From: Pseudonocardia oroxyli
Lineage (GTDB): Bacteria > Actinomycetota > Actinomycetes > Mycobacteriales > Pseudonocardiaceae
Assembly (NCBI RefSeq): GCF_900102195.1
Contig: NZ_FNBE01000010.1
Location: 1 to 64,000, forward strand
DNA length: 64,000 nt
Reading direction: 5' to 3'
In this document: positions 1 to 64,000 of the stretch, piece by piece
Position numbering within the stretch: the first letter of the stretch is position 1
Layout: the number at the start of each line of letters is the position of its first letter
Made by a program: the position numbers and the translations under genes
Notes under the pieces: generated by a model
What the model was told of the DNA's origin: nothing
The model's input: the letters and a program-made list of their open reading frames with translations, nothing else
The model's database searches: none

Positions 1-616
1 CCATCCGGGTGGCGAACTGCTTGTTCAGCTTCACCCGCCCCGCGTCCGGAGCGACGACCACCAGATCGTCGTCCAGACTCGCGAAGTGGTCGGCGAGCAT
101 CATCAACGCGGTCATGTGATCCACCGGGATGCCGAAGAAGCCCTGCAGCTGACCCGCGTGCAGGTCCATGGTCAACACCCGGTCCACCCCGACCGCCTCC
201 AGCGTGCGGGCGACCATCCGGGCCGAGATCGGCTCGCGCGGGGCGGACTTCTTGTCCTGCCGTGAGTAGCCGTACCAGGGGGTCACCGCGATCACCCGGT
301 GGGCACTCGCCCCCACGGCGGCATCGACCATCACCAGCAACTCGAGCAGGGCGTCGTTGGCGTTGACCCCGGCAGCGGGGTTGGCACACATCGGCTGGAC
401 GAGGAACACGTCCGCGCCACGGATCGACTCCTCGAACCGGCAGTACATCTCGTCGTTGGAGAACGTCTTCAGGGTGATCGGGCCGAGATCCACCCCCAGC
501 TGCCGCGCGATGGCGGCCGCCAGCTCGGGGTTCGCCCGGCCCGAGAACAACATCAGCCGCTTGTCGTAGCCCCGCCGCAACGACACCGCCATCGGTACGC
601 CCTTCGTAGAGGTCAT
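1..616 (-). CDS. prs: Ribose-phosphate pyrophosphokinase (PRPP synthetase), C-terminus beyond window
   Basis: It makes PRPP from ribose 5-phosphate and ATP in the cytoplasm, for nucleotide, His and Trp synthesis. About 205 residues are visible. I see the ATP-site stretch GYSRQDKK followed by EPISARMVA, the catalytic-region motif DLHAGQLQGFF and the PRPP-loop-like APDAGRV, all in family order. The ATG at 616 overlaps the ribokinase stop (ATGA), so I prefer it to the in-frame ATG at 592. Its place directly after a ribokinase gene, rather than beside glmU, suggests a second, ribose-salvage-linked copy; that is inference. The C-terminal third lies outside the window. Confidence 0.92.
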   Translation of the reverse strand, partial: MTSTKGVPMAVSLRRGYDKRLMLFSGRANPELAAAIARQLGVDLGPITLKTFSNDEMYCRFEESIRGADVFLVQPMCANPAAGVNANDALLELLVMVDAAVGASAHRVIAVTPWYGYSRQDKKSAPREPISARMVARTLEAVGVDRVLTMDLHAGQLQGFFGIPVDHMTALMMLADHFASLDDDLVVVAPDAGRVKLNKQFATRM

Positions 617-1569
617 GAGGTGGAGCGAACAGCACCGACGGCGCCGACGGCGCCGACGGCGCTGTCGATGGCGTCGCCGCGCGGCATGCCCGAGCGCGCC
701 CCCACCGTGCCGACCGACAGCGAGGCGGCGGCGACACCGCGGGCGGCGGCCTCGCCCACCGGAGCGCCCGCCGCCAGGGCGACCGCGAGCACCCCGTTGA
801 ACGTGTCGCCCGCGCCGGTGGTGTCCCGGACCTCCGCGGACGGGGCGGGCAAAGCCGTCGGCCCCCGCTCGGGATCGACGACGAGCACCCCGTCCCCGCC
901 GAGCGTCACCACGACCGGCGCACCCGTCCGCGCGACCACCGCGGCCGCCATCTCGGCCGTCTCCCCCGCGCCCTCCCCGACCAACGCGTACAGGTCCCGC
1001 AGCTCGGAGCGGTTCGGCGTGACGACCGGGCCCAGACCCAGCAGCTCCACCAACCCGGCCGCCACCGGCGCAGGATTGAGCACACACGACATGCCGTGCG
1101 CGGCCGCGGTCTCCACCGCGGCGGCGACCGCCTCCGCGGGGATCTCGGTGCTGACCAGCACGCAGCCCGCCCAGCCCGCCGAGCGGGCCACCGCGGCACG
1201 CACCGCCGCCGCGTCGACGACCGCGTTGGCCCCGGCACCCACCGCGATCTGGTTCTCGCCCCCGCCGTCCACGACGATCAGGGCCACCCCGGTGGCCACG
1301 TCGGACAGCACCGCCACGTCCTCGACGTCGATCCCCTCGGCACGCAGCTCGGCCAGCGCACCGGCCCCGGTGTCGTCCGCACCGACCGCGCCGCAGTAGC
1401 GCACCTCGGCACCCGCCCGGGCCGCCGCGACGGCCGCGTTGGCGCCCTTGCCGCCGCCGTACCGCTCGACCCCGGGCCCGACCACGGTCTCCCCCGGACC
1501 CGGCAGCCGGTCGGTGCGCACCACCAGGTCGACGTTCACCGCGCCGACGACCAGCACCCGCGGCGTCAC
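613..1569 (-). CDS. rbsK: Ribokinase (PfkB family)
   Basis: It phosphorylates ribose (or a similar pentose) to the 5-phosphate, which the next gene could turn into PRPP. The 318-residue length is normal for ribokinase. Visible family signatures are GGGKGANAAVAAARAG near residue 38, and DTTGAGDTFNG in the C-terminal third, whose GAGD holds the catalytic Asp. The GTG start at 1569 overlaps the LacI stop by four bases (GTGA), and its own stop overlaps prs, so the genes are probably translationally coupled. The C-terminus carries a low-complexity GAVGAVGAV tail from a 9-bp tandem repeat. Sugar specificity cannot be read directly; ribose is the best call from neighbours. Confidence 0.88.
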   Translation of the reverse strand: MTPRVLVVGAVNVDLVVRTDRLPGPGETVVGPGVERYGGGKGANAAVAAARAGAEVRYCGAVGADDTGAGALAELRAEGIDVEDVAVLSDVATGVALIVVDGGGENQIAVGAGANAVVDAAAVRAAVARSAGWAGCVLVSTEIPAEAVAAAVETAAAHGMSCVLNPAPVAAGLVELLGLGPVVTPNRSELRDLYALVGEGAGETAEMAAAVVARTGAPVVVTLGGDGVLVVDPERGPTALPAPSAEVRDTTGAGDTFNGVLAVALAAGAPVGEAAARGVAAASLSVGTVGARSGMPRGDAIDSAVGAVGAVGAVRSTS

Positions 1570-2600
1570 GCGTCCGCCCTCGGCGGGCACACGGAGTCCC
1601 GCACCTGGACCACGGCGGGGAGCTCGCCGATGGCGCCGGACTCCTCGTTCTCCAGCAGGTCGAACAGGGCCGACGCGGCCCGGAAGCCCATGTCGTGCGC
1701 GGGCTGGCGGACCGTGGTCAGCCGCGGCGTGAGCAGCGCGGAGACGGGGAGGTCGTCGAACCCGACGATGCTGACGTCCTCCGGGATCCGCAGCCCCGCC
1801 GCGCGGCAGTGCTCCATCGCCCCGATGGCCATCAGGTCGTTCATGCAGACCAGCGCGGTGGGCCGCGGCTCGGTGGCCAGGGCCCGCGCCGCGAGCTCGC
1901 GCCCGGACGCCTGCCGGTAGTCCCCCGCGAACACCGGCACGGAGTCCGGGTCCAGACCCGCCCACGCGAACGCCTCCCGGTACCCGGCGAGCCGCTGCTG
2001 GGCGGTCCAGAGGCTGGGCGGCCCCCCGATGACGGCGACGCGGCGGTGTCCGTGCTGCATCACGTGCGCGGCGACCTCCCGGGCGCCCTTGCGGGCCTCG
2101 CACACCACCGCGGGGAGGTCCAGGCCGGGGATCTGCTCGTCGACCAGGACGACCGGCCCCACGCGGGCCAGCTCGTAGATCGACGCCGGCATGGACCCGG
2201 TGCCGGACAGGTAGATCACGCCGTCGATGCGCTGGCTGCGCAGCAGCTTGGCCTGCTTCTCCTCCGGCTGCTCGGTGGCGTCCGGCACGACCAGCACCAC
2301 CAGCACGTCCCGGGCGGACGCGGCCCGCTGCACGCCCTCGGTCACCATCGCGAAGAACTGGTTGGTCAGCTCCGGGACGATCATGCCGATGGTGGCGGCA
2401 CCGCGGCGCTTGAGGTTGCGGGCGGACTCGTTGGGCGAGTACTCCAGCACGCGGACGGCGTCGAGCACCCGGTCCCGCCGTTCGGGCGCGACCGGCCCGG
2501 AGTCGTTGAGCACGTAGCTCACCGTGCTCAACGAGACCCGGGCGTGCTCGGCCACGTCCTTCATCGTCGGCCGCCTTCGCCTGCGGTCGGACTGCGTCAC
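1566..2600 (-). CDS. LacI-family transcriptional regulator (RbsR-like)
   Basis: A sugar-responsive repressor of 344 residues. The N-terminal helix-turn-helix is classic LacI (MKDVAEHARVSLSTVSYVLN, residues 13-32), followed by the hinge and a periplasmic-binding-protein fold with IGMIVPELTNQFF and VSIVGFDDLPVS near its ends. The GTG start at 2600 has AAGGTGA just upstream. It lies inside the operon it presumably controls, 20 bases after the GATase-like gene and overlapping ribokinase. Two GAAnCGnTTC-type operators at 3435-3452 and 4124-4141 are likely its targets. The effector is not evident; ribose or a nucleoside-derived sugar is inferred. Confidence 0.9.
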   Translation of the reverse strand: MTQSDRRRRRPTMKDVAEHARVSLSTVSYVLNDSGPVAPERRDRVLDAVRVLEYSPNESARNLKRRGAATIGMIVPELTNQFFAMVTEGVQRAASARDVLVVLVVPDATEQPEEKQAKLLRSQRIDGVIYLSGTGSMPASIYELARVGPVVLVDEQIPGLDLPAVVCEARKGAREVAAHVMQHGHRRVAVIGGPPSLWTAQQRLAGYREAFAWAGLDPDSVPVFAGDYRQASGRELAARALATEPRPTALVCMNDLMAIGAMEHCRAAGLRIPEDVSIVGFDDLPVSALLTPRLTTVRQPAHDMGFRAASALFDLLENEESGAIGELPAVVQVRDSVCPPRADA

Positions 2601-2620
2601 GTCAGGTCACCTTCGCGGTG

Positions 2621-3412
2621 TCAGGGGCTCTCGCCTGCATCGGGACCGCCTGCGGCCCAGGACAGTATCGACGTCCACAGCCTCGCGTAGTGCTCCCACT
2701 CCACGAATTCCGGCGGCGCCCAGTGCGGCGCGAGGTCGGAGGTGAAGGCCACGGAGCGGCCCCGGCCGTAGCCGCCCACCACGAGCAGCGGGTCGTCCCC
2801 GGTGCGCGCGACCACTGTGGAGCCCTCCTTGGGGAAGGTCCGGTTGTAGCCCAGCAGCATCGGCCACTCGGCGGGCGTGTCCCCCAGCACGGGGTGCGTC
2901 GGCTCGCAGACGTCGACCTTCAGCCCGTCGGACATCTCCACCCGGTCGTCGGTGGGCATCAGGTCCACCGGCAGGACGCCCGCCAGCGGGCTCATCCCGT
3001 AGCGGGCCTTGCCGTCGATGCCGGTGAACGACAGGTACCCGCCGATCATCACGAGCCCGCCGCCGCGACCCACGTAGTCCGCGACCAGGGAGAGCTTGTT
3101 GGGGGACTTCTGCGACCGCAGGAACGTCTCGTCCGGCAGCAGGAAAGAGTTGGAACCGATGTCGGAGATGACGACGACGTCGAACGCGGCCAGCGCCTCC
3201 GCCGTCTTCGGGAAGCTCGCCGAGATCTCGTGTCCCCGCACGTAGGTCAGCTCGTGGCCCGCCGCCCGCAGGCAGTCCAGGAAGACCCCGGCCCCCTCCT
3301 CGTACTCGGTGGAGTGGAACTGGTCGAAGCCCTTCATGTGGATCGTGTGCTTGATCCAGGACTCACCCGCGACCAGGACGCGCAGGGATGGGGAGCTCAG
3401 GTTGTCGGGCAC
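2621..3412 (-). CDS. Class I glutamine amidotransferase-like protein (PF07090 type)
   Basis: A 263-residue cytoplasmic protein resembling the GATase1-like family found beside sugar and nucleoside catabolic genes. Seen: a Rossmann-like start (RVLVAGESWIKHTIHMKGFD), DVVVISDIGSN, a glycine-rich GGGLVMIGGYLSF where a GATase nucleophile elbow would be, and GYGRGRSVAFTSD. No cysteine sits at the elbow, so true amidotransferase activity is doubtful. The GTG start at 3412 has AGGAGG about five bases upstream. It lies between the HAD phosphatase and LacI genes. The reaction is unknown. Confidence 0.7.
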   Translation of the reverse strand: MPDNLSSPSLRVLVAGESWIKHTIHMKGFDQFHSTEYEEGAGVFLDCLRAAGHELTYVRGHEISASFPKTAEALAAFDVVVISDIGSNSFLLPDETFLRSQKSPNKLSLVADYVGRGGGLVMIGGYLSFTGIDGKARYGMSPLAGVLPVDLMPTDDRVEMSDGLKVDVCEPTHPVLGDTPAEWPMLLGYNRTFPKEGSTVVARTGDDPLLVVGGYGRGRSVAFTSDLAPHWAPPEFVEWEHYARLWTSILSWAAGGPDAGESP

Positions 3413-3434
3413 GTGCCCTCCTCTCGTCTGCGCT

Positions 3435-3452
3435 GACTATAAACGATTCTTG
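3435..3452. promoter_or_regulatory. LacI-type operator, copy 2
   Basis: GACTATAAACGATTCTTG, centred on AAACGATT, fits the LacI-family core AAnCGnTT. It is the reverse complement of the 4124-4141 site with 13 of the first 15 positions alike. It overlaps the HAD stop codon and lies 23-40 bases upstream of the GATase-like start. Confidence 0.5.
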
Positions 3453-4108
3453 TTACCGCTCGATGACGGCTGCGGACGGGCACCCGCCAACAGCTCGCGA
3501 CCGAGCGCGTACGCCTCGCGGATGTCCGTGCCCTCGTAGGTGGCCGCCGCCAGCTCGACGACGGCCGGGGTCGCGTTCACCGCGACGGTGTGGCGCAGCC
3601 GGGCGAACAGCGCGAGGTCCGACCGGGAGTCGCCGTACGCGACGCAGTCGGCCTCCGCGATCCCGTACCGGGCCCGCACGGCGTCGGTGATCTCGACCTT
3701 GGCCGCGGCCGACAGCGTGACACCGGGCCGCAGCGGCCGACCGAGCTCCAGGTCCGTGCCGTAGGTCTCGTGCGCGCCCCAGTCCTCGAGCCTGCGCACG
3801 AAGAAGTGGGGGGACTGCGACACCACGATCGCGATCTCACCCCGGCCACGGATGTCGGCGAAGGTCTCCGGGACGCCGGTCATCCACGCCGCCCCGCGGA
3901 AGGCGGCGTCCACCTCCTCGGCGGAGGCGTCGCCGCAGACGTCGAGCAGGGTCTGCCAGAACTCGTCGTCGCTGATGTCGCCCGCGATCCAGCGGGCCTC
4001 GATCGCGTGGCCGGTCTCGGGATCGCCGAAGTGGCGGGTCAGCTCGAGCGCGGCGGCGCCGCGGAGCAGCGTGCCGTCCATGTCGAAGACGTGTAGGCGG
4101 GGCGCCAC
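3437..4108 (-). CDS. HAD-superfamily phosphatase (SerB-like)
   Basis: A 223-residue phosphohydrolase. Motif I is DMDGTLL (nucleophile Asp9, acid/base Asp11), motif II is the Ser in VVSQSP, motif III the Lys in AAAKVEI, and motif IV is GDSRSD, as in phosphoserine-phosphatase-like HAD enzymes. The GTG start at 4108 has AAAGGA upstream. It is the first gene of the minus-strand ribose operon, directly behind the LacI-type operator at 4124-4141. Substrate is unknown; a sugar or nucleoside monophosphate would suit the neighbours. The end of the gene (NKNRL, then TAG) overlaps the second operator. Confidence 0.8.
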   Translation of the reverse strand: MAPRLHVFDMDGTLLRGAAALELTRHFGDPETGHAIEARWIAGDISDDEFWQTLLDVCGDASAEEVDAAFRGAAWMTGVPETFADIRGRGEIAIVVSQSPHFFVRRLEDWGAHETYGTDLELGRPLRPGVTLSAAAKVEITDAVRARYGIAEADCVAYGDSRSDLALFARLRHTVAVNATPAVVELAAATYEGTDIREAYALGRELLAGARPQPSSSGNKNRL

Positions 4109-4123
4109 AGAGCGTCCTTTCCG

Positions 4124-4141
4124 CAGGAATCGTTTCTAGTC
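4124..4141. promoter_or_regulatory. LacI-type operator, copy 1
   Basis: CAGGAATCGTTTCTAGTC holds the palindromic core GAATCGTTTC, typical of LacI-family sites. It lies 16-33 bases upstream of the first gene of the operon, where a repressor would block transcription. The distance to the second copy, about 690 bp, would permit looping. Confidence 0.55.
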
Positions 4142-4403
4142 TGAACTCTGACGACCGGCGACGCTGCGCGCGCACGCCGCCGCTGCGCTCGACCCTAGCC
4201 GCGAACGGGAGCGCAGAACAACATCACGAACGTTTCCATCTGGTTAGCCGGCTCGACCCGGCCCGCGCTCCGGCCCGCCCGGTGGGCGGCCCCCGAACGG
4301 CGCAGGACCCAGGTCCGCACCGGACCCGACACAGGTCGATTGTCGTGCGCACCCCCGGCTGGAGACGATCACCGCGACCCACGGCGACCGGGAGGCGACC
4401 GCG

Positions 4404-5942
4404 ATGAGTGCCCGACGACGGGGAGCGGCGGCGGTGATCGGCGTGCTCGCGCTCGCCGGCTGCGCAGGCAGCCCCCCGCCCGCCGCCCCCGCGTCCACGT
4501 CCGCGTCCACGTCCACGTCCACGACCGCCGCACCCGCCGCCTTCAGCCCCGCGGCCTGCCCCAACCCGATCTACCCGGGGGTGACCCAGCTCGACCTCGG
4601 CCCCGGCGTCGAGTGCGGCTACCTGACGGTCCCGCAGGATCGCACGCGGCCGGACGGCCGGACCCTCCGTCTCGCCGTCGCCCGCGCCGCGGCCACCGCC
4701 CCGAACCCGAAGGCCGACCCCCTCGTCTACCTCGCGGGCGGGCCGGGCGGCAGCGGGTTGATCAGCGCGGCGCCCCGGATCGCCGCGGGCTGGAACCGCG
4801 ACCGGGACGTGATCTTCCTCGACCAGCGGGGAACCTGGAAGTCCGATCCGCTGCTCTCCTGCCCGGAGATCGACGCCTTCCAGGCCGAGCTCGTCGGCCT
4901 GGTCACCACCGATCCCGCGACGGCCGCGCGCAGCGCCGCGGCGACCGCGGCCTGCCGGGAGCGCCTGACGACCGCCGGCTGGGACCTCGCCGCCTTTGAC
5001 ACGGCCGAGAACGCCGCGGACCTCGCCGACCTGCGGACCGCGCTCGGCATCGACGAGTGGGACCTCTACGGCGTCTCCTACGGCACGGACCTGGCCCTGC
5101 AGACCTTGCGCGACCATCCCGACGGGATCCGCGCCGTCGTCCTCGACTCGGTCGTGCCGCCGCAGCTCAACACCCCGGAGAGCTTCTGGCCGTCCGCCCG
5201 CAGCGGGCTCGGCGCCCTGTTCGCCGCCTGCGCCGCCCAACCGGCCTGCCGGACGACGTACCCGACCCTGCGCGAGGACTTCTTCCGGCTGGCCACCGAC
5301 CTGACCACCACCCCGCGCACGGTGACCGTGGAGGGAACCACCGTCGTCGTCGACGGGTACAAGCTGGTCAACCTCGCGGTCACGGCCGGCCTCGTCCCCG
5401 GCACGATCGGCGGGATACCCGCGCTGGTCGAGAACCTGGCCCGCGGCGACGGCCGACTCGCCGCGACCGCCCTGCTCGCCGGGCTGCCGCCCTCCGGCGT
5501 CACCGCCTACGGCCTGGCGCTCGGGGTGTTCTGCGCCGAGTCCCCGACCACCCCGGACGCCCTGCTGGCGAGCGGCCGGGCGGCGCTGCCCGAACTGCCG
5601 GACGCCCTGCTCACGCACCCTCCGCAGATCCCCTTCCTGACCGGCGACTGCGCCGCGTGGGACGTGCCCGCGGCACCCGGCGCCCTCCGCGAACCGGTGC
5701 GGAGCGACCGGCCGGTCCTCGTCCTCGACGGCGCGCTCGACGCGATCACCGCTCCGGCCAACGGCGACGCGGTCGCCGCGACCCTCCCGCACAGCACCCG
5801 GGCCCGGTTCGCCGACGCGGCCCACGACGTCCTGCTCTGGTCGCCGGAGTGCTCGCTGCGGATCATGCAGGACTTCCTCGACGATCCGGCCGCGGTGGAC
5901 ACGAGCTGTGCCGCCGCCACCGCGCCCGCCCCGTTCACCTGA
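4404..5942 (+). CDS. Secreted alpha/beta-hydrolase lipoprotein, tripeptidyl-aminopeptidase-like (S33)
   Basis: A 512-residue exported hydrolase. The N-terminus is a lipoprotein signal (VLALAGC, lipid-anchored Cys20), followed by a Ser/Thr/Pro-rich linker. The hydrolase domain shows the oxyanion loop GGPGGSG, FLDQRGTW, the nucleophile elbow GVSYGT (Ser225), a late Asp in VLDGALDAIT and the His in FADAAHDVLLW. The C-terminal TAP-like domain contains a Cys-rich end (ECS...TSC). This layout matches the actinobacterial tripeptidyl aminopeptidase group, which trims extracellular peptides. It is transcribed divergently from the ribose operon and has no evident partner. Confidence 0.85.
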   Translation: MSARRRGAAAVIGVLALAGCAGSPPPAAPASTSASTSTSTTAAPAAFSPAACPNPIYPGVTQLDLGPGVECGYLTVPQDRTRPDGRTLRLAVARAAATAPNPKADPLVYLAGGPGGSGLISAAPRIAAGWNRDRDVIFLDQRGTWKSDPLLSCPEIDAFQAELVGLVTTDPATAARSAAATAACRERLTTAGWDLAAFDTAENAADLADLRTALGIDEWDLYGVSYGTDLALQTLRDHPDGIRAVVLDSVVPPQLNTPESFWPSARSGLGALFAACAAQPACRTTYPTLREDFFRLATDLTTTPRTVTVEGTTVVVDGYKLVNLAVTAGLVPGTIGGIPALVENLARGDGRLAATALLAGLPPSGVTAYGLALGVFCAESPTTPDALLASGRAALPELPDALLTHPPQIPFLTGDCAAWDVPAAPGALREPVRSDRPVLVLDGALDAITAPANGDAVAATLPHSTRARFADAAHDVLLWSPECSLRIMQDFLDDPAAVDTSCAAATAPAPFT

Positions 5943-5948
5943 GCCCCC

Positions 5949-5966
5949 ATCGGCAGAACGACCGAT
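5949..5966. promoter_or_regulatory. Palindromic stress-regulon motif, copy 1
   Basis: ATCGG-CAGAACGA-CCGAT, a perfect 5-bp inverted repeat with an 8-bp spacer, followed by TGCCG. It ends 64 bases before the ATG of the debranching-type enzyme. Four other copies occur in the window, all in 8.6-20.1 kb. Confidence 0.6.
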
Positions 5967-6030
5967 TGCCGCCGCCGCCCACCGGAAGGACCGTGAACCC
6001 TCGGCCCAGGGACGACGGAGAGCGGTGACG

Positions 6031-8196
6031 ATGGGCGCCTCGCTGCCCGAGAAGTGGAACCCGGAGAACGAACCGGCACGCGTCGGGGCGAACGCGGTGA
6101 CCCTCGTGGAGGGGGCGTCGTTCTGCATCTGCACGTTCGGCGGGGACATCGGCGGCAACGGGCCGTGCGGCGTCTTCTTCCGGGACACCCGCATCCTGTC
6201 CCGCTGGGAGCTGCGGGTGGACGGCGAGGTCCCCGACCCGCTGGCGGCGATGAACCCCGATCCCTACCGCGCCATCTTCCTCGGCAGGCTGTCCCGCCGG
6301 TTCGGGCGGACCGACACCAACGTCCTGGTGCAGCGGGAGCGGCGGATCGGCAACGGGCTCCGGGAGGACCTGGTGCTGCGCAACCCGGGGGCCGAACCGA
6401 CGACGTGCAGCGTGACGCTCTCCGTCGAGGCGGACTTCGCGGACCTCTTCGAGGTCAAGGAGGGGCGCGTGCACCCGCGCGGCGAGCCGGGCGCACAGGC
6501 CCAGGACGACCGCCTCTACCTGGGCCTGCACTGGCGGGGGACCCACCGCGGCACGGTGGTGGAGGCGCCCGCGGGCACGGTCGCCGTGTCCTCGGGCGGC
6601 GCGGGGGCGGCAACCATCTCGTACGACGCCTACGTCCCCGCGGGCGGTCGGTGGTCGATCTCGCTGCTGGTGCGTCCCGTGCTGGACGGTGAGGCCGTCG
6701 AGGCGTCCTTCCCCCTGAACCAGCCGGAACGGGAGTCCCTGCCCGCCCGGCGCCTGCAGCACTGGCGGGAGACCACCCCGCTCGCCACGACCGGGCACGA
6801 CAGCCTGCAGCGGACGTTGCGCCGCAGCCAGGAGGACGTCGGGGCGTTGCGCATCTTCGACCCGGAGGACCCCACGCTCGCCGCGGTCGCCGCGGGCGCC
6901 CCCTGGTTCATGGCGCTGTTCGGCCGGGACTCGCTGCTCACCGCCTACATGGCGCTGCCGGTCGACCGGAGCCTGGCGCTGGGCACGATGCGGACCCTCG
7001 CCCGCCACCAGGGTCGCGCGACCGACCCGGTGACCGAGGAGGAGCCCGGTCGGATCCTGCACGAGGTGCGGCTGGGGGTGGACTCGGGCCTGTCCCTGGG
7101 CGGCGGGCGCATCTACTACGGCACGGTGGACGCCACGCCGCTGTTCGTGGTGCTGCTCGCGGAGTTCGCCCGCTGGGGCGGCGAGCGGAGGTCCGTGGAG
7201 GAGCTGCTGCCGCATGCGGACCGGGCGCTGGCGTGGATGACCGACCACGGCGACCGCGACGGGGACGGCTTCCTCGAGTACCGCCGGGCGACCGACCGCG
7301 GGCTGCAGAACCAGGGCTGGAAGGACTCCTGGGACGGGATCACCTTCGCCGACGGCCGCCCGGCCGAGGCACCGATCGCGTTGTGCGAGGTCCAGGGCTA
7401 CGCCTACGACGCCTTCCGCGCCCGCGCCGAGCTCGCCCGCCGGCTCGACGACGACGCGGGTGCCCGACACTGGTCCGCGCGGGCGGCGGCCCTCAAAACG
7501 GCCTTCAACGAGCGGTTCTGGCTCCCCGAGCGAGGCTGGTACGCCCTCGCGCTGGACCGGGACAAGAACGCGGTCGATGCCTGCGCGTCGAACATGGGCC
7601 ACTGCCTGTGGAGCGGCATCGTGGACGACGACAAGGCACCCCTGGTCGCCGAGCACCTGCTCTCCCCCGAGATGTTCACGGGCTGGGGGGTGCGCACGCT
7701 CAGCAGCGCCATGGGCGCCTACGACCCGGTCAGCTACCACAACGGCTCGGTCTGGCCCCACGACAACGCCCTCGTCGTCGCCGGGCTGATGCGCTACGGC
7801 TTCGTGGCACAGGCGCAGCGGGTCGCAGAGGGGATCCTCGACGCGGCGGAGCACTTCGGGGGCAGGCTCCCGGAGCTGTTCTGCGGCTTCGACCGCGACG
7901 AGTTCCCCGAGCCGGTGCCCTACCCCACCTCCTGCTCACCGCAGGCCTGGGCCTCGGCCACCCCGGTCCAGCTCATCCGGACGCTGCTGCGCTTCGACCC
8001 GGAGCTCCCCCGGGAGCGGCTGTGGGTCGCCCCCGTGCTGCCCCGGGCCTTCGCCCCGCTGCGGGTCGAGGGGGTCGGCGTCGGGGAGGGCCGGCTCAGC
8101 GTGGAGGTGACCGACGCCCAGACGCGGGTGGAGGGCGTGCCCTCCGGCGTCGACCTGCGCTGCGCGCCCCGCCCGGCGGAGGACCCGTCCGGCTGA
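6031..8196 (+). CDS. Glycogen-debranching-type glycoside hydrolase (GDE_N_bis plus six-hairpin domain)
   Basis: A 721-residue protein of the amylo-alpha-1,6-glucosidase-like family that processes alpha-glucans or trehalose-like sugars. The N-terminal beta domain (about 10-230) has GGNGPCGVFFRDTR; the C-terminal (alpha/alpha)6 domain has LFGRDSLLTAYMAL, NQGWKDSWDG and YHNGSVWPHDN, conserved in GH15/GH63-like enzymes. I chose ATG 6031 because GGAG lies about ten bases upstream; GTG 6025 is possible. A copy of the stress palindrome lies upstream, and the ANTAR gene converges with it after 16 bases. A role in reserve or compatible-solute sugar turnover under stress is inferred. Confidence 0.85.
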   Translation: MGASLPEKWNPENEPARVGANAVTLVEGASFCICTFGGDIGGNGPCGVFFRDTRILSRWELRVDGEVPDPLAAMNPDPYRAIFLGRLSRRFGRTDTNVLVQRERRIGNGLREDLVLRNPGAEPTTCSVTLSVEADFADLFEVKEGRVHPRGEPGAQAQDDRLYLGLHWRGTHRGTVVEAPAGTVAVSSGGAGAATISYDAYVPAGGRWSISLLVRPVLDGEAVEASFPLNQPERESLPARRLQHWRETTPLATTGHDSLQRTLRRSQEDVGALRIFDPEDPTLAAVAAGAPWFMALFGRDSLLTAYMALPVDRSLALGTMRTLARHQGRATDPVTEEEPGRILHEVRLGVDSGLSLGGGRIYYGTVDATPLFVVLLAEFARWGGERRSVEELLPHADRALAWMTDHGDRDGDGFLEYRRATDRGLQNQGWKDSWDGITFADGRPAEAPIALCEVQGYAYDAFRARAELARRLDDDAGARHWSARAAALKTAFNERFWLPERGWYALALDRDKNAVDACASNMGHCLWSGIVDDDKAPLVAEHLLSPEMFTGWGVRTLSSAMGAYDPVSYHNGSVWPHDNALVVAGLMRYGFVAQAQRVAEGILDAAEHFGGRLPELFCGFDRDEFPEPVPYPTSCSPQAWASATPVQLIRTLLRFDPELPRERLWVAPVLPRAFAPLRVEGVGVGEGRLSVEVTDAQTRVEGVPSGVDLRCAPRPAEDPSG

Positions 8197-8212
8197 CGGG
8201 ACTCCGTCGCGC

Positions 8213-8539
8213 TCAGCGTCGCCCGCGCGGCCCAGGGTCCGGCGGGTCGTCGAGCGTTCCCGTGAGGATCAGCGTCTCGGCCAGCTCCCGCACCTTCCTG
8301 TTGCGCCGCTGGCTCTCGGCGACGAGCGCGGTGATGGCCTGCTCGTCGGTGAGCCGGCGGCTGCACATCAGGATGCCGACCGCGACGCCGATCCGTCGGT
8401 TGCTGAGCAACGCGCGCTCCAGGTTGGCCACCCGCTCCTCCGCCGCCCGGAGCCGGGCCTGCAGCTCGTCGAGCTCGGGGTCGGCGTCGGAGCGCGGTGC
8501 CGGGACGACGGAGGCCTGCGCGGACGAGCTGGTGATCAT
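8213..8539 (-). CDS. Stand-alone ANTAR-domain RNA-binding antiterminator
   Basis: A 108-residue protein. Residues about 22-50 form a heptad-like coiled coil (ELQARLRAAEERVANLERAL) and 50-100 an ANTAR three-helix domain (RRIGVAVGILMCSRRL, then ALVAESQRRNRKVRELAETL). ANTAR proteins bind paired hexanucleotide stem-loops in RNA and prevent termination. The usual GAF, PAS or receiver domain is absent, so activity is probably set by abundance or by partner binding; this is inference. The ATG at 8539 has GGAGGA upstream. The promoter region, shared with the divergent DUF1345 gene, contains two copies of the stress palindrome. Confidence 0.85.
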   Translation of the reverse strand: MITSSSAQASVVPAPRSDADPELDELQARLRAAEERVANLERALLSNRRIGVAVGILMCSRRLTDEQAITALVAESQRRNRKVRELAETLILTGTLDDPPDPGPRGRR

Positions 8540-8625
8540 CGAAGTCCCGGTCCTCCCCCGCACGCCGCCGCGTGCGCACCGTGTGGCGCCGACCTCCAGC
8601 GTGGCGGCCCGTTCCGGCGCCCGAA

Positions 8626-8643
8626 ATCGGCAGTGCGACCTAT
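8626..8643. promoter_or_regulatory. Palindromic stress-regulon motif, copy 2
   Basis: ATCGG-CAGTGCGA-CCTAT, one mismatch from the perfect palindrome. It lies in the 217-bp region between the divergent ANTAR and DUF1345 genes, exactly 40 bp centre to centre from copy 3. Confidence 0.55.
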
Positions 8644-8665
8644 CCGCCGCACGACGCGGGCCGGG

Positions 8666-8683
8666 ATGGGCAACTCTGCCGAT
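8666..8683. promoter_or_regulatory. Palindromic stress-regulon motif, copy 3 (opposite orientation)
   Basis: ATGGG-CAACTCTG-CCGAT; on the minus strand this reads ATCGGCAGAGTTGCCCAT, matching the common ATCGGCAG half. Together with copy 2 it puts one motif in each orientation between divergent genes. Confidence 0.55.
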
Positions 8684-8756
8684 ACTGCTGCGCCGGCGGG
8701 CGGAGTCGGATGGAGCGGCGGGACGGGGTGCGACGAGGTGCGGACGAGGAGGCGGC

Positions 8757-9395
8757 GTGGACGCTGGCGACCAGGACGCCCGGATCATCTCCTGGCGTCG
8801 CGTGGCGGTGTCGTTCGCCGCGGGTACCGCCGCCGCGGTCGCCGTGGTCCTGCTCGGTGCGGCCGAGCTGACGGTGCTCGTCGGCTGGGCCGTCGCGGTG
8901 ACGATCCTGCTGGTGTGGGTCTGGCGCATCAGCTGGCCGCAGGACGAGCGGGGCACCAAACGCCTGGCGGAGGAGGAGGGTCGGTCCCACGTCATGGACA
9001 CGGTGGTGCTCGTCGCGGCCGTGGCCAGCCTGGCCGCGGTGCTCGCGGGCGTGGTCACCGCAGGCCGGCAGGACGCGGTGGCGGTCGCCGGCGTCGTCCT
9101 CGCCGTCGTCGACGCGATCCTGTCCTGGGCCCTGGTGAACACGGTCTTCGCCCTCAAGTACGCGCGGCTCTACTTCGAGGGGAACGACGGCGGCATCGAG
9201 TTCCCCCGGAACGACCACCCGGTGTACGCGGACTTCGCCTACCTCGCGTTCACGGTCGGCATGTCCTTCGCCGTGTCCGACACCGGTCTGGAGACCACCC
9301 GGATCCGCACGGTGGGGTTGGGGCACGCGCTGCTGTCCTACCTGTTCGGGAGCGTCCTGATCGCGGTGGCCGTCAGCCTGCTGACCAACGTGTGA
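8757..9395 (+). CDS. DUF1345 family integral membrane protein
   Basis: A 212-residue protein with about five to six hydrophobic segments, such as VAVVLLGAAELTVLVGWAV, VVLVAAVASLAAVLAGVV and LLSYLFGSVLIAVAVSLL. The conserved middle (SWALVNTVFALKYARLYF, then DFAYLAFTVGMSF) is characteristic of DUF1345. Function is unknown in the family. GTG 8757 is chosen for GAGGAGG four bases upstream. It is divergent from the ANTAR gene and precedes the chaperone operon by 141 bases; membership in the same stress regulon is inferred from the shared upstream motif. Confidence 0.82.
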   Translation: MDAGDQDARIISWRRVAVSFAAGTAAAVAVVLLGAAELTVLVGWAVAVTILLVWVWRISWPQDERGTKRLAEEEGRSHVMDTVVLVAAVASLAAVLAGVVTAGRQDAVAVAGVVLAVVDAILSWALVNTVFALKYARLYFEGNDGGIEFPRNDHPVYADFAYLAFTVGMSFAVSDTGLETTRIRTVGLGHALLSYLFGSVLIAVAVSLLTNV

Positions 9396-9414
9396 GAGCG
9401 ACCCGGGCACCGAC

Positions 9415-9432
9415 ATCGGCAGGACGACCGAT
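9415..9432. promoter_or_regulatory. Palindromic stress-regulon motif, copy 4
   Basis: ATCGG-CAGGACGA-CCGAT, perfect palindrome, with the same TGCCG continuation as copy 1. It is about 105 bases upstream of the first gene of the chaperone operon. No HAIR (CTTGAGT-N7-ACTCAAG) or CIRCE element was found here. Confidence 0.6.
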
Positions 9433-9536
9433 TGCCGACGCCGGCCCGCACGGGCCAGCGTGGACGGTGTGAACGGCCGCAGTCCGACGTGGTCGCCGCA
9501 GCAGCTCTCCCGTCGACCCGTCAGGAGGAACACTCC

Positions 9537-10067
9537 ATGTCCCTGAAGGACCCGATTGGCGCGCGCGGAGGCGCCGCCGTGGATCCGTGGTCGCCCGGCA
9601 GCCCCGGTGCCTCGACCCGTTCGGCCAGGCGGACCGTCGCCTCGTACGCCGACTACGCCGACGCCGAACGTGCGGTCGACCGGCTCGCCGACCGCGACTT
9701 CCCGGTCGAGCGGGTCGCCATCGTCGGCCAGGACCTGCAGGCCGTCGAGCAGGTGACCGGGAGGATGAACCACCCCACCGCGGCCTGGCGGGGCGCGGTG
9801 AGCGGGGCCGTCCCGGGCGCGCTGCTCGGCTGGCTCTTCGGGATCTTCGGCTGGGCCGACCCGTTGGTCGCCGCGATCCTGCTCGCCGTCTACGGACTGC
9901 TCCTCGGCGCGGTGATCGGCGCGGTCATCGGGATGATCGTCTACGCGTTCCAGCGGGGTCGCCGGGACTTCGCGTCCGTGGCCTACACCCGCCCCCAGCG
10001 GTTCGAGCTGGTCGTCGACGACGAGGTGGCCGACCGGGCCGCCCGGCTGCTCGCAGAGGAGGACTGA
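9537..10067 (+). CDS. General stress protein 17M-like membrane protein
   Basis: A 176-residue protein heading the chaperone operon. The N-terminal half ([20 protein letters not shown], then VAIVGQDL) matches the GSP17M/YflT ferredoxin-like domain. The second half has two glycine-rich hydrophobic segments ([20 protein letters not shown] and [18 protein letters not shown]) and a short basic tail region. Its molecular role is unknown; homologues are stress-induced. ATG 9537 follows a strong AGGAGG; longer in-frame starts lack one. DnaK starts two bases after its stop. Confidence 0.83.
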
Positions 10068-10068
10068 G

Positions 10069-11964
10069 ATGGCACGCGCGGTGGGTATCGACCTCGGGAC
10101 GACGAACTCGGTCATCGCCGCCTGGGAGGGCGGCGAGGCCTCGGTCGTCCCCAACGCCGAGGGGGCTCGGACGACGCCGTCGGTGGTGGCGTTCACCGAG
10201 AGCGGCGAACGCCTGGTCGGCCAGCTCGCCCGCAGGCAGGCGATCCTCAACTCCACGGGGACGATCTACTCGGTCAAGCGGTTCATCGGCCGCCGGTTCG
10301 AGGAGGTCGAGGAGGAGGCCGGTCAGGTCACCTACGACGTCGTCCCGGACGAGAACGGGAACGCCCGGGTCAAGGTGCGGGACAAGCTGTACGCGCCGGA
10401 GGAGATCTCCGCGCAGATCCTGCGCAAGCTCGCCGACGACGCCGGACGGCACCTCGGCGAGCGGGTCACCGAGGCGGTGATCACCGTCCCCGCCTACTTC
10501 AACGACGCGCAGCGCACCGCCACCCGCGACGCGGGGCGGATCGCGGGCCTCGAGGTCCTGCGGATCATCAACGAGCCGACCGCCGCGGCGCTGGCCTACG
10601 GCATGGACAAGGGCGGGCACGAGACGGTGCTGGTGTTCGACCTCGGCGGCGGGACGTTCGACGTCAGCGTCCTCGACGTCGGCGACGGTGTGGTCGAGGT
10701 GCGGGCCACCGCCGGTGACACCCACCTCGGCGGTGACGACTTCGACCGCCGGATCGTCGACCACCTCGCCGACGGATTCCAGCAGGAGAACGGCATCGAC
10801 CTGCGGAAGGACCCGCAGGCGCTGCAGCGGCTCTACGAGGCCGCCGAGAAGGCGAAGGTCGAGCTCAGCTCCGTCAGCCAGACCCAGGTCAGCCTGCCGT
10901 TCGTCACCGCGGACGCCACCGGGCCGAAGCACCTGACGACGACGCTGATGCGCTCGACGTTCGAGCAGCTCACGGAGGATCTCGTCGAGCGGACGATGGG
11001 GCCGGTGCGCCAGGCCATGGCGGACGCCAAGGTCGGGGCGGACGACGTCGACGAGGTCATCCTGGTCGGCGGCTCCACCCGGATCCCGGCGGTGCAGGCG
11101 CTGGTGCGCAGGCTGACCGGCGGCAAGGACCCGAACATGACCGTCAACCCCGACGAGGTCGTGGCGGTCGGCGCCGCGATCCAGGCCGGGGTGCTCAAGG
11201 GCGAGGTGTCCGACGTCCTGCTGCTCGACGTCACCCCGCTGTCCCTGGGGGTGGAGACCCAGGGCGGGCTGATGACCACGATCGTCGAGCGGAACTCGAC
11301 GATCCCGGTCCGGCGCAGCGAGGTCTTCTCGACCGCGGTGGACGATCAGCCCGCGGTGGACGTCGTGGTGCTCCAGGGCGAGCGGGAGCGCGCGGCGGAC
11401 AACCGGGTGCTGGGCCGGTTCCAGCTCACCGGCATCCGGCCCGCTCCGCGCGGGGAGCCGCAGGTCGAGGTCGTCTTCGACATCGACGCCAACGGCATCC
11501 TCAACGTGACGGCGCGCGACAAGGACACCGGCGCCGAGCAGGGCATCACGATCTCCGAGAGCGCCAACCTCGACACCGCCGAGGTGGAGCGGATGGTCAC
11601 CGAGGCCGAGCGGAACCGGGCGTCGGACCAGCAGCTGCGGCAGGAGGTGGACGCGCGCAACCAGCTCGACAGCGCCGCCTACCAGGTGCAGCGCCGGCTC
11701 GACGAGCTGGGCGACGCGGCCCCGCCGCACGAGCGCGCCCGGGCCGAGCTGCTGGTGACCGAGGCCCGGCAGGCCGTCGCCGACCAGGTGCCGCTCGACC
11801 GCGCCCGCGAGCTGACCGGCGAGCTGCAGCAGGTGCTGGCCGGGCTCCAGGCGGCCTCGGGCGGCTCGGCGGGCTCGAACGGCTCGGCCGGGGGCGGGGC
11901 GACCGATGACGGGGCGACCGTGGACGACGACGACATCGTCGACGCCGAGTTCGACCGGAGGTGA
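10069..11964 (+). CDS. dnaK: Hsp70 chaperone DnaK
   Basis: An ATP-driven folding chaperone of 631 residues, full length. The ATPase domain begins [10 protein letters not shown] and shows [11 protein letters not shown] and the phosphate loop [10 protein letters not shown]. The substrate domain includes [13 protein letters not shown], and the protein ends in the acidic [10 protein letters not shown] tail typical of DnaK. It works with the GrpE and DnaJ encoded next. The operon lacks a visible HspR/HAIR control, so it may be an additional dnaK copy separate from the housekeeping locus; a genome check would settle this. Confidence 0.97.
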
Positions 11965-11973
11965 CCTGCGGCG

Positions 11974-12540
11974 ATGCGTGAGCCCGGACCGAACCCGCCG
12001 TCCGCCCCGCCGGAGGACGCACCGGACGCGGAGGCCGCCGAGACCCGATCGCCGCCGGAGGGACGTGCGGAGGGAGCGCCGCAGCCGGACGGAGCCACCC
12101 GGCGGGCGCTCGAGGCCGCCGAGGACCGTTGGCGGCGGGCCGCGGCGGACCTGGACAACCTGCGCAAGCGCTACGCGCGAGAGGTCGCCCGCGAGCGCGA
12201 GAACGAGCGCGGCCTGGTCACCTCGGCCTTCCTCCCGGTGCTCGACACCCTCGACCGGGCGCTCGAGCACGCCGCGGCGAACCCCGACGCCCTGGTCGAG
12301 GGCATCCGCACCCTGCGTGAACAGGCCCTCGCCGTCGTCGCGGGGCTCGGGTACGGACGCGAGGACGAGCCCGGGGTGCCGTTCGACCCGGCGCGGCACG
12401 AGGTGGTCGGGGTGGTCGACGCCGACGGGTCCGGGGCCCCGCCCGGTGCGGTGGCCGCCGTGGTCCGCCCCGGCTACGGCGCCCCCGGGCGCCAGCTCCG
12501 ACCGGCCGCCGTCACCGTGGCGCAGCGGTCGGAGGGCTGA
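11974..12540 (+). CDS. grpE: Nucleotide exchange factor GrpE
   Basis: A 188-residue DnaK co-chaperone. The disordered, acidic first 45 residues are followed by the long helix (ALEAAEDRWRRAAADLDNLR, then KRYAREVARE), LPVLDTLDRALEH, and the C-terminal beta domain with VPFDPARHEVVG and VRPGYG. These are the standard GrpE landmarks. It starts nine bases after dnaK, and dnaJ follows three bases after its stop. Confidence 0.94.
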   Translation: MREPGPNPPSAPPEDAPDAEAAETRSPPEGRAEGAPQPDGATRRALEAAEDRWRRAAADLDNLRKRYAREVARERENERGLVTSAFLPVLDTLDRALEHAAANPDALVEGIRTLREQALAVVAGLGYGREDEPGVPFDPARHEVVGVVDADGSGAPPGAVAAVVRPGYGAPGRQLRPAAVTVAQRSEG

Positions 12541-12543
12541 GCG

Positions 12544-13536
12544 GTGGCCCGCGACTTCTACGACGTCCTGGGGGTGTCCCGGGACGCCGGTGCCGACGAG
12601 CTGCAGCAGGCGTTCCGGCGGCTGGCGCGGCAGAACCACCCGGACGTCACCAAGGACCCGGGGGCGGAGGAGCGGTTCAAGGAGATCAACGAGGCGTACT
12701 CCGTGCTGTCGGACCCGGAGCTGCGCAAGCGCTACGACCGGTTCGGGGAGGACTTCCGGCGGGTCCCCGACGACTGGGAGGAGCGCGTCGGCGCCGGGGC
12801 GGGCGGCCGGGGCGGGCGCCGGGCGACCTGGACCACGGGGGGCACCGACGGCGACGGGGGGTTCGGTGGGGGATTCGAGGGCTTCGACGGTGTCGAGGGC
12901 TTCGACGGGATCGACCTGGAGGACCTCCTCGGCGGCATGTTCGGCGGCCGAGGTCGTGGGACGGGCGCGGGCCGCACCGCGGGCGCGGACCAGGAGGCCC
13001 AGCTCCCGCTGACCGTGGAGGAGGCCTACCGCGGCGGGCGCAAGGAGATCACCCTCAACGGACCGGAGGGACCGCGCACCTACACGGTCACCATCCCGCC
13101 CGGCGTCACCGACGGCAGGCGGATCAGGCTGGCCGGGGAGGGCGGGCAGGGGCTCGGCGAGGGCCCGGCGGGGGACCTCTACCTGGTGGTGCGGCTGCGA
13201 CCGCACCCGCGCTTCCGCGTGGAGGGCCGCACCATCCGCGTCGAGCTGCGGCTCGCGCCGTGGGAGGCGGCCCTCGGCGCGACCGTCCCGGTCGCCACCC
13301 CCGGGGGCGAGACCACGGTGACCGTGCCGCCCGGCTCGTCGTCTGGCCGCCGTCTGCGCCTGCGCGGGCAGGGCATGCCGAACCCTCGCGGGCAACCGGG
13401 CGACCTGTTCGCCGAGATCAGGATCATGGTGCCGACCCGGCTCGACGACCGCGAACGCGAGCTGTACGCCCAGCTCGCCGCGGCGTCGACGTTCGATCCG
13501 CGCCGCACGACCGACGACGCGAAGGGCCGCCGATGA
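12544..13536 (+). CDS. DnaJ-family co-chaperone of the CbpA type
   Basis: A 330-residue Hsp40. The J domain (2-70) has the HPD triad in QNHPDVTKD and ends [11 protein letters not shown] Gly/Phe-rich segment (about 105-140) follows, then two C-terminal beta domains with [16 protein letters not shown] and [13 protein letters not shown]. The CxxCxGxG zinc finger is absent, so it is CbpA/DnaJ2-like. The GTG at 12544 follows grpE by three bases. Its stop overlaps the ATG of the CbpM-like gene (ATGA), matching the CbpA-CbpM pairing in other bacteria. Confidence 0.93.
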
Positions 13537-13901
13537 ACTCGCAGACCCGCTACGCGCTGGTCCGGGCCCGGGGACCGGCCCTGCTCGACGAGGCGGAGCT
13601 CGCCCGGCGGTGCGGCCTGCACCCCGAGCTGGTGCGCCGGTTCTGGGCGTTGGGGCTGATCCCGGCCGCGCGGCACGTCGACGGCTCCCCGTGGTTCAGC
13701 CCGACCCAGGTGCCGGCCGTCGCCCGGTTGCAGCGGCTGCGGGCCGCCCTGCCGCTGAACTACGCCGCCCTCGGACTCGTGTGCGACCTCCTCGACCGGA
13801 TCGCCGACCTCGAGACCGCGCTGCGCGTCCGCGGGCGCACCGAACCGGTGCGCCGACCCCCCACCCCCCAGCCGACCGACGACCGATCGGAGCGGAACTG
13901 A
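13533..13901 (+). CDS. CbpM-like/MerR-type HTH chaperone modulator
   Basis: A 122-residue protein with a MerR_2-type winged [23 protein letters not shown], then [12 protein letters not shown], and helix [17 protein letters not shown]. CbpM proteins bind and inhibit the J domain of CbpA, whereas the related HspR represses chaperone operons. The overlap with the J-protein gene favours the CbpM role, but HspR-like DNA binding cannot be excluded. The C-terminal 25 residues are proline-rich and probably disordered. ClpB starts five bases later. Confidence 0.75.
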
Positions 13902-13905
13902 AGCG

Positions 13906-16533
13906 ATGGACCCGAACCGACTGACCCAGAAGTCCCAGCAGGCCCTGTCCGAGGCACAGGACCTGGCCACCCGCGCAGGTCACACCGAGGTCGACGGCGA
14001 GCACCTGCTGGCCGCGCTGGTCGAGCAGCCGGACGGGTTGGTGCCCCGGCTGCTCGGCGAGATGGACGTCGACGTCCAGGCGGTGCGCGCCGACCTGGAG
14101 GCCGAGCTCGGCCGCAAGCCCCGCACGACCGGGCCGGGTGCCCAGCCGGGCCAGGTCGCGGTCACCCGCCGGCTGGCGGCGCTGCTCGACGCCGCCGACC
14201 GGGAGGCGCGGCGGATGAAGGACGAGTACGTGTCGGTCGAGCACCTGTTCGTGGCGCTCGCGGACGAGGGGTCCGCAGGCGGTGCGGGCCGGGTGCTGGC
14301 CCGCCACGGCGTCACCCGCGAGGCCTTCCTCGCCGCGCTGACGCGGGTGCGGGGCAACCAGCGCGTCACCTCCGCCACGCCGGAGGGGGCGTACGAGGCG
14401 CTGACGAAGTACGGGTCGGACCTGGTGGAGGCGGCCCGCGCCGGTCGGCTCGACCCGGTGATCGGCCGCGACGCCGAGATCCGCCGGGTCGTACAGATCC
14501 TGTCCCGCAAGTCGAAGAACAACCCGGTGCTGCTCGGCGAGCCCGGGGTCGGCAAGACCGCCATCGTCGAGGGCCTGGCCCAGCGCATCGTCGACGGGGA
14601 CGTCCCCGAGGGCCTGCGCGACCGCACGATCTTCGCCCTGGACATGGGGCTGCTCGTGGCCGGGGCGAAGTACCGCGGCGAGTTCGAGGAACGGCTGCAG
14701 GCGGTGTTGTCCGAGGTCAAGGCCGCGGAGGGCCGCATCCTGCTGTTCGTCGACGAGCTGCACACCGTCGTCGGAGCGGGGGCGTCCGAGGGCTCGATGG
14801 ACGCGGGCAACATGCTCAAGCCGATGCTCGCCCGCGGTGAGCTGCACATGATCGGCGCGACGACGCTGGCCGAGTACCGGCAGAACGTCGAGAAGGACGC
14901 CGCGCTGGAGCGCCGGTTCCAGCCCGTCTTCGTCGAGGAGCCCACCGTCGAGGACTCGGTGTCCATCCTGCGCGGGCTGCGCGAGCGGTTCGAGGTCTTC
15001 CACGGCGTCCGGATCCTCGACGGGTCACTGATCGCCGCGGCGACGTTGAGCCACCGCTACCTCACCGGCCGGTTCCTGCCCGACAAGGCCATCGACCTGG
15101 TCGACGAGGCCTGCGCCCGGCTGCGCACGGAGATCGACTCCATGCCCGCCGAGCTGGACGAGATCACCCGCAAGGTGATGCGGCTGGAGATCGAGGAGGC
15201 GGCGCTCGCCCAGGAGGAGGAGGACCCGCCGTCCCGGGTGCGGCTCGACCAGCTCCGCCGCGAGTTGGCCGACCTCCGCGGCGAGGCCGACGCGATGCGT
15301 GCCCAGTGGAACGCCGAACGACAGGCGATCAAGCGGGTCCAGGACCTCCGGGCGGAGCTGGAGCAGGTCCGCCACGACATCGCCGAGGCCGAGCGCTCCT
15401 ACGACCTCAACCGCGCGGCGGAGCTGCGCTTCACGCGCCAGGCCGACCTCGAGCGCAGGCTCGAGGCCGAGCAACACCGGCTCACCGAGAAGCAGGGCGA
15501 GCACCGCCTGCTGCGCGAGGTGGTGACGGCGGAGGAGATCGCCGAGATCGTCTCGGTGTGGACCGGCATCCCGGTCTCCCGGCTGACCGAGGGCGAGCGG
15601 GAGAAGCTGCTGCGTCTGGACGAGGTGCTGCACCGGCGCGTGGTCGGGCAGGACGAGGCGGTCCAGGCGGTCGCGGACGCGATCATCCGGGCCCGGTCCG
15701 GGGTGAAGGACCCGCGCAGGCCGACGGGCTCGTTCCTCTTCCTCGGCCCGACCGGGGTCGGGAAGACCGAGCTGGCGAAGGCGCTGGCCCAGGCGTTGTT
15801 CGACTCCGAGGACAACATCGTCCGGCTCGACATGAGCGAGTACCAGGAGCGGCACACCGTGTCCCGGCTGGTCGGCGCCCCGCCCGGCTACGTCGGCTAC
15901 GAGGAGGGCGGCCAGCTCACCGAGGCGGTCCGGCGGCGTCCGTACGCCGTCGTGCTGTTCGACGAGACGGAGAAGGCGCACCCGGACGTCTTCAACACCC
16001 TGCTGCAGGTCCTCGACGACGGCAGGCTCACCGACGCGCAGGGCCGCACCGTCGACTTCCGCAACACGGTCATCATCATGACGTCCAACATCGGGTCGCA
16101 GTACCTGCTCGACGGGGTCACCGCGGACGGCAGGCTGGAGCCGAAGGCCCGTGACCTCGTGCTGGCCGAGCTGCGGGCCCACTTCCGGCCCGAGTTCCTC
16201 AACCGGGTGGACGACACCGTGCTGTTCACGCCGCTGAACGAGGGCGAGATCGAGAACATCGTCGAGCTCATGCTGTCCGACCTGCGGGTGCGGCTCGTCG
16301 AGCGCGACATCACCGTGGAGATCGACGACGCCGCCCGCCGCTTCATCGCCCGCGAGGGCTACGACCCGGTGTACGGGGCCCGTCCCCTGCGCCGGTTCAT
16401 CGCCCGGGAGGTCGAGACCCAGGTCGCCCGCGCGCTGCTGCGCGACGGGGCCATCGAGGGCTCCACCGTCCGGGTCGACGTGGGCGACGACCGGCTCGTC
16501 GTCACCCACGAGCCCGTCGGGGCGCCGGCATGA
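13906..16533 (+). CDS. clpB: ClpB disaggregase
   Basis: A hexameric AAA+ chaperone of 875 residues that rescues aggregated proteins together with DnaK. The N-domain (1-150) starts with [17 protein letters not shown]1 carries Walker A GEPGVGKT near residue 210, the coiled-coil M-domain spans about 405-530 ([14 protein letters not shown]), and NBD2 has GPTGVGKTE near residue 613, [13 protein letters not shown] and GARPLRRFI. All elements are intact. The stop overlaps the thioredoxin start (ATGA). Co-transcription with dnaK and J-protein genes is the expected functional grouping. Confidence 0.97.
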
Positions 16534-16994
16534 GCGCCGCGGCGGCGGAGAGCACGCGCACGATCCCCTGCCCGCACTGCGGGACCCGGAACCGGGTGCC
16601 CGCCTCCGCGGCCTCGGTGCCGAAGTGCGGCCACTGCCACGAGCCCCTGCCCTGGATCGCCGACGCGGGGGACGACGACTTCGCGGTCGTCGCGGAGCAG
16701 GCCCCGGTCCCGGTGCTCGTGGACCTGTGGGCGACCTGGTGCGCCCCCTGCCGGATGGTGAGCCCGGTCCTCGAACGGCTGGCCACCGACCGCGCTGGCG
16801 TGCTCAAGCTGGTCAAGGTCGACATCGACCGGTCGCCCCGGCTGGCGCAGCGGTTCGAGGTGCAGGCCGTCCCCACCCTGATGGTCCTGCGGGACGGCCG
16901 GGTGCTGGCCCGCCAGCCGGGTGCCGCGCCCGAGCCCGCGCTGCGGAGCTGGCTGGACGAGGCGCTGCAGTCGAGAGGAACCGAGAACCCATGA
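16530..16994 (+). CDS. trxC: Thioredoxin 2 with N-terminal zinc ribbon
   Basis: A 154-residue dithiol reductase. The N-terminal zinc ribbon has Cys14, Cys17, Cys33 and Cys36 (CPHC, CGHC), the hallmark of thioredoxin 2. The Trx fold contains the active site WCAPC (Cys71, Cys74) and the cis-Pro loop [10 protein letters not shown]. Trx2 proteins are linked to oxidative stress and zinc-sensitive redox control. The gene overlaps clpB before it and the UBP zinc finger gene after it. The reductase-like fusion two genes later is a candidate partner. Confidence 0.93.
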
Positions 16995-17263
16995 CCCTTC
17001 CGCTGGGCATCGACCCCCACCTGGCCTACGTCCGCGCGGACGTCGAACCCCGCACGCCGCAGGGGTGCGAGGAGTGCCTGCGCACCGGATCCCCCTGGGT
17101 CCACCTGCGGCTCTGCCTGACCTGCGGGCACGTCGGCTGCTGCGACCAGTCCCCGGGCCGCCACGCCCGCAGGCACGCCGGCCTGGTCGGCCACCCGATC
17201 ATCCGGTCGTTCGAGCCGGGTGAGGACTGGCGCTGGTGCTTCGTCGACGGGGCACCGGTGTGA
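16991..17263 (+). CDS. UBP-type zinc finger protein
   Basis: A 90-residue protein that is almost entirely a ZnF-UBP domain. Ligand candidates are the CEEC pair, CLTCGHVGCC and the histidines in RHARRHAGLVGH. In eukaryotes this fold binds the ubiquitin C-terminus. In actinobacteria, which lack canonical ubiquitin, its ligand is unknown, although it recurs beside CNB-thioredoxin-reductase genes. It overlaps its neighbours by four bases on both sides (ATGA and GTGA), so stoichiometric co-expression is likely. Confidence 0.85.
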   Translation: MTLPLGIDPHLAYVRADVEPRTPQGCEECLRTGSPWVHLRLCLTCGHVGCCDQSPGRHARRHAGLVGHPIIRSFEPGEDWRWCFVDGAPV

Positions 17264-18942
17264 CCACCCGGGAGCCCGCCGACGTGCCGCCCGGGGAGAC
17301 GCCGGACGTCTCCGGGGCCTTCCCCCGCCTCGAGGAGACGCGCCTGCGCGAGCTCGAGGAGTGGGGGGAGCGTCGGCCCACGACGCGCGGGGAGGTGCTC
17401 ATCACCGAGGGCGAGCCGGAGGACACGTTCTTCGTGCTGCTCTCCGGCCGGGTCGCCGTCGTCGAGGCGCTGGGGACGCCCGACGAGCGGGTGGTGCGGG
17501 TGCACGGGCCCGGCCGCTTCCTCGGCGAGCTCGGGGTCCTCACCGGGCAGCCCGCCTTCCTGAGCGATGTCGTCGTCGACCCGGGTGAGGTCCTGGCGGT
17601 GCCCGCCGCCAGGCTGCGCAGCCTGGCGGCGCGCGACTCCGCCTTCGGCGACCTCGTGCTGCGGGCCTACCTCGTCCGCCGTTGGCTGACCCTCGGCGAG
17701 GGCGTCGGGTTCCGGATCATCGGCTCCCGCTACTCGGCCGCCACCCGGAAGCTGCGCGAGTTCGCCGCCCGCAACCGGCTGCCCCACCGGTTCCTGGACC
17801 TGGAGACCGACCCCACCGCCGAGCAGCTGCTGCGGTCGCTGGGGCTCGGTCCCGCCGACACCCCGATCGTGCTCTACCGGGGCACGTTGCTGCGCAACCC
17901 GTCGACCGCCGAGCTCGCGCCGACGTTCGGGCTGCGTGACCTCGGCCACGGCGGCGAGATCTGTGATCTCGTGGTCGTGGGCGCCGGTCCGGCCGGACTC
18001 GCGGCGGCCGTCTACGGCGCCTCGGAGGGCCTGGACACCACCCTGCTCGACGGCGTCGCGGCGGGCGGGCAGGCGGCGCGGACGTCCTGCATCGAGAACT
18101 ACCTCGGCTTCCCCTCCGGGATCTCCGGGGGCGAGCTGGCCGAACGCGCCGTGCTGCAGGCAGAGAAGTTCGGGGTGCGGCGCTCCGTCCCGTCGGAGGT
18201 GGTGGGGTTGGCGGAGCGCGACGGGCACCACGTCCTGCGCTTCGCCGACGGCGACGAGCTGGTCACCCGCACGGTGATCGTCGCGTCCGGCGTGCGCGTC
18301 CGCAGGCTGCCGGTCCCCGGCCTGGACCGGTTCGAGGACACCTGCGTCTACTACGCGGCCACCCCGCTGGAGGCCCAGCAGTGCGTCGGGGATCCCGTGG
18401 TGGTCGTCGGTGGGGGCAACTCGGCCGGTCAGGCCGCGATCTTCCTGTCCGGCCACGCCGCCGAGGTGCACCTGGTGGTCCTCGAACACACGCTCGGCGA
18501 GAACATGTCGCGCTACCTCGCCGACCGCATCGCCCAGGACCCGCGGGTCGAGGTGCACCTGCACACCGCCGTGGAGGAGCTGGCGGGTGCGGACGGCCGC
18601 CTCGAGGCCGTCGGGGTGCGGGACACGGTGACGGGGGCGCAGCAGCGGCTGCCCGCGCGCGACCTGATGGTGTTCATCGGGGGCGAGCCCAGCACGTCCT
18701 GGCTGCCGGACTCGGTGGCGCTGGACTCCGGCGGCTACGTGCTGACCGGGCCCGGTGCGCGACGGCCCGGGCGAACGGGAGCGCCCGGGGACGCCGAGCC
18801 GCTGCTGCTCGAGACCAGCCTGCCCGGGGTCTTCGCGGCGGGCGACGTGCGCAGCGGGTCGGTGAAGCGGGTCGCGTCCGCCGCGGGCGAGGGCGCGATG
18901 GCGGTCCGGATGGTGCACGAGCACCTCGCCGCCCTCCGCTGA
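17260..18942 (+). CDS. Cyclic-nucleotide-binding / thioredoxin-like / thioredoxin-reductase fusion
   Basis: A 560-residue three-part protein. Residues about 25-140 are a CNB domain (GEVLITEGEPEDTFFVLLSG, LGELGVLTGQP). Residues 150-225 resemble a thioredoxin/glutaredoxin fold without active cysteines (LREFAARNRLPHRFLD). Residues 230-560 are a TrxR-type flavoprotein with the FAD motif VVGAGPAGLAAAVYG and the NAD(P) motif VVVGGGNSAGQAAIF, then GVFAAGDVRSG. The CxxC of true TrxR is replaced by VYYAATPLEAQQC. It may be a cAMP-gated flavin oxidoreductase; the physiological acceptor is unknown. GTG 17260 overlaps the UBP stop. Confidence 0.88.
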   Translation: MTTREPADVPPGETPDVSGAFPRLEETRLRELEEWGERRPTTRGEVLITEGEPEDTFFVLLSGRVAVVEALGTPDERVVRVHGPGRFLGELGVLTGQPAFLSDVVVDPGEVLAVPAARLRSLAARDSAFGDLVLRAYLVRRWLTLGEGVGFRIIGSRYSAATRKLREFAARNRLPHRFLDLETDPTAEQLLRSLGLGPADTPIVLYRGTLLRNPSTAELAPTFGLRDLGHGGEICDLVVVGAGPAGLAAAVYGASEGLDTTLLDGVAAGGQAARTSCIENYLGFPSGISGGELAERAVLQAEKFGVRRSVPSEVVGLAERDGHHVLRFADGDELVTRTVIVASGVRVRRLPVPGLDRFEDTCVYYAATPLEAQQCVGDPVVVVGGGNSAGQAAIFLSGHAAEVHLVVLEHTLGENMSRYLADRIAQDPRVEVHLHTAVEELAGADGRLEAVGVRDTVTGAQQRLPARDLMVFIGGEPSTSWLPDSVALDSGGYVLTGPGARRPGRTGAPGDAEPLLLETSLPGVFAAGDVRSGSVKRVASAAGEGAMAVRMVHEHLAALR

Positions 18943-18952
18943 GCCCGGGGGA

Positions 18953-20020
18953 TCAGGGCGCGGGGACCGGCGGCGCGCCGGCCCTGCGGGGGTCCGGGGT
19001 CGGACCGGGCAGGAGGTCCTCGTAGAGCCGGACGTGCTGGGCGACCATCCGCTCGGTGCTGAACCGGTGGGCGGCGGCCGCCCGGCAGGCGGTGCGGTCG
19101 AGCAGCGCGGCGTCCAGGAGCGCCGCGGCCAGCGGGAGGGCGCCCGAGCGCAGGAACCCGGTGACCCCGTCGTCCACGATCTCGGGGGCGGACCCGGCCG
19201 GGGTGGCGACGACGGGGGTGCCGGTGGCCAGCGCCTCGATCATCACCAGACCGAACGGCTCCGCCCACTGCATGGGGTTGACGAGGGCGAACGAGTCCCC
19301 GACGAGCTCGAGCTTCTCGCTGTGGCCGAGCTCGCCGACGTACTCGACGTCCGCGCACAGCAGCGGCTTGACCTGCGCGTCGAAGTACTCGCGCTCCTCC
19401 GGTTCCCGCAGCTTGGCGGCCATGCGCAGCGGGACGCCCGCGGCCCGGGCCGCCAGCGCGGCCTCGCGCGGTCCCTTCTCCGGGGACATCCGTCCCAGGA
19501 AGCTCGCGTACCCGCCCTGCCCGTCGCCCACCGGGACCGACTCGACGTCCAGGCCGTGGTGTATCACGCCGGCGAGCGGCACCCCGTCGGCGGTGTCCGC
19601 CTGGTGCTGCGAGATCGCCACCACCGCGACCCCGCGCATCGCGCGGTAGAGCGGACCCAGGGTCGCGTCGAACGGGCCGTGGGCGGTGGTCACGACCGGC
19701 TGGCCCATCGGGGGACGCCGGTAGAGCGGACCGGCCATCGTGTGGTCGTGCACGAGGTCCACGTCGGTCATGGCGGCGTAGCTCGTGATGGCGTGGCGCA
19801 GCTCGGTCACCATGTCGGCGCACACCGGCCCCGCCCTGCCGACCTTCGCGGTCCCGCCCACCCGGGGCACCGGGCACTCGCTCTCGGCCGCGGCGGCGAG
19901 CAGCACCTCGTGACCGGCCCGGACCAGTCCGCGGGCCAGTCGGTCGATGACCGACTCGGTGCCGCCGTAGGCGAGCGGGGGAACGGGGACCCCCGGAGGG
20001 GCGATGAGACCGATGCGCAT
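18953..20020 (-). CDS. GT4-family glycosyltransferase
   Basis: A 355-residue GT-B enzyme that transfers sugar from a nucleotide donor. The N-terminus is MRIGLIAPPGVPVPPLAYGG, with TESVIDRLARGL next. The C-domain has SFLGRMSPEKG and the EX7E motif in AEPFGLVMIEALATGTPVVA, as in the GT4 group. ATG 20020 is preceded by GAGGA. It converges on the chaperone operon with ten bases between stops. The stress palindrome lies about 90 bases upstream, suggesting co-regulation. Acceptor and product are unknown; envelope glycan or trehalose/mannosyl-glycerate type products are possible. Confidence 0.85.
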   Translation of the reverse strand: MRIGLIAPPGVPVPPLAYGGTESVIDRLARGLVRAGHEVLLAAAAESECPVPRVGGTAKVGRAGPVCADMVTELRHAITSYAAMTDVDLVHDHTMAGPLYRRPPMGQPVVTTAHGPFDATLGPLYRAMRGVAVVAISQHQADTADGVPLAGVIHHGLDVESVPVGDGQGGYASFLGRMSPEKGPREAALAARAAGVPLRMAAKLREPEEREYFDAQVKPLLCADVEYVGELGHSEKLELVGDSFALVNPMQWAEPFGLVMIEALATGTPVVATPAGSAPEIVDDGVTGFLRSGALPLAAALLDAALLDRTACRAAAAHRFSTERMVAQHVRLYEDLLPGPTPDPRRAGAPPVPAP

Positions 20021-20109
20021 GGATGTGGTCCTCGGGAGCGGGCGCGAGTCCTGGCTCGCGACGGGACGGATGCCTGGTCCATGACACCGCCCGGCCGACC
20101 TCGTCGACC

Positions 20110-20127
20110 ATCGGCAGAGCGACCCAT
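20110..20127. promoter_or_regulatory. Palindromic stress-regulon motif, copy 5
   Basis: ATCGG-CAGAGCGA-CCCAT, one mismatch from the perfect palindrome. It lies between the glycosyltransferase start (20020) and the end of the FAD dehydrogenase gene (20154), so it can serve only the glycosyltransferase. Confidence 0.55.
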
Positions 20128-20153
20128 TCCCGAGACGCCGCCCGCTCAGGCGC

Positions 20154-21674
20154 TCACCGTCCTCCCTCCGCCCCCGAGACCCCGCGCGCGAGGTGTCGGA
20201 CCACCCGATAGGCGCGGACGACCGCGGAGGCCAGGGTCGCACCACCGCCCGGATAGCCGTCCCGGAACAGGGTGGCCGCGCAGTTCCCCGCCGCGTACAG
20301 CCCGGGGATCGGGTCGCCTGCCGGATCGACGACGCGGCCGTCGAGGTCCGTCGCGAGCCCACCCGCCGTGCCGAGCGCGCCGGCGTGGACCGGGACGGCG
20401 AAGAACGGCCCCTGTGCGACGGGGGCGAGGCAGGGGTTGGGCGTGATCGCCGGGTCACCGAGGTGGCGGTCCTGCGGGTTCGCGCCCCGCCCGAAGTCCG
20501 GGTCCGCGCCGCGGCGGGCGGCGGCGTTGAACCGGCCCAGGGTCGCGACCAGGCCCGCCGGGTCGATCCCCACCCGCCGCGCCAGCTCGGCCGGGGTGTC
20601 CGCGGTGACCATCCAGGGCTCGACGGCGCCGGGTGGCGACCCGGCCACCGGGTACCGCTCGCGGTAGGCCCGGTCGAACACCAGGAACGCGGTGCGACCG
20701 GCGAAGGCCCGGTTGAGGTCGTGGTAGTTCAGGGCCTCGTTCACGAACCGTCTGCCGGTGGTGTCGACGGTGACCGAGCCCGGCAGGGTCATCTCGACGT
20801 TGCCCATCCGGCCGCTCGGCATGCCGTCGTAGCGGTCGCCGGGCGGCGTGATCACGGGGACGCCCCACACCGCGGTCATCTCGTCGAGGGCCGCCCCGCG
20901 GGCGAGGCCGAGCGCGTCGCCGGTGTTCGACGGTGCGCTGATCGGCGTGATCTCGGCCGCGAGGTGGCGTCGACGCAGGTCGGCGTTCCACTCGAAGCCG
21001 CCCGACGCGAGCAGGACCGCGCCCGCCGCGACCGTCTCCTCCCCGAGCCGGACGGTCCCGTGGCCGAGCGCGGTCACGGGCGTCGCGGCGAGGATCTCGA
21101 CGCCCCGGTCCAGCGCGGCGACCAGCAGCCGCCCGACGAGCGCGCCGCCCATGGTGCGGACGCCGCCGGCCTCGCGCTGTTTGACCACCTCCGGGCCGGC
21201 CGAGCGGTCGTCCCGTTCGGACATGGTGAGCAGCGGGAAGTAGGTCGGCGGGCGGATCCGCTCGGCCAGCCCCGGCCACGGGCGCGGGTCGAACGGCTCC
21301 TGGTCGAGGCCCCGCCCGTGCGCCGCGCCGGGCCGGTCGGGGTGGTAGTCGGGCCGGGGCAGCGGTCGCATCCGGACGCCGACCCGGGTGAGCAGCGCGA
21401 TCGCGCGCGGCACGTCCTCGACGAACGCCGCGATCTCGGACGCCGACATCCGGCCGGTGCCGAGGTACGCCCGCGCCGCCCCGGGGCTGTCCGGTGTGGA
21501 CATCAGTGCGTTGTTCGGGGCCCAGATCACACCCCCGCCCACGGCGGTGGTGCCGCCCAGCCGCGCCGCCTTCTCCACCACGAGCACCGACAGCCCGGCC
21601 TCCGCGGCCCCGACGGCGGCGGTCAGCCCGGCCGCCCCCGATCCGACCACCACGAGGTCGTGGCCGCCGTTCAC
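20154..21674 (-). CDS. FAD-dependent dehydrogenase 1 (FAD_binding_2, KstD/fumarate-reductase type)
   Basis: A 506-residue flavoprotein. N-terminal FAD motif VVVGSGAAGLTAAVGAAEAG, then GGTTAVGGGVIWAPNN as in ketosteroid dehydrogenase relatives. C-terminal GLYAAGNC and RDGYPGGGATL carry the Tyr-Pro-Gly region where KstD enzymes place a catalytic Tyr. Such enzymes dehydrogenate ring ketones or reduce enones. GTG 21674 overlaps the alcohol dehydrogenase stop (GTGA). It is the last gene of a long minus-strand run and one of three paralogues in this cluster. The substrate is unknown. Confidence 0.83.
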   Translation of the reverse strand: MNGGHDLVVVGSGAAGLTAAVGAAEAGLSVLVVEKAARLGGTTAVGGGVIWAPNNALMSTPDSPGAARAYLGTGRMSASEIAAFVEDVPRAIALLTRVGVRMRPLPRPDYHPDRPGAAHGRGLDQEPFDPRPWPGLAERIRPPTYFPLLTMSERDDRSAGPEVVKQREAGGVRTMGGALVGRLLVAALDRGVEILAATPVTALGHGTVRLGEETVAAGAVLLASGGFEWNADLRRRHLAAEITPISAPSNTGDALGLARGAALDEMTAVWGVPVITPPGDRYDGMPSGRMGNVEMTLPGSVTVDTTGRRFVNEALNYHDLNRAFAGRTAFLVFDRAYRERYPVAGSPPGAVEPWMVTADTPAELARRVGIDPAGLVATLGRFNAAARRGADPDFGRGANPQDRHLGDPAITPNPCLAPVAQGPFFAVPVHAGALGTAGGLATDLDGRVVDPAGDPIPGLYAAGNCAATLFRDGYPGGGATLASAVVRAYRVVRHLARGVSGAEGGR

Positions 21675-22621
21675 AGGAGCACCGCGATCTTGCCGAGCTC
21701 GGTGCGCAGGAGCCCGAAGGCGTCGCCGACCTCGGCGAACGGCACCCGGCGGGTGACCAGCGCGGCGGCGGGTTCGGGATGGGCGGCCAGCAGCTCGAGC
21801 GCCTCCCCGATCCGCCGCAGGCTGTTGCGGCTGCCGAGCAGGTCGAGGTCCTTGACCGGCAGCGTGCGCATCGAGAGCGTGACGGGCCGGTCGGAGATGC
21901 CGACGAGCACGACCCGACCCGCGGTGGCCACGCTCTCGACCGCGGTCGTGAACGCGCTCGGCGCGCCGGTCGCCTCGAGGACGAGCGACGGCTGCCGCCC
22001 GTCCGGCTCGATCGCCCCGAACCCGCGCGCGAAGGCGGCACGGTCGGGGTTCACGTCCGTGGCGACCACCTCCACGCCCAGCGCGGTGAGGTGCAGGGTG
22101 GCCAGCAGCCCGATCGGCCCGCAGCCCAGGACGAGGGCCCGCTCGTCCTTCTCCGGCCGCCCGCGCAGCACCGCCTGCATGGCGATGCTGGTGGGTTCGG
22201 CGAGCGCCGCGACCTCCGTGGGCATCCCGTCCGGCACCCGGAACAGGTCGGTCACCGGCACGGCGACCAGCTCGGCCAGGCCGCCGTCGGTGTAGCAGCC
22301 GAGCACCGACGAGCGGGCGCAGGCGTTGATCCGCCCGATCCCGCACGCGTGGCACTCCCCGCACCAGCGGATCGGCGAGACCGCCACCCGGTCGCCGGGG
22401 AGGAAGCCGGATCCGGCGGGCGCGGTCTCCACGGTCCCGGCCAGCTCGTGGCCCTGGACGATCGGCAGCTCGGTGGCGTAGTCGTCCTCCCAGATGTGCA
22501 GGTCGGTGCCGCACAGGGTGACGGCGCGGATCCGGACGAGTGCCTCCCCCGGTCCGGGCACGGGCGCGGGCACCTCGTCGATCACGACGTGCTCGCGGGA
22601 GAGGGTCCGCGCGACCCTCAC
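21671..22621 (-). CDS. Zinc-dependent alcohol dehydrogenase (MDR family)
   Basis: A 316-residue alcohol/polyol dehydrogenase. Catalytic zinc ligands are Cys in LCGTDLH and His-Glu in GHELAG. A structural-zinc-like segment has only part of the usual four cysteines (CGECHACGIGRINAC). The cofactor motif is LGCGPIGLLAT. Family members oxidise secondary alcohols such as polyols or cyclitols. It overlaps the YCII-like gene before it and the flavoprotein after it, suggesting alcohol-to-ketone oxidation followed by ring desaturation. That order is inference. Confidence 0.86.
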   Translation of the reverse strand: MRVARTLSREHVVIDEVPAPVPGPGEALVRIRAVTLCGTDLHIWEDDYATELPIVQGHELAGTVETAPAGSGFLPGDRVAVSPIRWCGECHACGIGRINACARSSVLGCYTDGGLAELVAVPVTDLFRVPDGMPTEVAALAEPTSIAMQAVLRGRPEKDERALVLGCGPIGLLATLHLTALGVEVVATDVNPDRAAFARGFGAIEPDGRQPSLVLEATGAPSAFTTAVESVATAGRVVLVGISDRPVTLSMRTLPVKDLDLLGSRNSLRRIGEALELLAAHPEPAAALVTRRVPFAEVGDAFGLLRTELGKIAVLL

Positions 22622-22899
22622 CGCAGACCGCCGAAGACGATGGACCAGCCGCGCACGGTGCGCTCGCCGATCAGTCCCTCCTGCCGGAACGGATCGCCGT
22701 CCAGGAGGTGCTCGACCTGCGCGTCGGACTCCGCTTCGAGGAGCAGCAGCGCGCCCGTGCCGTCGGCCAGCGGGCCGGAGGCGCGCAGGGTGCCCGCCTC
22801 GTGCAGATCGGCCAGGAAGTCCTTGTGGCGGGGCCGGTGCGCGTCGCGGGCGACGTCGGTGTCCGGGCCGTAGGTGTAGGTGACCGCGTAGATGCCCAT
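22618..22899 (-). CDS. YCII/YciI-like small protein
   Basis: A 93-residue ferredoxin-like protein beginning MGIYAVTYTYGPDTD, with RPRHKDFLADLHEAG and ASGPLADGTGALLLLEAES, the usual YciI landmarks. Some relatives are lactone isomerases or dehalogenase-like, but most are uncharacterised. ATG 22899 is chosen because the family begins here; the in-frame GTG 22908 and ATG 22959 would add residues that are not conserved, and the latter would overlap the LysR gene. The stop overlaps the alcohol dehydrogenase start. A shared 11-mer (GTCCAACACTC) lies just upstream. Confidence 0.75.
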   Translation of the reverse strand: MGIYAVTYTYGPDTDVARDAHRPRHKDFLADLHEAGTLRASGPLADGTGALLLLEAESDAQVEHLLDGDPFRQEGLIGERTVRGWSIVFGGLR

Positions 22900-22931
22900 G
22901 TCCTTCACGGTGCGCCCCGCGGACTGCGCCG

Positions 22932-22947
22932 GTCCAACACTCGATTC
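22932..22947. promoter_or_regulatory. Candidate LysR-regulated promoter element (site B)
   Basis: GTCCAACACTCGATTC. The 11-mer GTCCAACACTC recurs at 29688-29698 upstream of the MFS operon, and GATTCAG recurs in the LysR palindrome at 30690-30715. It overlaps the end of the first LysR gene. Confidence 0.35.
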
Positions 22948-23851
22948 AGGACGGTTCATGTGCGGATCGCACAGGATCGGGCAGCACGCGGGCGGCGACC
23001 GCGAGCAGGGCCCGGACCGCCTCCGTCATCCGGCCCTCGTCCCACAGCAGCGCGCTGCGCAGCTCCGGGGCGGGGGCCGCGAGGGGGATCCAGACCGCGC
23101 CCGACGGCATGATCGGCCGCACGCACGTCGGCGCCAGCGAGACCCCGAGACCGGCCGCGACCAGCGACAAAACCACGTACGGATCCTTCACCTGCTGGGC
23201 GATCCGCGGCCGGAAGCCCGCCGCCTGGCAGGCCGTGAGCAGGACCGCCCGCAGCGCGGACTGGCCCGGCATCAGCACCCAGTCCTCGCCCGCGAGCTCG
23301 GGCAGGGCGATCTCGCCGCGGTCGGCGAACCGGTGATCCGGCGACACGACGGCGCCGAGCCGCTCGATGCTGATCGTGCGGGTGGACGGGGTGCCGGGCA
23401 CCGGGAGCCCGACGAAGGACACGTCCAGCGCGCCGCGCTCGACCATCCCCAGCGCGTCCTCGGTGGTGACCCGGTCCACCAGCTCCAGCTCGACGTGCGG
23501 GTGCCGGGTCCGCAGCGCGCGGGTCAGCGGCGGGAGCGTGAGGTGGTTGAGCGCCCCGGACAGGCCGAGCCGGACCCGGCCGTAGACCTCCCCGGGACCG
23601 GCGCGCGTGGCGCGGAGCGCGAGGTCCAGGTCCTCGACGATCCGGCGGGCGTGCGGCACCAGCGCGTGCCCCGCCGAGGTCAGCGTGACGGCCCGGGTGG
23701 TGCGGTCGAACAGCGGCGCGCCCACCTGGCGTTCGAGCTTCTTGATGGTCTGGCTCAGCGGGGACTGGGCCATGTGGAGGCGCTCCGCCGCGCGCCCGAA
23801 GTGCAGCTCCTCGGCCACGGCGAGGAACGCCTCCACCCAGCGGACGTCCAT
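22946..23851 (-). CDS. LysR-family transcriptional regulator 1
   Basis: A 301-residue regulator. The winged HTH at 1-60 reads [20 protein letters not shown] then [20 protein letters not shown], the CatM/BenM-like LysR pattern. The effector domain follows ([19 protein letters not shown]). It closely resembles the second LysR protein of the cluster, so the two likely arose by duplication. Its ATG shares one base with the stop of the upstream flavoprotein gene (TGATG), placing it inside the operon. Confidence 0.9.
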   Translation of the reverse strand: MDVRWVEAFLAVAEELHFGRAAERLHMAQSPLSQTIKKLERQVGAPLFDRTTRAVTLTSAGHALVPHARRIVEDLDLALRATRAGPGEVYGRVRLGLSGALNHLTLPPLTRALRTRHPHVELELVDRVTTEDALGMVERGALDVSFVGLPVPGTPSTRTISIERLGAVVSPDHRFADRGEIALPELAGEDWVLMPGQSALRAVLLTACQAAGFRPRIAQQVKDPYVVLSLVAAGLGVSLAPTCVRPIMPSGAVWIPLAAPAPELRSALLWDEGRMTEAVRALLAVAARVLPDPVRSAHEPS

Positions 23852-25557
23852 CAGCTCTGCGCGGCGTGCCTTGCCGCGAGGTAGCCGAAGGTCAGGCCCG
23901 CGCCGACCTGGCAGCCCGCACCGGGGTACTCCGACGCCATGATCGAGTTCGCGTCGTTGCCCACGGCGTAGAGGCCCGGGACCGGTCGGTCGCGGTCGTC
24001 GAGCACCCGGGCGTCGACGTCCGTGCGCAGACCCAGCGCGCTGGCCAGCGGCGTCGGGACCACGGCGATCGCGTAGAACGGCGCCGTCTCGACGGGCCCG
24101 AGGTTGGGGTTCGGACCGTGGGCCGGATCGCCCGCCGCCAGGCCGAACCGGCTCTGCCCCTTGCCGAACTCCTCGTCGATCCCGGTGCGCGCGAAGCGGT
24201 TGGCGTCCGCGACGGTGCGCTCCAGGCCGTCAGGGTCCACGCCGATCTCGGCCGCCAGCGCGCGCAGGGTGGCACCGGTGCGCAGGTAGCCGCTCCTCAG
24301 GAAGGGCCGCAGGCGCAGCGCGGGCAGGTGCGGGTGCACCATCCCGAGCCCGTAGCGCGCCAGTGTCCGGGAGTCGACGACGAGCCAGGCCGGGACCGTC
24401 GGGACGTCCTTGTGCGAGTCGTACATCGCCCGGGTGAAGCGGTGGTAGGACACCGACTCGTCGACGAACCGACGCCCGGCGGAGTTGACCGCGAGGATGC
24501 CCGGCTTCGCCCGGTCCCAGATGTGCGGGAACACCGCCGTCGACCCGTCCCGGCGGCGCCCGATCGAGCTGGGGAACCACAGGGCGTTATCGTCCCGGGG
24601 CTCGCCGAGGGCGCCGCCCACCGCCTCCGCGAGCGCGATCGAGTCACCGGTCGCGCCCTCGCCGACCCGGGTGAACTGCGGCGTCGGGCTCGGCATGTGG
24701 CGCTCGCGCAGCTCGGGGCTGGCCCCGAACCCGCCCGCCGCGAGGACCACGCCCTTGCGCGCCCGGACCCGGACCGTCTCGCCCCGCCGGGAGACCACCG
24801 CTCCCACGACCCGGCCGTCCTCCCGCACCAGCTCGAGGCTCCGGGCGGTGAACCAGACCTCGCCGCCGCGCCGCTCCAGCTGGTGGTACAGGTTCGCGAC
24901 CAGCGCGTTCCCCATCGCCAGCCGGGTGCCGCGCGGGTAGCCGCGGAGCAGGTCGAGCACCCAGCGCACGCCGAGCCGCAGCGCGGTGGCCAGGCCCCGC
25001 GGCGACCCGCTGAAGAGCGTGAGCAACTCGTTGACCTCGGGCCGCCGGACCATCAGCGTGCCGCGGAACAACGCGAACTCCGGCACCGGGCGGCGGACCC
25101 GGCCGAAGCGGCCCCGGCCGAGCACCCGGCCGTCGAAGGTCTTCGGTTCCAGCGCCCGCCCGAGCCCGTAACCGCTCACCTCGGGGTGGTAGTCCACGAC
25201 GGCCTTGCTGTGCCAGAAGTCGACCCCGAGCTCCCGCAGCCGGGCGAGCATGGCGGGGCCGTGGTCGAGGTAGGCCTCGCGCAGCGCGCGCGGCGCCCGG
25301 TCGCCGACCAGGGTGTCCAGGTAGCGGCTCGCCTCGGCGCGGTCGTGCGCCGGATCCGCCTGCATCGGGTGGCCGGGCACCCAGCAGGTGCCCGCGGAGT
25401 ACGCGGTGGTGCCGCCGAGCCACTCGGTCTTCTCGAGCACCAGCGTGCGCAGCCCCTCCCCCGCCCCGACGACGGCGGCGCCGAGCCCGCCGGCGCCGGA
25501 CCCGAGGACCAGCAGGTCGACGTCGTGGTCCCAGTGGTCGGACACGTGCTCAGACAT
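23851..25557 (-). CDS. FAD-dependent dehydrogenase 2 (FAD_binding_2, KstD-like)
   Basis: A 568-residue flavoprotein. FAD motif [20 protein letters not shown], then [15 protein letters not shown]. The middle has [18 protein letters not shown], and the C-terminus [20 protein letters not shown] with the Tyr-Pro-Gly feature of KstD enzymes. It is probably a ring desaturase or enone reductase on a small ketone. ATG 25557 overlaps the end of the shikimate-dehydrogenase-like gene by eight bases. It is closer to flavoprotein 3 than to flavoprotein 1, judged by shared motifs. Confidence 0.84.
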
Positions 25558-26374
25558 CGGTGAGTTCTCCCAGGTGGCGGCGCATCCGAGCGAGGTCGGG
25601 GGTGGCGCCGGTGAGCAGGGCGAGGGTGTCCGCGGCCTGCGCGACGAGCATCGCGCCGCCGTCGAGGACGCGGTGGCCACGGGCGCGGGCCACCGCGAGC
25701 AGCTCCGTCTCCAGCGGACGGTAGACGCACTCGGCGACCCATTGCCCCGGCCGGAGCAGCGCGGGATCGAACGGGAGGCCGGGATGGCCGGTCATCCCGA
25801 TCGGGGTGGCGTTCACGATCCCGTCGAGATCGCCCTCCCCGCCGACGCCGATCTCGGCGGCCGGGAACGCGGCCCGCAGCCGGCCCGCGAGCGCGCTGGC
25901 GCGCGCCGGATCGGCGTCGACGATCCGCACCGCCGCGCCGACCCCGACCAGCGCGTACGCCACCGCCGATCCGGCTCCCCCGGCGCCGATCACGGCGACC
26001 CGGCCGAGTGCCGCGTCCGGCAGCCCGTGCCGCAACCCCGCCAGGAACCCGCTGTGGTCGGTGTTGTGCCCGGTCAGGACCCCGTCCCGCACGACGACGG
26101 TGTTGACCGCGCCGAGGGCGGCGGCCGCGGGCGACAGCGCGTCGAGCTGGGCCAGCACGGCCTGCTTCACGGGGTGGGTCACGTTGAACCCCGTGATCCC
26201 GTCCGCCACTGCGGCGCGCAGGGTGAGGTCGGGCTCGACGTCCAGGTCGCGCACCGAGTACGTGTAGTCCAGGCCCAGGGCGGCGGCTTCGCGCTCGTGC
26301 AGCGCGGGCGAGAGCGAACCGCCGATCCCGGCGCCGACCAGCGCGACCCGGTGCGCCGTCAGGAAGGTGGTCAC
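25550..26374 (-). CDS. Shikimate/quinate dehydrogenase-like protein (AroE family)
   Basis: A 274-residue NAD(P)-dependent dehydrogenase. It shows the substrate loop [10 protein letters not shown], the catalytic Lys in NVTHPVK, the catalytic Asp in GHNTDHSGF, and the nucleotide loop [15 protein letters not shown]. All active-site residues are present. Its position in a catabolic operon with an MHS transporter favours quinate/shikimate breakdown over the biosynthetic aroE role. GTG 26374 overlaps the stop of the TIM-barrel gene. No dehydroquinate dehydratase gene is visible nearby, so the downstream route is unclear. Confidence 0.87.
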
Positions 26375-27192
26375 GCGACCAGCTCCCGGACGGCGTCGAG
26401 GTTGCGCCGGGCGAGATCGAGGTCGGCCAGGCCCAGGTGCGGCACCTCGACGCTCAGCGGGGTCCCCGCAGGCGCCGCGGCCACCAGCTCGGCCAGCGGG
26501 AGCTCCCCGGAACCGATGATCCCGCGCTGCACCCGCGCCTCGACCTGCAGCACCGATCCGTCCGCCTTCATGCCGAGCGGCAGCTCGGCGGGCAGGTCGA
26601 GGTGGGTCGGCGCCTCCAGGGGGCCGTCGCAGAGCTGCAGGCAGGGGACGAGCGCGGGGTCCAGGGCGCGGACGTCCTCCAGCGAGCTGCCGCCACGTCG
26701 GAGGTGGAGGGCGTCGAGCAGGACCGCGGCGCCCGCCGCCGCGGCCAGCTCGCCTGCTTCCAGGACGGTGCTCACCGGCTGGTAGCTGATGGGCTCGAGG
26801 GTGGGCAGGATGCCGACCGCGCGGGCGTCCGCGGTCAGGGCGGCGAGGGTGTCCGTCAGCCGCGAGCGGTCCGGGTCCACCCCGACGACGCTGAGCGTGC
26901 GGGCGCCGAGCGCGGCGCCCGCGTCCAGCGCGGGCTTCCAGTCCGCGGGCCCGGTCTCCGGGCCGAGGGTCAGGAACTCGACGTCTCGCACCTCGAGACC
27001 GGTGTCGGCGAGTCGCCGCAGCGTCTCCTTCGACATCGGCGAGCCCGGCTCCATGGGGTACTGGTGCTCGCCCGCGGTCACGGCCTTCACCCGGACGCCG
27101 ACGAAGTCGTAGCCCGCCGCGGCGGCGGTCGCGACGAGCTCGGGCGGGCTGAGCCGCAGGAGCGTGAGGTGTGCGATCCCGATCGGGGTCAT
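26371..27192 (-). CDS. Sugar phosphate isomerase/epimerase-type TIM barrel (AP_endonuc_2), possible dehydroshikimate dehydratase
   Basis: A 273-residue TIM barrel. Likely metal ligands are Glu in TLEPISYQP, Asp and His in LLDALHLRRG, Gln in PCLQLCDG and Glu in SVEVPHLG. Sugar isomerases such as IolE/IolI and 3-dehydroshikimate dehydratases (QuiC/AsbF type) both share this fold and ligand set. Beside a shikimate-dehydrogenase-like gene the dehydratase role is attractive, but beside a Gfo/Idh gene an inositol-like isomerase is equally possible. ATG 27192 overlaps the preceding stop. Confidence 0.8.
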   Translation of the reverse strand: MTPIGIAHLTLLRLSPPELVATAAAAGYDFVGVRVKAVTAGEHQYPMEPGSPMSKETLRRLADTGLEVRDVEFLTLGPETGPADWKPALDAGAALGARTLSVVGVDPDRSRLTDTLAALTADARAVGILPTLEPISYQPVSTVLEAGELAAAAGAAVLLDALHLRRGGSSLEDVRALDPALVPCLQLCDGPLEAPTHLDLPAELPLGMKADGSVLQVEARVQRGIIGSGELPLAELVAAAPAGTPLSVEVPHLGLADLDLARRNLDAVRELVA

Positions 27193-28262
27193 GCGGGGAT
27201 CTCCTCCCTGGTGGTGGGGACCGGTTCGGGGTGGCCGGACGCGGCCGAGCGGTAGAGCGCGGTGAGGATCGCCAGCGACTTCGCCGCCTCGCGGCCGGTC
27301 ACGGCGGGTGCACGCCCCTCCCGGACAGCGGCGACGAAATCGGCGATCTGCAGGGCGTGGAACGGGGCGAGCGACCCGTTGATCGCGGCCAGGTCGAGGT
27401 CCGGGACGAGCCCGCCGCCGAACGGGGACGAGACGGCGGCGGCGCCGGGCACGGCCCACACGTCGAGCCGCGCCTCGCTCCCCTCCGGATACTCCGCGAG
27501 CCCGACCGTGGCCCCGGTCGAGCCGCTGACCTGGACCCGCGTCCCGAGACCCGGGGTCACCGCCGTCGACGCGGCGAGCGTGGCCAGGCCGCCGCCCGCG
27601 AACCGGATCGTCGCGACGGCGGTGTCCTCGACCTCGACGGGGTGCGTCACGGTGGTGTGCGCGGCCGAGACCTCGACGGCCTCGCCCGCGCCGTTCATGA
27701 ACCACTGCAGCAGGTCGATGTTGTGCACGGCCTGGGTCATCAGGACCCCGCCGCCGTCGGTCGCCCAGGTGCCGCGCCAGGCCGCGGCCGTGTAGTACTC
27801 CGGCTCGCGGTGCAGCAGCACCGAGGCGTGCGCGAGGACCGGGCGGCCGAGCGCCCCGTCGTCGAGCGCGGCCCGGATGCGGCGCGCGGCGGGCCAGAAC
27901 CGGCGTTGGAACAGCACGCCCAGCTGCACGCCCGCCGCCTCCGCGGCGGCGATCATGCGGCCCGCCGCGCCGAGGTCGACGGCGATCGGCTTCTCGCACA
28001 GCACGTGCACCCCGTGTGCCGCGGCCCGGACGACGACGGCCTCGTGGGTGGGGTGCGGCGTGCACACGCTCACCAGGTCGAGCCCCAGCCCGAACAGCTC
28101 CTGCGGGTCGACGGCCCGGGTACCGAACCGCGCGGCGAGGGCGGCGGCACGAGCCGGGTCGACGTCCGTGACGGCGACCAGCTCGACATCCGCGAGCTCG
28201 CGGTAGGCGGCGGCGTGATTGCCGGCCACGTTGCCGCAGCCGATCACTGCGGCCCGCATCAT
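27189..28262 (-). CDS. Gfo/Idh/MocA-family oxidoreductase
   Basis: A 357-residue NAD(P)-dependent dehydrogenase acting on sugars or cyclitols. The Rossmann start is [20 protein letters not shown]. The catalytic EKP motif lies in [12 protein letters not shown], and a conserved HNIDLLQWF helix follows. Inositol, scyllo-inositol and glucose are typical substrates. The ATG at 28262 overlaps the stop of the transporter gene; the second ATG at 28259 is also possible. Together with the TIM barrel downstream it resembles a cyclitol oxidation module. Confidence 0.88.
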
Positions 28263-29596
28263 GAGGCGACGCGTGCCGGGACGGGCGCGCTGGACCGCGG
28301 CCTGCCGAGCTCGGCCGTGGGGACCTCGAAGGTCTCCGGCCCGGTCAGCGCCGCGATCGCCGAGGCGGCCACGAAGCCCACGCACAACCAGGCCACCGGG
28401 AGCCAGTTCGCCTGGTCGCCCGCCGTCAGCGCGGTGGCCCAGAGCGGGGTGAACCCGGCCGCCAGCAGGCCGACCATCAGGCCGATCGCCATGCCTGAGT
28501 AGCGGACCCGGGCCGGGAACTGCTCCGGGAAGTAGGCCGGGTAGATGCCGTTCGGCGCGGCGTAGCAGAGGCCGATCAGCAGCACGGCGCTCAGGTAGAT
28601 CCACGGGACGTTCTGGGTGCCGATGGCGTGGAAGAACACGAAGACCATCGCCCCCACACCGACCAGCCCGGTCACGAACACGGGCTTGCGGCCGACCCGG
28701 TCGGCGAGGATGCCGTAGAAGGGCTGGGTCAGCACGGCGACCGCGTTGGCCACCGAGATCACCGCGAGCATCGTCGGCCGCGAGATCCCCTCGACCTGGG
28801 TGGCGTAGGCGAGGGCGAAGACGTTGACGATGGTGTTGACCATGGCGAAGCTGGCGCAGACGGCGATCCGGAGCACGGTGAGCCAGTGGTCGCGGAACAG
28901 CTCGACGATCGGGGCCTTGGCCGTCTCCGCGGTCTCCTGCAGCTCGTGGAAGACCTCGGGCTCCTGCAGCGAGCGGCGCAGGAAGTAGGCGACCCCGGTC
29001 ACCGCGATGGACAGCCAGAACGGGATCCGCCAGCCCCACGACAGCAGCTGGTCCTCGGGCAGGGCCGCGACCGGGATGAACACGAGGCTCGACACCACGA
29101 TGCCGAACATGATGCCGCTCATGGTGAAGCTGGCGAAGAACGCGCGCCTGCGGTCGGGGGCGTGCTCCATGGACAGCGAGCTGGCTCCGGGCGACTCACC
29201 TCCCGCCGACAGGCCCTGGAGCAGGCGCAACAGCACGAGGATGATCGGCGCGGCCACGCCGATCGACTGGTAGGAGGGCAGGCAGCCGATCAGGAAGGTC
29301 GAGAGGCCCATCAGCAGCAGGGTGGCCATCAGCGCGTTGCGCCTGCCGAACCGGTCGCCGAAGTGGCCGAACAGGATCGCGCCGAGGGGACGGGCGACGT
29401 AGGCCACGCCGAGTGTGGCGATGGACAGCAGCGCCCCGGTGGCGCCTGCGTCGGGGAAGAAGACCTTCCCGAACACGAGCGCCGCGGCGGAGCCGTAGAT
29501 GAAGAAGTCGTAGTACTCGAGGGTGCTGCCCAGGAAGCCGGAGACCGCGGCCTTCCTCGGGTTGTTGCGGGTCGGGGCCGATGCCGTACTGGACAT
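28259..29596 (-). CDS. MHS-family MFS transporter (metabolite:H+ symporter)
   Basis: A 445-residue carrier with about twelve membrane segments. The first helix [20 protein letters not shown] and the loop [13 protein letters not shown] are typical of the MHS group that includes ShiA, KgtP and ProP, all organic acid or osmolyte importers. ATG 29596 has AAAGGAA upstream. It is the first gene of a minus-strand operon running to 20154. The promoter region contains GTCCAACACTC. A shikimate-like or other ring acid substrate is inferred from the operon. Confidence 0.9.
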
Positions 29597-29687
29597 GGCG
29601 TTCCTTTCGAACCGGCGACGTCGACGGGGGCGCCTGACGAGGAGCCCTGCGGAGATGACGACGAGGGTTGCACCGGAAACCAAGTCC

Positions 29688-29698
29688 GTCCAACACTC
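29688..29698. promoter_or_regulatory. Shared 11-mer upstream of the MHS operon (site C)
   Basis: GTCCAACACTC, identical to 22932-22942; both precede genes read on the minus strand and both are followed by TTC/TTTC-rich sequence. It lies 92-102 bases upstream of the transporter start, a plausible LysR activation site. Confidence 0.35.
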
Positions 29699-29732
29699 AG
29701 TTTCACAGACTCCATGCTTCCAGCGCACACAA

Positions 29733-30629
29733 TCAGTCCGCGGGCGTCGGGAGGACCTCCTCCGCGATCTCCAGGACCGCCTTCAGCACCGGGGAGGGGT
29801 TGTCCGGCAGCCAGGCCAGCGCGTGCCGCATGTAGGTGGGCTCGCCACGGAGCGGGACGAACACCGACGACGCGGGCATGATGTGCTGCACCCCCTGGGC
29901 CATCAGCGCCACGCCGACGCCCGCCGACACCAGCGTCAGGATCATGTACGGGTCGGTGATCTCCTGGACGATCCGCGGCCGGAAGCCGGCGTTCGCGCAG
30001 GCCTGAGCCGTGAGCTGCGCCAGCGAGGACCCGACGTCCAGGGGCAGGGTGATGAACCCGTCCTCGGCGAGGTCGCCGAGGTCCACCTCGGTCTCGCCCG
30101 CGAGCGGATGGTCGATCGGCAGCGCCACGCCGAGCCGCTCCTTCCCGATCAACCGCGTGCACACCGGCGAGGGCTCGAGGGGCAGACCCACGAACACGAT
30201 GTCCAGGGCGCCGCGTTCGACCTGCTCCACGCCGTCCCGGGTCATGACGCGCCCGGTCAGCGAGAGCGTGACGTCCGGGTAGCGCTGGCGGACCGCCCTG
30301 GTCAGCGGCGGGAGCGTGAGGTGGTTGAGCGCGCCGGAGAAGCCGATCGAGACGGTGCCGTAGACGACCCCGTCGGTCGCTCGGCTGGCCTGCCTGCCCA
30401 GCTCCAGCTCCTCGAACACGCGCCGGGCGTGGGGCAGCAGCGCGTGCCCGGCGGGAGTGAGCGACACGCTGCGGGTGCTCCGGTCGAACAGGCTGGTCCC
30501 GAGCTCGCGCTCCAGCCTGCGGATGGTCTGACTGAGCGGGGACTGCGCGAGGTTCAACCGCGCCGCCGCACGCCCGAAGTGCAGCTCCTCGGCGACCGCG
30601 ATGAACGCCTCCAGCCAACGGATCTCCAC
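29733..30629 (-). CDS. LysR-family transcriptional regulator 2
   Basis: A 298-residue regulator with [23 protein letters not shown] then [20 protein letters not shown], and the effector domain [22 protein letters not shown] 30629 is chosen because GGGAGGA lies six bases upstream; the longer in-frame start would add an unconserved 25-residue leader running through the operator region. It is divergent from flavoprotein 3, with a palindromic T-N11-A type site between, the classic LysR arrangement. Confidence 0.9.
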
Positions 30630-30689
30630 GACGACTCCTCCCTTGCGCAGGACGGAATCCCACATATAGTCGGCTGCCGACACAGTAAG

Positions 30690-30715
30690 TGTGAGATTCA
30701 GCATCGAATCCTACA
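30690..30715. promoter_or_regulatory. LysR operator palindrome
   Basis: TGTnnGATTC-N6-GAATCnnACA, an interrupted palindrome with all eight arm bases matching on each side. It sits between the divergent LysR gene 2 (start 30629) and flavoprotein 3 (start 30753) in a locally AT-rich stretch, and contains the T-N11-A pattern recognised by LysR proteins. Confidence 0.65.
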
Positions 30716-30752
30716 CAGTCTCAGACCGTTTCACACAGAGGGGACCAACGCC

Positions 30753-32414
30753 GTGACCCGGTACGACGTCGTCGTGGTCGGCTCGGGAGCCGGTGGGCTC
30801 GCCGCGGCCGTCGCCGCGGCCCATGGGGGACAACGCGTCCTCGTCCTGGAGCGGGACACCGTCTGCGGCGGTGCGACCGCGTGGTCCGGCGGCTGGATGT
30901 GGGCGCCGGGCAACCCGCTCGCCCGCGCCGACGGCGTCGACGAGGACCCCGCCCAGTTCCGCAGCTACCTGCACGCCGCGCTCGGCAAGGACTACGACGC
31001 CGAACGCGTCGACGCGTTCCTGGACGCCGCACCCGAGATGGTCCGGTTCTTCCACACCGAGACCGCCCTGCGGTTCGTGCCGGGCGCGCGGATCTGCGAC
31101 GTCTACGGCGACCTGCCCGGCGCGGGCACCGGCCATCGGTCCGTCGCACCGCAGCCCGTGGACCTGCGAGAGCTCGGTCCGGAGGTCGCGCGGCTGCTGC
31201 GCCACCAGCTCTACGAGACCTCGTTCCTCGGCATGGGGATCATGGCGGGCGACGACCTCGGGCTCTTCCTGTCCGCCTCCCGGGGCGACCCGCGCGGGCT
31301 GCTGCACGCGACCCGCCGGGTCGGGCGGCACCTGCTCGACCTGGTGCGGTTCCGGCGCGGGATGCAGCTGGTCAACGGCACCGCGCTCGTCGGACGGCTG
31401 CTGCGCGCTGCGCTCGACGCCGGCGTCGAGATCCAGACGTCCTCCCCCGTACTGGAGCTCGTTCGCGAGGGCGACCGGGTCACCGGTGTGGTCGCGTCCA
31501 CACCGGACGGACCCCGGACGATCGCCGCGGGCCGCGCGGTGGTGCTCGCCACCGGCGGGTTCCCGCAGGACGTGCAGCGGCGCCGGGCGGTCTTCCCCCG
31601 CGGGGAGGAGCACCACACGCTCGCGCCCCCCACCGCGGACGGCGCGGGGATCACGCTCGGCGAGTCCGTGGGCGGCCGGTTGCGCACCGACCTGGCCTCG
31701 CCCGCCGCCTGGTGCCCCGTCTCGCTGGTGCCGTTCCGGGTCGGCCGCCGCACGGGCGTGTTCCCGCACATCATGGACCGGGCGAAACCGGGCAGCATCG
31801 GGGTGCTGCGCACCGGGCGCCGGTTCGTCAACGAGGCGAACGGCTACCACGACTACGTCACCGCGATGCTCGCCGCGACGCCTGCGGACGAGCCGGTGCA
31901 GTCCTGGCAGATCGCCGACGCGCGGTTCGTGCGCCGGTACCCGCTCGGCATGGCCAAGCCGCTGCCCGTGCCGCTGACCCCGTACCTGCGCAGCGGGTAC
32001 CTCACCCGCGGCCGCACGCTGGAGGAGCTGGCGCGAAGGTGCGGCATCGACGAGGCCGGGCTGGTGTCGACGGTCGCCGAGTTCAACCGCGCCGCCCGCC
32101 GCGGCGAGGATCCCGAGTTCGGTCGCGGCTCGACCCCGTTCAACCGCTACGGCGGCGCGCTCGCCCCCCTGGAGAAGGGCCCCTTCTACGCGGTCCGGGT
32201 GGTGCCGGGCAGCTTCGGGTCGTTCGCCGGGCTCGCCACCGACGCCCGCGCCCGCGTCCTCGACGCCGCGGACGCCCCGATCCCCGGCCTCTACGCCGTG
32301 GGGTGCGACCAGGCCAGCGTGATGGGCGGGCACTACCCCGCCGGGGGGATCAACATCGGGCCCGCGATGACCTTCGGGTTCATCGCCGCCCACGACATCG
32401 GAGGTCGGTCGTGA
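30753..32414 (+). CDS. FAD-dependent dehydrogenase 3 (FAD_binding_2, KstD-like)
   Basis: A 553-residue flavoprotein. FAD motif VVVGSGAGGLAAAVAAAHGG, then GGATAWSGGWMWAPGNP. The C-terminus GLYAVGCDQASVMGGHYPAG and GPAMTFGFIAAHDI matches 3-ketosteroid-1-dehydrogenase-type enzymes, including the Tyr before Pro. GTG 30753 has GAGGGGA eight bases upstream. It leads a three-gene unit with VOC and SDR genes, all joined by GTGA overlaps, divergent from LysR 2. A ring desaturation step on a cyclic ketone acid is inferred. Confidence 0.85.
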   Translation: MTRYDVVVVGSGAGGLAAAVAAAHGGQRVLVLERDTVCGGATAWSGGWMWAPGNPLARADGVDEDPAQFRSYLHAALGKDYDAERVDAFLDAAPEMVRFFHTETALRFVPGARICDVYGDLPGAGTGHRSVAPQPVDLRELGPEVARLLRHQLYETSFLGMGIMAGDDLGLFLSASRGDPRGLLHATRRVGRHLLDLVRFRRGMQLVNGTALVGRLLRAALDAGVEIQTSSPVLELVREGDRVTGVVASTPDGPRTIAAGRAVVLATGGFPQDVQRRRAVFPRGEEHHTLAPPTADGAGITLGESVGGRLRTDLASPAAWCPVSLVPFRVGRRTGVFPHIMDRAKPGSIGVLRTGRRFVNEANGYHDYVTAMLAATPADEPVQSWQIADARFVRRYPLGMAKPLPVPLTPYLRSGYLTRGRTLEELARRCGIDEAGLVSTVAEFNRAARRGEDPEFGRGSTPFNRYGGALAPLEKGPFYAVRVVPGSFGSFAGLATDARARVLDAADAPIPGLYAVGCDQASVMGGHYPAGGINIGPAMTFGFIAAHDIGGRS

Positions 32415-32848
32415 GAATGGACCAGGTCGGCGTGGTCGTGCGGAGCCTCGACGCGGCCGCCGACGGGATGCGCGCGGTGTTCGGGCTCGAGCCGCACACG
32501 CGCGTGGAGAACACCTACCGCCGCACCGAGTACCGCGGTACCGAGATCGACGCGACGGTCGGCGTGCTGCTCTACGACCTCGGCGGCGTCGAGCTCGAGT
32601 TCCTCGCCCCGCGCACCGAGGGGAACGTCTGGGCGGACCACCTGGCGGAGAAGGGCGAGGGCATGCACCACCTCCGATTCGCCGTGGACTCGCACGCCAC
32701 GACCGCCGCGGACCTGCGCGAACGCGGTGTGGAGACCTACCAGCAGGGCGAGTCGATGCGCGGCGGAGGCGTCCGCTACGCCTACTACGACACCGTGTCG
32801 CAGCTCGGTTTCCTGATCGAGACGCTCAACCCCGGAGGCACGCCGTGA
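32411..32848 (+). CDS. VOC (glyoxalase/methylmalonyl-CoA epimerase-like) protein
   Basis: A 145-residue vicinal-oxygen-chelate protein with two beta-alpha-beta modules: DQVGVVVRSLDAAADGMRAV then VELEFLAPRTEG, and GMHHLRFAVDSHATTAADL then QLGFLIETLNPG. The HH in GMHHLRF and the Glu in VELEFL/FLIETL are candidate metal ligands, as in methylmalonyl-CoA epimerase. It may isomerise or epimerise a keto acid, or cleave an enediol. GTG 32411 overlaps flavoprotein 3; ATG 32417 is an alternative start. Confidence 0.8.
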   Translation: MRMDQVGVVVRSLDAAADGMRAVFGLEPHTRVENTYRRTEYRGTEIDATVGVLLYDLGGVELEFLAPRTEGNVWADHLAEKGEGMHHLRFAVDSHATTAADLRERGVETYQQGESMRGGGVRYAYYDTVSQLGFLIETLNPGGTP

Positions 32849-33534
32849 GGTATCCCGAGGGCGTGCTCGCGCTGGTCACCGGTGGGGCGAGCGGCATCGG
32901 CGCCGCCACCGCGGCGCGACTGCGGGAGGCGGGGGTCCGGGTCGTCACCGCGGACCTCGCCCCCGGCGCGGACGAGAAGCTCGACGTGACCGACCCCGAT
33001 GCCGTCGCCGCGATGGTCGCCGGCATCGGGCCGGTCGGGATCCTGGTCAACAGTGCCGGGATCGTCGGCCCGTCCGGGCCGCTGGTCGATCTCGACCTGG
33101 ACGCGTGGCGGACCACGTTCCGGGTCAACGTCGAGGGCACGTTCCTGCTCTGCCGCGCCGTCGCTCCGCAGATGGTGGCGGCGGGCTGGGGCCGGATCGT
33201 GACGCTGGCCAGCATCGCCGCCAAGGACGGCAACCCCGGCCAGAGCGCCTACTCGGCGTCGAAGGCCGCGGTGATCGGGCTGACCAAGTCCCTCGGCAAG
33301 GAGCTGGCGCGGACCGGCGTGCTGGTCAACGCGGTCGCCCCCGCCGCCGTCTCGACGCCGATGAACGCCCACACCGACCCGGCCGTCCTCGCCCGCTCCC
33401 AGTCCCTGACCCCCATGGGTCGGTTCGGCACGGCCGCGGAGATCGCCGAGCTGATCGCCTGGTTGTGCTCCGCGCAGGTCAGCTTCTCGACCGGCGCCGT
33501 CTACGACGCCAGCGGCGGCCGGGCGACGTATTGA
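32845..33534 (+). CDS. Short-chain dehydrogenase/reductase
   Basis: A 229-residue classical SDR. Cofactor motif TGGASGIGAAT, acidic D in TADLAPG (NAD preference likely), NSAG in ILVNSAGIVG, catalytic Ser in LASIAA and the YSASK active site (Tyr, Lys). It probably interconverts a ring alcohol and ketone for the flavoprotein. It overlaps the VOC gene by GTGA and ends just before a strong hairpin. Confidence 0.9.
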   Translation: MRYPEGVLALVTGGASGIGAATAARLREAGVRVVTADLAPGADEKLDVTDPDAVAAMVAGIGPVGILVNSAGIVGPSGPLVDLDLDAWRTTFRVNVEGTFLLCRAVAPQMVAAGWGRIVTLASIAAKDGNPGQSAYSASKAAVIGLTKSLGKELARTGVLVNAVAPAAVSTPMNAHTDPAVLARSQSLTPMGRFGTAAEIAELIAWLCSAQVSFSTGAVYDASGGRATY

Positions 33535-33539
33535 GTCGG

Positions 33540-33557
33540 CGCCGCGGTTCCGCGGCG
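33540..33557. terminator. GC-rich hairpin between convergent genes
   Basis: CGCCGCGG-TT-CCGCGGCG, a perfect 8-bp inverted repeat six bases after the SDR stop and 18 bases before the transporter stop. It has no U-tract, as is common in high-GC actinobacteria, and could stop transcription from both sides. Confidence 0.5.
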
Positions 33558-33574
33558 GGGCACCGGGGCGGCGC

Positions 33575-34912
33575 TCACGCCATGTCGACGTCGCGGGTCT
33601 CGGGGCCGAGCCAGGCGCCGACGCTGACGAGGAGGCCGCCGATCGCCATCAGGATCGCCGAGGCGTAGGTGGTGCCGAACAGCGCGCCGAGACCGACGAG
33701 GTAGTAGGCGTAGAAGGCCGGGACGACGAGGGCGAGGCTGTACCCGATGCCGTAGCCGGTGGAGCGCAGCGCGGCCGGGAAGCGCTCGGTCATGTAGGCG
33801 GCGATCGGGCCGAAGGTCAGGATGCCGACGACGAACGCGACGGTCAGCAGCAGGGTCGCGAGCCCGAAGCCGGGATCGGTCGCCCCGGCCAGCAGCGCGG
33901 TGGCCCCGCCACCCACCACGGCGACCAGCAGACCGACGCCGATGTAGAAGGGCCGCCGTCCGATGCGCTGGCTCAGCACCCCGGCGATCGGGTAGGTCAC
34001 GGCGCTCACCGCGGAGGCGATGATCAGGGCGACGGTGAGCTGGGTCGGGGTGAGCCCGGCGACCTTCGAGGTGAGGCCCGGCAGGACCGATGCCGAGATG
34101 TTCAGCGCGATCCAGACCCCCGTCATCAGCACGAACACCTGGCCGAGGCTGCGGCGGTTGGCGCCGGTGAAGAGCTGCCGCAAGGGCGAGACCCGCTTGG
34201 CGGCGGGCTCGGCGTTCGCCCAGGCCTCGGACTCGGGGACCCGCCGGACGAAGTACACCAGGAACCCGGCCGCCAGCAGGGCGCCGATCACGAACGGGAT
34301 CCGCCAGCCCCACACGGCGTAGGCCGAGTCCGGGGACCCGGCGGGGAAGATCTGCAGCAGGAGCAGGGTCATCGCCGAGATCAGGCACAGCGCGCCGGGC
34401 GAGGTCATGGTGATCAGGCCGCTGGCCAGACCCCGACGCCGCTTCGGCGTCCACTCCATCGCGAGCGGGATCGCCGCGGTGTACTCCCCGCCGAGGAACA
34501 CGCCGTCGACCAGGCGCAGCAGGATCACCAGCGCGATCCCCCACAGCCCCACCGACGCGTATCCCGGCAGCAGCCCGATGAGCAGCGTCGTGACCGCGAT
34601 GCCGGCGATCGCGATGATGGTCGCCTTGCGCCTGCCGGTCCGGTCCGCGATGACGCCGAAGATCGCCGCACCCACCGGGCGGCCGAGGAGGGTGGCGGTG
34701 AAGACGAACGCGGCGATGATCGCGGTCGTGCCCGCGTCGAGGCCCGGGGGCACGAAGTACCCCATCGCCGGGGCGAGCACGATCACCGGCAGGTAGATGT
34801 CGAACTGGTCCACGAAGTAGCCGACGATCCCGCCGGTCAGGGCACGTCTGCGGTTGGCCCGGTCGAGGGCGACGGGCTGGTCCTGGTCGGGACTGTGGGC
34901 GGTCTCGGTCAT
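33575..34912 (-). CDS. MFS transporter
   Basis: A 445-residue carrier with twelve predicted membrane segments. Signature parts are YFVDQFDIYLPVIVLAPAMG in helix 1 and ADRTGRRKATIIAIAG in the helix 2-3 loop, with GGEYTAAIPLAMEWTP in helix 4-5, typical of the sugar/organic-acid (MHS-like) MFS group. Most likely an importer for the adjacent cluster. It converges with the SDR unit and is read in the same direction as the IclR gene, 114 bases downstream of that gene's stop. The substrate is unknown. Confidence 0.87.
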   Translation of the reverse strand: MTETAHSPDQDQPVALDRANRRRALTGGIVGYFVDQFDIYLPVIVLAPAMGYFVPPGLDAGTTAIIAAFVFTATLLGRPVGAAIFGVIADRTGRRKATIIAIAGIAVTTLLIGLLPGYASVGLWGIALVILLRLVDGVFLGGEYTAAIPLAMEWTPKRRRGLASGLITMTSPGALCLISAMTLLLLQIFPAGSPDSAYAVWGWRIPFVIGALLAAGFLVYFVRRVPESEAWANAEPAAKRVSPLRQLFTGANRRSLGQVFVLMTGVWIALNISASVLPGLTSKVAGLTPTQLTVALIIASAVSAVTYPIAGVLSQRIGRRPFYIGVGLLVAVVGGGATALLAGATDPGFGLATLLLTVAFVVGILTFGPIAAYMTERFPAALRSTGYGIGYSLALVVPAFYAYYLVGLGALFGTTYASAILMAIGGLLVSVGAWLGPETRDVDMA

Positions 34913-35012
34913 GGTCTCTCCGATGGGGACCGAGCGTTCCCGCGGGGCGGCAACGCTGCGCGCGATGGGGGTGGGTGGTACCGAGCCGACAGCGCGGAGC
35001 GGTCGGCGCCGG

Positions 35013-35034
35013 GGGTCAGAGCAGGGTCAGAGCA
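35013..35034. repeat. Perfect 11-bp tandem duplication
   Basis: GGGTCAGAGCA occurs twice head to tail and includes the IclR stop codon region. It looks like a small replication-slippage duplication at the 3' end of the gene. Confidence 0.6.
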
Positions 35035-35809
35035 GGGCGGTGAAGTCCTGCGGGAAGTGGTGCTCGCCGCCGAGCTCCTTGCTGAGCTCGTAGGCGGCGC
35101 CCGCGAGATCCCGCCACGCCGCACCGGTGGTGTCGACGGGCAGGGTCCGTGCGGTGCCGATGACGGCCATGGAGGCGCAGATCCCCGACTCGTCGAAGAC
35201 GGGGGCGCCGACCGCGGTGATGTCGGAGTCGAGCAGGTGGGTGCTGGCGAGCCCGGTGTCGCGGGCTCGGGCGACCCCCTCGGCGAGCCGGCGGCGCTCG
35301 GCCCCGGCGACGGAGGACACGAGCCGTTCGGCCCGCAGCTGATCCGCCATGAACGCGAGGAACACCTGGCACTGCGCGGAGTCGACCGGGAGCTGGTGGC
35401 CGATCCGCACCGTCACGACGACGGGGTTGCTGTTGTCCTCCTCCACCCGCGTGACGACGGGTCCGCTCGCGCCCCACAGGCTGAGCGCCGCCGACAGCCG
35501 GGTGCGGCGGGCCAGCGCCACGAGGTGCGGCGGGGCGAGATCGACGACCGCCCGGCGCCCGAGCGAGAAGGCGCCGAGCTGGACGAGCAGCCCGCCGGGG
35601 ACGAAGGCCGAACCGTCCCGGCTACGCTCGAGCAGGCCCGCCGAGACCAGTGACCCGAAGTAGCGGTGGGTCGTGCTGCGGTTGAGACCCAGCTCGGTCG
35701 CGGCGTCCGCCACCGTGAGCAGTGGGCGGTCCGGTCGGAACAGCCCGAGGATCTGGCTGGCGCGGGTCACCGCCTGGATGTCGCCCTGCGAGGCGCCTGG
35801 CTCGGTCAT
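35027..35809 (-). CDS. IclR-family transcriptional regulator
   Basis: A 260-residue regulator. The winged HTH (12-75) reads AVTRASQILGLFRPDRPLLT then VADAATELGLNRSTTHRYFG. The effector domain includes VDSAQCQVFLAFM and GICASMAVIGTARTLP, as in IclR proteins that sense small acids or aromatics. It is divergent from the cupin-aldolase-DUF6282 genes, and the intergenic region carries three TTCGCAnTG-type sites, so it most likely controls that unit and itself. Confidence 0.9.
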   Translation of the reverse strand: MTEPGASQGDIQAVTRASQILGLFRPDRPLLTVADAATELGLNRSTTHRYFGSLVSAGLLERSRDGSAFVPGGLLVQLGAFSLGRRAVVDLAPPHLVALARRTRLSAALSLWGASGPVVTRVEEDNSNPVVVTVRIGHQLPVDSAQCQVFLAFMADQLRAERLVSSVAGAERRRLAEGVARARDTGLASTHLLDSDITAVGAPVFDESGICASMAVIGTARTLPVDTTGAAWRDLAGAAYELSKELGGEHHFPQDFTALL

Positions 35810-35837
35810 CGTGGAACTTCACCATCCGAACGTCGTG

Positions 35838-35850
35838 TTCGCAATACGGT
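35838..35850. promoter_or_regulatory. IclR-type half-site, copy 1
   Basis: GTTCGCAATACGG, sharing GTTCGCAAT with the strong site at 35921-35929. It lies 29 bases upstream of the IclR ATG (35809), well placed for autoregulation. Confidence 0.45.
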
Positions 35851-35917
35851 AGCCAAGTGCCCTGATTTCGACAAGACCCGCCCTTGTGCGCGGGCACACC
35901 CCCATGTCAGGCTCAGA

Positions 35918-35958
35918 CGTGTTCGCAATGTGAATCTCATACGCACAATGCGAACACG
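35918..35958. promoter_or_regulatory. IclR operator: 10-bp inverted repeat
   Basis: CGTGTTCGCA (35918-35927) and its exact inverse TGCGAACACG (35949-35958), separated by 21 bp. Each arm also forms a smaller near-palindrome (TTCGCAATGTGAA at 35922-35934). The second arm ends 19 bases before the cupin gene's ATG. Confidence 0.65.
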
Positions 35959-35977
35959 ATCCAGCAAAGGAGCTCTC

Positions 35978-36883
35978 ATGGCCTACGGACCCGGCGACCC
36001 GCGCAGCGGGCTCGCCACCGCCCCGGCGCGCTCGGCGGAGCCGAACGCCCCCGCGCAGTACGTGGACTTCTCCGCCGAGGAGCCGGACGAGGTCAGCGCG
36101 CACGGCAGCCGCACCTGGTGGGTGCGCGGACAGAACTTCGCCCTCGCCTACACCCACGCCCGGGCGGGCGAGATCCTCGACCGAGCGGACCAGCCGGACG
36201 AGTACGTCGTGCTGTTCCCGCAGGACACGGCCGCCGCCAAGCTCACCGCCGGCACGCAGGAGACCGCGGTCGAGGGCGCAGCGATGGTCGTCGTCCCGGC
36301 GGGCGGGAGCCGGGTGGAGATCGGCGCGGACACCGCCGTCGTGCGGTTGTTCTCGGCGGCCTCCCCGGACCTGCTCGCCCGCTGCCGCAACCACGCCGCC
36401 TACGCCGAGCCGCATGCGAACGTCGCCCCCTTCGCCCCCTGGCCGGAGCCGGTGGACGGGCAGGCGCTGCGCGTGTACCCGGTGGCCGAGCATCCGTACG
36501 CACCGGGCCGCTTCGGGCGGCTGTTCCGCTGCAGCACCTTCATGGTCAACCTGTTCGACCCCGACCTCGGTCCCCGCGACCCCGCCAAGCTCTCCCCCCA
36601 CCACCACGACGACTTCGAGCAGTGTTCGCTCGCGGTCGACGGGCGCTACGTCCACCACATCCGCAACCCCTGGACCCCGGACATGGCGGACTGGCGGGAG
36701 GACGAGCACGTCCACGTCGCCAGCCCGTCCGTGGCGATCATCCCGCCGCCGTCCGTGCACACCAGCCAGTCGGTGAGCCAGGTCCGCAACCAGCTGATCG
36801 ACATCTTCTGCCCGCCACGCCACGACTTCTCGGCGAAGGACGGCTGGGTGATCAACGCCGCCGAGTACCCGGTGCCGTCGTGA
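35978..36883 (+). CDS. Cupin-like protein of unknown function
   Basis: A 301-residue protein with two beta-barrel-like halves. Candidate metal ligands are HHHDDFEQ near residue 210 and His in PSVHTSQSV near 262, a pattern resembling bicupin isomerases such as IolB or KduI. An isomerase or hydrolase on an oxidised sugar acid would suit the aldolase that follows. ATG 35978 has AAAGGAG upstream; an in-frame leader before it runs through the operator. It overlaps the aldolase gene by GTGA. Confidence 0.65.
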   Translation: MAYGPGDPRSGLATAPARSAEPNAPAQYVDFSAEEPDEVSAHGSRTWWVRGQNFALAYTHARAGEILDRADQPDEYVVLFPQDTAAAKLTAGTQETAVEGAAMVVVPAGGSRVEIGADTAVVRLFSAASPDLLARCRNHAAYAEPHANVAPFAPWPEPVDGQALRVYPVAEHPYAPGRFGRLFRCSTFMVNLFDPDLGPRDPAKLSPHHHDDFEQCSLAVDGRYVHHIRNPWTPDMADWREDEHVHVASPSVAIIPPPSVHTSQSVSQVRNQLIDIFCPPRHDFSAKDGWVINAAEYPVPS

Positions 36884-37611
36884 CCGTCTTCCGCACCCCC
36901 GGCCGCACCGCGATCGGGACCTGGGTCAAGCTCCCGACGAGCGACTCCGTCGAGCTGCTCGCCCGAGCCGGATTCGACTTCCTCGTCGTCGACATGGAGC
37001 ACGCCCCGCTCGACGTGCTCACCGTCCACCAGCTGCTCGGCACCGCCCGCGGCTGCGGTGTCCCCGCCCTGGTCCGGGTCCCCGACCGCTCCCCGTCGAC
37101 GATCTCCCGGGTCCTCGACTCCGGAGCGAGCGGGGTGCTCGTCCCGCACGTCGACACCGTGGCGGACGCCCGGTCCGTCGTCTCCGCAGGCCGATTCCCG
37201 CCGCACGGCTCCCGCGGCTACGGCCCGACCGTGCGCGCGGGCGCCTGGGGCGCGGACGTCCCGGGCTACCGCGCGGCCGGCGAGCAGGTGGCGGTGGTGC
37301 CCCAGCTCGAGAGCCGCGAGGCGGTGGCCGCGGCGCGCGAGATCGGCGCGGTCGAGGGGGTCGGTGCCCTGTTCGTCGGGCCCGCCGACCTCGCCGTCGC
37401 CACCGGGCTCGACGCCTCGTCGGCCGAGTTCGCCGCCCTGCTCGACGACGTGGCGAGCGCGGCGACGGAGCTCGAGCTGCCCCTCGGGACGGCGGTCGGC
37501 ACGGCCGCCGCCGCCCGCGCCCTGCCCCGCCACCACGACTTCGTCCTCATCGGCAACGACGCGTCGCTGCTCGGCTCGGCCGCCCGCGCGGTCGTGGCCG
37601 ACGCACGCTGA
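36880..37611 (+). CDS. HpcH/HpaI-family class II aldolase
   Basis: A 243-residue TIM-barrel aldolase for 2-keto-3-deoxy sugar acids or 4-hydroxy-2-oxo acids. Visible: TWVKLPTSDSVELLARAGFD, the metal and base region FLVVDMEHAP, pyruvate-binding RVLDSGASGVLVPHVD, PQLESREA (metal Glu) and FVGPADLAVA (metal Asp). It cleaves such acids to pyruvate plus an aldehyde. GTG 36880 overlaps the cupin stop; the hydrolase follows after twelve bases. Confidence 0.88.
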   Translation: MTVFRTPGRTAIGTWVKLPTSDSVELLARAGFDFLVVDMEHAPLDVLTVHQLLGTARGCGVPALVRVPDRSPSTISRVLDSGASGVLVPHVDTVADARSVVSAGRFPPHGSRGYGPTVRAGAWGADVPGYRAAGEQVAVVPQLESREAVAAAREIGAVEGVGALFVGPADLAVATGLDASSAEFAALLDDVASAATELELPLGTAVGTAAAARALPRHHDFVLIGNDASLLGSAARAVVADAR

Positions 37612-37623
37612 CAGGAGATCACC

Positions 37624-38514
37624 ATGAGCACCACCATCGCGATCGACCAGGTCCTCGACGGGCTCGTCGACATGCACTGCCACTCCGGGCCCTCCCCCAT
37701 GCCGCGCGAGTTCGACCACGCGGGCGGCGCCCGGGACGGCTGGGACCGGCTGCACATGCGCGCCCTGGTGGCCAAGTGCCATCACCACAACACGCAGATG
37801 GACGTGCTGTCGCAGAAGGCCCTGCTGGCGGACATCCCGACCGAGGTGATCGGCGCGGTCGCCCTGAACTCGACCGTCGGCGGGCTCAACCTCGCCCAGG
37901 TGCAGCTCTGCCTCGGGCTCGGCGGTCGGGTCGTCTACCTGCCCACCGTGTCGTCCGGCAGGCACATCGACTGCCACGCCGAGAACCTCGGCTTCCCCAC
38001 CCCGACCGTCAAGCTGACCGCCGAGCGCATCGAGGTCGTCCGGGACGGCGAGGTCGTGCCCGAGCTGCTGCCGATCTTCGACCTGATCGCGGAGCACGAC
38101 GCCGTCCTCAACGGCGGGCACCTGCACCCCGAGGACATCACCGCCTGCTTCGCCGCCGCCCGCGAGCGCGGGGTCCGCCGGTTCGTGGTGTCCCACCCGG
38201 ACTTCGTGATCGGCGCGGACCCGAAGCAGTGCCTGAGCTACATCGAGCAGGGCGCGCTGATCGAGCACGAGCTGCACATGTACGACCCCGCCGCGACCAT
38301 GCGCTGGCCGATCGAACAGCTGCTGGAGTGGATCTCGGTGCTGGGGCCGGAGAACACGCTGATCGGCTCGGACCTGGGCCAGGCCGGGTTCCCGCGCCCC
38401 GTCGACGCGTTCCGCAGGGTCGGCGCGGCCCTGCTCGACCTGGGTCTGGCCGAGAAGGACCTGCGCCGGATCGTCCACGACAACCCCCGCGAGCTGCTGT
38501 CGCTCACCGACTGA
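37624..38514 (+). CDS. DUF6282 metal-dependent hydrolase (amidohydrolase-like)
   Basis: A 296-residue TIM-barrel protein. Likely metal ligands: DMHCHSGPSP near residue 17, the His cluster KCHHHN near 57, the His in NGGHLHPED, VSHPDF near 190 and the Asp in GSDLGQAG. These resemble amidohydrolases that hydrolyse lactones or amides. The family has no assigned reaction. The start has AGGAG seven bases before the ATG. In this operon a lactonase step before the aldolase is possible, but that is inference. Confidence 0.75.
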   Translation: MSTTIAIDQVLDGLVDMHCHSGPSPMPREFDHAGGARDGWDRLHMRALVAKCHHHNTQMDVLSQKALLADIPTEVIGAVALNSTVGGLNLAQVQLCLGLGGRVVYLPTVSSGRHIDCHAENLGFPTPTVKLTAERIEVVRDGEVVPELLPIFDLIAEHDAVLNGGHLHPEDITACFAAARERGVRRFVVSHPDFVIGADPKQCLSYIEQGALIEHELHMYDPAATMRWPIEQLLEWISVLGPENTLIGSDLGQAGFPRPVDAFRRVGAALLDLGLAEKDLRRIVHDNPRELLSLTD

Positions 38515-38542
38515 GCGCCACCGCGGCACGGGCCGGCCGGCC

Positions 38543-39700
38543 TCAGGCGCGGTCGGCCCGGCCCAGCAGGGCGTCGGAGATGATGCGCCGCTGGATCTCG
38601 GAGGTCCCTTCGAAGATCGTGGTGAGCCGGGCGTCCCGCCAGTAGCGCTCGGCCGGGAAGTCGGTGGTGTAGCCGGCGCCGCCGTGGATCTGCAGGCCCT
38701 CGCTGGTCACCCGCTCGGCCATCTCGGAGGCCACGAGCTTGACCATCGAGGCCTGCGTCGGGCTGGGCTGCCCGGCGTCGACCGCGGTGCACACCTGGTA
38801 CATCAGGGCCCGCGCGGCCTCGACCTGCGCCGCCATGTCCGCGATCTTGAACCGCAGCCCCTGGTTGACGCCGATCGGACGGCCGAACTGGACCCGCTCG
38901 CCGACGTAGGCGATCGAGTCCTCCAGCGCCCCGCGGGCCAGCCCGATCGCGCGGGCCGCGGTGTGGATGCGGGCGGTGTCCAGGTCGCCCATGGCGATCC
39001 GGAAGCCCTTGCCCGGTTCGCCGACGATCTCGCTCGCGTAGGCGCCGTCGAAGGCGAGCTCCCAGGTCTTCCAGCCGTGGTAGCCGATCTTGCGGACCGG
39101 GGTGCCGGTGACGCCCTCGGGCAGGGTGCCCCGCTGCTTCGGCATCAGGAAACAGGTCACCCCGCGGGAGCGGTGGGCCGGGTCCGCGGGCTCGGTCCGC
39201 GCGAAGACCTGCAGGTAGTCCGAGCCGTCGGCGAAGGTGCACCACATCTTCTGGCCGGTGATCCGCCAGCCCTCGCCGTCCGGGACGGCGCGACAGCTCA
39301 GGTTCGCGACGTCCGACCCCGCCTCGGCCTCGGACAGCGCGAACGCGCTGAGGAACTCGCCGCGCGCCATCGCGGGCAGGTAGCGGTCGCGCTGGTCGGC
39401 GTCGAACCCGGCGGTGAACTGCTGCCCGCGGGCGATCAGGCCGGCCACACTCATCCAGGCGCGGGCCAGCTCCTCGACGATGATCGCGTACTCGGACAGG
39501 CCCAGGCCGAGCCCGCCGTACTCCTCCGGGATGAGGATGCCGAAGAAGCCCAGCTCGGCCATCTTCTCCCGCAGGGCCATCGGGATCTCGCCGTGCCGGG
39601 GGTCGAGCTCGTTGGCGACGGGCAGGACCTCCTTCATCGCGAAGTCGCGGGCCATCGCCTGGATGGCCAGGCGGTCCTCGGTGAGGAACGGTTCGGTCAT
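38543..39700 (-). CDS. Acyl-CoA dehydrogenase
   Basis: A 385-residue flavoenzyme forming 2,3-enoyl-CoA. FAD/substrate motifs are FALSEAEAGSDVANL and WCTFADGSDYLQVFART; the catalytic Glu lies in TIFEGTSEIQRRIISDALL, and QIHGGAGYTTDFP precedes it, so the active site is complete. ATG 39700 overlaps the preceding stop by ATGA. It is the last gene of a six-gene CoA-thioester operon read from 44912. Confidence 0.93.
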   Translation of the reverse strand: MTEPFLTEDRLAIQAMARDFAMKEVLPVANELDPRHGEIPMALREKMAELGFFGILIPEEYGGLGLGLSEYAIIVEELARAWMSVAGLIARGQQFTAGFDADQRDRYLPAMARGEFLSAFALSEAEAGSDVANLSCRAVPDGEGWRITGQKMWCTFADGSDYLQVFARTEPADPAHRSRGVTCFLMPKQRGTLPEGVTGTPVRKIGYHGWKTWELAFDGAYASEIVGEPGKGFRIAMGDLDTARIHTAARAIGLARGALEDSIAYVGERVQFGRPIGVNQGLRFKIADMAAQVEAARALMYQVCTAVDAGQPSPTQASMVKLVASEMAERVTSEGLQIHGGAGYTTDFPAERYWRDARLTTIFEGTSEIQRRIISDALLGRADRA

Positions 39701-40347
39701 CTCTCCGTCTCCGTGGGTCGATCGCGCAGGTGGATGCCGAGCCCGGCCCGGCCGGGGGCGAGGTGGTCGCGCAGGACGAGCTCGTCGTCGTAGTCCCCGC
39801 CGTTCTGCCCGCGGAACGGGAGCGGGGTCGTGTGCGGGATGGCGAGCACCCGCTCGCACACCTCCTTCGCGGCCGTGGCGAACTCCTCGTCGGACACCCG
39901 GTTCGCGCCCGTGACGACGACGGGCGGCAGGACCTCGTAGCCCACGTAGAACAGGGTGCCGTGCTGCAGGGGGAAGAGCAGCTCGTCGAGGTGCCCGTGG
40001 ACGCCGCGGGGTCCGAGGTCCGGCCCGCGCCCGCCGACGGTGGTCAGGACGAGGGCCCGCTTGCCGGCGAGCGTGTCGGCGGCCGCGACCTTGTCCTGCT
40101 CGACGCGCACGTCCGCGCTCAGCGCCCCGGCCGCGTACGCCTGCGCCGACACCGGCCCGACCCGGAACCGCTCGTCCGGGTCGTGGCCGTAGTCCGCCGC
40201 CGTGACCACCGGGTTCCAGGCCATGGCGTGCAGGTCGGAGACGACGACCTCGTGCCCGGCCTGCTCGAGCGCGGCGACGCCCGCGTCCTTCAGCGCACCG
40301 TTCAGCGAGCGGGGCTCGGGATGGGCGAGGACCCAGAGGACCCTCAC
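39697..40347 (-). CDS. NAD(P)H:quinone oxidoreductase-like flavodoxin-fold protein with internal deletion
   Basis: A 216-residue protein of the NQO/MdaB family. The N-terminus VRVLWVLAHPEPRSLNGALK and the C-terminal half (PLQHGTLFYVGYEVLPPVVV) are well conserved. Between VEQDKVAAAD and TLAGKRALVLTT, the usual block of about 40 residues with the FPLWW and LKGW(V/I)DRV flavin/quinone site is missing, with the frame kept. Activity is therefore doubtful. GTG 40347 and the stop both overlap neighbours, so the gene is still in operon context. Confidence 0.78.
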   Translation of the reverse strand: MRVLWVLAHPEPRSLNGALKDAGVAALEQAGHEVVVSDLHAMAWNPVVTAADYGHDPDERFRVGPVSAQAYAAGALSADVRVEQDKVAAADTLAGKRALVLTTVGGRGPDLGPRGVHGHLDELLFPLQHGTLFYVGYEVLPPVVVTGANRVSDEEFATAAKEVCERVLAIPHTTPLPFRGQNGGDYDDELVLRDHLAPGRAGLGIHLRDRPTETER

Positions 40348-41564
40348 GCGACGAGCTCGACGATCGCGGCGAGGCCCTGGCCGCCGCCCATGCACATCGT
40401 CTCCAGGCCGTAGCGGCTCCCGCGGCGGCGCATCTCGTACGCCAGGGTGGTGAGGATCCGGCAGCCGGTGGCGCCCGCGGGATGACCGAGGGAGATCCCC
40501 GAGCCGTTCACGTTGAGCCGCGGCTCGTCCGAGGGGAGGCCCCATTCCCGCAGGCAGGCGATGACCTGGGCCGCGAACGCCTCGTTGACCTCGATCAGGT
40601 CGATGTCCGCCCACCCCAGCTCGGCGCGCTGGAGCGCCGTGGCGACCGCGGGGACCGGGCCGATCCCCATCGTCCGCGGCGGCACCCCGGCCAGCGCGGA
40701 GGTCACGATGCGGAGGAACGGGGTGAGGCCCAGCTCGGCCGCCCGCGCGGCGGTGGTCACCACACAGACCGACGCGCCGTCGCTCTGCCCGCAGGCGTTG
40801 CCCGCGGTCACCGTGGCGTCCGGGTCCTCGTGGCGGCGGACCGGCCGCAGCCGCGCCAGGTCGTCCAGGGTGAGACCGGCGCGCGGGTGCTCGTCGAGGG
40901 TCACCACGGTCTCCGGCGTGCGGCGGGTCCCGGGCACCGTGACCGGCACGATCTCCTCGGCGAACCGGCCCTCCTTCGTCGCCGCGACGGCCTTCTCCTG
41001 CGACCGGAGCGCGAACTCGTCCTGCTCGGTGCGGCTGATCGCGTACTCGGCGCGCAGGTTCTCGGCGGTCTCGAGCATGCCGCCGGGGACCGGGAAGTTC
41101 ACCCCGCCTGCGGTGGTGCGGCCCCGGGTGATCCGGTTGACCATCCGCAGCTCGTCGCCGCGGACGCCCTTCTGCAGGCCCAGCGCGTAGTACTCGGCCT
41201 GGCTCATCGCCTCGACGCCGCCTGCGACGACCAGGTCCGCCCAGCCCTGCCCGACGGTGAGCGCCGCCTGCAGGACGGCCTGCAGCCCGGAGCCGCAGCG
41301 GCGGTCGAGCTGCATGCCGGCCACGCCGACGCCGAGCCCCGCGTTCAGCGCGGCGACCCGGCCGATGGCGGGCGCCTCGCTCGTCGGGTAGCAGTAGCCG
41401 AGCACGACGTCGTCGACGTCGCCCTCCCCCAGCCCGGTCCGGGCGATCAGGCCCTGCAGGGCCTGGGTGGCCAGGTCCGCGGCGGTCAGGGTGGCGAACA
41501 CCCCGCCGTCGACGCCGACCGGCGTGCGCACCGGGTCGCAGACGACCACGTCGGACGGGCTCAC
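40344..41564 (-). CDS. Acetyl-CoA acyltransferase (thiolase)
   Basis: A 406-residue degradative thiolase cleaving 3-ketoacyl-CoA with CoA. The nucleophilic Cys is in DRRCGSGLQAV, the NEAFA loop in VNEAFAAQVIA, the His in SGISLGHPAGATGCR, and the second Cys in METMCMGGGQG-like GLETMCMGGG. GTG 41564 overlaps the CoA-ligase stop. It probably ends the beta-oxidation turn run by this operon. Confidence 0.94.
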   Translation of the reverse strand: MSPSDVVVCDPVRTPVGVDGGVFATLTAADLATQALQGLIARTGLGEGDVDDVVLGYCYPTSEAPAIGRVAALNAGLGVGVAGMQLDRRCGSGLQAVLQAALTVGQGWADLVVAGGVEAMSQAEYYALGLQKGVRGDELRMVNRITRGRTTAGGVNFPVPGGMLETAENLRAEYAISRTEQDEFALRSQEKAVAATKEGRFAEEIVPVTVPGTRRTPETVVTLDEHPRAGLTLDDLARLRPVRRHEDPDATVTAGNACGQSDGASVCVVTTAARAAELGLTPFLRIVTSALAGVPPRTMGIGPVPAVATALQRAELGWADIDLIEVNEAFAAQVIACLREWGLPSDEPRLNVNGSGISLGHPAGATGCRILTTLAYEMRRRGSRYGLETMCMGGGQGLAAIVELVA

Positions 41565-43204
41565 TTCGGGACCTCCGTGCTGTACAGGCGCGCCGCGAGC
41601 TCCCGCAGCGCGGCGGCCTTGATCTTGGAACCGTTGGTGCCGACGGTGGTCGGCATCTCCTCGACGAGGTGCACGGAGTCGGGCACCTTGAACTTCGCGA
41701 GGGCCTCGGCACACCAGGCCCGCAGCGCGGCCGGGTCCGGGGTGGTGCCGGGCACGGCCTCGACGAACGCGACGGCCTTGGTGTCCCCGTCCACCGTGAC
41801 GCCGACGACCTTGCTCCGGGCCACGTCCGGGTGCTCGGCCAGGCGGATCTCGATCTCGGCGGGCTCCACGAGGAAGCCGCGCAGCCGGAACGAGTCGCCC
41901 ATCCGGCCCGCGTAGTCGAACGCGCCGTCCGGGTGGACCGTGCCCAGGTCGCCGGAGCGGAACCAGCCGTCCTCGGTGAACGAGCGCGCGCGGATCGCGC
42001 CGTCGGTGTCACCGAGGTAGCCGTCGACCACGGCGTAGCCGCGGAACTGCAGCTCACCGGGCTCGCCCTCGGGCGGCGGCCCGCCCGTGACGGGGTCGAC
42101 GGCGCGCACCTCGATGTCCGGGGACACGGGTCGACCACCCGCCCGCCAGCGCGCGGGCGCCGGGTCGTGCTCCTGCCAGAACGACAGCAGCGAGAACAGC
42201 TCGCTGGAGCCGAAGATCCCCATGGTCGGGGTGTCGGTCTCCTTCTCGGCCCACTCCGCGACCTGGAGGGACTTGCCGTAGAAGTCCCCGATGAGCAGGC
42301 GGCGCCACGCGGACAGGTCGCCGCCGTGGGCGCGGTGGCTCTCCATCAGCCGCCCGGCCACGTCGTCCGCGCCGGCCAGGTGCGTCACCCCGAACTCGCC
42401 CATGTGGGCCACGACCAGGTCGTCGTCGAACGTGGGCTCCAGCAGCACCGCCCCGCCGGCGGCGATCGCCGCGAGCGCCGGGACGTAGCCGAAGACCCCG
42501 GACAGCGGCAGCACGACCAGGCTGACCGACTCCGCGTCCCAGCCGCCCGCGGCGGCGACGTTCCGGGCGTGGGTGGCCACATTGCTGCCCAGGTGGGCGG
42601 CGAGCTTCGGCATCCCGGTCGAGCCGGAGGTCGTGAACGCCACGGCCGGGGCGTCCCGGGTGCCGCGCAGTGCCTGGGGGTCGGCCGCGCCCGACGGCGG
42701 GCTCGGCACCCAGGCCCCGGCGCCGACGTCGTAGGTCGCGGCGGCGGCCTCGTCCGCGGGTGGACGGCCGGGTCCGGTCACGACGGCGATGCCGGGCGCG
42801 GGCACGTCCGCCTCGGCGACCGCCTCGCGCAGCCGCGCGCGCAGGTCCAGGCCGAGGAAGTCGTGGGCGATCAGCACCACCCGCGGCCGGGCCCGGTCCA
42901 GGACGTGCGCGACGTCCGCCACGCCGTAGCGGGTGTTGATGCCGATGACGTGGGCGCCGAGCGCGGCCGCGGCGAACTGCGCCACCAGCGACTCGGACCA
43001 GTTCGGCAGCCACACGCCCACGCAGTCGCCCTCGCCCACGCCGTGGGCCCGCAGGTCCTCGCGCAACCCGAGGACGCGCGCGACCAGCTCCGCCCGGGTG
43101 ACGCGGCGCGGCGCGGGCCCGCCGTCGATGACCACGGTGCTCTCCGGGGCGGCCGCGGCGGTGTCGGCCAGCAGGTCGGCCAGGGTGGTCGTGCGGCCGG
43201 TCAT
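41561..43204 (-). CDS. Acyl-CoA synthetase (AMP-dependent ligase)
   Basis: A 547-residue ANL enzyme. The ATP loop is FTTSGSTGMPKLA, the A5-like GIFGSSELF takes the place of the common GxTE, and WFRSGDLGTVHPDG and GRMGDSFRLRGFLVEP mark the hinge. The lysine in GTNGSKIKAAALR is the catalytic one. It activates a carboxylic acid for the operon. The start overlaps the preceding hydrolase gene by ATGA. Substrate is not identifiable. Confidence 0.9.
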   Translation of the reverse strand: MTGRTTTLADLLADTAAAAPESTVVIDGGPAPRRVTRAELVARVLGLREDLRAHGVGEGDCVGVWLPNWSESLVAQFAAAALGAHVIGINTRYGVADVAHVLDRARPRVVLIAHDFLGLDLRARLREAVAEADVPAPGIAVVTGPGRPPADEAAAATYDVGAGAWVPSPPSGAADPQALRGTRDAPAVAFTTSGSTGMPKLAAHLGSNVATHARNVAAAGGWDAESVSLVVLPLSGVFGYVPALAAIAAGGAVLLEPTFDDDLVVAHMGEFGVTHLAGADDVAGRLMESHRAHGGDLSAWRRLLIGDFYGKSLQVAEWAEKETDTPTMGIFGSSELFSLLSFWQEHDPAPARWRAGGRPVSPDIEVRAVDPVTGGPPPEGEPGELQFRGYAVVDGYLGDTDGAIRARSFTEDGWFRSGDLGTVHPDGAFDYAGRMGDSFRLRGFLVEPAEIEIRLAEHPDVARSKVVGVTVDGDTKAVAFVEAVPGTTPDPAALRAWCAEALAKFKVPDSVHLVEEMPTTVGTNGSKIKAAALRELAARLYSTEVPK

Positions 43205-44022
43205 GCGGCCCCCCGGCTCTCGCGGGCGCCCAGCTCACCGAGCCAGCCGTGCAGGACGTCCGCGAAGCCCTCGACCTCCTCCATCGGGTAGTGCCCGATG
43301 CCCTCCAGCAGGGTGTAGCGGGAGTCCGGGATGAGATCGGCGGCGCGGCGGACGTCCGCGGGGTCGAGCCACAGGTCGTCGTCCCCGACGACGAGGTGGG
43401 TCGGACAGGCGACGCCGTCGAGCGTCGCCAGCACGTCGTGGGTGGCCCAGCCGATGAGGTCGCTGGTGGAGATCTCGGGGTCCTCGCGGCGGTGCATGCG
43501 CGCGATCAGCTCCGCCCGCTCGGCCGCCACCCGCCGCCCGACGACGGCGAGCGTGCCGAAGTAGGTCCGGTCCGAGCGGCTGGGCGCGGCCGAGTCGACC
43601 AGCTCCCGCTCCAGCCCGCGCACGCTCAGCATGGCGGAGTCGGTGCCGCCGTGCGCCGCCATCGCGACGGCGCCTGCCAGGCGCGCACCGCGGCGCACCG
43701 CCAGCTGCAGGGTGATCGCCCCGCCGATGGAGCATCCGACCACGAAGGGCCGGTCCATCCCGAGCCGGTCCATCAGCTCCTCGCACCACTGCGCGTAGAC
43801 GCCCAGGTCCCGCACCGGGCCGCCGGCGGCGGGCTCCGAGCGGCCGTGCCCGGGCAGGTCCGGGACCACCACGCGGTAGCCCAGCTCGGCGAGCCGCGGC
43901 TGGACCTCCCGCCACTGCACACCGTTCTGGCCCGCGGTGTGCAGGCACAGCACCGGCTGTCCCTCGCCCTCCTCGAGCACGAAAGCGCGGGTCCCGCCCA
44001 CCTCGACGTAGTCGGCCCTCAT
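43201..44022 (-). CDS. Alpha/beta-hydrolase
   Basis: A 273-residue cytoplasmic hydrolase. Landmarks are CLHTAGQNGVQW, DLPGHGRSEPA, the nucleophile elbow GCSIGGA, the acid in VVGDDDLWLDPAD, and the His in GIGHYPMEE; a full Ser-Asp-His triad is visible. This group includes C-C bond hydrolases and lactonases such as 3-oxoadipate enol-lactonase. Overlaps bind it to the ligase and MaoC genes. A ring-opened or lactone substrate is plausible. Confidence 0.87.
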   Translation of the reverse strand: MRADYVEVGGTRAFVLEEGEGQPVLCLHTAGQNGVQWREVQPRLAELGYRVVVPDLPGHGRSEPAAGGPVRDLGVYAQWCEELMDRLGMDRPFVVGCSIGGAITLQLAVRRGARLAGAVAMAAHGGTDSAMLSVRGLERELVDSAAPSRSDRTYFGTLAVVGRRVAAERAELIARMHRREDPEISTSDLIGWATHDVLATLDGVACPTHLVVGDDDLWLDPADVRRAADLIPDSRYTLLEGIGHYPMEEVEGFADVLHGWLGELGARESRGAA

Positions 44023-44912
44023 CGTGTCCCCTCCGTCCGGGCGAACGCCCGGGCCTCGTCGACCAGCGCGACGATCGCCGCGGTCAGCCGCAGGTACTCG
44101 TAGGCACTGCCCTCGACCTCGAACTCGTCCCGCAGGGTCCGCCGGGTGAAGTCGTTCCGCGGGCCGGTCAGCAGTCCGGCCCACACCACGTCCGGCGCGG
44201 AGAGCACGAACGTCGGCCCGTCCGGGGTCCGGGTCCCCGCCTCCAGCACCCGTCCACGGTAGACGCGCAGCAGCACCGGGTCACTGCCGAAGCGCAGGCC
44301 GATCGTGCCGTCCCAGGTGCTCGTCGCCCGGGTGAACGCGGCCGAGTCGCCGAGCCGAGTCGCCAGCGCCCGCACCCACTCCACCGACGGGAAGGCCCGG
44401 CCGAGCCGGGCGGCCCGGTCGTCCACGGCGTCCCGCGCCGTCACCAGCGCGGCGGTGCGGCCCACCTGCACGGTCTCGCCGTGCTGGTTGCGGACCACCA
44501 CATGCCTGCCGACGACGCCGTTGCGCAGCGCCGACGTGCGACGGGTGCGGGTCACCGTCATCTCGTAGGTGACGGAGTCGCCCACGTGGATCGGGGCCAC
44601 GAAGTCCCAGTGCGTGTCGAACGCGGCCTCGACGTGCACCGACAGGCCGCGGTCGTGGTGCCAGCCGAAGAAGCCGGCCAGGCCCAGCGGGCCGTGCACC
44701 ACCGGGCGGGCGTCCGCGGACGGGCCGCCGTCGGTGTGCAACGCGGCCTGGTCCCCGCTGACCTCGGCGAACGCGGCCACCACGGCGGCGGAGAAGGTCC
44801 GCGCGGGACCGGTGTACACCCGCCCCACCTCGAAGTCCTCGAAATAGGGCGCCTCCGGCCGTGGTGCGGAGCCCGACGCCTCCCGGGGGGCCTCGGTGGT
44901 GCTGCTGACCAT
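44019..44912 (-). CDS. MaoC-like hydratase fused to SCP2-like domain
   Basis: A 297-residue two-domain protein. Residues about 20-150 form a MaoC hot-dog domain (YFEDFEVGRVYTGPARTFSA, GPLGLAGFFGW, VGDSVTYEMTVTRTRR). Residues about 165-285 resemble the sterol-carrier SCP2 domain (GTIGLRFGSDPVLLRVYRGR, FVLSAPDVVWAGLLTGP). This resembles peroxisomal hydratase-SCP2 organisation and suggests large hydrophobic acyl-CoA substrates. It is the first gene of the operon, behind the palindromic operator at 44954-44972. Confidence 0.82.
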   Translation of the reverse strand: MVSSTTEAPREASGSAPRPEAPYFEDFEVGRVYTGPARTFSAAVVAAFAEVSGDQAALHTDGGPSADARPVVHGPLGLAGFFGWHHDRGLSVHVEAAFDTHWDFVAPIHVGDSVTYEMTVTRTRRTSALRNGVVGRHVVVRNQHGETVQVGRTAALVTARDAVDDRAARLGRAFPSVEWVRALATRLGDSAAFTRATSTWDGTIGLRFGSDPVLLRVYRGRVLEAGTRTPDGPTFVLSAPDVVWAGLLTGPRNDFTRRTLRDEFEVEGSAYEYLRLTAAIVALVDEARAFARTEGTR

Positions 44913-44953
44913 TGACCGTCCTCTCCGACGGGCTCGCCGGTGGCACCGGCCAC

Positions 44954-44972
44954 ACGAACGAACGTTCTTACG
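44954..44972. promoter_or_regulatory. TetR-type operator, site 1
   Basis: ACGAACGAACGTTCTTACG. It shares CGAACGA-n-CGTTC with the perfect palindrome at 45431-45449 and lies between the divergent MaoC-SCP2 and TetR genes, 42 bases upstream of the former. Confidence 0.6.
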
Positions 44973-45047
44973 CATCTCACGGAATCATCCGATCTCCCTT
45001 CTGTCAAGGTCGGCTCGTCCAGGATACGGTGCGCTACCCTGCCCGAC

Positions 45048-45425
45048 ATGAACACCCGTTCTGGCGCTCTCGTCACCGACACGGGGCGGCGGAACGAGGC
45101 CGCGATCCTCAACGCCGCGATCCAGGCGTTCGGCTCGCAGGGCTTCAACGGCGCCTCGATGCGAGACGTCGCACGGGGCGCCGACACCAGCCTGTCGAAC
45201 CTCTACAACTACTTCCCGTCGAAGTCGAAGCTGCTGGCCGAGGCTCTGCGGCACGCCAACGCCGAGCTGCGCGGTCGCGTCCTGGCCGCCGTCGAGCTCG
45301 CCGGGGACGACGCCCCGTCCCGCCCTCGCGCTGCTCGAGACGCCGCTCGCGCGATGAGTGCGCCCCGACGGGCCGCCGTCGGGAAGTCCGCAGATCCCCT
45401 TGCCCTCGTCGAGCCGGGGAGCTAG
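45048..45425 (+). CDS. TetR-family regulator, truncated after the DNA-binding region
   Basis: A 125-residue protein instead of the usual 190-210. The HTH is complete: AAILNAAIQAFGSQGFNGAS, then MRDVARGADTSLSNLYNYFP. After SKLLAEALRHANAELRGRVL the sequence loses TetR character and ends in an unconserved Ala/Arg/Pro tail. Neither other frame restores the ligand domain; one gives only RLALLETPLAR before a stop. Only about 380 bp separate its start from the downstream operator, so a deletion is likely. It may bind DNA constitutively or be inactive. Confidence 0.78.
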   Translation: MNTRSGALVTDTGRRNEAAILNAAIQAFGSQGFNGASMRDVARGADTSLSNLYNYFPSKSKLLAEALRHANAELRGRVLAAVELAGDDAPSRPRAARDAARAMSAPRRAAVGKSADPLALVEPGS

Positions 45426-45430
45426 CTTCT

Positions 45431-45449
45431 GCGAACGATCGTTCGTACC
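45431..45449. promoter_or_regulatory. TetR-type operator, site 2
   Basis: GCGAACGATCGTTCGTACC, containing the perfect 14-bp palindrome CGAACGATCGTTCG (45432-45445). It lies directly after the truncated TetR gene, 63 bases before the transporter ATG. Confidence 0.65.
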
Positions 45450-45511
45450 GAGTGCCGGGCACCTCCCGGCACCAGCGCGGCCGCACCGCTGCGGCCTGGA
45501 GGTGGACTCCG

Positions 45512-46864
45512 ATGGACCAGCACGCACCCCCCGAGAACATGGGCAGGCTCGCCGCCGCGGCGGTCTTCGCCACCGCGCTCGAGTGGTTCGACTTCCTCAT
45601 CTACGCCACGGCCGCGGCCCTGGTGTTCGGCCACCAGTTCTTCCCGTCGGTCAGCCCGGTGGCAGGCACCCTCGCCTCGTTCGCCACGTTCGCCGTCGGC
45701 TTCGTCGCGCGGCCGCTCGGCGGCATCATCGCCGGACACGTCGGCGACCGCTTCGGACGCAAGCCCCCGCTGGTCGCCGCCATGCTGCTGATGGGCGTCG
45801 CCACCTTCGCCATCGGCGTCCTGCCCGGGTACGCGACCATCGGCGTGTGGGCCCCGATCCTGCTGGTGGTCGCCCGCCTGGTCCAGGGCCTGGGCGTCGG
45901 CGCCCAGTGGGGCGGGGCCGCACTCCTGCTCACCGAGCACGCTCCGATCCAGCGGCGCGGGTTCTACGGCTCGCTCGTGCAGACCGGGGCCATCGCGGGG
46001 GCGGTCGCGGGCAACCTCTTCTTCCTCCTGCTGACCACCATGCTGTCCGAGGAGCAGTTCGCCTCCTGGGGATGGCGCGTCCCCTTCCTCTCCGGGCTGG
46101 TCCTGGTCCTGATCGGCACCTACGTGCAGCTGAAGATCGAGGACACCCCGGTCTTCCGCGAGCTGCAGCAGCGCTCGGCGGAGTCCACGCGCGAGGCCGG
46201 GCTGCGCAAGGCCCCGCTGGTCCAGGCCGTCCGGCACTACTGGCGCCAGATCCTGCAGGCCGCGGGCGCGTTCTTCGTCGTCAACGCCACCTTCTACATC
46301 CTGATCAGCGGCATGCTCAACTACGCCACCACCCAGGTCGGGATGTCCCGCTCCGCGATCCTGTGGTGCGTCATGGGCGCGGGCCTGACCCAGGTCGTCT
46401 CGATGCCGTTCTTCGGCGCGCTGACCGACCGCATGGGGAGCCGCAAGAAGCTCTACCTCACCGGGACCGTGCTGATGGCGGTGTGGGCCTTCCCGATGTT
46501 CTGGCTGGTCGACACCGGTTCCGTGGTGCTGGTGTTCCTCGCCCTGCTGATCGGGTTCACGATCCACGCGACGATGTACGGGCCGCAGGCCACCCTGTAC
46601 GCGGAGATGTTCCCGGCGGACGTCCGCTACTCCGGCGCCTCACTGGGCTACCAGTTCGCCTCGGTCTTCGCGGGCGGCCTGGCCCCGTTCATCATGACCG
46701 CGCTGCTCGCGGGCACCGGCGCGTCCTGGTCGGTCGCGCTGTACATCGTCGCCACGGCCGTCGTCACCTTCGCCGCGGTGGTGACCATCAAGGAGCGCTT
46801 CCGCCGCGACCTCTACGAGACCTCCGACGCCGACGTCGCGCGGCCCGTGGCCGCCGCGGAGTGA
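45512..46864 (+). CDS. MHS-family MFS transporter
   Basis: A 450-residue carrier with twelve membrane segments. FATALEWFDFLIYATAAALV and GHVGDRFGRKPPL are the MHS signature in helices 1-3, and FPADVRYSGASLGYQFASVF is the conserved helix 10-11 part. It presumably imports the acid handled by the divergent CoA operon. ATG 45512 has GGAGG about nine bases upstream. A TetR-type palindrome lies in its promoter. Confidence 0.9.
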   Translation: MDQHAPPENMGRLAAAAVFATALEWFDFLIYATAAALVFGHQFFPSVSPVAGTLASFATFAVGFVARPLGGIIAGHVGDRFGRKPPLVAAMLLMGVATFAIGVLPGYATIGVWAPILLVVARLVQGLGVGAQWGGAALLLTEHAPIQRRGFYGSLVQTGAIAGAVAGNLFFLLLTTMLSEEQFASWGWRVPFLSGLVLVLIGTYVQLKIEDTPVFRELQQRSAESTREAGLRKAPLVQAVRHYWRQILQAAGAFFVVNATFYILISGMLNYATTQVGMSRSAILWCVMGAGLTQVVSMPFFGALTDRMGSRKKLYLTGTVLMAVWAFPMFWLVDTGSVVLVFLALLIGFTIHATMYGPQATLYAEMFPADVRYSGASLGYQFASVFAGGLAPFIMTALLAGTGASWSVALYIVATAVVTFAAVVTIKERFRRDLYETSDADVARPVAAAE

Positions 46865-46972
46865 CCGTCGGGTCCGGACCGCGGACCTGCCGACCGCTCA
46901 CCGAGACGGCCGAGGCTGCCGCGGGAAGACGTCCGGGGTTCGCCGTCGGCGCGCCGTCTCGTCGGGCGACGG

Positions 46973-47764
46973 TCATCGAGAACGCCAGACCGGCGCCCGC
47001 TTCTCGGCCAGGGCCCGTACACCTTCGACTCGGTCCTCGGAGGTGTACGGGTTCGGGCCCGCGTCGAGCCGCAGTGCCGTTGCGATCGGTAGCTCCCATC
47101 CGCGCAGGTACATCGCCTTGTAGCGGAGCAGGGTGAGTGGTGCGTTGGCAGCCATCACGGCGGCCATCTCCTCGACGTGCGTCGTCACGGCGTCGTCGTC
47201 GACCAGCGCGTTGAGCAGTCCGACGTCCGCGGCGCGCTCGGCGGTGAACCGCGCGCCCGAGCACATGAGCTCGAACGCGAGGTGTCGCGGGATCAGCCGC
47301 GGCAGGAGCACCGATGCGAAGTTCGCGCCCATTCCGATTCGGGCCTCGGGCAGCCCGAAGGTCGCCGACCGCCCGGCCACCCGCATGTCACAGGCCAGGG
47401 CCAGCTCCAGCCCGCCCGCCAGCACGTACCCGCGCAGCGCAGCGATCGTCGGCTTCGGAATCTCGAGCACTGCCTCGAAGATGTTGCGCTGAACCCCTGT
47501 CATCGGCGTGGGCGGCGGCAGCCCGCCGTCGTCGTCGGCCCGCCGCATGTCCTTCAGGTCGGCGCCGACGCAGAAGGCACGGTGGCCCGTGCCACCGAGT
47601 ACCACCACGCGGACGTCGGTGTCCCTGCCGACCCGGTCGACCACGTCGAGCAGGGCGACGCGCAGGTCCTCGCTGATCGCGTTGAGCCGATGGGGCCGGT
47701 TGAGGGTCACGTGTGCGACGTGGTCACGTACCTCCAACAGGACCGGGGCGTCGGCCGCGCTCAT
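46973..47764 (-). CDS. Enoyl-CoA hydratase/isomerase
   Basis: A 263-residue crotonase. Typical parts: LNRPHRLNAIS, FCVGADLKDM for the oxyanion hole, GYVLAGGLELALACDMRVA for the second oxyanion Gly and the first catalytic region, and GLPEARIGMG for the second acid. It hydrates or isomerises enoyl-CoA. It is the last gene of a unit read from 51082, and overlaps the CaiB-like gene by ATGA. A 108-base gap without genes separates it from the convergent transporter. Confidence 0.91.
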   Translation of the reverse strand: MSAADAPVLLEVRDHVAHVTLNRPHRLNAISEDLRVALLDVVDRVGRDTDVRVVVLGGTGHRAFCVGADLKDMRRADDDGGLPPPTPMTGVQRNIFEAVLEIPKPTIAALRGYVLAGGLELALACDMRVAGRSATFGLPEARIGMGANFASVLLPRLIPRHLAFELMCSGARFTAERAADVGLLNALVDDDAVTTHVEEMAAVMAANAPLTLLRYKAMYLRGWELPIATALRLDAGPNPYTSEDRVEGVRALAEKRAPVWRSR

Positions 47765-48933
47765 CCGCCGTCCTTCTCCGGGGTCACGAGCGCGCGCACG
47801 TCCGCTCCGTGCTCGTCCAGTCCGGGCGGTCTGCGCCCGACCGGCACTCGCCGCCCGTCGAACTCCAGTGGCAGGCTGAGACCCACCTGCCCGTCCGCAG
47901 GATCGCCCTGATCGACGAGCAGACCCAGTTCGTCGAGGAGCCCGTCACTCGCCATCGCGTCGACCCCGCGCACCACCGAGCACGGGATGCCGGACCGCGC
48001 CATCGCGGCCTCCCACTCGGCGGCCGGACGGGTGCGCAGCACCGACTCGATGACCGCCACCAGCTCCTCCCGGTGCCGTACCCGGTCCGCGTTGGTCGTG
48101 AAACGGGAGTCGTCGGCCAGCTCCGGGCGGCCCAGCTCGATGCAGAGCCTGCGCCAGATCCGATCGTTGCCCGCGGCCACCACCAGCGGCTCGTCGGCCG
48201 TCTCGAAGGCCTGGTAGGGCGCGATCCCGCCGGTGGCCGAGCCGGTCCGACGCGGTGTCGTGCCGTCCGCGAGGACACCGGCCAGCTGATTGGACTCCCA
48301 GGTGAGCGCGGTCTCGAAGAGCGACGTCGACACCTCGGCGCCGGCGCTGGTGCGCTCCCGCACCCGCAGCGCGTCGAGGATCCCGATGACCAGCCACATG
48401 GCGGAGCCCTTGTCCAGGATCGAGACCGGGATCCGGGCGACGGGCGAGCCGGGCGCACCGGTCATCGCCATCAGCCCGGTGTAGGCCTGCACCAGCGGGT
48501 CGTAGCCGAGCCGCGCCGCGGCTGAGCCGCGTGACCCGAATCCGGTCACGCGAGCGTAGATCAGGCCCGGATTGGTTGCCCGCATCGACTCGGCCGTGAA
48601 GCCCAGGCGGGCGAAAGCCCCCGGCCGCATGTTCTCGACCAGCACGTCCGCAGTGTCGATCAGGCCTCGGAGGACCTCGAGGTCGGCAGCGTCGTGCAGG
48701 TCGAGGGCGATGCTGCGCTTGCTGCGGTTCAGGGAGGAGAAGGTGACCCCGGTCCCGTCCGGCCAGAAGGGGGGGCCCCAGTCACGGGTGTCGTCGCCGC
48801 TGCCCGGCCGCTCGACCTTGATGACGTCTGCGCCCAGATCGCCCAGGATCTGGGTAGCGAACGGGCCCGCCACGTTGGTGGTCACGTCGACGACCCGAAG
48901 GCCGGCCATCGACCGGGGGGAGCCCTGCATCAT
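47761..48933 (-). CDS. CaiB/BaiF family III CoA-transferase
   Basis: A 390-residue CoA-transferase. The N-terminus GLRVVDVTTNVAGPFATQIL and LGADVIKVERPGSGDDTR, and the catalytic Asp in LGYDPLVQAYTG, are standard for the family. It moves CoA from one acid to another, so a newly formed acid can be activated without ATP. ATG 48933 overlaps the stop of the lyase gene. With the HMG-CoA-lyase-like enzyme it recalls itaconate or branched dicarboxylate pathways; the actual donor is unknown. Confidence 0.92.
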   Translation of the reverse strand: MMQGSPRSMAGLRVVDVTTNVAGPFATQILGDLGADVIKVERPGSGDDTRDWGPPFWPDGTGVTFSSLNRSKRSIALDLHDAADLEVLRGLIDTADVLVENMRPGAFARLGFTAESMRATNPGLIYARVTGFGSRGSAAARLGYDPLVQAYTGLMAMTGAPGSPVARIPVSILDKGSAMWLVIGILDALRVRERTSAGAEVSTSLFETALTWESNQLAGVLADGTTPRRTGSATGGIAPYQAFETADEPLVVAAGNDRIWRRLCIELGRPELADDSRFTTNADRVRHREELVAVIESVLRTRPAAEWEAAMARSGIPCSVVRGVDAMASDGLLDELGLLVDQGDPADGQVGLSLPLEFDGRRVPVGRRPPGLDEHGADVRALVTPEKDGG

Positions 48934-50063
48934 GATCGCTCCGTCGACGTGAGCACGGGCCTCGCCGGGGACTGGATGGGCTCGTTCCACGGCCTGAGTG
49001 CCCCCTCGTAGACCTGCTCACCGAGTCGGAAGTGCTGCGCCTGCCGCTCGGTCTGGACCATGGGCATGTCCATGGCGAACAGGGCGTCACCCCGGGGGCG
49101 GGGACCGACTTTGGAGACGTGGCCCCACAGCGCGTGCCCGACGACCTCCTCGGCGACGTGCGCCGCCTCGATGAGCAGGGCCAGATCGACACCGGTGTCG
49201 ATGCCGCGCTCGTGGAGCAGGTCCACGACGTCCTCGGTGGGAGCCATCCGAGTCATCTGTCCGTGTCCGGAATACGGGCAGCCGCCCATGCCTCCGATCG
49301 CCGTGTCCAGGACCAGCCTGTGCCGCGCGTCGAGGACCCGAACCGCCTCGTGGATCGACGCGAGCGCCGAGCCCCTGGCGTTGTGCAGGTGCAGGTGCAC
49401 CGTGGTGACCTCGGGCCAGGTCTGGGTGATCTCAGTCAGCTGTTCACCGACCGTCCAGGGCGTGTTCCAACCCATGGGGTCACCCAGCCAGACCCGATCG
49501 ACGGGGATGCCCGCGGCACTCCACACCCGACGCTGGCGTTCCAGCATCTCCATGCGCAGCCCAGCGGGTACGTCACCGGTCCAGTTCGAGCCCCACGCGG
49601 CGTTGACGCCGACCGTCGCGCGGGCGGCACCCGCCTCCACGGCGCGCTCGACGATCGACGGCCACAGCGCGATCTCCTGTTCCTGTGAGCGGTTGGTGTT
49701 GCGGCGCGCGAAGACGTCGCACAGGTGCACCATCGTCCGCCCGGCGATCGCGGGCTCGGCCAGCGGCGGCATGTGGGCGCGCATCCGCTCGCGCCCGCGT
49801 TCGTTGAGCGCGAGCCCGGTGTAGGTCACGCCGGGGTGCGGGGTCATGCGCCCCACCAACTCGTCGATCCAGGCCATCTGCGGGGTCCAGCGCGGGCTGA
49901 CGAAGGAGCCGACCACGATCGTCCCCAACCCGGTCACCGACAAGGCGTCGAGCAGCCGGAGCTTGGCGTCGACCGAGATCGACTCGCTCTCGATCTGCAT
50001 CCCCTCCCGCATGCCCTCCTCGATGATCTCGACAACGGGCAGCGTGTGGGCGGGCTCGCGCAC
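48930..50063 (-). CDS. HMG-CoA lyase-like (HMGL) family enzyme
   Basis: A 377-residue TIM-barrel lyase or aldolase. The family start VEIIEEGMREGMQIE replaces the usual RDG by REG, so the first metal-binding Asp is Glu. The other landmarks are intact: HLHLHNARG for the His-x-His metal pair, GGMGGCPYSGHGQM for the Cys loop. It would split a 3-hydroxy-3-methyl acid or acyl-CoA. The GTG at 50063 is the listed start; no clear ribosome site is visible. It follows the oxygenase gene by 17 bases. Confidence 0.84.
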   Translation of the reverse strand: MREPAHTLPVVEIIEEGMREGMQIESESISVDAKLRLLDALSVTGLGTIVVGSFVSPRWTPQMAWIDELVGRMTPHPGVTYTGLALNERGRERMRAHMPPLAEPAIAGRTMVHLCDVFARRNTNRSQEQEIALWPSIVERAVEAGAARATVGVNAAWGSNWTGDVPAGLRMEMLERQRRVWSAAGIPVDRVWLGDPMGWNTPWTVGEQLTEITQTWPEVTTVHLHLHNARGSALASIHEAVRVLDARHRLVLDTAIGGMGGCPYSGHGQMTRMAPTEDVVDLLHERGIDTGVDLALLIEAAHVAEEVVGHALWGHVSKVGPRPRGDALFAMDMPMVQTERQAQHFRLGEQVYEGALRPWNEPIQSPARPVLTSTERS

Positions 50064-50080
50064 CGTGCCGTTCGTCCCGC

Positions 50081-51082
50081 TCAGGACGCACGCCCAGCCG
50101 GGGCCATGCTGGCGTCGTTCTTCATCCGCCAGTACTCACCCGCGGCGATCGGCGCGAATTCCGGTGTCGCGCCGGCTGCCACGCAGGTCGGGATGGCTTC
50201 GATGACGGTGTCGTGGTTGGCGCTGTGGAAGAAGGGGACCGACAGCCTGCGGCTGCCGATGGTCTCGTCCCGAGACGGGTTCACCACCCGGTGCACCGTC
50301 GAGACCCAACGACCGTTGGTCCACCGGGCCATCGCATCCCCGATGTTGACGACGAACGCCCCGGGCACGCTGCCCACGGCGTGCCACACCCCCGCCCGGT
50401 CCCGTACCTCCAGCCCTCCTGGCGCGTCCTCCACCTTGAGGATGGTCAGCGTGCCGTAGTCGGTGTGCTCCGCGGCCCGGAGCTGACCCGGCTCCGGGTC
50501 CCGCTCCTGCTCGGGGTAGTGGTTGAAGCGCAGATTGCTCGGGCTGCGGTCGGTCTTGTCCGCGAAGTGCTGCTCGTCCAGGTCGAGGGCGAGAGCGAAC
50601 ACGCGCATGATCGTCGCCGCGAGACCCCTCATGGCGGCGTAGTACTCCTCGACCCGCCGCTGCAGTGTGGCCGGGGTCTGTGGCCAGCGGTTCGGCGCGA
50701 AGTGGATGTGGTCGTCGGCGGAGCCCGTGGGTTCGGCGAACGGACCCATGGGCCCGAACGTGAGTGCTTCGAGCAGGTCGGTGGTCGTCCCTGTGCCCAT
50801 CGCGGCCGCGATGGACTGTTGACCCACGGTGAAGTAGCCGCGGCTCACTCCGGCGTGCGGACGCCTGACCGCCATCTTCTCCTCGAGCGGGAGGTCGAAG
50901 AACGCCTTGGCGTCGCTGTAAAGAGAGTCGATGAGCTGCTCGTCGACGCCGTGGCCTGCGACCAGGAAGAAGCCGATCTCCTCACACGCTGTACGGACAC
51001 CGTCGACGATCTCCCCCCGCCGGGTCGGATCGGTGTCGAAGCCCGAGAGGTCGATGAGGGGGACGGGGCCGTGTGCAGCCAC
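50081..51082 (-). CDS. 2-Oxoglutarate/Fe(II) dioxygenase (isopenicillin-N-synthase-like)
   Basis: A 333-residue double-stranded beta-helix oxygenase. The N-domain VPLIDLSGFDTDPTR and EIGFFLVAGHGVDE are DIOX_N. Iron ligands are His-Asp in AAEHTDYGTLTI and His in STVHRVVNPS, and RRLSVPFF holds the 2OG-binding Arg. It hydroxylates or desaturates a small acid. GTG 51082 is chosen for GGAGGA six bases upstream rather than the longer start. It begins the unit ending at 46973 and is divergent from a CoA ligase. Confidence 0.9.
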   Translation of the reverse strand: MAAHGPVPLIDLSGFDTDPTRRGEIVDGVRTACEEIGFFLVAGHGVDEQLIDSLYSDAKAFFDLPLEEKMAVRRPHAGVSRGYFTVGQQSIAAAMGTGTTTDLLEALTFGPMGPFAEPTGSADDHIHFAPNRWPQTPATLQRRVEEYYAAMRGLAATIMRVFALALDLDEQHFADKTDRSPSNLRFNHYPEQERDPEPGQLRAAEHTDYGTLTILKVEDAPGGLEVRDRAGVWHAVGSVPGAFVVNIGDAMARWTNGRWVSTVHRVVNPSRDETIGSRRLSVPFFHSANHDTVIEAIPTCVAAGATPEFAPIAAGEYWRMKNDASMAPAGRAS

Positions 51083-51168
51083 AGGTGTTCCTCCAGGAAT
51101 GCGTTCCGGACAGGTATGCCCTCCGACCACGCCGTCGGTGGAATCGCCGAGTCAGTGCGAATACATGG

Positions 51169-51183
51169 TACGGTATACCGACT
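51169..51183. promoter_or_regulatory. GntR-type operator, site a
   Basis: TACGGTATACCGACT, with the perfect palindrome CGGTATACCG at its core. It lies between the divergent oxygenase (start 51082) and CoA-ligase (start 51232) genes and matches two sites near the GntR gene. Confidence 0.65.
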
Positions 51184-51231
51184 ACCGAATTCAGGCAACC
51201 GGTTCCCGCCGCCAGTCGAGAGGATCGACCT

Positions 51232-52803
51232 GTGTCGTCGACGCCCTACCGGCACCATCCGCTTCCGCCCCTTCCCGAGCGCACCGTCTTCCGCGCACTC
51301 GAGGCGGCCGCGACGGCGGACCACGGCGTCCGCGTCCGCGACCGGGCCGAGAGCCTCTCCCCAGCCGGTCTGATCCAGGACGCCACCGCCCTGGCTCACG
51401 GCCTGCGAAGGTTGGGAATCGGGGTCGGCGAGCCGGTGGCCACCGTGCTCGACAACCATCTCGACCACGTCCGCCTGTGGTTCGCGCTCTCGCTGGGCGG
51501 GCACGTGTCGGTCCCCCTCAACACGGCGCTGCGCGGCGCCCAGGCCCAGTTCATGATCGCGGACTCCGGAGCCGAGGTACTGGTCTGCGAGGAGCGGATC
51601 CTGCCCGCACTCGCGGACGTCCTGGGTGCGCTTCCGCGGCTGCGCGCAGTGGTCGTTCGGTCGGCAGCGGGTGACACCCCGGAGGCGGTTCCCGGCCTGA
51701 CGGTGCTCCCGTGGGAGGCGCTGTGCACGTCGGGCGGCGGCGCGTTCCCCCATGTGGGCCCGGAACACGTCCAGGCGGTGATGTACACGTCCGGGAGCAC
51801 TGGACGCCCCAAGGGGGTCGTCGTGACCCAGGCTCAGACCTACACCCGGGCCGCGGTCGTCGACCAGCGGGTGGAGTCCGACCGGGCGGTCATGCTGAGC
51901 CCGCTCCCGCTGTTCCACGTCGCGGGTCAGTGCCGCGGTGTCCTCGGCCCGGTCGTGCAGGGCATCGACAGTGTGGTGCTGCCCCGGTTCAGCGTGCGCT
52001 CGTTCTGGGAGGACGTCCGGCACTTCGGGGCCACGTCCACTCTGCTGATGGGGACGATGGCCGGCTATCTGCTCTCGGTCCCCCCTCAGGAGACCGACCG
52101 GGACCACCCGCTGCAGCTCACCATCATGTCTCCGGTCACTGCGCGCAGCGTGGAGTTCGCGGACCGCTTCGGGACCCGCGTCGTAGCCAGCTACGGCACC
52201 ACCGAAGTCGGGACGATCGCCTCCGGCGAGACGCGCACGCCGGGATCGTTGGGCTGGGTCCACCCGGAGTTCGAGGCGCGTGTCGCCGGTGCCGACGACC
52301 GTGAGGTCCCCGCTGGCACCGAGGGCGAGCTGCTCGTCCGCGGTCGCGAGCCGTGGACGACCACACCGGGCTATCACGACAACCCCGCCGCGACCGTCGA
52401 GCTGTGGCGCAACCAATGGCTGCACACGGGGGACCGGGTCCGCCGCGAGGCAGACGGCGAGCTCGTCTTCGTGGGCCGTTCCAAGGACGTCATCCGACGC
52501 TCCGGGGAGAACATCTCGCCGTCCGAGGTCGAGGAAGCCGTGCGGCGGGTTGCGGGCGTGCGCGACTGCGTCGCCCTGGGTGTCCCGTCGCTCGAGGGCG
52601 AGGAGGACGTCAAGATCGTGGTGATCGGCGAGCCGGGCCTGCACGCGGCCGGCCTGCATGCGGCACTCGTCGAGACCCTGCCCCGGTTCATGCAGCCCCG
52701 CTACATCGAGCTGGTGGAGGCATTCGCCCTCACCCCGACAGCCAAGATCGACAAACCCGCGATGCGCTCGATGGCGGAGCCGCAGGTGTGGCGGGCGCCG
52801 TGA
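51232..52803 (+). CDS. Acyl-CoA synthetase (AMP-dependent ligase)
   Basis: A 523-residue ANL enzyme. The ATP loop is MYTSGSTGRPKGVV, A5 is SYGTTEVGT, WLHTGDRVRREADGELVFVG and RSKDVIRRSGENISPSEVEE mark the hinge, and TPTAKIDKPAMR holds the catalytic Lys. All core motifs are intact. It activates the acid imported by this system. GTG 51232 has GAGAGGA upstream; longer in-frame starts run through the operator. It ends 37 bases from the convergent asparaginase gene. Confidence 0.92.
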   Translation: MSSTPYRHHPLPPLPERTVFRALEAAATADHGVRVRDRAESLSPAGLIQDATALAHGLRRLGIGVGEPVATVLDNHLDHVRLWFALSLGGHVSVPLNTALRGAQAQFMIADSGAEVLVCEERILPALADVLGALPRLRAVVVRSAAGDTPEAVPGLTVLPWEALCTSGGGAFPHVGPEHVQAVMYTSGSTGRPKGVVVTQAQTYTRAAVVDQRVESDRAVMLSPLPLFHVAGQCRGVLGPVVQGIDSVVLPRFSVRSFWEDVRHFGATSTLLMGTMAGYLLSVPPQETDRDHPLQLTIMSPVTARSVEFADRFGTRVVASYGTTEVGTIASGETRTPGSLGWVHPEFEARVAGADDREVPAGTEGELLVRGREPWTTTPGYHDNPAATVELWRNQWLHTGDRVRREADGELVFVGRSKDVIRRSGENISPSEVEEAVRRVAGVRDCVALGVPSLEGEEDVKIVVIGEPGLHAAGLHAALVETLPRFMQPRYIELVEAFALTPTAKIDKPAMRSMAEPQVWRAP

Positions 52804-52840
52804 AACGCCCACCCGCACCGGCGAGGTCGCAGAACCCGCC

Positions 52841-53848
52841 TCACCAGCGCTCCGCCAGCTCACCGGCCCGATCGACCCCTACCTGCTCCGGATCCGCGCC
52901 CCGGCCGAGCACCCACATCAGCTTGACCAGTGCCGCCTCGGCGGTCATGGCGCCGGCCCCGACCAGGCCCGGGACCACCTCAGGGGTGAGGTCGCCGGAG
53001 TAGGCGCCAAGCCGTTCGCCCCCCGCGGCGGCCTGACTCGACATCACGACCGCGCCTCCGCGAGCCCCCAGGTCGGCCAGGACCGGCACGAGGTCGGCGT
53101 GCACGTGGCCGGTGCCGGTACCCGCCAGGACGACCCCCGACAACGGTGCGAGCCACCCGGCCAACAGCGGCGCCGTGGTGGTCGGAGTCACCGTCACCAG
53201 CGCGACGTCCTCGGCGAACGCCGGGCTCGGCCGCGGGGGTGAGCCCCCCTTCGGTCGAGCGTGCGCGGAGAGCACGACCGACTCCCCGACCGCGCCGAGC
53301 GGGGCGAGCGCGGGGGAGGCGAAGGCGTTCAGCGCCGTGGAGTGGACCTTGCGTGCGCGGTTGCCACGCAGGATGGTCGCCGGGCCCCGCCGGTCGGCGT
53401 CCCCGGAGAACACGACGACCACTTCGCCCAGGTCCGCCGTCGCCGCGGTCCGCACCGCGTCCCGCAGGTTCGCCGCACCGTCGGAGTCGGGGTCCCCGCC
53501 CGGGCGCATGGAGCCGGTCAGCACGACGGGGACAGGCACCGGACCGAGCACGAACGACAACGCCGCCGCCGTGTAGTGCATGGTGTCGGTGCCGTGCACC
53601 AGCACCACCCCATCGGCCCCCGCCGCGATCTCCTCGACCACGGCGGCGGCCATCGCCAGCCAGTCCGTCGCGCGCATGTCCTTGCTGCCCTTCGCCGACA
53701 CGGACCGCACGGACAGGGCGACGTCGAGCCGGTCGCCGGGCAGCAGCCGCGTGACGTCGAACCCGGGAACGGCCACTCCCAGGGCACCCGATGCGGTCGT
53801 CCTCGCAGTCTGCTGCGCGATGGTCCCGCCCGTGGTGAGGACCGACAC
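52841..53848 (-). CDS. L-asparaginase/glutaminase family protein
   Basis: A 335-residue amidohydrolase. The N-terminal threonine loop is LTTGGTIAQ, and the second active-site loop is VHGTDTMHYTA, followed by VLTGSMRPGGD; both catalytic Thr regions are complete. It starts without a signal peptide, so it is probably cytoplasmic. The GTG at 53848 follows the M24 gene by 14 bases. Its presence in an acid-degradation operon suggests an amide-containing intermediate rather than asparagine nutrition. Confidence 0.88.
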   Translation of the reverse strand: MSVLTTGGTIAQQTARTTASGALGVAVPGFDVTRLLPGDRLDVALSVRSVSAKGSKDMRATDWLAMAAAVVEEIAAGADGVVLVHGTDTMHYTAAALSFVLGPVPVPVVLTGSMRPGGDPDSDGAANLRDAVRTAATADLGEVVVVFSGDADRRGPATILRGNRARKVHSTALNAFASPALAPLGAVGESVVLSAHARPKGGSPPRPSPAFAEDVALVTVTPTTTAPLLAGWLAPLSGVVLAGTGTGHVHADLVPVLADLGARGGAVVMSSQAAAGGERLGAYSGDLTPEVVPGLVGAGAMTAEAALVKLMWVLGRGADPEQVGVDRAGELAERW

Positions 53849-53862
53849 GCCGGGCGCCCTCG

Positions 53863-55014
53863 TCAGGGCGTGCTCCGCAACGTCAGCACGGGCGAGGTCA
53901 GCCGGCTCGACCCGGAGGCCTCCACCAGCACGGTGCTGGCACAGGCGATCAGCACGGGATCGTCCACCAGGGTCTGGATGAGGATCGGGGTGCCCTCGAG
54001 CAGCACGTCTCGGCGGTCCCTGACCAGGTCCAGGGTGAAGTTGGTCAGGCCCATCGAGCCGCCGACGCGGCGGTAGTAGTCCTCCCCCTTCACCTCTCGG
54101 TAGGCGCCGCTGGCGGCGGCGAAGACCTCACCGGCGGTGACGCCGGCGCGGATCGCGGCGCGAGCCCGCTCGTGCATCTCGATGACGAGGGCGTGCGCGT
54201 CCCGGACCGCGCCGGGCACGTCCTCGCCGACGTGCACACTGGCCTGGCCGCCGGTGCGGTAGTGCCGGTGCACGCCCATGATCTCGACGGTCGCGAGGTC
54301 GCCCTCGACGAAGCGCTGGGTCACCGCCGTGTCGTGCATCCGCCCGCCCTCGGGGCCCGACCACACCGCGACCAACGACTTGTCGAAGTCGGTCTGGCCC
54401 GCCCGATACATCGCGTCGTGCGCGGCGGCCACTGCCTCGTAGGCGTGGTCACCCCGCCGCACCGCGTCCAGACCGGCGGCCAGTCCCACCTCGGTGATCA
54501 CCGACGCCTGGCGCATGGCCTCGATCTCGACCGGCGAGGAGACCGAGGCCACCCGTTCGACGAGGCCGGACAGGTCGACGTACCCGACACCCGGCAGGAC
54601 ACGACGCATACCCTGGTCCTGCCGCAGCCGCAGGAAGCGCTCCTCGACCCCGAGTCGGGTGATGTCGACACCGGCCAGGATCTCCGGCAACATCGCGAAC
54701 GGGTCCTCGTGATCGGCGAACAGCACCGGGGTCGCCCACTGTGCTGTGACCGTCTGGCGCTCGAGGGAGCGCGCGAAGATCACCGGGTGCCTGCCGGGCA
54801 CGATGATCGCGGCGTGCAGCTCGCAGGTGCGGGCAGCGATGTGGGCGGCCCGGTAGCCGGTGACGTAGAAGATGTTCTCCGGGCGCGTCACCACCAGCGC
54901 GGACGCGCCCGCCCGGTCCAGCTCGGCCACCAGCGCGTCGTAGCGGCGCTGGTACTCGTCGGCCGGGAACGACAGTCCGAGGACATCGGTTCGGGTGGCC
55001 AGGACCTCGGTCAT
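53863..55014 (-). CDS. M24-family (creatinase/prolidase fold) protein lacking metal ligands
   Basis: A 383-residue pita-bread-fold protein. The N-domain has LVVTRPENIFYVTGYRAAHI; the C-domain starts SSPVEIEAMRQASVITEVGL. The five metal ligands of aminopeptidases are not visible: the usual VDxG-Asp segment reads VEIMGVHRHYRTGGQ, the His loop reads GGSMGLTNF, and the Glu positions read GTPILIQTL. It may therefore act like creatinase, which is metal-free, on an amidino or amide compound. It overlaps the epimerase gene by ATGA. Confidence 0.82.
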   Translation of the reverse strand: MTEVLATRTDVLGLSFPADEYQRRYDALVAELDRAGASALVVTRPENIFYVTGYRAAHIAARTCELHAAIIVPGRHPVIFARSLERQTVTAQWATPVLFADHEDPFAMLPEILAGVDITRLGVEERFLRLRQDQGMRRVLPGVGYVDLSGLVERVASVSSPVEIEAMRQASVITEVGLAAGLDAVRRGDHAYEAVAAAHDAMYRAGQTDFDKSLVAVWSGPEGGRMHDTAVTQRFVEGDLATVEIMGVHRHYRTGGQASVHVGEDVPGAVRDAHALVIEMHERARAAIRAGVTAGEVFAAASGAYREVKGEDYYRRVGGSMGLTNFTLDLVRDRRDVLLEGTPILIQTLVDDPVLIACASTVLVEASGSSRLTSPVLTLRSTP

Positions 55015-56111
55015 GCCTGCACCTTCTCGGTCTCGGCGGCACGCTTGGGGTGCTCGTACTGGTGGACGTAGTCGACACCCTCGAACGGGATCGCGGACGC
55101 GGTGGCGACGAACTCCTCGAGCGCAGCCGCGTAGGCGTCCTCCGCCCGGTAGTCGAAGGGATCGCCGAGTTGCTGCTCGTCCCTACCGCCGCGAGGCAGC
55201 GGGTTCGCCACGTAGTACTCGACGGTGCGGCGGACCGCCTCGCGGTAGGGCACGACGTCCCGGTAGCCGAGCTGCCGCGTCATCTTGCCGACGTCGAGCA
55301 GCTTGTGCGTGGTGCGCGGTGGACGCCCCTCGCGGGAGAAGCTGAGGTCGCGCCCGACCCCCCAGAACGACGCGGGACCGGTGGCCTCCCGCGGGAGGTT
55401 GAGCAGCTCGACCTCGGTGCCCATGGCCGCGGCGATGTCGCGGACCCGGGCGGCGTCGGTGGGCGTCTGCTCGTCGGCGACGTTGTAGATCTGCCCCGCC
55501 GACTCGGTCGGCAGGTCGACGGCCAGCAACACCGCGTGGGCGGCGTTCTCGACGAACGCCTTGCTCTCGAGGGTGAGGCCGCCGTCGGCCACCGGGATGC
55601 GGGTGCGGCCGTCGAGGATGCGACGCACGACGCTCCACTCGCGCGGGGCCAGCTGGCGGGGGCCCCACAGGTTCGGGTAACGGAAGTGCGACAGGGAGAA
55701 CCAGGAGGCCTCGTGCGCATCGAGCAGCGTGCGCTCGGTCGCGACGATCTTGTCGACGATCTTGTTGCGGTAGCGGGGTGCGGTCTCGTCCGCGGGCCGC
55801 CCGTCGAGGTCGGCGAAGGCGGTGCCGCCGACGGTGATGAGTCGCTCGGTGCGCCCGCGCAGGATCTCCGGCATGACCCGCAGCCGCCCGTAGGTGGCGA
55901 GGACGAGATCGAAGGAGCGGTCACCCACCCCCGCGGCCAGGGTGTCCGCGAAGTGCGGGTCCGCCTTCACCAACTCGACGTCGTCCAGCTCCGGCAGCGG
56001 GTGGCTGCCCCGATTGAGCATGGCGACCCGGTAGCCACGGGCCTCGAGGCCACGAATCAGGAGCGGACCGGTGGGGCCCGTCCCGCCGATGACGAGTGCT
56101 GTCCTGGTCAC
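55011..56111 (-). CDS. NAD-dependent epimerase/dehydratase-like protein
   Basis: A 366-residue extended SDR-like protein. The nucleotide motif is LVIGGTGPTGPLLIRGLEAR, a GxxGxxG. The canonical YxxxK is not clear (RYRNKIVDK), so catalysis may differ from sugar epimerases. FRYPNLWGPRQLAPREWSVV and IYNVADEQTPTDAA match the epimerase C-domain. Function is unknown. GTG 56111 overlaps the PrpD-like stop. Confidence 0.78.
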   Translation of the reverse strand: MTRTALVIGGTGPTGPLLIRGLEARGYRVAMLNRGSHPLPELDDVELVKADPHFADTLAAGVGDRSFDLVLATYGRLRVMPEILRGRTERLITVGGTAFADLDGRPADETAPRYRNKIVDKIVATERTLLDAHEASWFSLSHFRYPNLWGPRQLAPREWSVVRRILDGRTRIPVADGGLTLESKAFVENAAHAVLLAVDLPTESAGQIYNVADEQTPTDAARVRDIAAAMGTEVELLNLPREATGPASFWGVGRDLSFSREGRPPRTTHKLLDVGKMTRQLGYRDVVPYREAVRRTVEYYVANPLPRGGRDEQQLGDPFDYRAEDAYAAALEEFVATASAIPFEGVDYVHQYEHPKRAAETEKVQA

Positions 56112-57505
56112 GATGATCCGCTCTCCTCAGTGGGTGGTTCGGGGTGCCGGTCCAGGTCGACGCTCCACGTCGACGCGTCCTCGGCGGTGGCGATCGTGCG
56201 CAGCCTGCGGGCCGCGCGGATCGCGCGCTCGGTGCCGAGCAGGTGCTCGGTACACGACCGGAACTTGGCCTCGATCTCGTGGTCGTCCAGCGGGTTCTGC
56301 GCATGGCCGCGTGGGACGTCGACGCGGGTCTGGTCGACGCGCCCGTCCCGGTGCTCCACCCGGACGACCGCGTACCCGTCCTGCCACTCCGCCGCACCGA
56401 GCGGCGGGGTCGGCGACTCCGACCACCGCACTCGGCGGGCGAGCTCGCGCACGCCGGGACGCGCCACGGCCGCGTCGGTGAAGTCGGCCAGGGTGAGCTC
56501 GCGCTGCAGCATCGCGGCCGCGATCACGTAGGGCCCGCTGAACTTGCCCTCGAGGCCGGTGTGGGGATCGTCGTACTTGAGTGCCGACAACGAGCCAGGA
56601 GGCACCGTGACCTCGATCCACGCGACGTCGTCGGGAACCGGGACGGGCAGCTCCAGTACCGCGTCGACAGCTCGATGCGCGAAGTAGCAGCACGGGTAAC
56701 GCTTCACGTTCAGGCCACGCCGGCCCGTCAGCACGGAGGGGCCCGCAAGGGCGCCCAGTGCGCCTTCGACATCCCCGGCCCCGAGGACGTGCAGCATCCC
56801 GAGCGGACCGCCGAGCGCCGCGCCCTCCGACGTCACGCCCGCGGCGCCGAGCAGGCACGCCCGCACCGCGCCCTCGGCGGCGATCCCGGCGTGGAGCACC
56901 TTGGTGTCGGTGCCGAAGTTCTGCCGTAGGCCTCCCGCGAACGAAGCGGCGACGCCCAGCGCATGACCGACCTGGGCAGCGCTCAACCGGAGGAGCCTGG
57001 CCACGCCGGCCGTTGCGGCGACGACGCCGACGGTCGAGGTCGCGTGCCAGCCGCGCGCGTAGTGGTCCGGCCCGAACCCGCTCCACACCGCCGCGCCGAC
57101 GTCCAGGCCCACGCCGTACGCGTCGACGAGATCGCGGCCGGTCGGGGCCGTCCGGTCGGCCACGGCCAGGAGCGCGGGGACCAGCACGGTGCTGGGGTGT
57201 CCCTTGACCGAATGGCACACGTCGTCGAAGTCGAGCGCGTGCGCCGCGGCGCCGTTGAGGAGGGCGGCGTGGTCGGGGGCCGTCCGCCCCCGTACGCCCA
57301 CCACGAAGGCGGGGCCGGGCGGCGGGGTGAGTGCCTCCCGGAGCCCGACGGGCGCAGGCTCGTGGGCGCCGGCGAGCATGACCGCCACCGTGTCCGCGAC
57401 GGCCCGGCCCACCAGCGCCGCCCCAGCCTCGTCGACGCCCGGGCCGGCGACGGTCCGCTCGATCAGCGCCGCGGTCAGTCGGCTTGCCGCCGAAGGCCCT
57501 GGCAT
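56108..57505 (-). CDS. MmgE/PrpD family protein
   Basis: A 465-residue protein of the 2-methylcitrate dehydratase / aconitate decarboxylase-like fold. The conserved region ALDFDDVCHSVKGHPSTVLV and AASFAGGLRQNFGTDTKVLH with AGIAAEGAVRACLL are family landmarks. It may dehydrate or isomerise a hydroxy acid. Its ATG shares one base with the acyl-CoA dehydrogenase stop (TGATG). The specific substrate is unknown. Confidence 0.86.
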   Translation of the reverse strand: MPGPSAASRLTAALIERTVAGPGVDEAGAALVGRAVADTVAVMLAGAHEPAPVGLREALTPPPGPAFVVGVRGRTAPDHAALLNGAAAHALDFDDVCHSVKGHPSTVLVPALLAVADRTAPTGRDLVDAYGVGLDVGAAVWSGFGPDHYARGWHATSTVGVVAATAGVARLLRLSAAQVGHALGVAASFAGGLRQNFGTDTKVLHAGIAAEGAVRACLLGAAGVTSEGAALGGPLGMLHVLGAGDVEGALGALAGPSVLTGRRGLNVKRYPCCYFAHRAVDAVLELPVPVPDDVAWIEVTVPPGSLSALKYDDPHTGLEGKFSGPYVIAAAMLQRELTLADFTDAAVARPGVRELARRVRWSESPTPPLGAAEWQDGYAVVRVEHRDGRVDQTRVDVPRGHAQNPLDDHEIEAKFRSCTEHLLGTERAIRAARRLRTIATAEDASTWSVDLDRHPEPPTEESGSS

Positions 57506-58668
57506 CAGTAGGACCGCGGCATGCCGAGCGTCGCCGTCGCCACGTAGTTGAGCACCATGTTGTTGCTCACCGGGGCCACCAGCGACAGCCGAGCCTCGCG
57601 GAACTTGCGCTCGATGCCGTACTCCTCGGTCATCCCCCAGCCGCCGAAGGTGGTCATGGCCGCGTTCGCCGCGGCCCACTGGGCCCGCGAGGCGAGGAAC
57701 TTCGCCGCGTTGGCCTCGTAGGCGGGTTGCTCACCGCGCTCGAACCGCTCGATGGCGCGCCACCGCATGGCGCTGGCGGCGCTGAGCTCGATGTGTGCCT
57801 CGGCGATCGGGAACTGGATGCCCTGGTTCTGGCCGATGGGGCGGCCGAAGACCACCCGCTGCTTGGCGTACTCGGCGGCCCGGTCGACGAACCAGAAACC
57901 GCCGCCGAGCTGGCCCGAGGTCGTCAGAATCCGTTCGGCGTTGAGGCCGCTGAGGATGTAGCGGAAGCCCTTGCCCTCCTCACCGACGAGGTTTGCGGCG
58001 GGGACGACCAGATCATCGAAGAACAGCGCGGTGGTCTCGTGGTTGACCATGGTCCGTACCGGCGTGGCCTTGATGGCGTCCCCGGCCTCACGGACGTCCA
58101 CGAGGAAGGTGCTGATCCCCGCGGTCTTGTTCGCGGGGTCGTACGGCGCGGTCCGCGCCAGCAGGAGCATCAGGTCGGTGTGGAAGAAGCGGGAGATGAA
58201 CATCTTGGAGCCGTTGATGACGTAGTGATCCCCGTCGCGGACGGCCCGCGTGGCGATGCGGGTCGTGTCCGACCCGGCATCGGCCTCAGTGACGCCGAAG
58301 GACTGCAGGCGCAGCTCCCCAGCTGCGATCCCGGGGAGGTAGCGCTCCTTCTGCTCCGCGGAACCGTGCCGCAGCACGGTGCCCATCGTGTACATCTGAG
58401 CATGGGCGGCGTACGCGCTCCCGCCGGTGCGGTTGATGGTTTCGAGGATCACCGAGGCGGCGCTGATCCCCATCCCGCCGCCTCCGTACTCCTCGGGGAC
58501 CAGCACCGACAGCCAGCCGCCCTCGGTGAGCGCGTCGACGAACTCCTCCGGGTACTGCAGGTTCCGGTCCTTGTCCTGCCAGTAGCTCAGCGGGAACTTC
58601 TCGCACAGCGCGAACACCGCGGACTGGATGTCCTTGAGGTCGCCCTCGAGGGGCTCGGTCGTCAGCAT
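57505..58668 (-). CDS. Acyl-CoA dehydrogenase with non-canonical catalytic region
   Basis: A 387-residue flavoenzyme. LQSFGVTEADAGSDTTRIAT and VINGSKMFISRFFHTDLML are the FAD-binding regions, and TFGGWGMTEEYGIERKFREA precedes the C-terminal helix. Where most relatives have EGTxEIQ, this protein has VAPVSNNMVLNYVA, so the usual catalytic Glu is absent from that spot; another Glu may serve, as in some acyl-CoA dehydrogenase subgroups. A 57-base gap separates it from the aldehyde dehydrogenase. Confidence 0.87.
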   Translation of the reverse strand: MLTTEPLEGDLKDIQSAVFALCEKFPLSYWQDKDRNLQYPEEFVDALTEGGWLSVLVPEEYGGGGMGISAASVILETINRTGGSAYAAHAQMYTMGTVLRHGSAEQKERYLPGIAAGELRLQSFGVTEADAGSDTTRIATRAVRDGDHYVINGSKMFISRFFHTDLMLLLARTAPYDPANKTAGISTFLVDVREAGDAIKATPVRTMVNHETTALFFDDLVVPAANLVGEEGKGFRYILSGLNAERILTTSGQLGGGFWFVDRAAEYAKQRVVFGRPIGQNQGIQFPIAEAHIELSAASAMRWRAIERFERGEQPAYEANAAKFLASRAQWAAANAAMTTFGGWGMTEEYGIERKFREARLSLVAPVSNNMVLNYVATATLGMPRSY

Positions 58669-58725
58669 GGGTGGGGCGGGACCTTTCGGGAGGACGGGCC
58701 GGCGGGACGGACGGACGGCCGCCCG

Positions 58726-60234
58726 TCAGTCGATCGTGATCCAGGTGGTCTTCAGCTCGGTGTAGTTGTCCAAGGCGTGCAGCGACTTGTCGCGGCCGAG
58801 TCCGGACTGTCGGAACCCGCCGAACGGCACCACGATGTCGGCCTCGTTGATGGTGTTGACGTACACCGTGCCCGCGCGGAGCCTGCCGCTGATGCGGTGC
58901 GCCGCGGCGACGTCCTTGGTCCAGACCGCGGCGGCGAGGCCGTACTCGGAGTCGTTGGCCTGTGCCACGGCCTCCTCCGGGTCGTCGAACGGGATGATCA
59001 CGACGACGGGGGCGAAGATCTCCTCGCGCGCGACCCTCATCGACGCCGTGGCGTCGACCAGGATCGTCGGCTCGGCGAAAGCACCACCGCTGTCGGGGAG
59101 GGCCCTGGCACCGCCCAGGGCCACCCGGGCGCCCTCCTCGACGCCGAGCCGCACGTAGTAGTCGTAGCGGTCGAGCTGAGCCTGGTCGACCAGGGCGCCG
59201 AGGCCCGTCGCCGGATCGAGCGGGTTGCCCGGCGTGAACTCGGCAGCCGTCGCCTCGGCCAGCGCCGCGGAGAACTCCTCGACGATCTCGCGCTGCACGA
59301 AGATCCGCGTCCCCGCGTTGCACATCTCGCCCTGGTTGAAGAACGCGCCGCGGGCCGACAGGACGGCCGCCCGCCGGAGGTCGGGCACGTCGGCGAGGAC
59401 GATCGAGGGCGACTTGCCACCGCACTCGAGCGAGACGGCCTTCATGTTGCTCTGGCCCGAGTACTCGAGAAGCTTCTTCCCGACCGCGGTCGACCCGGTG
59501 AACGCGATCTTGTCGACGTCGGGGTGCAGTGCCAGCTGCGCACCGGCGCCGGGCCCGTCGCCGGGAACCACGTTGAACACTCCCGCCGGGATGCCTGCCG
59601 CGGCGGCGAGCCGCCCCAGAGCGAGCACGGCCAGCGGCGCGCGCTCCGACGGTTTGATGATCACCGAGTTGCCTGCGGCGAGAGCCGGCGCATACTTCCA
59701 CGCCGAGAGCATGAGCGGATAGTTCCAGGGCACGATCGCCCCGACGACGCCGATGGGCTCCCGGGTGACGGTGACCAGTGTCCCTGCGCGGGTGGGCGCC
59801 ACCTCCCCACTCACCTTGTCGCAGCTCTCCGCATAGTAGGTCAGGCAGCCCGCGGCAGCACCGACCTCGATACGGGCCTGGGTGATCGGCTTGCCGACGT
59901 CCACGGAGAGCAGCAGCGCCAGCTCGTCGGTGTGCGCCGTCAGCTGCTGGGCGAACGCGAGCAGGGTCGCCTTGCGTGCCTTCGGGTCCAAGCCTGCCCA
60001 GCGCCCGTCGTCGAACGAGGCCCGGGCGACCGCGACCGCGCGGTCGACGTCCGACGCCCCCTCCCGCACCGTGGCGATCGGCTCGCCGGTCAGGGGAGTG
60101 GTGACCGCGCGGTCGACCCCTTCGGAGGGCTCCTGGTAGGCGCCGTCGATGAAGGGCCTCGTCTCGGGCTGCGGCAGGGAGACGCCCGCCCCGGCGAGGA
60201 GGTCGGCGAGGGTGGGGGCGACGGCGGTCGTCAT
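58726..60234 (-). CDS. NAD(P)-dependent aldehyde dehydrogenase
   Basis: A 502-residue ALDH. The cofactor loop is GSTAVGKKLL, the general base Glu is in SLECGGKSP, and the nucleophile Cys is in NQGEMCNAGTR; IVPWNYPLM is also present. It oxidises an aldehyde to an acid, resembling gamma-aminobutyraldehyde or betaine aldehyde dehydrogenases. A 35-base gap follows the ABC permease gene, with no clear separate promoter. Confidence 0.92.
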   Translation of the reverse strand: MTTAVAPTLADLLAGAGVSLPQPETRPFIDGAYQEPSEGVDRAVTTPLTGEPIATVREGASDVDRAVAVARASFDDGRWAGLDPKARKATLLAFAQQLTAHTDELALLLSVDVGKPITQARIEVGAAAGCLTYYAESCDKVSGEVAPTRAGTLVTVTREPIGVVGAIVPWNYPLMLSAWKYAPALAAGNSVIIKPSERAPLAVLALGRLAAAAGIPAGVFNVVPGDGPGAGAQLALHPDVDKIAFTGSTAVGKKLLEYSGQSNMKAVSLECGGKSPSIVLADVPDLRRAAVLSARGAFFNQGEMCNAGTRIFVQREIVEEFSAALAEATAAEFTPGNPLDPATGLGALVDQAQLDRYDYYVRLGVEEGARVALGGARALPDSGGAFAEPTILVDATASMRVAREEIFAPVVVIIPFDDPEEAVAQANDSEYGLAAAVWTKDVAAAHRISGRLRAGTVYVNTINEADIVVPFGGFRQSGLGRDKSLHALDNYTELKTTWITID

Positions 60235-60269
60235 GGTTCTCCAGGTGTGGGGCTCGGGACGGGACGGGA

Positions 60270-61109
60270 TCAGCTCTGCTGCGACCGTTGGATCCGGACC
60301 TGCCAGGACAGGCGGTTCTCCAGCCAGCCCAGGAGGTAGAACGAGACCGTCGCCAGGAACACGAAGACGAAGATCACCGCGAACAGGGCGGCCGTGTCCT
60401 GGGTCGAGTTGTAGAGCACGAGCAGGTAGCCCAGGCCGCGGCCGGACGCGATCCACTCGCCGACGATCACGCCGATGAACGCGACCGTCAGGGCGAGCCG
60501 GAGCCCGGCGAAGAGGTACGGGACCGCCTCGGGTAGCCGGATGTGCCGGTACACGGCCCAGCGGGAGGCATTGACCGACTTCATCAGGTCGAGCCTGCCC
60601 TTGCTCACCGACTCCAGGCCCGCGGCGGTGTTGATGAACACCGGGAAGAACACCAGCAGCGCCACGATGATGACCTTGGGGAGCAGACCGATCCCGAACC
60701 ACAGCGTGAACAGGGGCGCCAGGGCGATCTTCGGAGTCGTCTGGGTGGCGATCACGACGGGGTAGACGACGGCCTTCAGGAGGGGCACGCCCGCTATCAG
60801 CATGGCCAGGCCCACCCCGACGACGACGCCCACGCCGAACCCTTCCCCGGTCGCCACCAGCGTCGGCTGCAGGTTGCGCAGCAGGGCGTCCCGCTTGATG
60901 TAGACCTGCGCGAAGACGTCCGTGGGCGCCGGGAGGATGAACTGCGGGACGTGGGCCACCCGGACCACGAGCTCCCACAGCACGAACAGCGAGACGATCA
61001 CCAGGACCGACACCCACATCGGTGCTCCGGACGCCGTCGTGCGTCTGCGCCGGGGGGTGGCCCGAGCGGCGGGTGCCGTCGCTGCGGGCGCGGTCGCCAC
61101 CTCGGTCAC
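60270..61109 (-). CDS. ABC transporter permease (SsuC/TauC type)
   Basis: A 279-residue inner-membrane subunit with about six helices. The EAA loop is SVNASRWAVYRHIRLPEAVP. VGLAMLIAGVPLLKAVVYPV and TPKIALAPLFTLWFGIG are typical of nitrate/sulfonate/taurine-type permeases. GTG 61109 overlaps the ATPase stop by GTGA. The disordered Ala/Thr/Arg N-terminus is longer than usual. Confidence 0.92.
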   Translation of the reverse strand: MTEVATAPAATAPAARATPRRRRTTASGAPMWVSVLVIVSLFVLWELVVRVAHVPQFILPAPTDVFAQVYIKRDALLRNLQPTLVATGEGFGVGVVVGVGLAMLIAGVPLLKAVVYPVVIATQTTPKIALAPLFTLWFGIGLLPKVIIVALLVFFPVFINTAAGLESVSKGRLDLMKSVNASRWAVYRHIRLPEAVPYLFAGLRLALTVAFIGVIVGEWIASGRGLGYLLVLYNSTQDTAALFAVIFVFVFLATVSFYLLGWLENRLSWQVRIQRSQQS

Positions 61110-61936
61110 GAGGCTTCCCCCTCACCGGTGAGCGCACCGTGCAGACGGGCCACGACCTCGGCCATCTCGCTGCTGAACCGGTACTCGGTCGTCCGCAGAC
61201 GGGGAGCGTCGATGCGCACGTCGGCGACAAGCCGACCCGGTCGGCCGGACAGGACGACGACCCGGTCGGACAGGAACGCGGCTTCGCTGAGGCTGTGCGT
61301 CACGAACACCACGGTCTTGCGGTGCTCGGACCAGATCCGTTGCAGCTCCATGTTGAGCTTCTCGCGCGTGATCTCGTCCAAGGCACCGAACGGCTCGTCC
61401 ATCAGCAACAGCGCAGGGTCGAGGAGCAGCGCCCGCCCGATTGCCGCCCGCTGCTGCATGCCGCCGGAGAGCTCGTGGGGGTAGCGGTGGAGGAAGTCCT
61501 GCAGACCGAGCGTCTCGGCCATGGCCTCGGTCTGCTCGCGCGGCACGGTCTTGCCGGAGAGCTTGGCCAGCAGCACGAGATTGTCGGCGATGGACTTCCA
61601 CGGCAGCAGCTCGGCACTCTGGAAGACCTGCCCGATGCGTTGCCGCTCACGCAGCTGACGCGGCGAGAAGCCGTCGATCTCCACGGAGCCGGCGGTCGGC
61701 GCGAGCAGGTCACCCATGATCTTGAGCAGCGTGGTCTTGCCGCAGCCGGAGGGCCCCACGAGACTCACGAACTCGCCCTCGGCGATGTCGAGGTCGAGAT
61801 CGGTCAGGGCGATCACCTCGCCACCGTCCGCCCCCTGATACACCAGACCCGTACGGCGGCACGAGACGAACGCTCGGGGCTCGGCCGTTGGCTCCGCAAC
61901 GCCGTTCGGGCTCGGCACCGTCTGGCTCGCGCTCAC
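61106..61936 (-). CDS. ABC transporter ATPase (SsuB/TauB type)
   Basis: A 276-residue ATPase. Walker A GPSGCGKTT, Q-loop VFQSAELLPW, signature LSGGMQQR, Walker B LLLMDEPFGALDE and the switch His in VTHSLSEAAFLSD are all intact. GTG 61936 overlaps the binding-protein stop; the first 25 residues are unconserved. It drives uptake with the permease encoded next. Confidence 0.94.
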   Translation of the reverse strand: MSASQTVPSPNGVAEPTAEPRAFVSCRRTGLVYQGADGGEVIALTDLDLDIAEGEFVSLVGPSGCGKTTLLKIMGDLLAPTAGSVEIDGFSPRQLRERQRIGQVFQSAELLPWKSIADNLVLLAKLSGKTVPREQTEAMAETLGLQDFLHRYPHELSGGMQQRAAIGRALLLDPALLLMDEPFGALDEITREKLNMELQRIWSEHRKTVVFVTHSLSEAAFLSDRVVVLSGRPGRLVADVRIDAPRLRTTEYRFSSEMAEVVARLHGALTGEGEAS

Positions 61937-62964
61937 GGCGCCAGACTCCAGGCGCCGCTGGGCAGCAGGTCGTTGGTGAAGACCGCGTCCACCTGTGGGG
62001 TGGAGGCGAGCATGCCGCCACCGGCGAGGATGTTGATGAGTCCAGACCACAGCTGGGGGGACATCTGGCCCCAGCCCGGAGCCAGCGACGGGTCGTCGCG
62101 CGTCAGATAGGGCTTGGTGATCCCGATGGCCTCCTTGAGGAAGCCGTTGGAGGTGTCGACATCCGGGTACTGCGCGCCGAACATCGCCACGGCCGCGTCG
62201 ACGTCCTCGTACGCCTTCTCATATCCCTCGGCGGTCGCGGCGAGCAGTGCCGTGAGCTGGTCGCGGATCTCCGGGACGTGCTCCGCGCGGGTGAAGAGGA
62301 CCGGCCCGATGATCGGGTTCTGGGCGGAGTCGAAGGAGATGAAGTCGACGTCCGTTCCCGCACGCTCGAGTAGCGGGACCTGGTAATTCGCCAGACCGGT
62401 GCAGGCATCGGACTCGCCACCCTGCATGACGGTGCACTTCGATTGGGGCTCGACGTACACCATGTCGGGTGTGCTACCCCCGTCGAGGGCCTGCAGCAGA
62501 ATCGGCTCCGGGCTGGCGAGCGCGCTGCTGACCTTCTTGCCGCCCACGTCGGCCAGGGTCTTGATGTCTGATCCCGCGGGGGTGATCAGCCCGGCGTAGT
62601 TGCGCGGGACGACGTTCGCGATCGCCACCAGCGGAAGCCCCTGGCTGACTCCGACCAGGAACGAGTCCGCGCTGGCGAATCCGACGTCGACCTGGCCGGA
62701 ACCGACCGATTTCACGACGTCCGCCGAACCGGAGAGGTTGGAGAACTGGACATCAAGCCCGGCGTCGCGATACAGCCCGCTCTGGTTGGCGACCAGCATC
62801 CCCGTCCACTCACTGGACGGGGCCGGCGCGAAGTTGAGGGCCACGCTCAGCGGAGTCGTGCCGCTGTCGGCCGAGGGCGCGCTGGTGGAGCAGGCACTGA
62901 GCATGAGGCTCACGCCACAGGCGATCGCAGCCGCGACTGCGATCGGTCCAGGACGTCTACGCAC
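61933..62964 (-). CDS. ABC transporter substrate-binding lipoprotein (NMT1/SsuA-like)
   Basis: A 343-residue exported lipoprotein. The signal VAAAIACGVSLMLSAC has the lipobox LSAC. The mature part LSVALNFAPAPSSEWTGMLV, VGSGQVDVGFASADSFLVGV and YPDVDTSNGFLKEAIG resembles SsuA/ThiY-type binding proteins for sulfonates, nitrate or pyrimidine precursors. GTG 62964 has GGAG six bases upstream; the longer ATG lacks one. It is the first gene of the operon, behind a GntR-type site. The ligand is unknown. Confidence 0.9.
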   Translation of the reverse strand: MRRRPGPIAVAAAIACGVSLMLSACSTSAPSADSGTTPLSVALNFAPAPSSEWTGMLVANQSGLYRDAGLDVQFSNLSGSADVVKSVGSGQVDVGFASADSFLVGVSQGLPLVAIANVVPRNYAGLITPAGSDIKTLADVGGKKVSSALASPEPILLQALDGGSTPDMVYVEPQSKCTVMQGGESDACTGLANYQVPLLERAGTDVDFISFDSAQNPIIGPVLFTRAEHVPEIRDQLTALLAATAEGYEKAYEDVDAAVAMFGAQYPDVDTSNGFLKEAIGITKPYLTRDDPSLAPGWGQMSPQLWSGLINILAGGGMLASTPQVDAVFTNDLLPSGAWSLAP

Positions 62965-63010
62965 GGTGGACTCCGTTCCTCGGTGGGGACCAATGCGGCC
63001 TCCTGCAGTC

Positions 63011-63039
63011 ATACAATATTCGGTATACAGAGATGACAA
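63011..63039 (-). promoter_or_regulatory. Promoter of the ABC operon with GntR operator in the spacer (site b)
   Basis: On the minus strand TTGTCA (63039-63034), a 17-bp spacer and TTGTAT (63016-63011) fit a sigma-70-like promoter 47 bases upstream of the start. The spacer is filled by the operator TCTCTGTATACCGAA (63019-63033), so a bound repressor would block polymerase. Confidence 0.5.
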
Positions 63040-63118
63040 GAGGTTGCGGGTTACATCCGTGCAAAGTGTTGCCGGCTCCGACGACCGTGGCTGTGGCTGT
63101 GGCTGCGAGTCCAGGTCC

Positions 63119-63598
63119 TCATCCGAGCACCATCAGAGTCACCGTCGAGATGGCCACGACGGAAGCGCTCACCTCGGCCCCCCGGCGGACCGCCGACTCG
63201 AACACCATCGTCGACCGACCGAGGTGCCGCGGGACGGCCTCCGCCCACAACACGTCTCCAACGCGACCTGCACGGACGACGTTCGTCGACATCGTGAGGG
63301 TGACGAAGCGGGCCTCGCTGGGCAGCGCCGTCCTGGCCGCCCAGCCCGCGGTCGCGTCGGCCAGCGCAACGACCAGACCACCCTGACAGACCCCGGCCTG
63401 GTTCAGGTGGCGCTGCCCCACTTCGAGTGACGCCTGCGCGCGGCCCCGGCCCACGCACTCCAGCCGCATGGCCATGACATCGAGGAAACACCCGTCGGGC
63501 ACAGTCTTGCGCAACTCGGCCGACGCAGGCAGGTAGGTGTCGGGGCCCGCCGAGGCGACATAGTCGCGGAACGACACGGCAAGCGGCTCGGTAGTCAT
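63119..63598 (-). CDS. PaaI-type hot-dog thioesterase
   Basis: A 159-residue acyl-CoA thioesterase. HLNQAGVCQGGLVVALADAT is the family motif with the usual HGG replaced by CQGG, and WAARTALPSEARFVTLTMS follows. PaaI enzymes free CoA from dead-end thioesters in acid degradation. The ATG at 63598 lies eight bases from a TATACT-like -10 box, suggesting a leaderless transcript; the GntR site is right there. It is separated from the ABC operon by 154 bases. Confidence 0.84.
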   Translation of the reverse strand: MTTEPLAVSFRDYVASAGPDTYLPASAELRKTVPDGCFLDVMAMRLECVGRGRAQASLEVGQRHLNQAGVCQGGLVVALADATAGWAARTALPSEARFVTLTMSTNVVRAGRVGDVLWAEAVPRHLGRSTMVFESAVRRGAEVSASVVAISTVTLMVLG

Positions 63599-63601
63599 GT
63601 A

Positions 63602-63616
63602 TGTCAGTATACGGAA
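63602..63616. promoter_or_regulatory. GntR-type operator, site c
   Basis: TGTCAGTATACGGAA; its reverse complement TTCCGTATACTGACA aligns with site b and site a around GTATAC. It lies between the divergent thioesterase and GntR genes, next to the thioesterase ATG. GGTGTACC at 63635-63642 is a weaker neighbouring match. Confidence 0.6.
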
Positions 63617-63650
63617 GTCGATGTGCGAAACGATGGTGTACCGTCGCATC

Positions 63651-64000
63651 ATGACTCTCGCCCGGGACGCCGACCCGACGCCGAGGATCCACCGCCAGGT
63701 GTCGCTCGGTCAGCAGGTTGCGTCAGCTCTTCGGCGAGACATCATCCGCGGCGTGATCCCTCCCGGGACGGTGCTCGCACAGTCCGGGCTCTGCGAGATG
63801 TACGACGTGAGTCGCATCCCGGTTCGCGATGCCCTCCTCACCCTCGCGAACGACGGGCTGGTGACCCGTAACCGGCGGAACCAGATGATCGTCGCCGAGG
63901 TGACGACCCAGGACCTCATCGACACCTTCCGTGCCGAGGCCTTCCTGAGTGGCCTCGCCGCCCGCCGGGCCGCCGAGCTCGGCACCGAGGCGGACCACGA
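63651..64000 (+). CDS. GntR-family (FadR/FCD type) regulator, C-terminus beyond window
   Basis: The first 116 residues of a GntR regulator. The winged HTH is complete: QVASALRRDIIRGVIPPGTV, LAQSGLCEMYDVSRIPVRDA, then LLTLANDGLVTRNRR. The segment after it (TTQDLIDTFRAEAFLSGLAA) starts an all-helical FCD effector domain. ATG 63651 is chosen from the family start; in-frame ATGs at 63633 and 63621 also exist. It is divergent from the thioesterase, with a palindrome between, and probably controls the whole 47-64 kb system. Confidence 0.85.
   Translation, partial: MTLARDADPTPRIHRQVSLGQQVASALRRDIIRGVIPPGTVLAQSGLCEMYDVSRIPVRDALLTLANDGLVTRNRRNQMIVAEVTTQDLIDTFRAEAFLSGLAARRAAELGTEADH

What the first reader, a model, noticed from the sequence alone, without database searches (positions are those of the whole stretch)
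5949..20127. Five copies of an ATCGG-N8-CCGAT palindrome mark an apparent stress regulon
Copies at 5949, 8626, 8666, 9415 and 20110 share ATCGGCAG plus an inverted CCSAT arm; two are perfect palindromes. Each lies in the 60-130 bp upstream of a stress-type gene (debranching enzyme, ANTAR, DUF1345, chaperone operon, glycosyltransferase), and I found none elsewhere in the window. It is not HAIR, CIRCE or the mycobacterial DosR box. This points to an unrecognised regulator, outside the window, for an integrated chaperone, redox and sugar response.
Basis: partly seen in the sequence, partly recalled or inferred. Interest (0 to 1): 0.78.

Follow-up and report, generated by a model that had tools for sequence, protein, structure and literature searches.

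The report
Stress-gene activator box and its regulator
Five near-identical DNA palindromes in this actinobacterium are very likely docking sites, each a fixed distance ahead of a promoter, for one sensor-activator protein that switches on a small set of stress, sugar and detoxification genes, and a likely protein could be named by comparing many genomes.

Summary
All five sites exist, and nothing else in the window scores above 10 on their matrix. The exact motif ATCGGCAGNNCGACCNAT occurs four times in the 6.1-Mb genome, all within this 14 kb. Sites recur ahead of orthologous genes in other Pseudonocardia and other actinobacterial lineages.

Oriented to the gene served, each window box ends 22-23 bp before a -10-like hexamer. 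Its centre is then near -43.5, the place of a class II activator. By this rule 8666 serves DUF1345 and 8626 serves ANTAR.

The likely regulator lies outside the window, at G000:C27:263750-264766: a one-component GAF/LuxR-type (GerE) protein divergent from an alcohol-dehydrogenase/DJ-1 operon with its own weaker box. It is in 9 of 10 boxed GDE loci against 0 of 70 unboxed. Nine of 9 loci picked by the protein alone have a box, against 3 of 70 controls (one of the nine repeats a GDE locus).

Against a fixed regulon, 12 of 15 YflT-DnaK operons examined lack the box, some in genomes with the regulator. Binding, signal and activation are untested. I rate it a new regulon of a known kind.

The parts
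5949..5966 (+). box ATCGGCAGAACGACCGAT, centre near -43.5 of the GDE promoter
   Evidence: a box stands ahead of GDE in 10 of 10 relatives at >=67% identity
5989..5994 (+). -10-like hexamer GACCGT of GDE (inferred)
   Evidence: the only one of six own promoters without TGG at the expected place
6031..8196 (+). glycogen debranching-type enzyme (GDE_N_bis, GDE_C)
   Evidence: Pfam
8213..8539 (-). ANTAR-only protein, 108 aa
   Evidence: Pfam
8598..8603 (-). -10-like hexamer CACGCT of ANTAR (inferred)
8626..8643 (-). box ATAGGTCGCACTGCCGAT, by spacing the ANTAR box
8666..8683 (+). box ATGGGCAACTCTGCCGAT, by spacing the DUF1345 box (box of the ADH operon in congeners)
8706..8711 (+). -10-like hexamer TCGGAT of DUF1345 (inferred)
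8760..9395 (+). DUF1345 protein
   Evidence: Pfam
9415..9432 (+). box ATCGGCAGGACGACCGAT of the YflT-chaperone operon
9456..9461 (+). -10-like hexamer CAGCGT of the YflT operon (inferred)
9537..10067 (+). YflT-domain heat-induced stress protein
   Evidence: Pfam
10069..11964 (+). DnaK, one of two full-length DnaK-type proteins in this genome
11974..12540 (+). GrpE
12544..13536 (+). DnaJ
13906..16533 (+). ClpB (TIGR03346, over cut-off)
16530..16994 (+). thioredoxin
17236..18942 (+). thioredoxin-reductase-like protein with N-terminal cNMP-binding domain
18953..20020 (-). GT4-type glycosyltransferase
   Evidence: longer frame scanned; start at 20020 read
20081..20086 (-). -10-like hexamer TGTCAT of GT4 (inferred)

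Best explanation
The boxes are the operator of a dedicated transcriptional activator. A dimer of a one-component regulator (N-terminal GAF domain, a second small alpha/beta domain, C-terminal LuxR/GerE helix-turn-helix) binds the 18-bp inverted repeat ATSGG(C/T)(A/C)G-NN-C(T/G)(G/A)CCSAT. The box sits centred near -43.5, taking the place of a -35 element, and the regulator recruits RNA polymerase to a weak -10 element 22-23 bp downstream. Because the box is nearly symmetric it works in either orientation. In this genome the regulator is G000:C27:263750-264766, divergent from an ADH/DJ-1 operon with its own weaker box. In the window it drives GDE, ANTAR, DUF1345, the YflT-DnaK-GrpE-DnaJ-ClpB-Trx-TrxR run, and GT4. 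The GAF module presumably senses a small molecule or a redox/aldehyde-type stress. Shown by computation: sites, conservation, fixed spacing, link to the regulator gene. Inferred: binding, activation, the operon extent, the signal.
For: Restriction: 4 of 4 exact genome sites lie here, reversed control 0. Conservation: 17 exact sites in 10 of 62 genomes of the genus; 14 of them, in seven genomes, lie ahead of GDE, YflT-DnaK, ADH/ANTAR or GT4. Box columns average 0.89-0.94 majority identity against 0.50-0.66 for flanks.

Spacing: TGG at the end of the -10 falls within one 3-base window in 33 of 46 oriented promoters and in 5 of the 6 own promoters; 0 of 5000 circular-shift controls reach the latter. 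In 23 promoters of own and distant genomes it is 15, with 0 of 2000 controls reaching it.

Regulator: homologues at 73-100% identity in 9 of 62 genomes of the genus (in G019 as two segments, 77% and 55%), including all seven with the stress-gene sites (Fisher 8e-6). It is found in 9 of 10 boxed GDE loci against 0 of 70 unboxed (p 4e-11; the tenth, P. kujensis, has it outside the fetched stretch). Of 9 regulator loci picked by protein alone, 9 have a box, 6 of them within 200 bp of the gene, against 3 of 70 control loci. One of the nine is the same contig as GDE locus L111; without it 8 of 8, p 7e-9. The GerE domain is over cut-off, and the model of an orthologue shows GAF plus HTH.
Against: No binding or expression data. 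The chaperone operon is boxed in 3 of 15 relatives examined, and G024, G019 and G032 have the regulator but an unboxed operon; G010 has one boxed and one unboxed copy. In one search, where I chose the genomes, 5 of 20 genomes with a regulator-like protein have no exact symmetric match and 6 of 25 without it have one. Three of the 17 exact sites in the genus lie in genomes without the close regulator, ahead of other genes. The box by the regulator in this genome is weak (ATCGGCAGGTTTGCCACT, score 15.3). The -10 hexamers are mostly not TANNNT, and GDE of the window lacks the TGG. 51 GerE-domain stretches exist in the genome, so another one could bind. Promoter rows were picked and oriented by hand. 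Some control GDE loci are cut by contig ends: 4 of 70 have under 350 bases ahead of the match and 15 of 70 are under 15 kb.
Confidence: 0.8

Rival explanations
1. The boxes are bound by a different protein, such as a DosR/OsdR-type two-component response regulator or another of the genome's GerE proteins, and the GAF-LuxR protein is only a neighbour carried along in the same gene cluster.
For: GG-N8-CC layout as in NarL-type sites (recalled); the OsdR consensus AGGGCCGATCGGCCCT shares the central GGC/GCC spacing (passages of PMC5069765). 51 GerE stretches in the genome.
Against: In the nine loci chosen by the GAF-LuxR protein alone a box is always present, within 200 bp of that gene in six, over six other families. 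In G107 a box also stands at a chaperone operon on another contig. A DosR-type pattern in the window is below background.
Confidence: 0.12
2. The boxes are repressor operators: the regulator blocks these promoters until a signal arrives.
For: A palindrome over the -35 region could also occlude polymerase; no expression data exist.
Against: Near-fixed spacing to the -10 with the box in the place of the -35 fits activation better. Known NarL-family regulators of this layout mostly activate (recalled knowledge).
Confidence: 0.1
3. The boxes act as RNA elements, for example a target of the ANTAR protein encoded at 8213-8539.
For: An ANTAR gene lies in the cluster; the arms could pair in RNA.
Against: Boxes lie upstream of the inferred -10 and would not be transcribed from it, and both orientations relative to the gene occur. 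Most boxed loci listed show no ANTAR match in the fetched stretch.
Confidence: 0.02
4. Chance or repeat-derived sequence without function.
For: At three mismatches the pattern is at background.
Against: Exact sites are confined to this cluster, the reversed pattern has 0 matches in 45 genomes, and boxes recur ahead of the same genes in distant families.
Confidence: 0.01

Closest known systems
DosR/DevR (Mycobacterium) and OsdR (Streptomyces coelicolor) dormancy regulons
   Same: GerE/NarL-type DNA-binding domain, palindrome with a similar central layout, clustered stress regulon in Actinobacteria
   Different: no receiver domain found in the candidate; other box letters (ATCGGCAG half-site); no universal stress protein or nitroreductase match among the 20 window proteins scanned
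LuxR-type one-component regulators (autoinducer LuxR, GAF/PAS-LuxR proteins)
   Same: ligand-type sensor domain fused to GerE HTH, about 340 aa
   Different: sensor is a GAF fold, with no Autoind_bind match; sits with chaperone, glycogen-type and dehydrogenase genes; no named family reached its NCBIfam cut-off
HspR/HAIR and HrcA/CIRCE heat-shock control
   Same: control of dnaK-grpE-dnaJ-clpB genes
   Different: neither recalled operator pattern occurs in the window at 3 mismatches; position and sequence differ

Membership tests
LuxR/NarL (GerE) transcription factors | C-terminal GerE HTH domain | tested here: met
   PF00196 57.8 bits, cut-off 23.5; PDB matches include VraR, NarL and DevR DNA-binding domains
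LuxR/NarL (GerE) transcription factors | binds an inverted repeat as dimer at target promoters | not testable with these tools
   only a statistical link of gene and box
GAF-domain sensors | GAF fold at N terminus | tested here: met
GAF-domain sensors | Pfam GAF model match | tested here: inconclusive
   no GAF hit at E<=0.01 for the own protein; GAF_2 over cut-off in the paralogue L060:14601-15800
DosR/OsdR response regulators | N-terminal receiver domain | tested here: not met
   no receiver hit at E<=0.01; the model of the orthologue shows a GAF fold there
DosR/OsdR response regulators | DosR-type box at targets | tested here: not met
   3 matches at up to 2 mismatches against 6.85 expected, none at the five promoters (pattern recalled)
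Autoinducer-binding LuxR | PF03472 domain | tested here: not met
   no hit at E<=0.01 for the own protein; a distant relative in G018 scores 21.8 against cut-off 23
HspR/HAIR | CTTGAGT-N7-ACTCAAG operator | tested here: not met
   0 matches at up to 3 mismatches in the window (pattern recalled)
HrcA/CIRCE | TTAGCACTC-N9-GAGTGCTAA operator | tested here: not met
   0 matches at up to 3 mismatches in the window (pattern recalled)

The most novel reading that the evidence does not exclude
A portable stress regulon: the GAF-LuxR activator, its box and a set of genes (aldehyde-type dehydrogenase, DJ-1, DUF1345, GDE, GT4, in some genomes cydAB and a second chaperone set) move among actinobacterial families as a unit and recruit further operons by acquiring the box. 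The GAF domain senses a reactive aldehyde or redox signal directly, tuned in some genomes by adjacent paralogues that kept the GAF domain but lost a recognisable helix-turn-helix.
Probability: 0.25. Interest if true: 0.65.

Novelty: new member of a known kind. Interest (0 to 1): 0.52.

Why it matters
If true, it gives a second dnaK-clpB chaperone set in some Actinobacteria an activator outside the HspR/HrcA schemes. It links chaperones, thioredoxin, glycogen-type enzymes and aldehyde-type dehydrogenases under one sensor, and it provides an exact box, promoter geometry and candidate protein that can be tested at once.

Tried and rejected
A spacer of three instead of the right number of bases gave background only; it was my pattern error. 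The one-mismatch site at C3:81179 lies inside a predicted ORF, with no gene of the stretch matching a window protein, and was rejected as a target. LacI (1566-2600) and LysR (22946-23851) of the window were considered as regulators; a LacI match appears in only one relative examined (G015), and LysR matches are partial or distant. The ANTAR/RNA-element idea was rejected on position and orientation.

GDE relatives at 63% identity or less (70 loci) carry no box ahead of GDE and no regulator in the fetched stretch; three have an isolated match elsewhere. Of these 70, 4 have under 350 bases ahead of the match and 15 are under 15 kb, so some absences are weak. Rows dropped before the spacing count: L106 13307 (-), L111 13394 (+) and L113 4183 as a GT4 box, 3 of 49, because the gene served was unclear. 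Promoter rows and orientations were picked by hand. The site matrix was built from 16 typed 18-mers, the five window sites among them, so scores of those are not independent; it used no site from the loci, though some letters recur there. L253, one of the nine loci, proved to be the same contig as L111; L106 and L107 are the genus genomes G024 and G020, so the tests share those loci. In the fold comparison only residues 1-174 were well covered; the second domain (about 177-262) was not searched alone.

Paper searches without a description of this box or regulon in their listings: (open PMC library only; one query failed on its wording). Seen: passages of PMC5069765 and of PMC2928746; the other papers only as search listings.
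Full report
OBSERVATION. The five boxes are real and exclusive. Reading the window gives ATCGGCAGAACGACCGAT at 5949, ATCGGCAGTGCGACCTAT at 8626, ATCGGCAGAGTTGCCCAT on the minus strand at 8683-8666, ATCGGCAGGACGACCGAT at 9415 and ATCGGCAGAGCGACCCAT at 20110. A matrix scan of all 64 kb at score 10 or more returns these five and nothing else (they helped build the matrix). In the whole 6.1-Mb assembly the exact pattern occurs 4 times, all here, and 0 times reversed. With one mismatch there is one more, inside a predicted ORF; with three mismatches the pattern is at background. With the symmetric consensus at up to one mismatch, 5 of 8 places genome-wide are the five boxes; at up to two mismatches it is 87 places against 60 reversed. 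Given the first site, the chance that the other three exact sites fall within the same 14 kb is about 1e-7.

SURROUNDINGS. Pfam gives: alpha/beta hydrolase (4404-5942), glycogen debranching-type enzyme GDE (6031-8196), ANTAR-only protein (8213-8539, minus), DUF1345 (8760-9395), YflT (9537-10067), DnaK, GrpE, DnaJ, ClpB, thioredoxin, a cNMP-binding thioredoxin-reductase-like protein (to 18942) and a GT4 glycosyltransferase (minus, start read at 20020). The genome has a second full-length DnaK at C23:28462 and two further Hsp70-type proteins, so the window's set is an additional one.

CONSERVATION. Among 62 genomes of the genus, 17 exact sites occur in 10 genomes. Fourteen lie, in seven genomes, ahead of GDE, YflT-DnaK, ADH/ANTAR or GT4. 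The other three are in G007, G018 and G022. In G007 and G018 the gene is an amidase; the G022 gene was not scanned, but its start region resembles that of G018. In G018 the gene on the other side of the box is a GAF/GerE protein. In 80 GDE relatives from named genomes, the 10 loci with GDE at 67% identity or more all have a box ahead of GDE: P. oceani, P. kujensis, Geodermatophilus africanus, a Nocardioides, and MAGs named Aeromicrobium, Marmoricola (two), Modestobacter, Mycobacterium and Frankiales. None of the other 70 has one. Ahead of GDE, ADH and GT4 the box columns average 0.89, 0.92 and 0.94 majority identity, flanks 0.50-0.66. In congeners such as G015 and G020 an ADH and a DJ-1 gene sit between the box pair and DUF1345. 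In the window genome such an ADH/DJ-1 pair lies at C27, and DUF1345 directly follows the ADH-type promoter.

PROMOTER GEOMETRY. I oriented 49 boxes to the gene served, dropped 3 with unclear targets, and read downstream. A TGG that begins with the last T of the -10-like hexamer falls within one 3-base window (0-based offsets 26-28 after the box) in 33 of 46. Five of the six own promoters show it, a level reached by 0 of 5000 circular-shift controls; in 23 promoters of own and distant genomes it is 15, reached by 0 of 2000. With that T at -7, the box centre is at -43.5 or -44.5, overlapping -35: the class II activator position (established knowledge). Most GDE rows and the YflT rows carry the strong half ATCGGCAG on the far side; ADH, GT4, ANTAR and amidase rows carry it on the near side, so orientation is free. 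This also reassigns the pair at 8626/8666: 8666 stands at the right distance for DUF1345 (plus strand), 8626 for ANTAR (minus strand). The hexamers are mostly not TANNNT, and the sigma factor is unknown.

THE REGULATOR. Near the GT4 gene of P. kujensis lies a 339-aa protein with a C-terminal GerE domain. Its homologues at 73-100% identity occur in 9 of 62 genomes of the genus (in G019 as two segments, 77% and 55%); the next are at about 50%. The nine include all seven genomes with the stress-gene sites. Exact box against regulator across the genus: 7 of 9 against 3 of 53, Fisher 8e-6. Among the 80 GDE loci the regulator (E <= 1e-80) is present in 9 of 10 boxed loci and 0 of 70 unboxed, Fisher 4e-11; the tenth has it beyond the fetched stretch. 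Some of the 70 are cut short by contig ends. In a class-wide sample 9 of 394 genomes, own included, have it at E <= 1e-60, so its spread is patchy. I fetched the nine regulator loci of the eight other genomes (six other families) and scanned them with the matrix, which used no site from them: 9 of 9 have a box, within 200 bp of the gene in 6, against 3 of 70 regulator-less GDE loci and 2 of 45 Markov controls. One of the nine (L253) turned out to be the same contig as GDE locus L111; without it 8 of 8, p 7e-9. In four of these genomes 7 of 10 symmetric-pattern matches lie within 10 kb of the regulator. In G107 a box also stands at the head of a DUF308-DnaK-GrpE-DnaJ-ClpB-Trx run on a different contig. 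In the window's own genome the regulator is at C27:263750-264766, 81% identical to the P. kujensis protein, divergent from ADH with a weaker box between.

LIMITS AND RESULTS AGAINST. The chaperone link is not general. Of 22 YflT loci examined (one per genome), 15 have DnaK directly behind YflT and only 3 of these have a box (G000, G020, G015); a fourth boxed copy, in G010, was seen. G024, G019 and G032 have the regulator yet an unboxed operon. In the 45 genomes, which I chose, 15 of 20 with a regulator-like protein and 6 of 25 without have a symmetric match (Fisher 1e-3); the reversed control is 0 in all 45. No binding or expression was tested.

FUNCTION. From gene content (inference): the ADH (P. 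kujensis protein) scores best with the glutathione-independent formaldehyde dehydrogenase model but at half its cut-off (313.6 against 637 bits), and the own DJ-1 protein passes the PfpI deglycase/protease subfamily cut-off. P. kujensis has cydAB in the cluster with two weaker boxes near its start. Together with thioredoxin, its reductase and chaperones this suggests a reactive-aldehyde or redox/respiratory stress. I hold that part at low confidence.

COMPARISON. It works like a DosR- or NarL-type class II activator, but it is not a member of the DosR/OsdR family: receiver domain and box were tested and not met. It belongs to the broad GerE class by domain. No paper on this box or regulon came up in the searches listed under Tried and rejected.

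Noticed in passing
L060:14601-15800 (+); L105:13279-14316 (-): GAF paralogues of the regulator (about 41% and 38% identical) near the boxed genes without a GerE match in Pfam; possible co-sensors or anti-activators.
   Followed up: partly
G000:C4:133989-134411 (L216): A shortened second regulator copy in the window's genome: residues 194-334 are matched at 77%, the N-terminal part is not matched.
   Followed up: partly
L067:8419-10979; L065:8439-10016: Amidase genes with the same box in G018 and G007; in G018 a distant GAF/GerE protein is divergent from it. L069 (G022) looks alike but its gene was not scanned.
   Followed up: partly
G003:C99:47449, G009:C220:52083, G056:C1:4726366: Genomes with about 50% identical regulator paralogues have near-perfect palindromes (for example ATCGGCAGATCTGCCGAT) between about 50 bp and 1 kb from the paralogue gene, hinting at a wider family with the same half-site.
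   Followed up: partly
17236-18942: Thioredoxin-reductase-like protein fused to an N-terminal cyclic-nucleotide-binding domain.
   Followed up: no
8644-8760: DUF1345 here directly follows the two-box promoter that in some congeners drives ADH-DJ-1; an ADH/DJ-1 pair lies on another contig (C27) beside the regulator.
   Followed up: partly
L252:7612-8604: In G154 a box overlaps the called start of a 330-aa protein with no Pfam match at E<=0.01, a possible new target.
   Followed up: no
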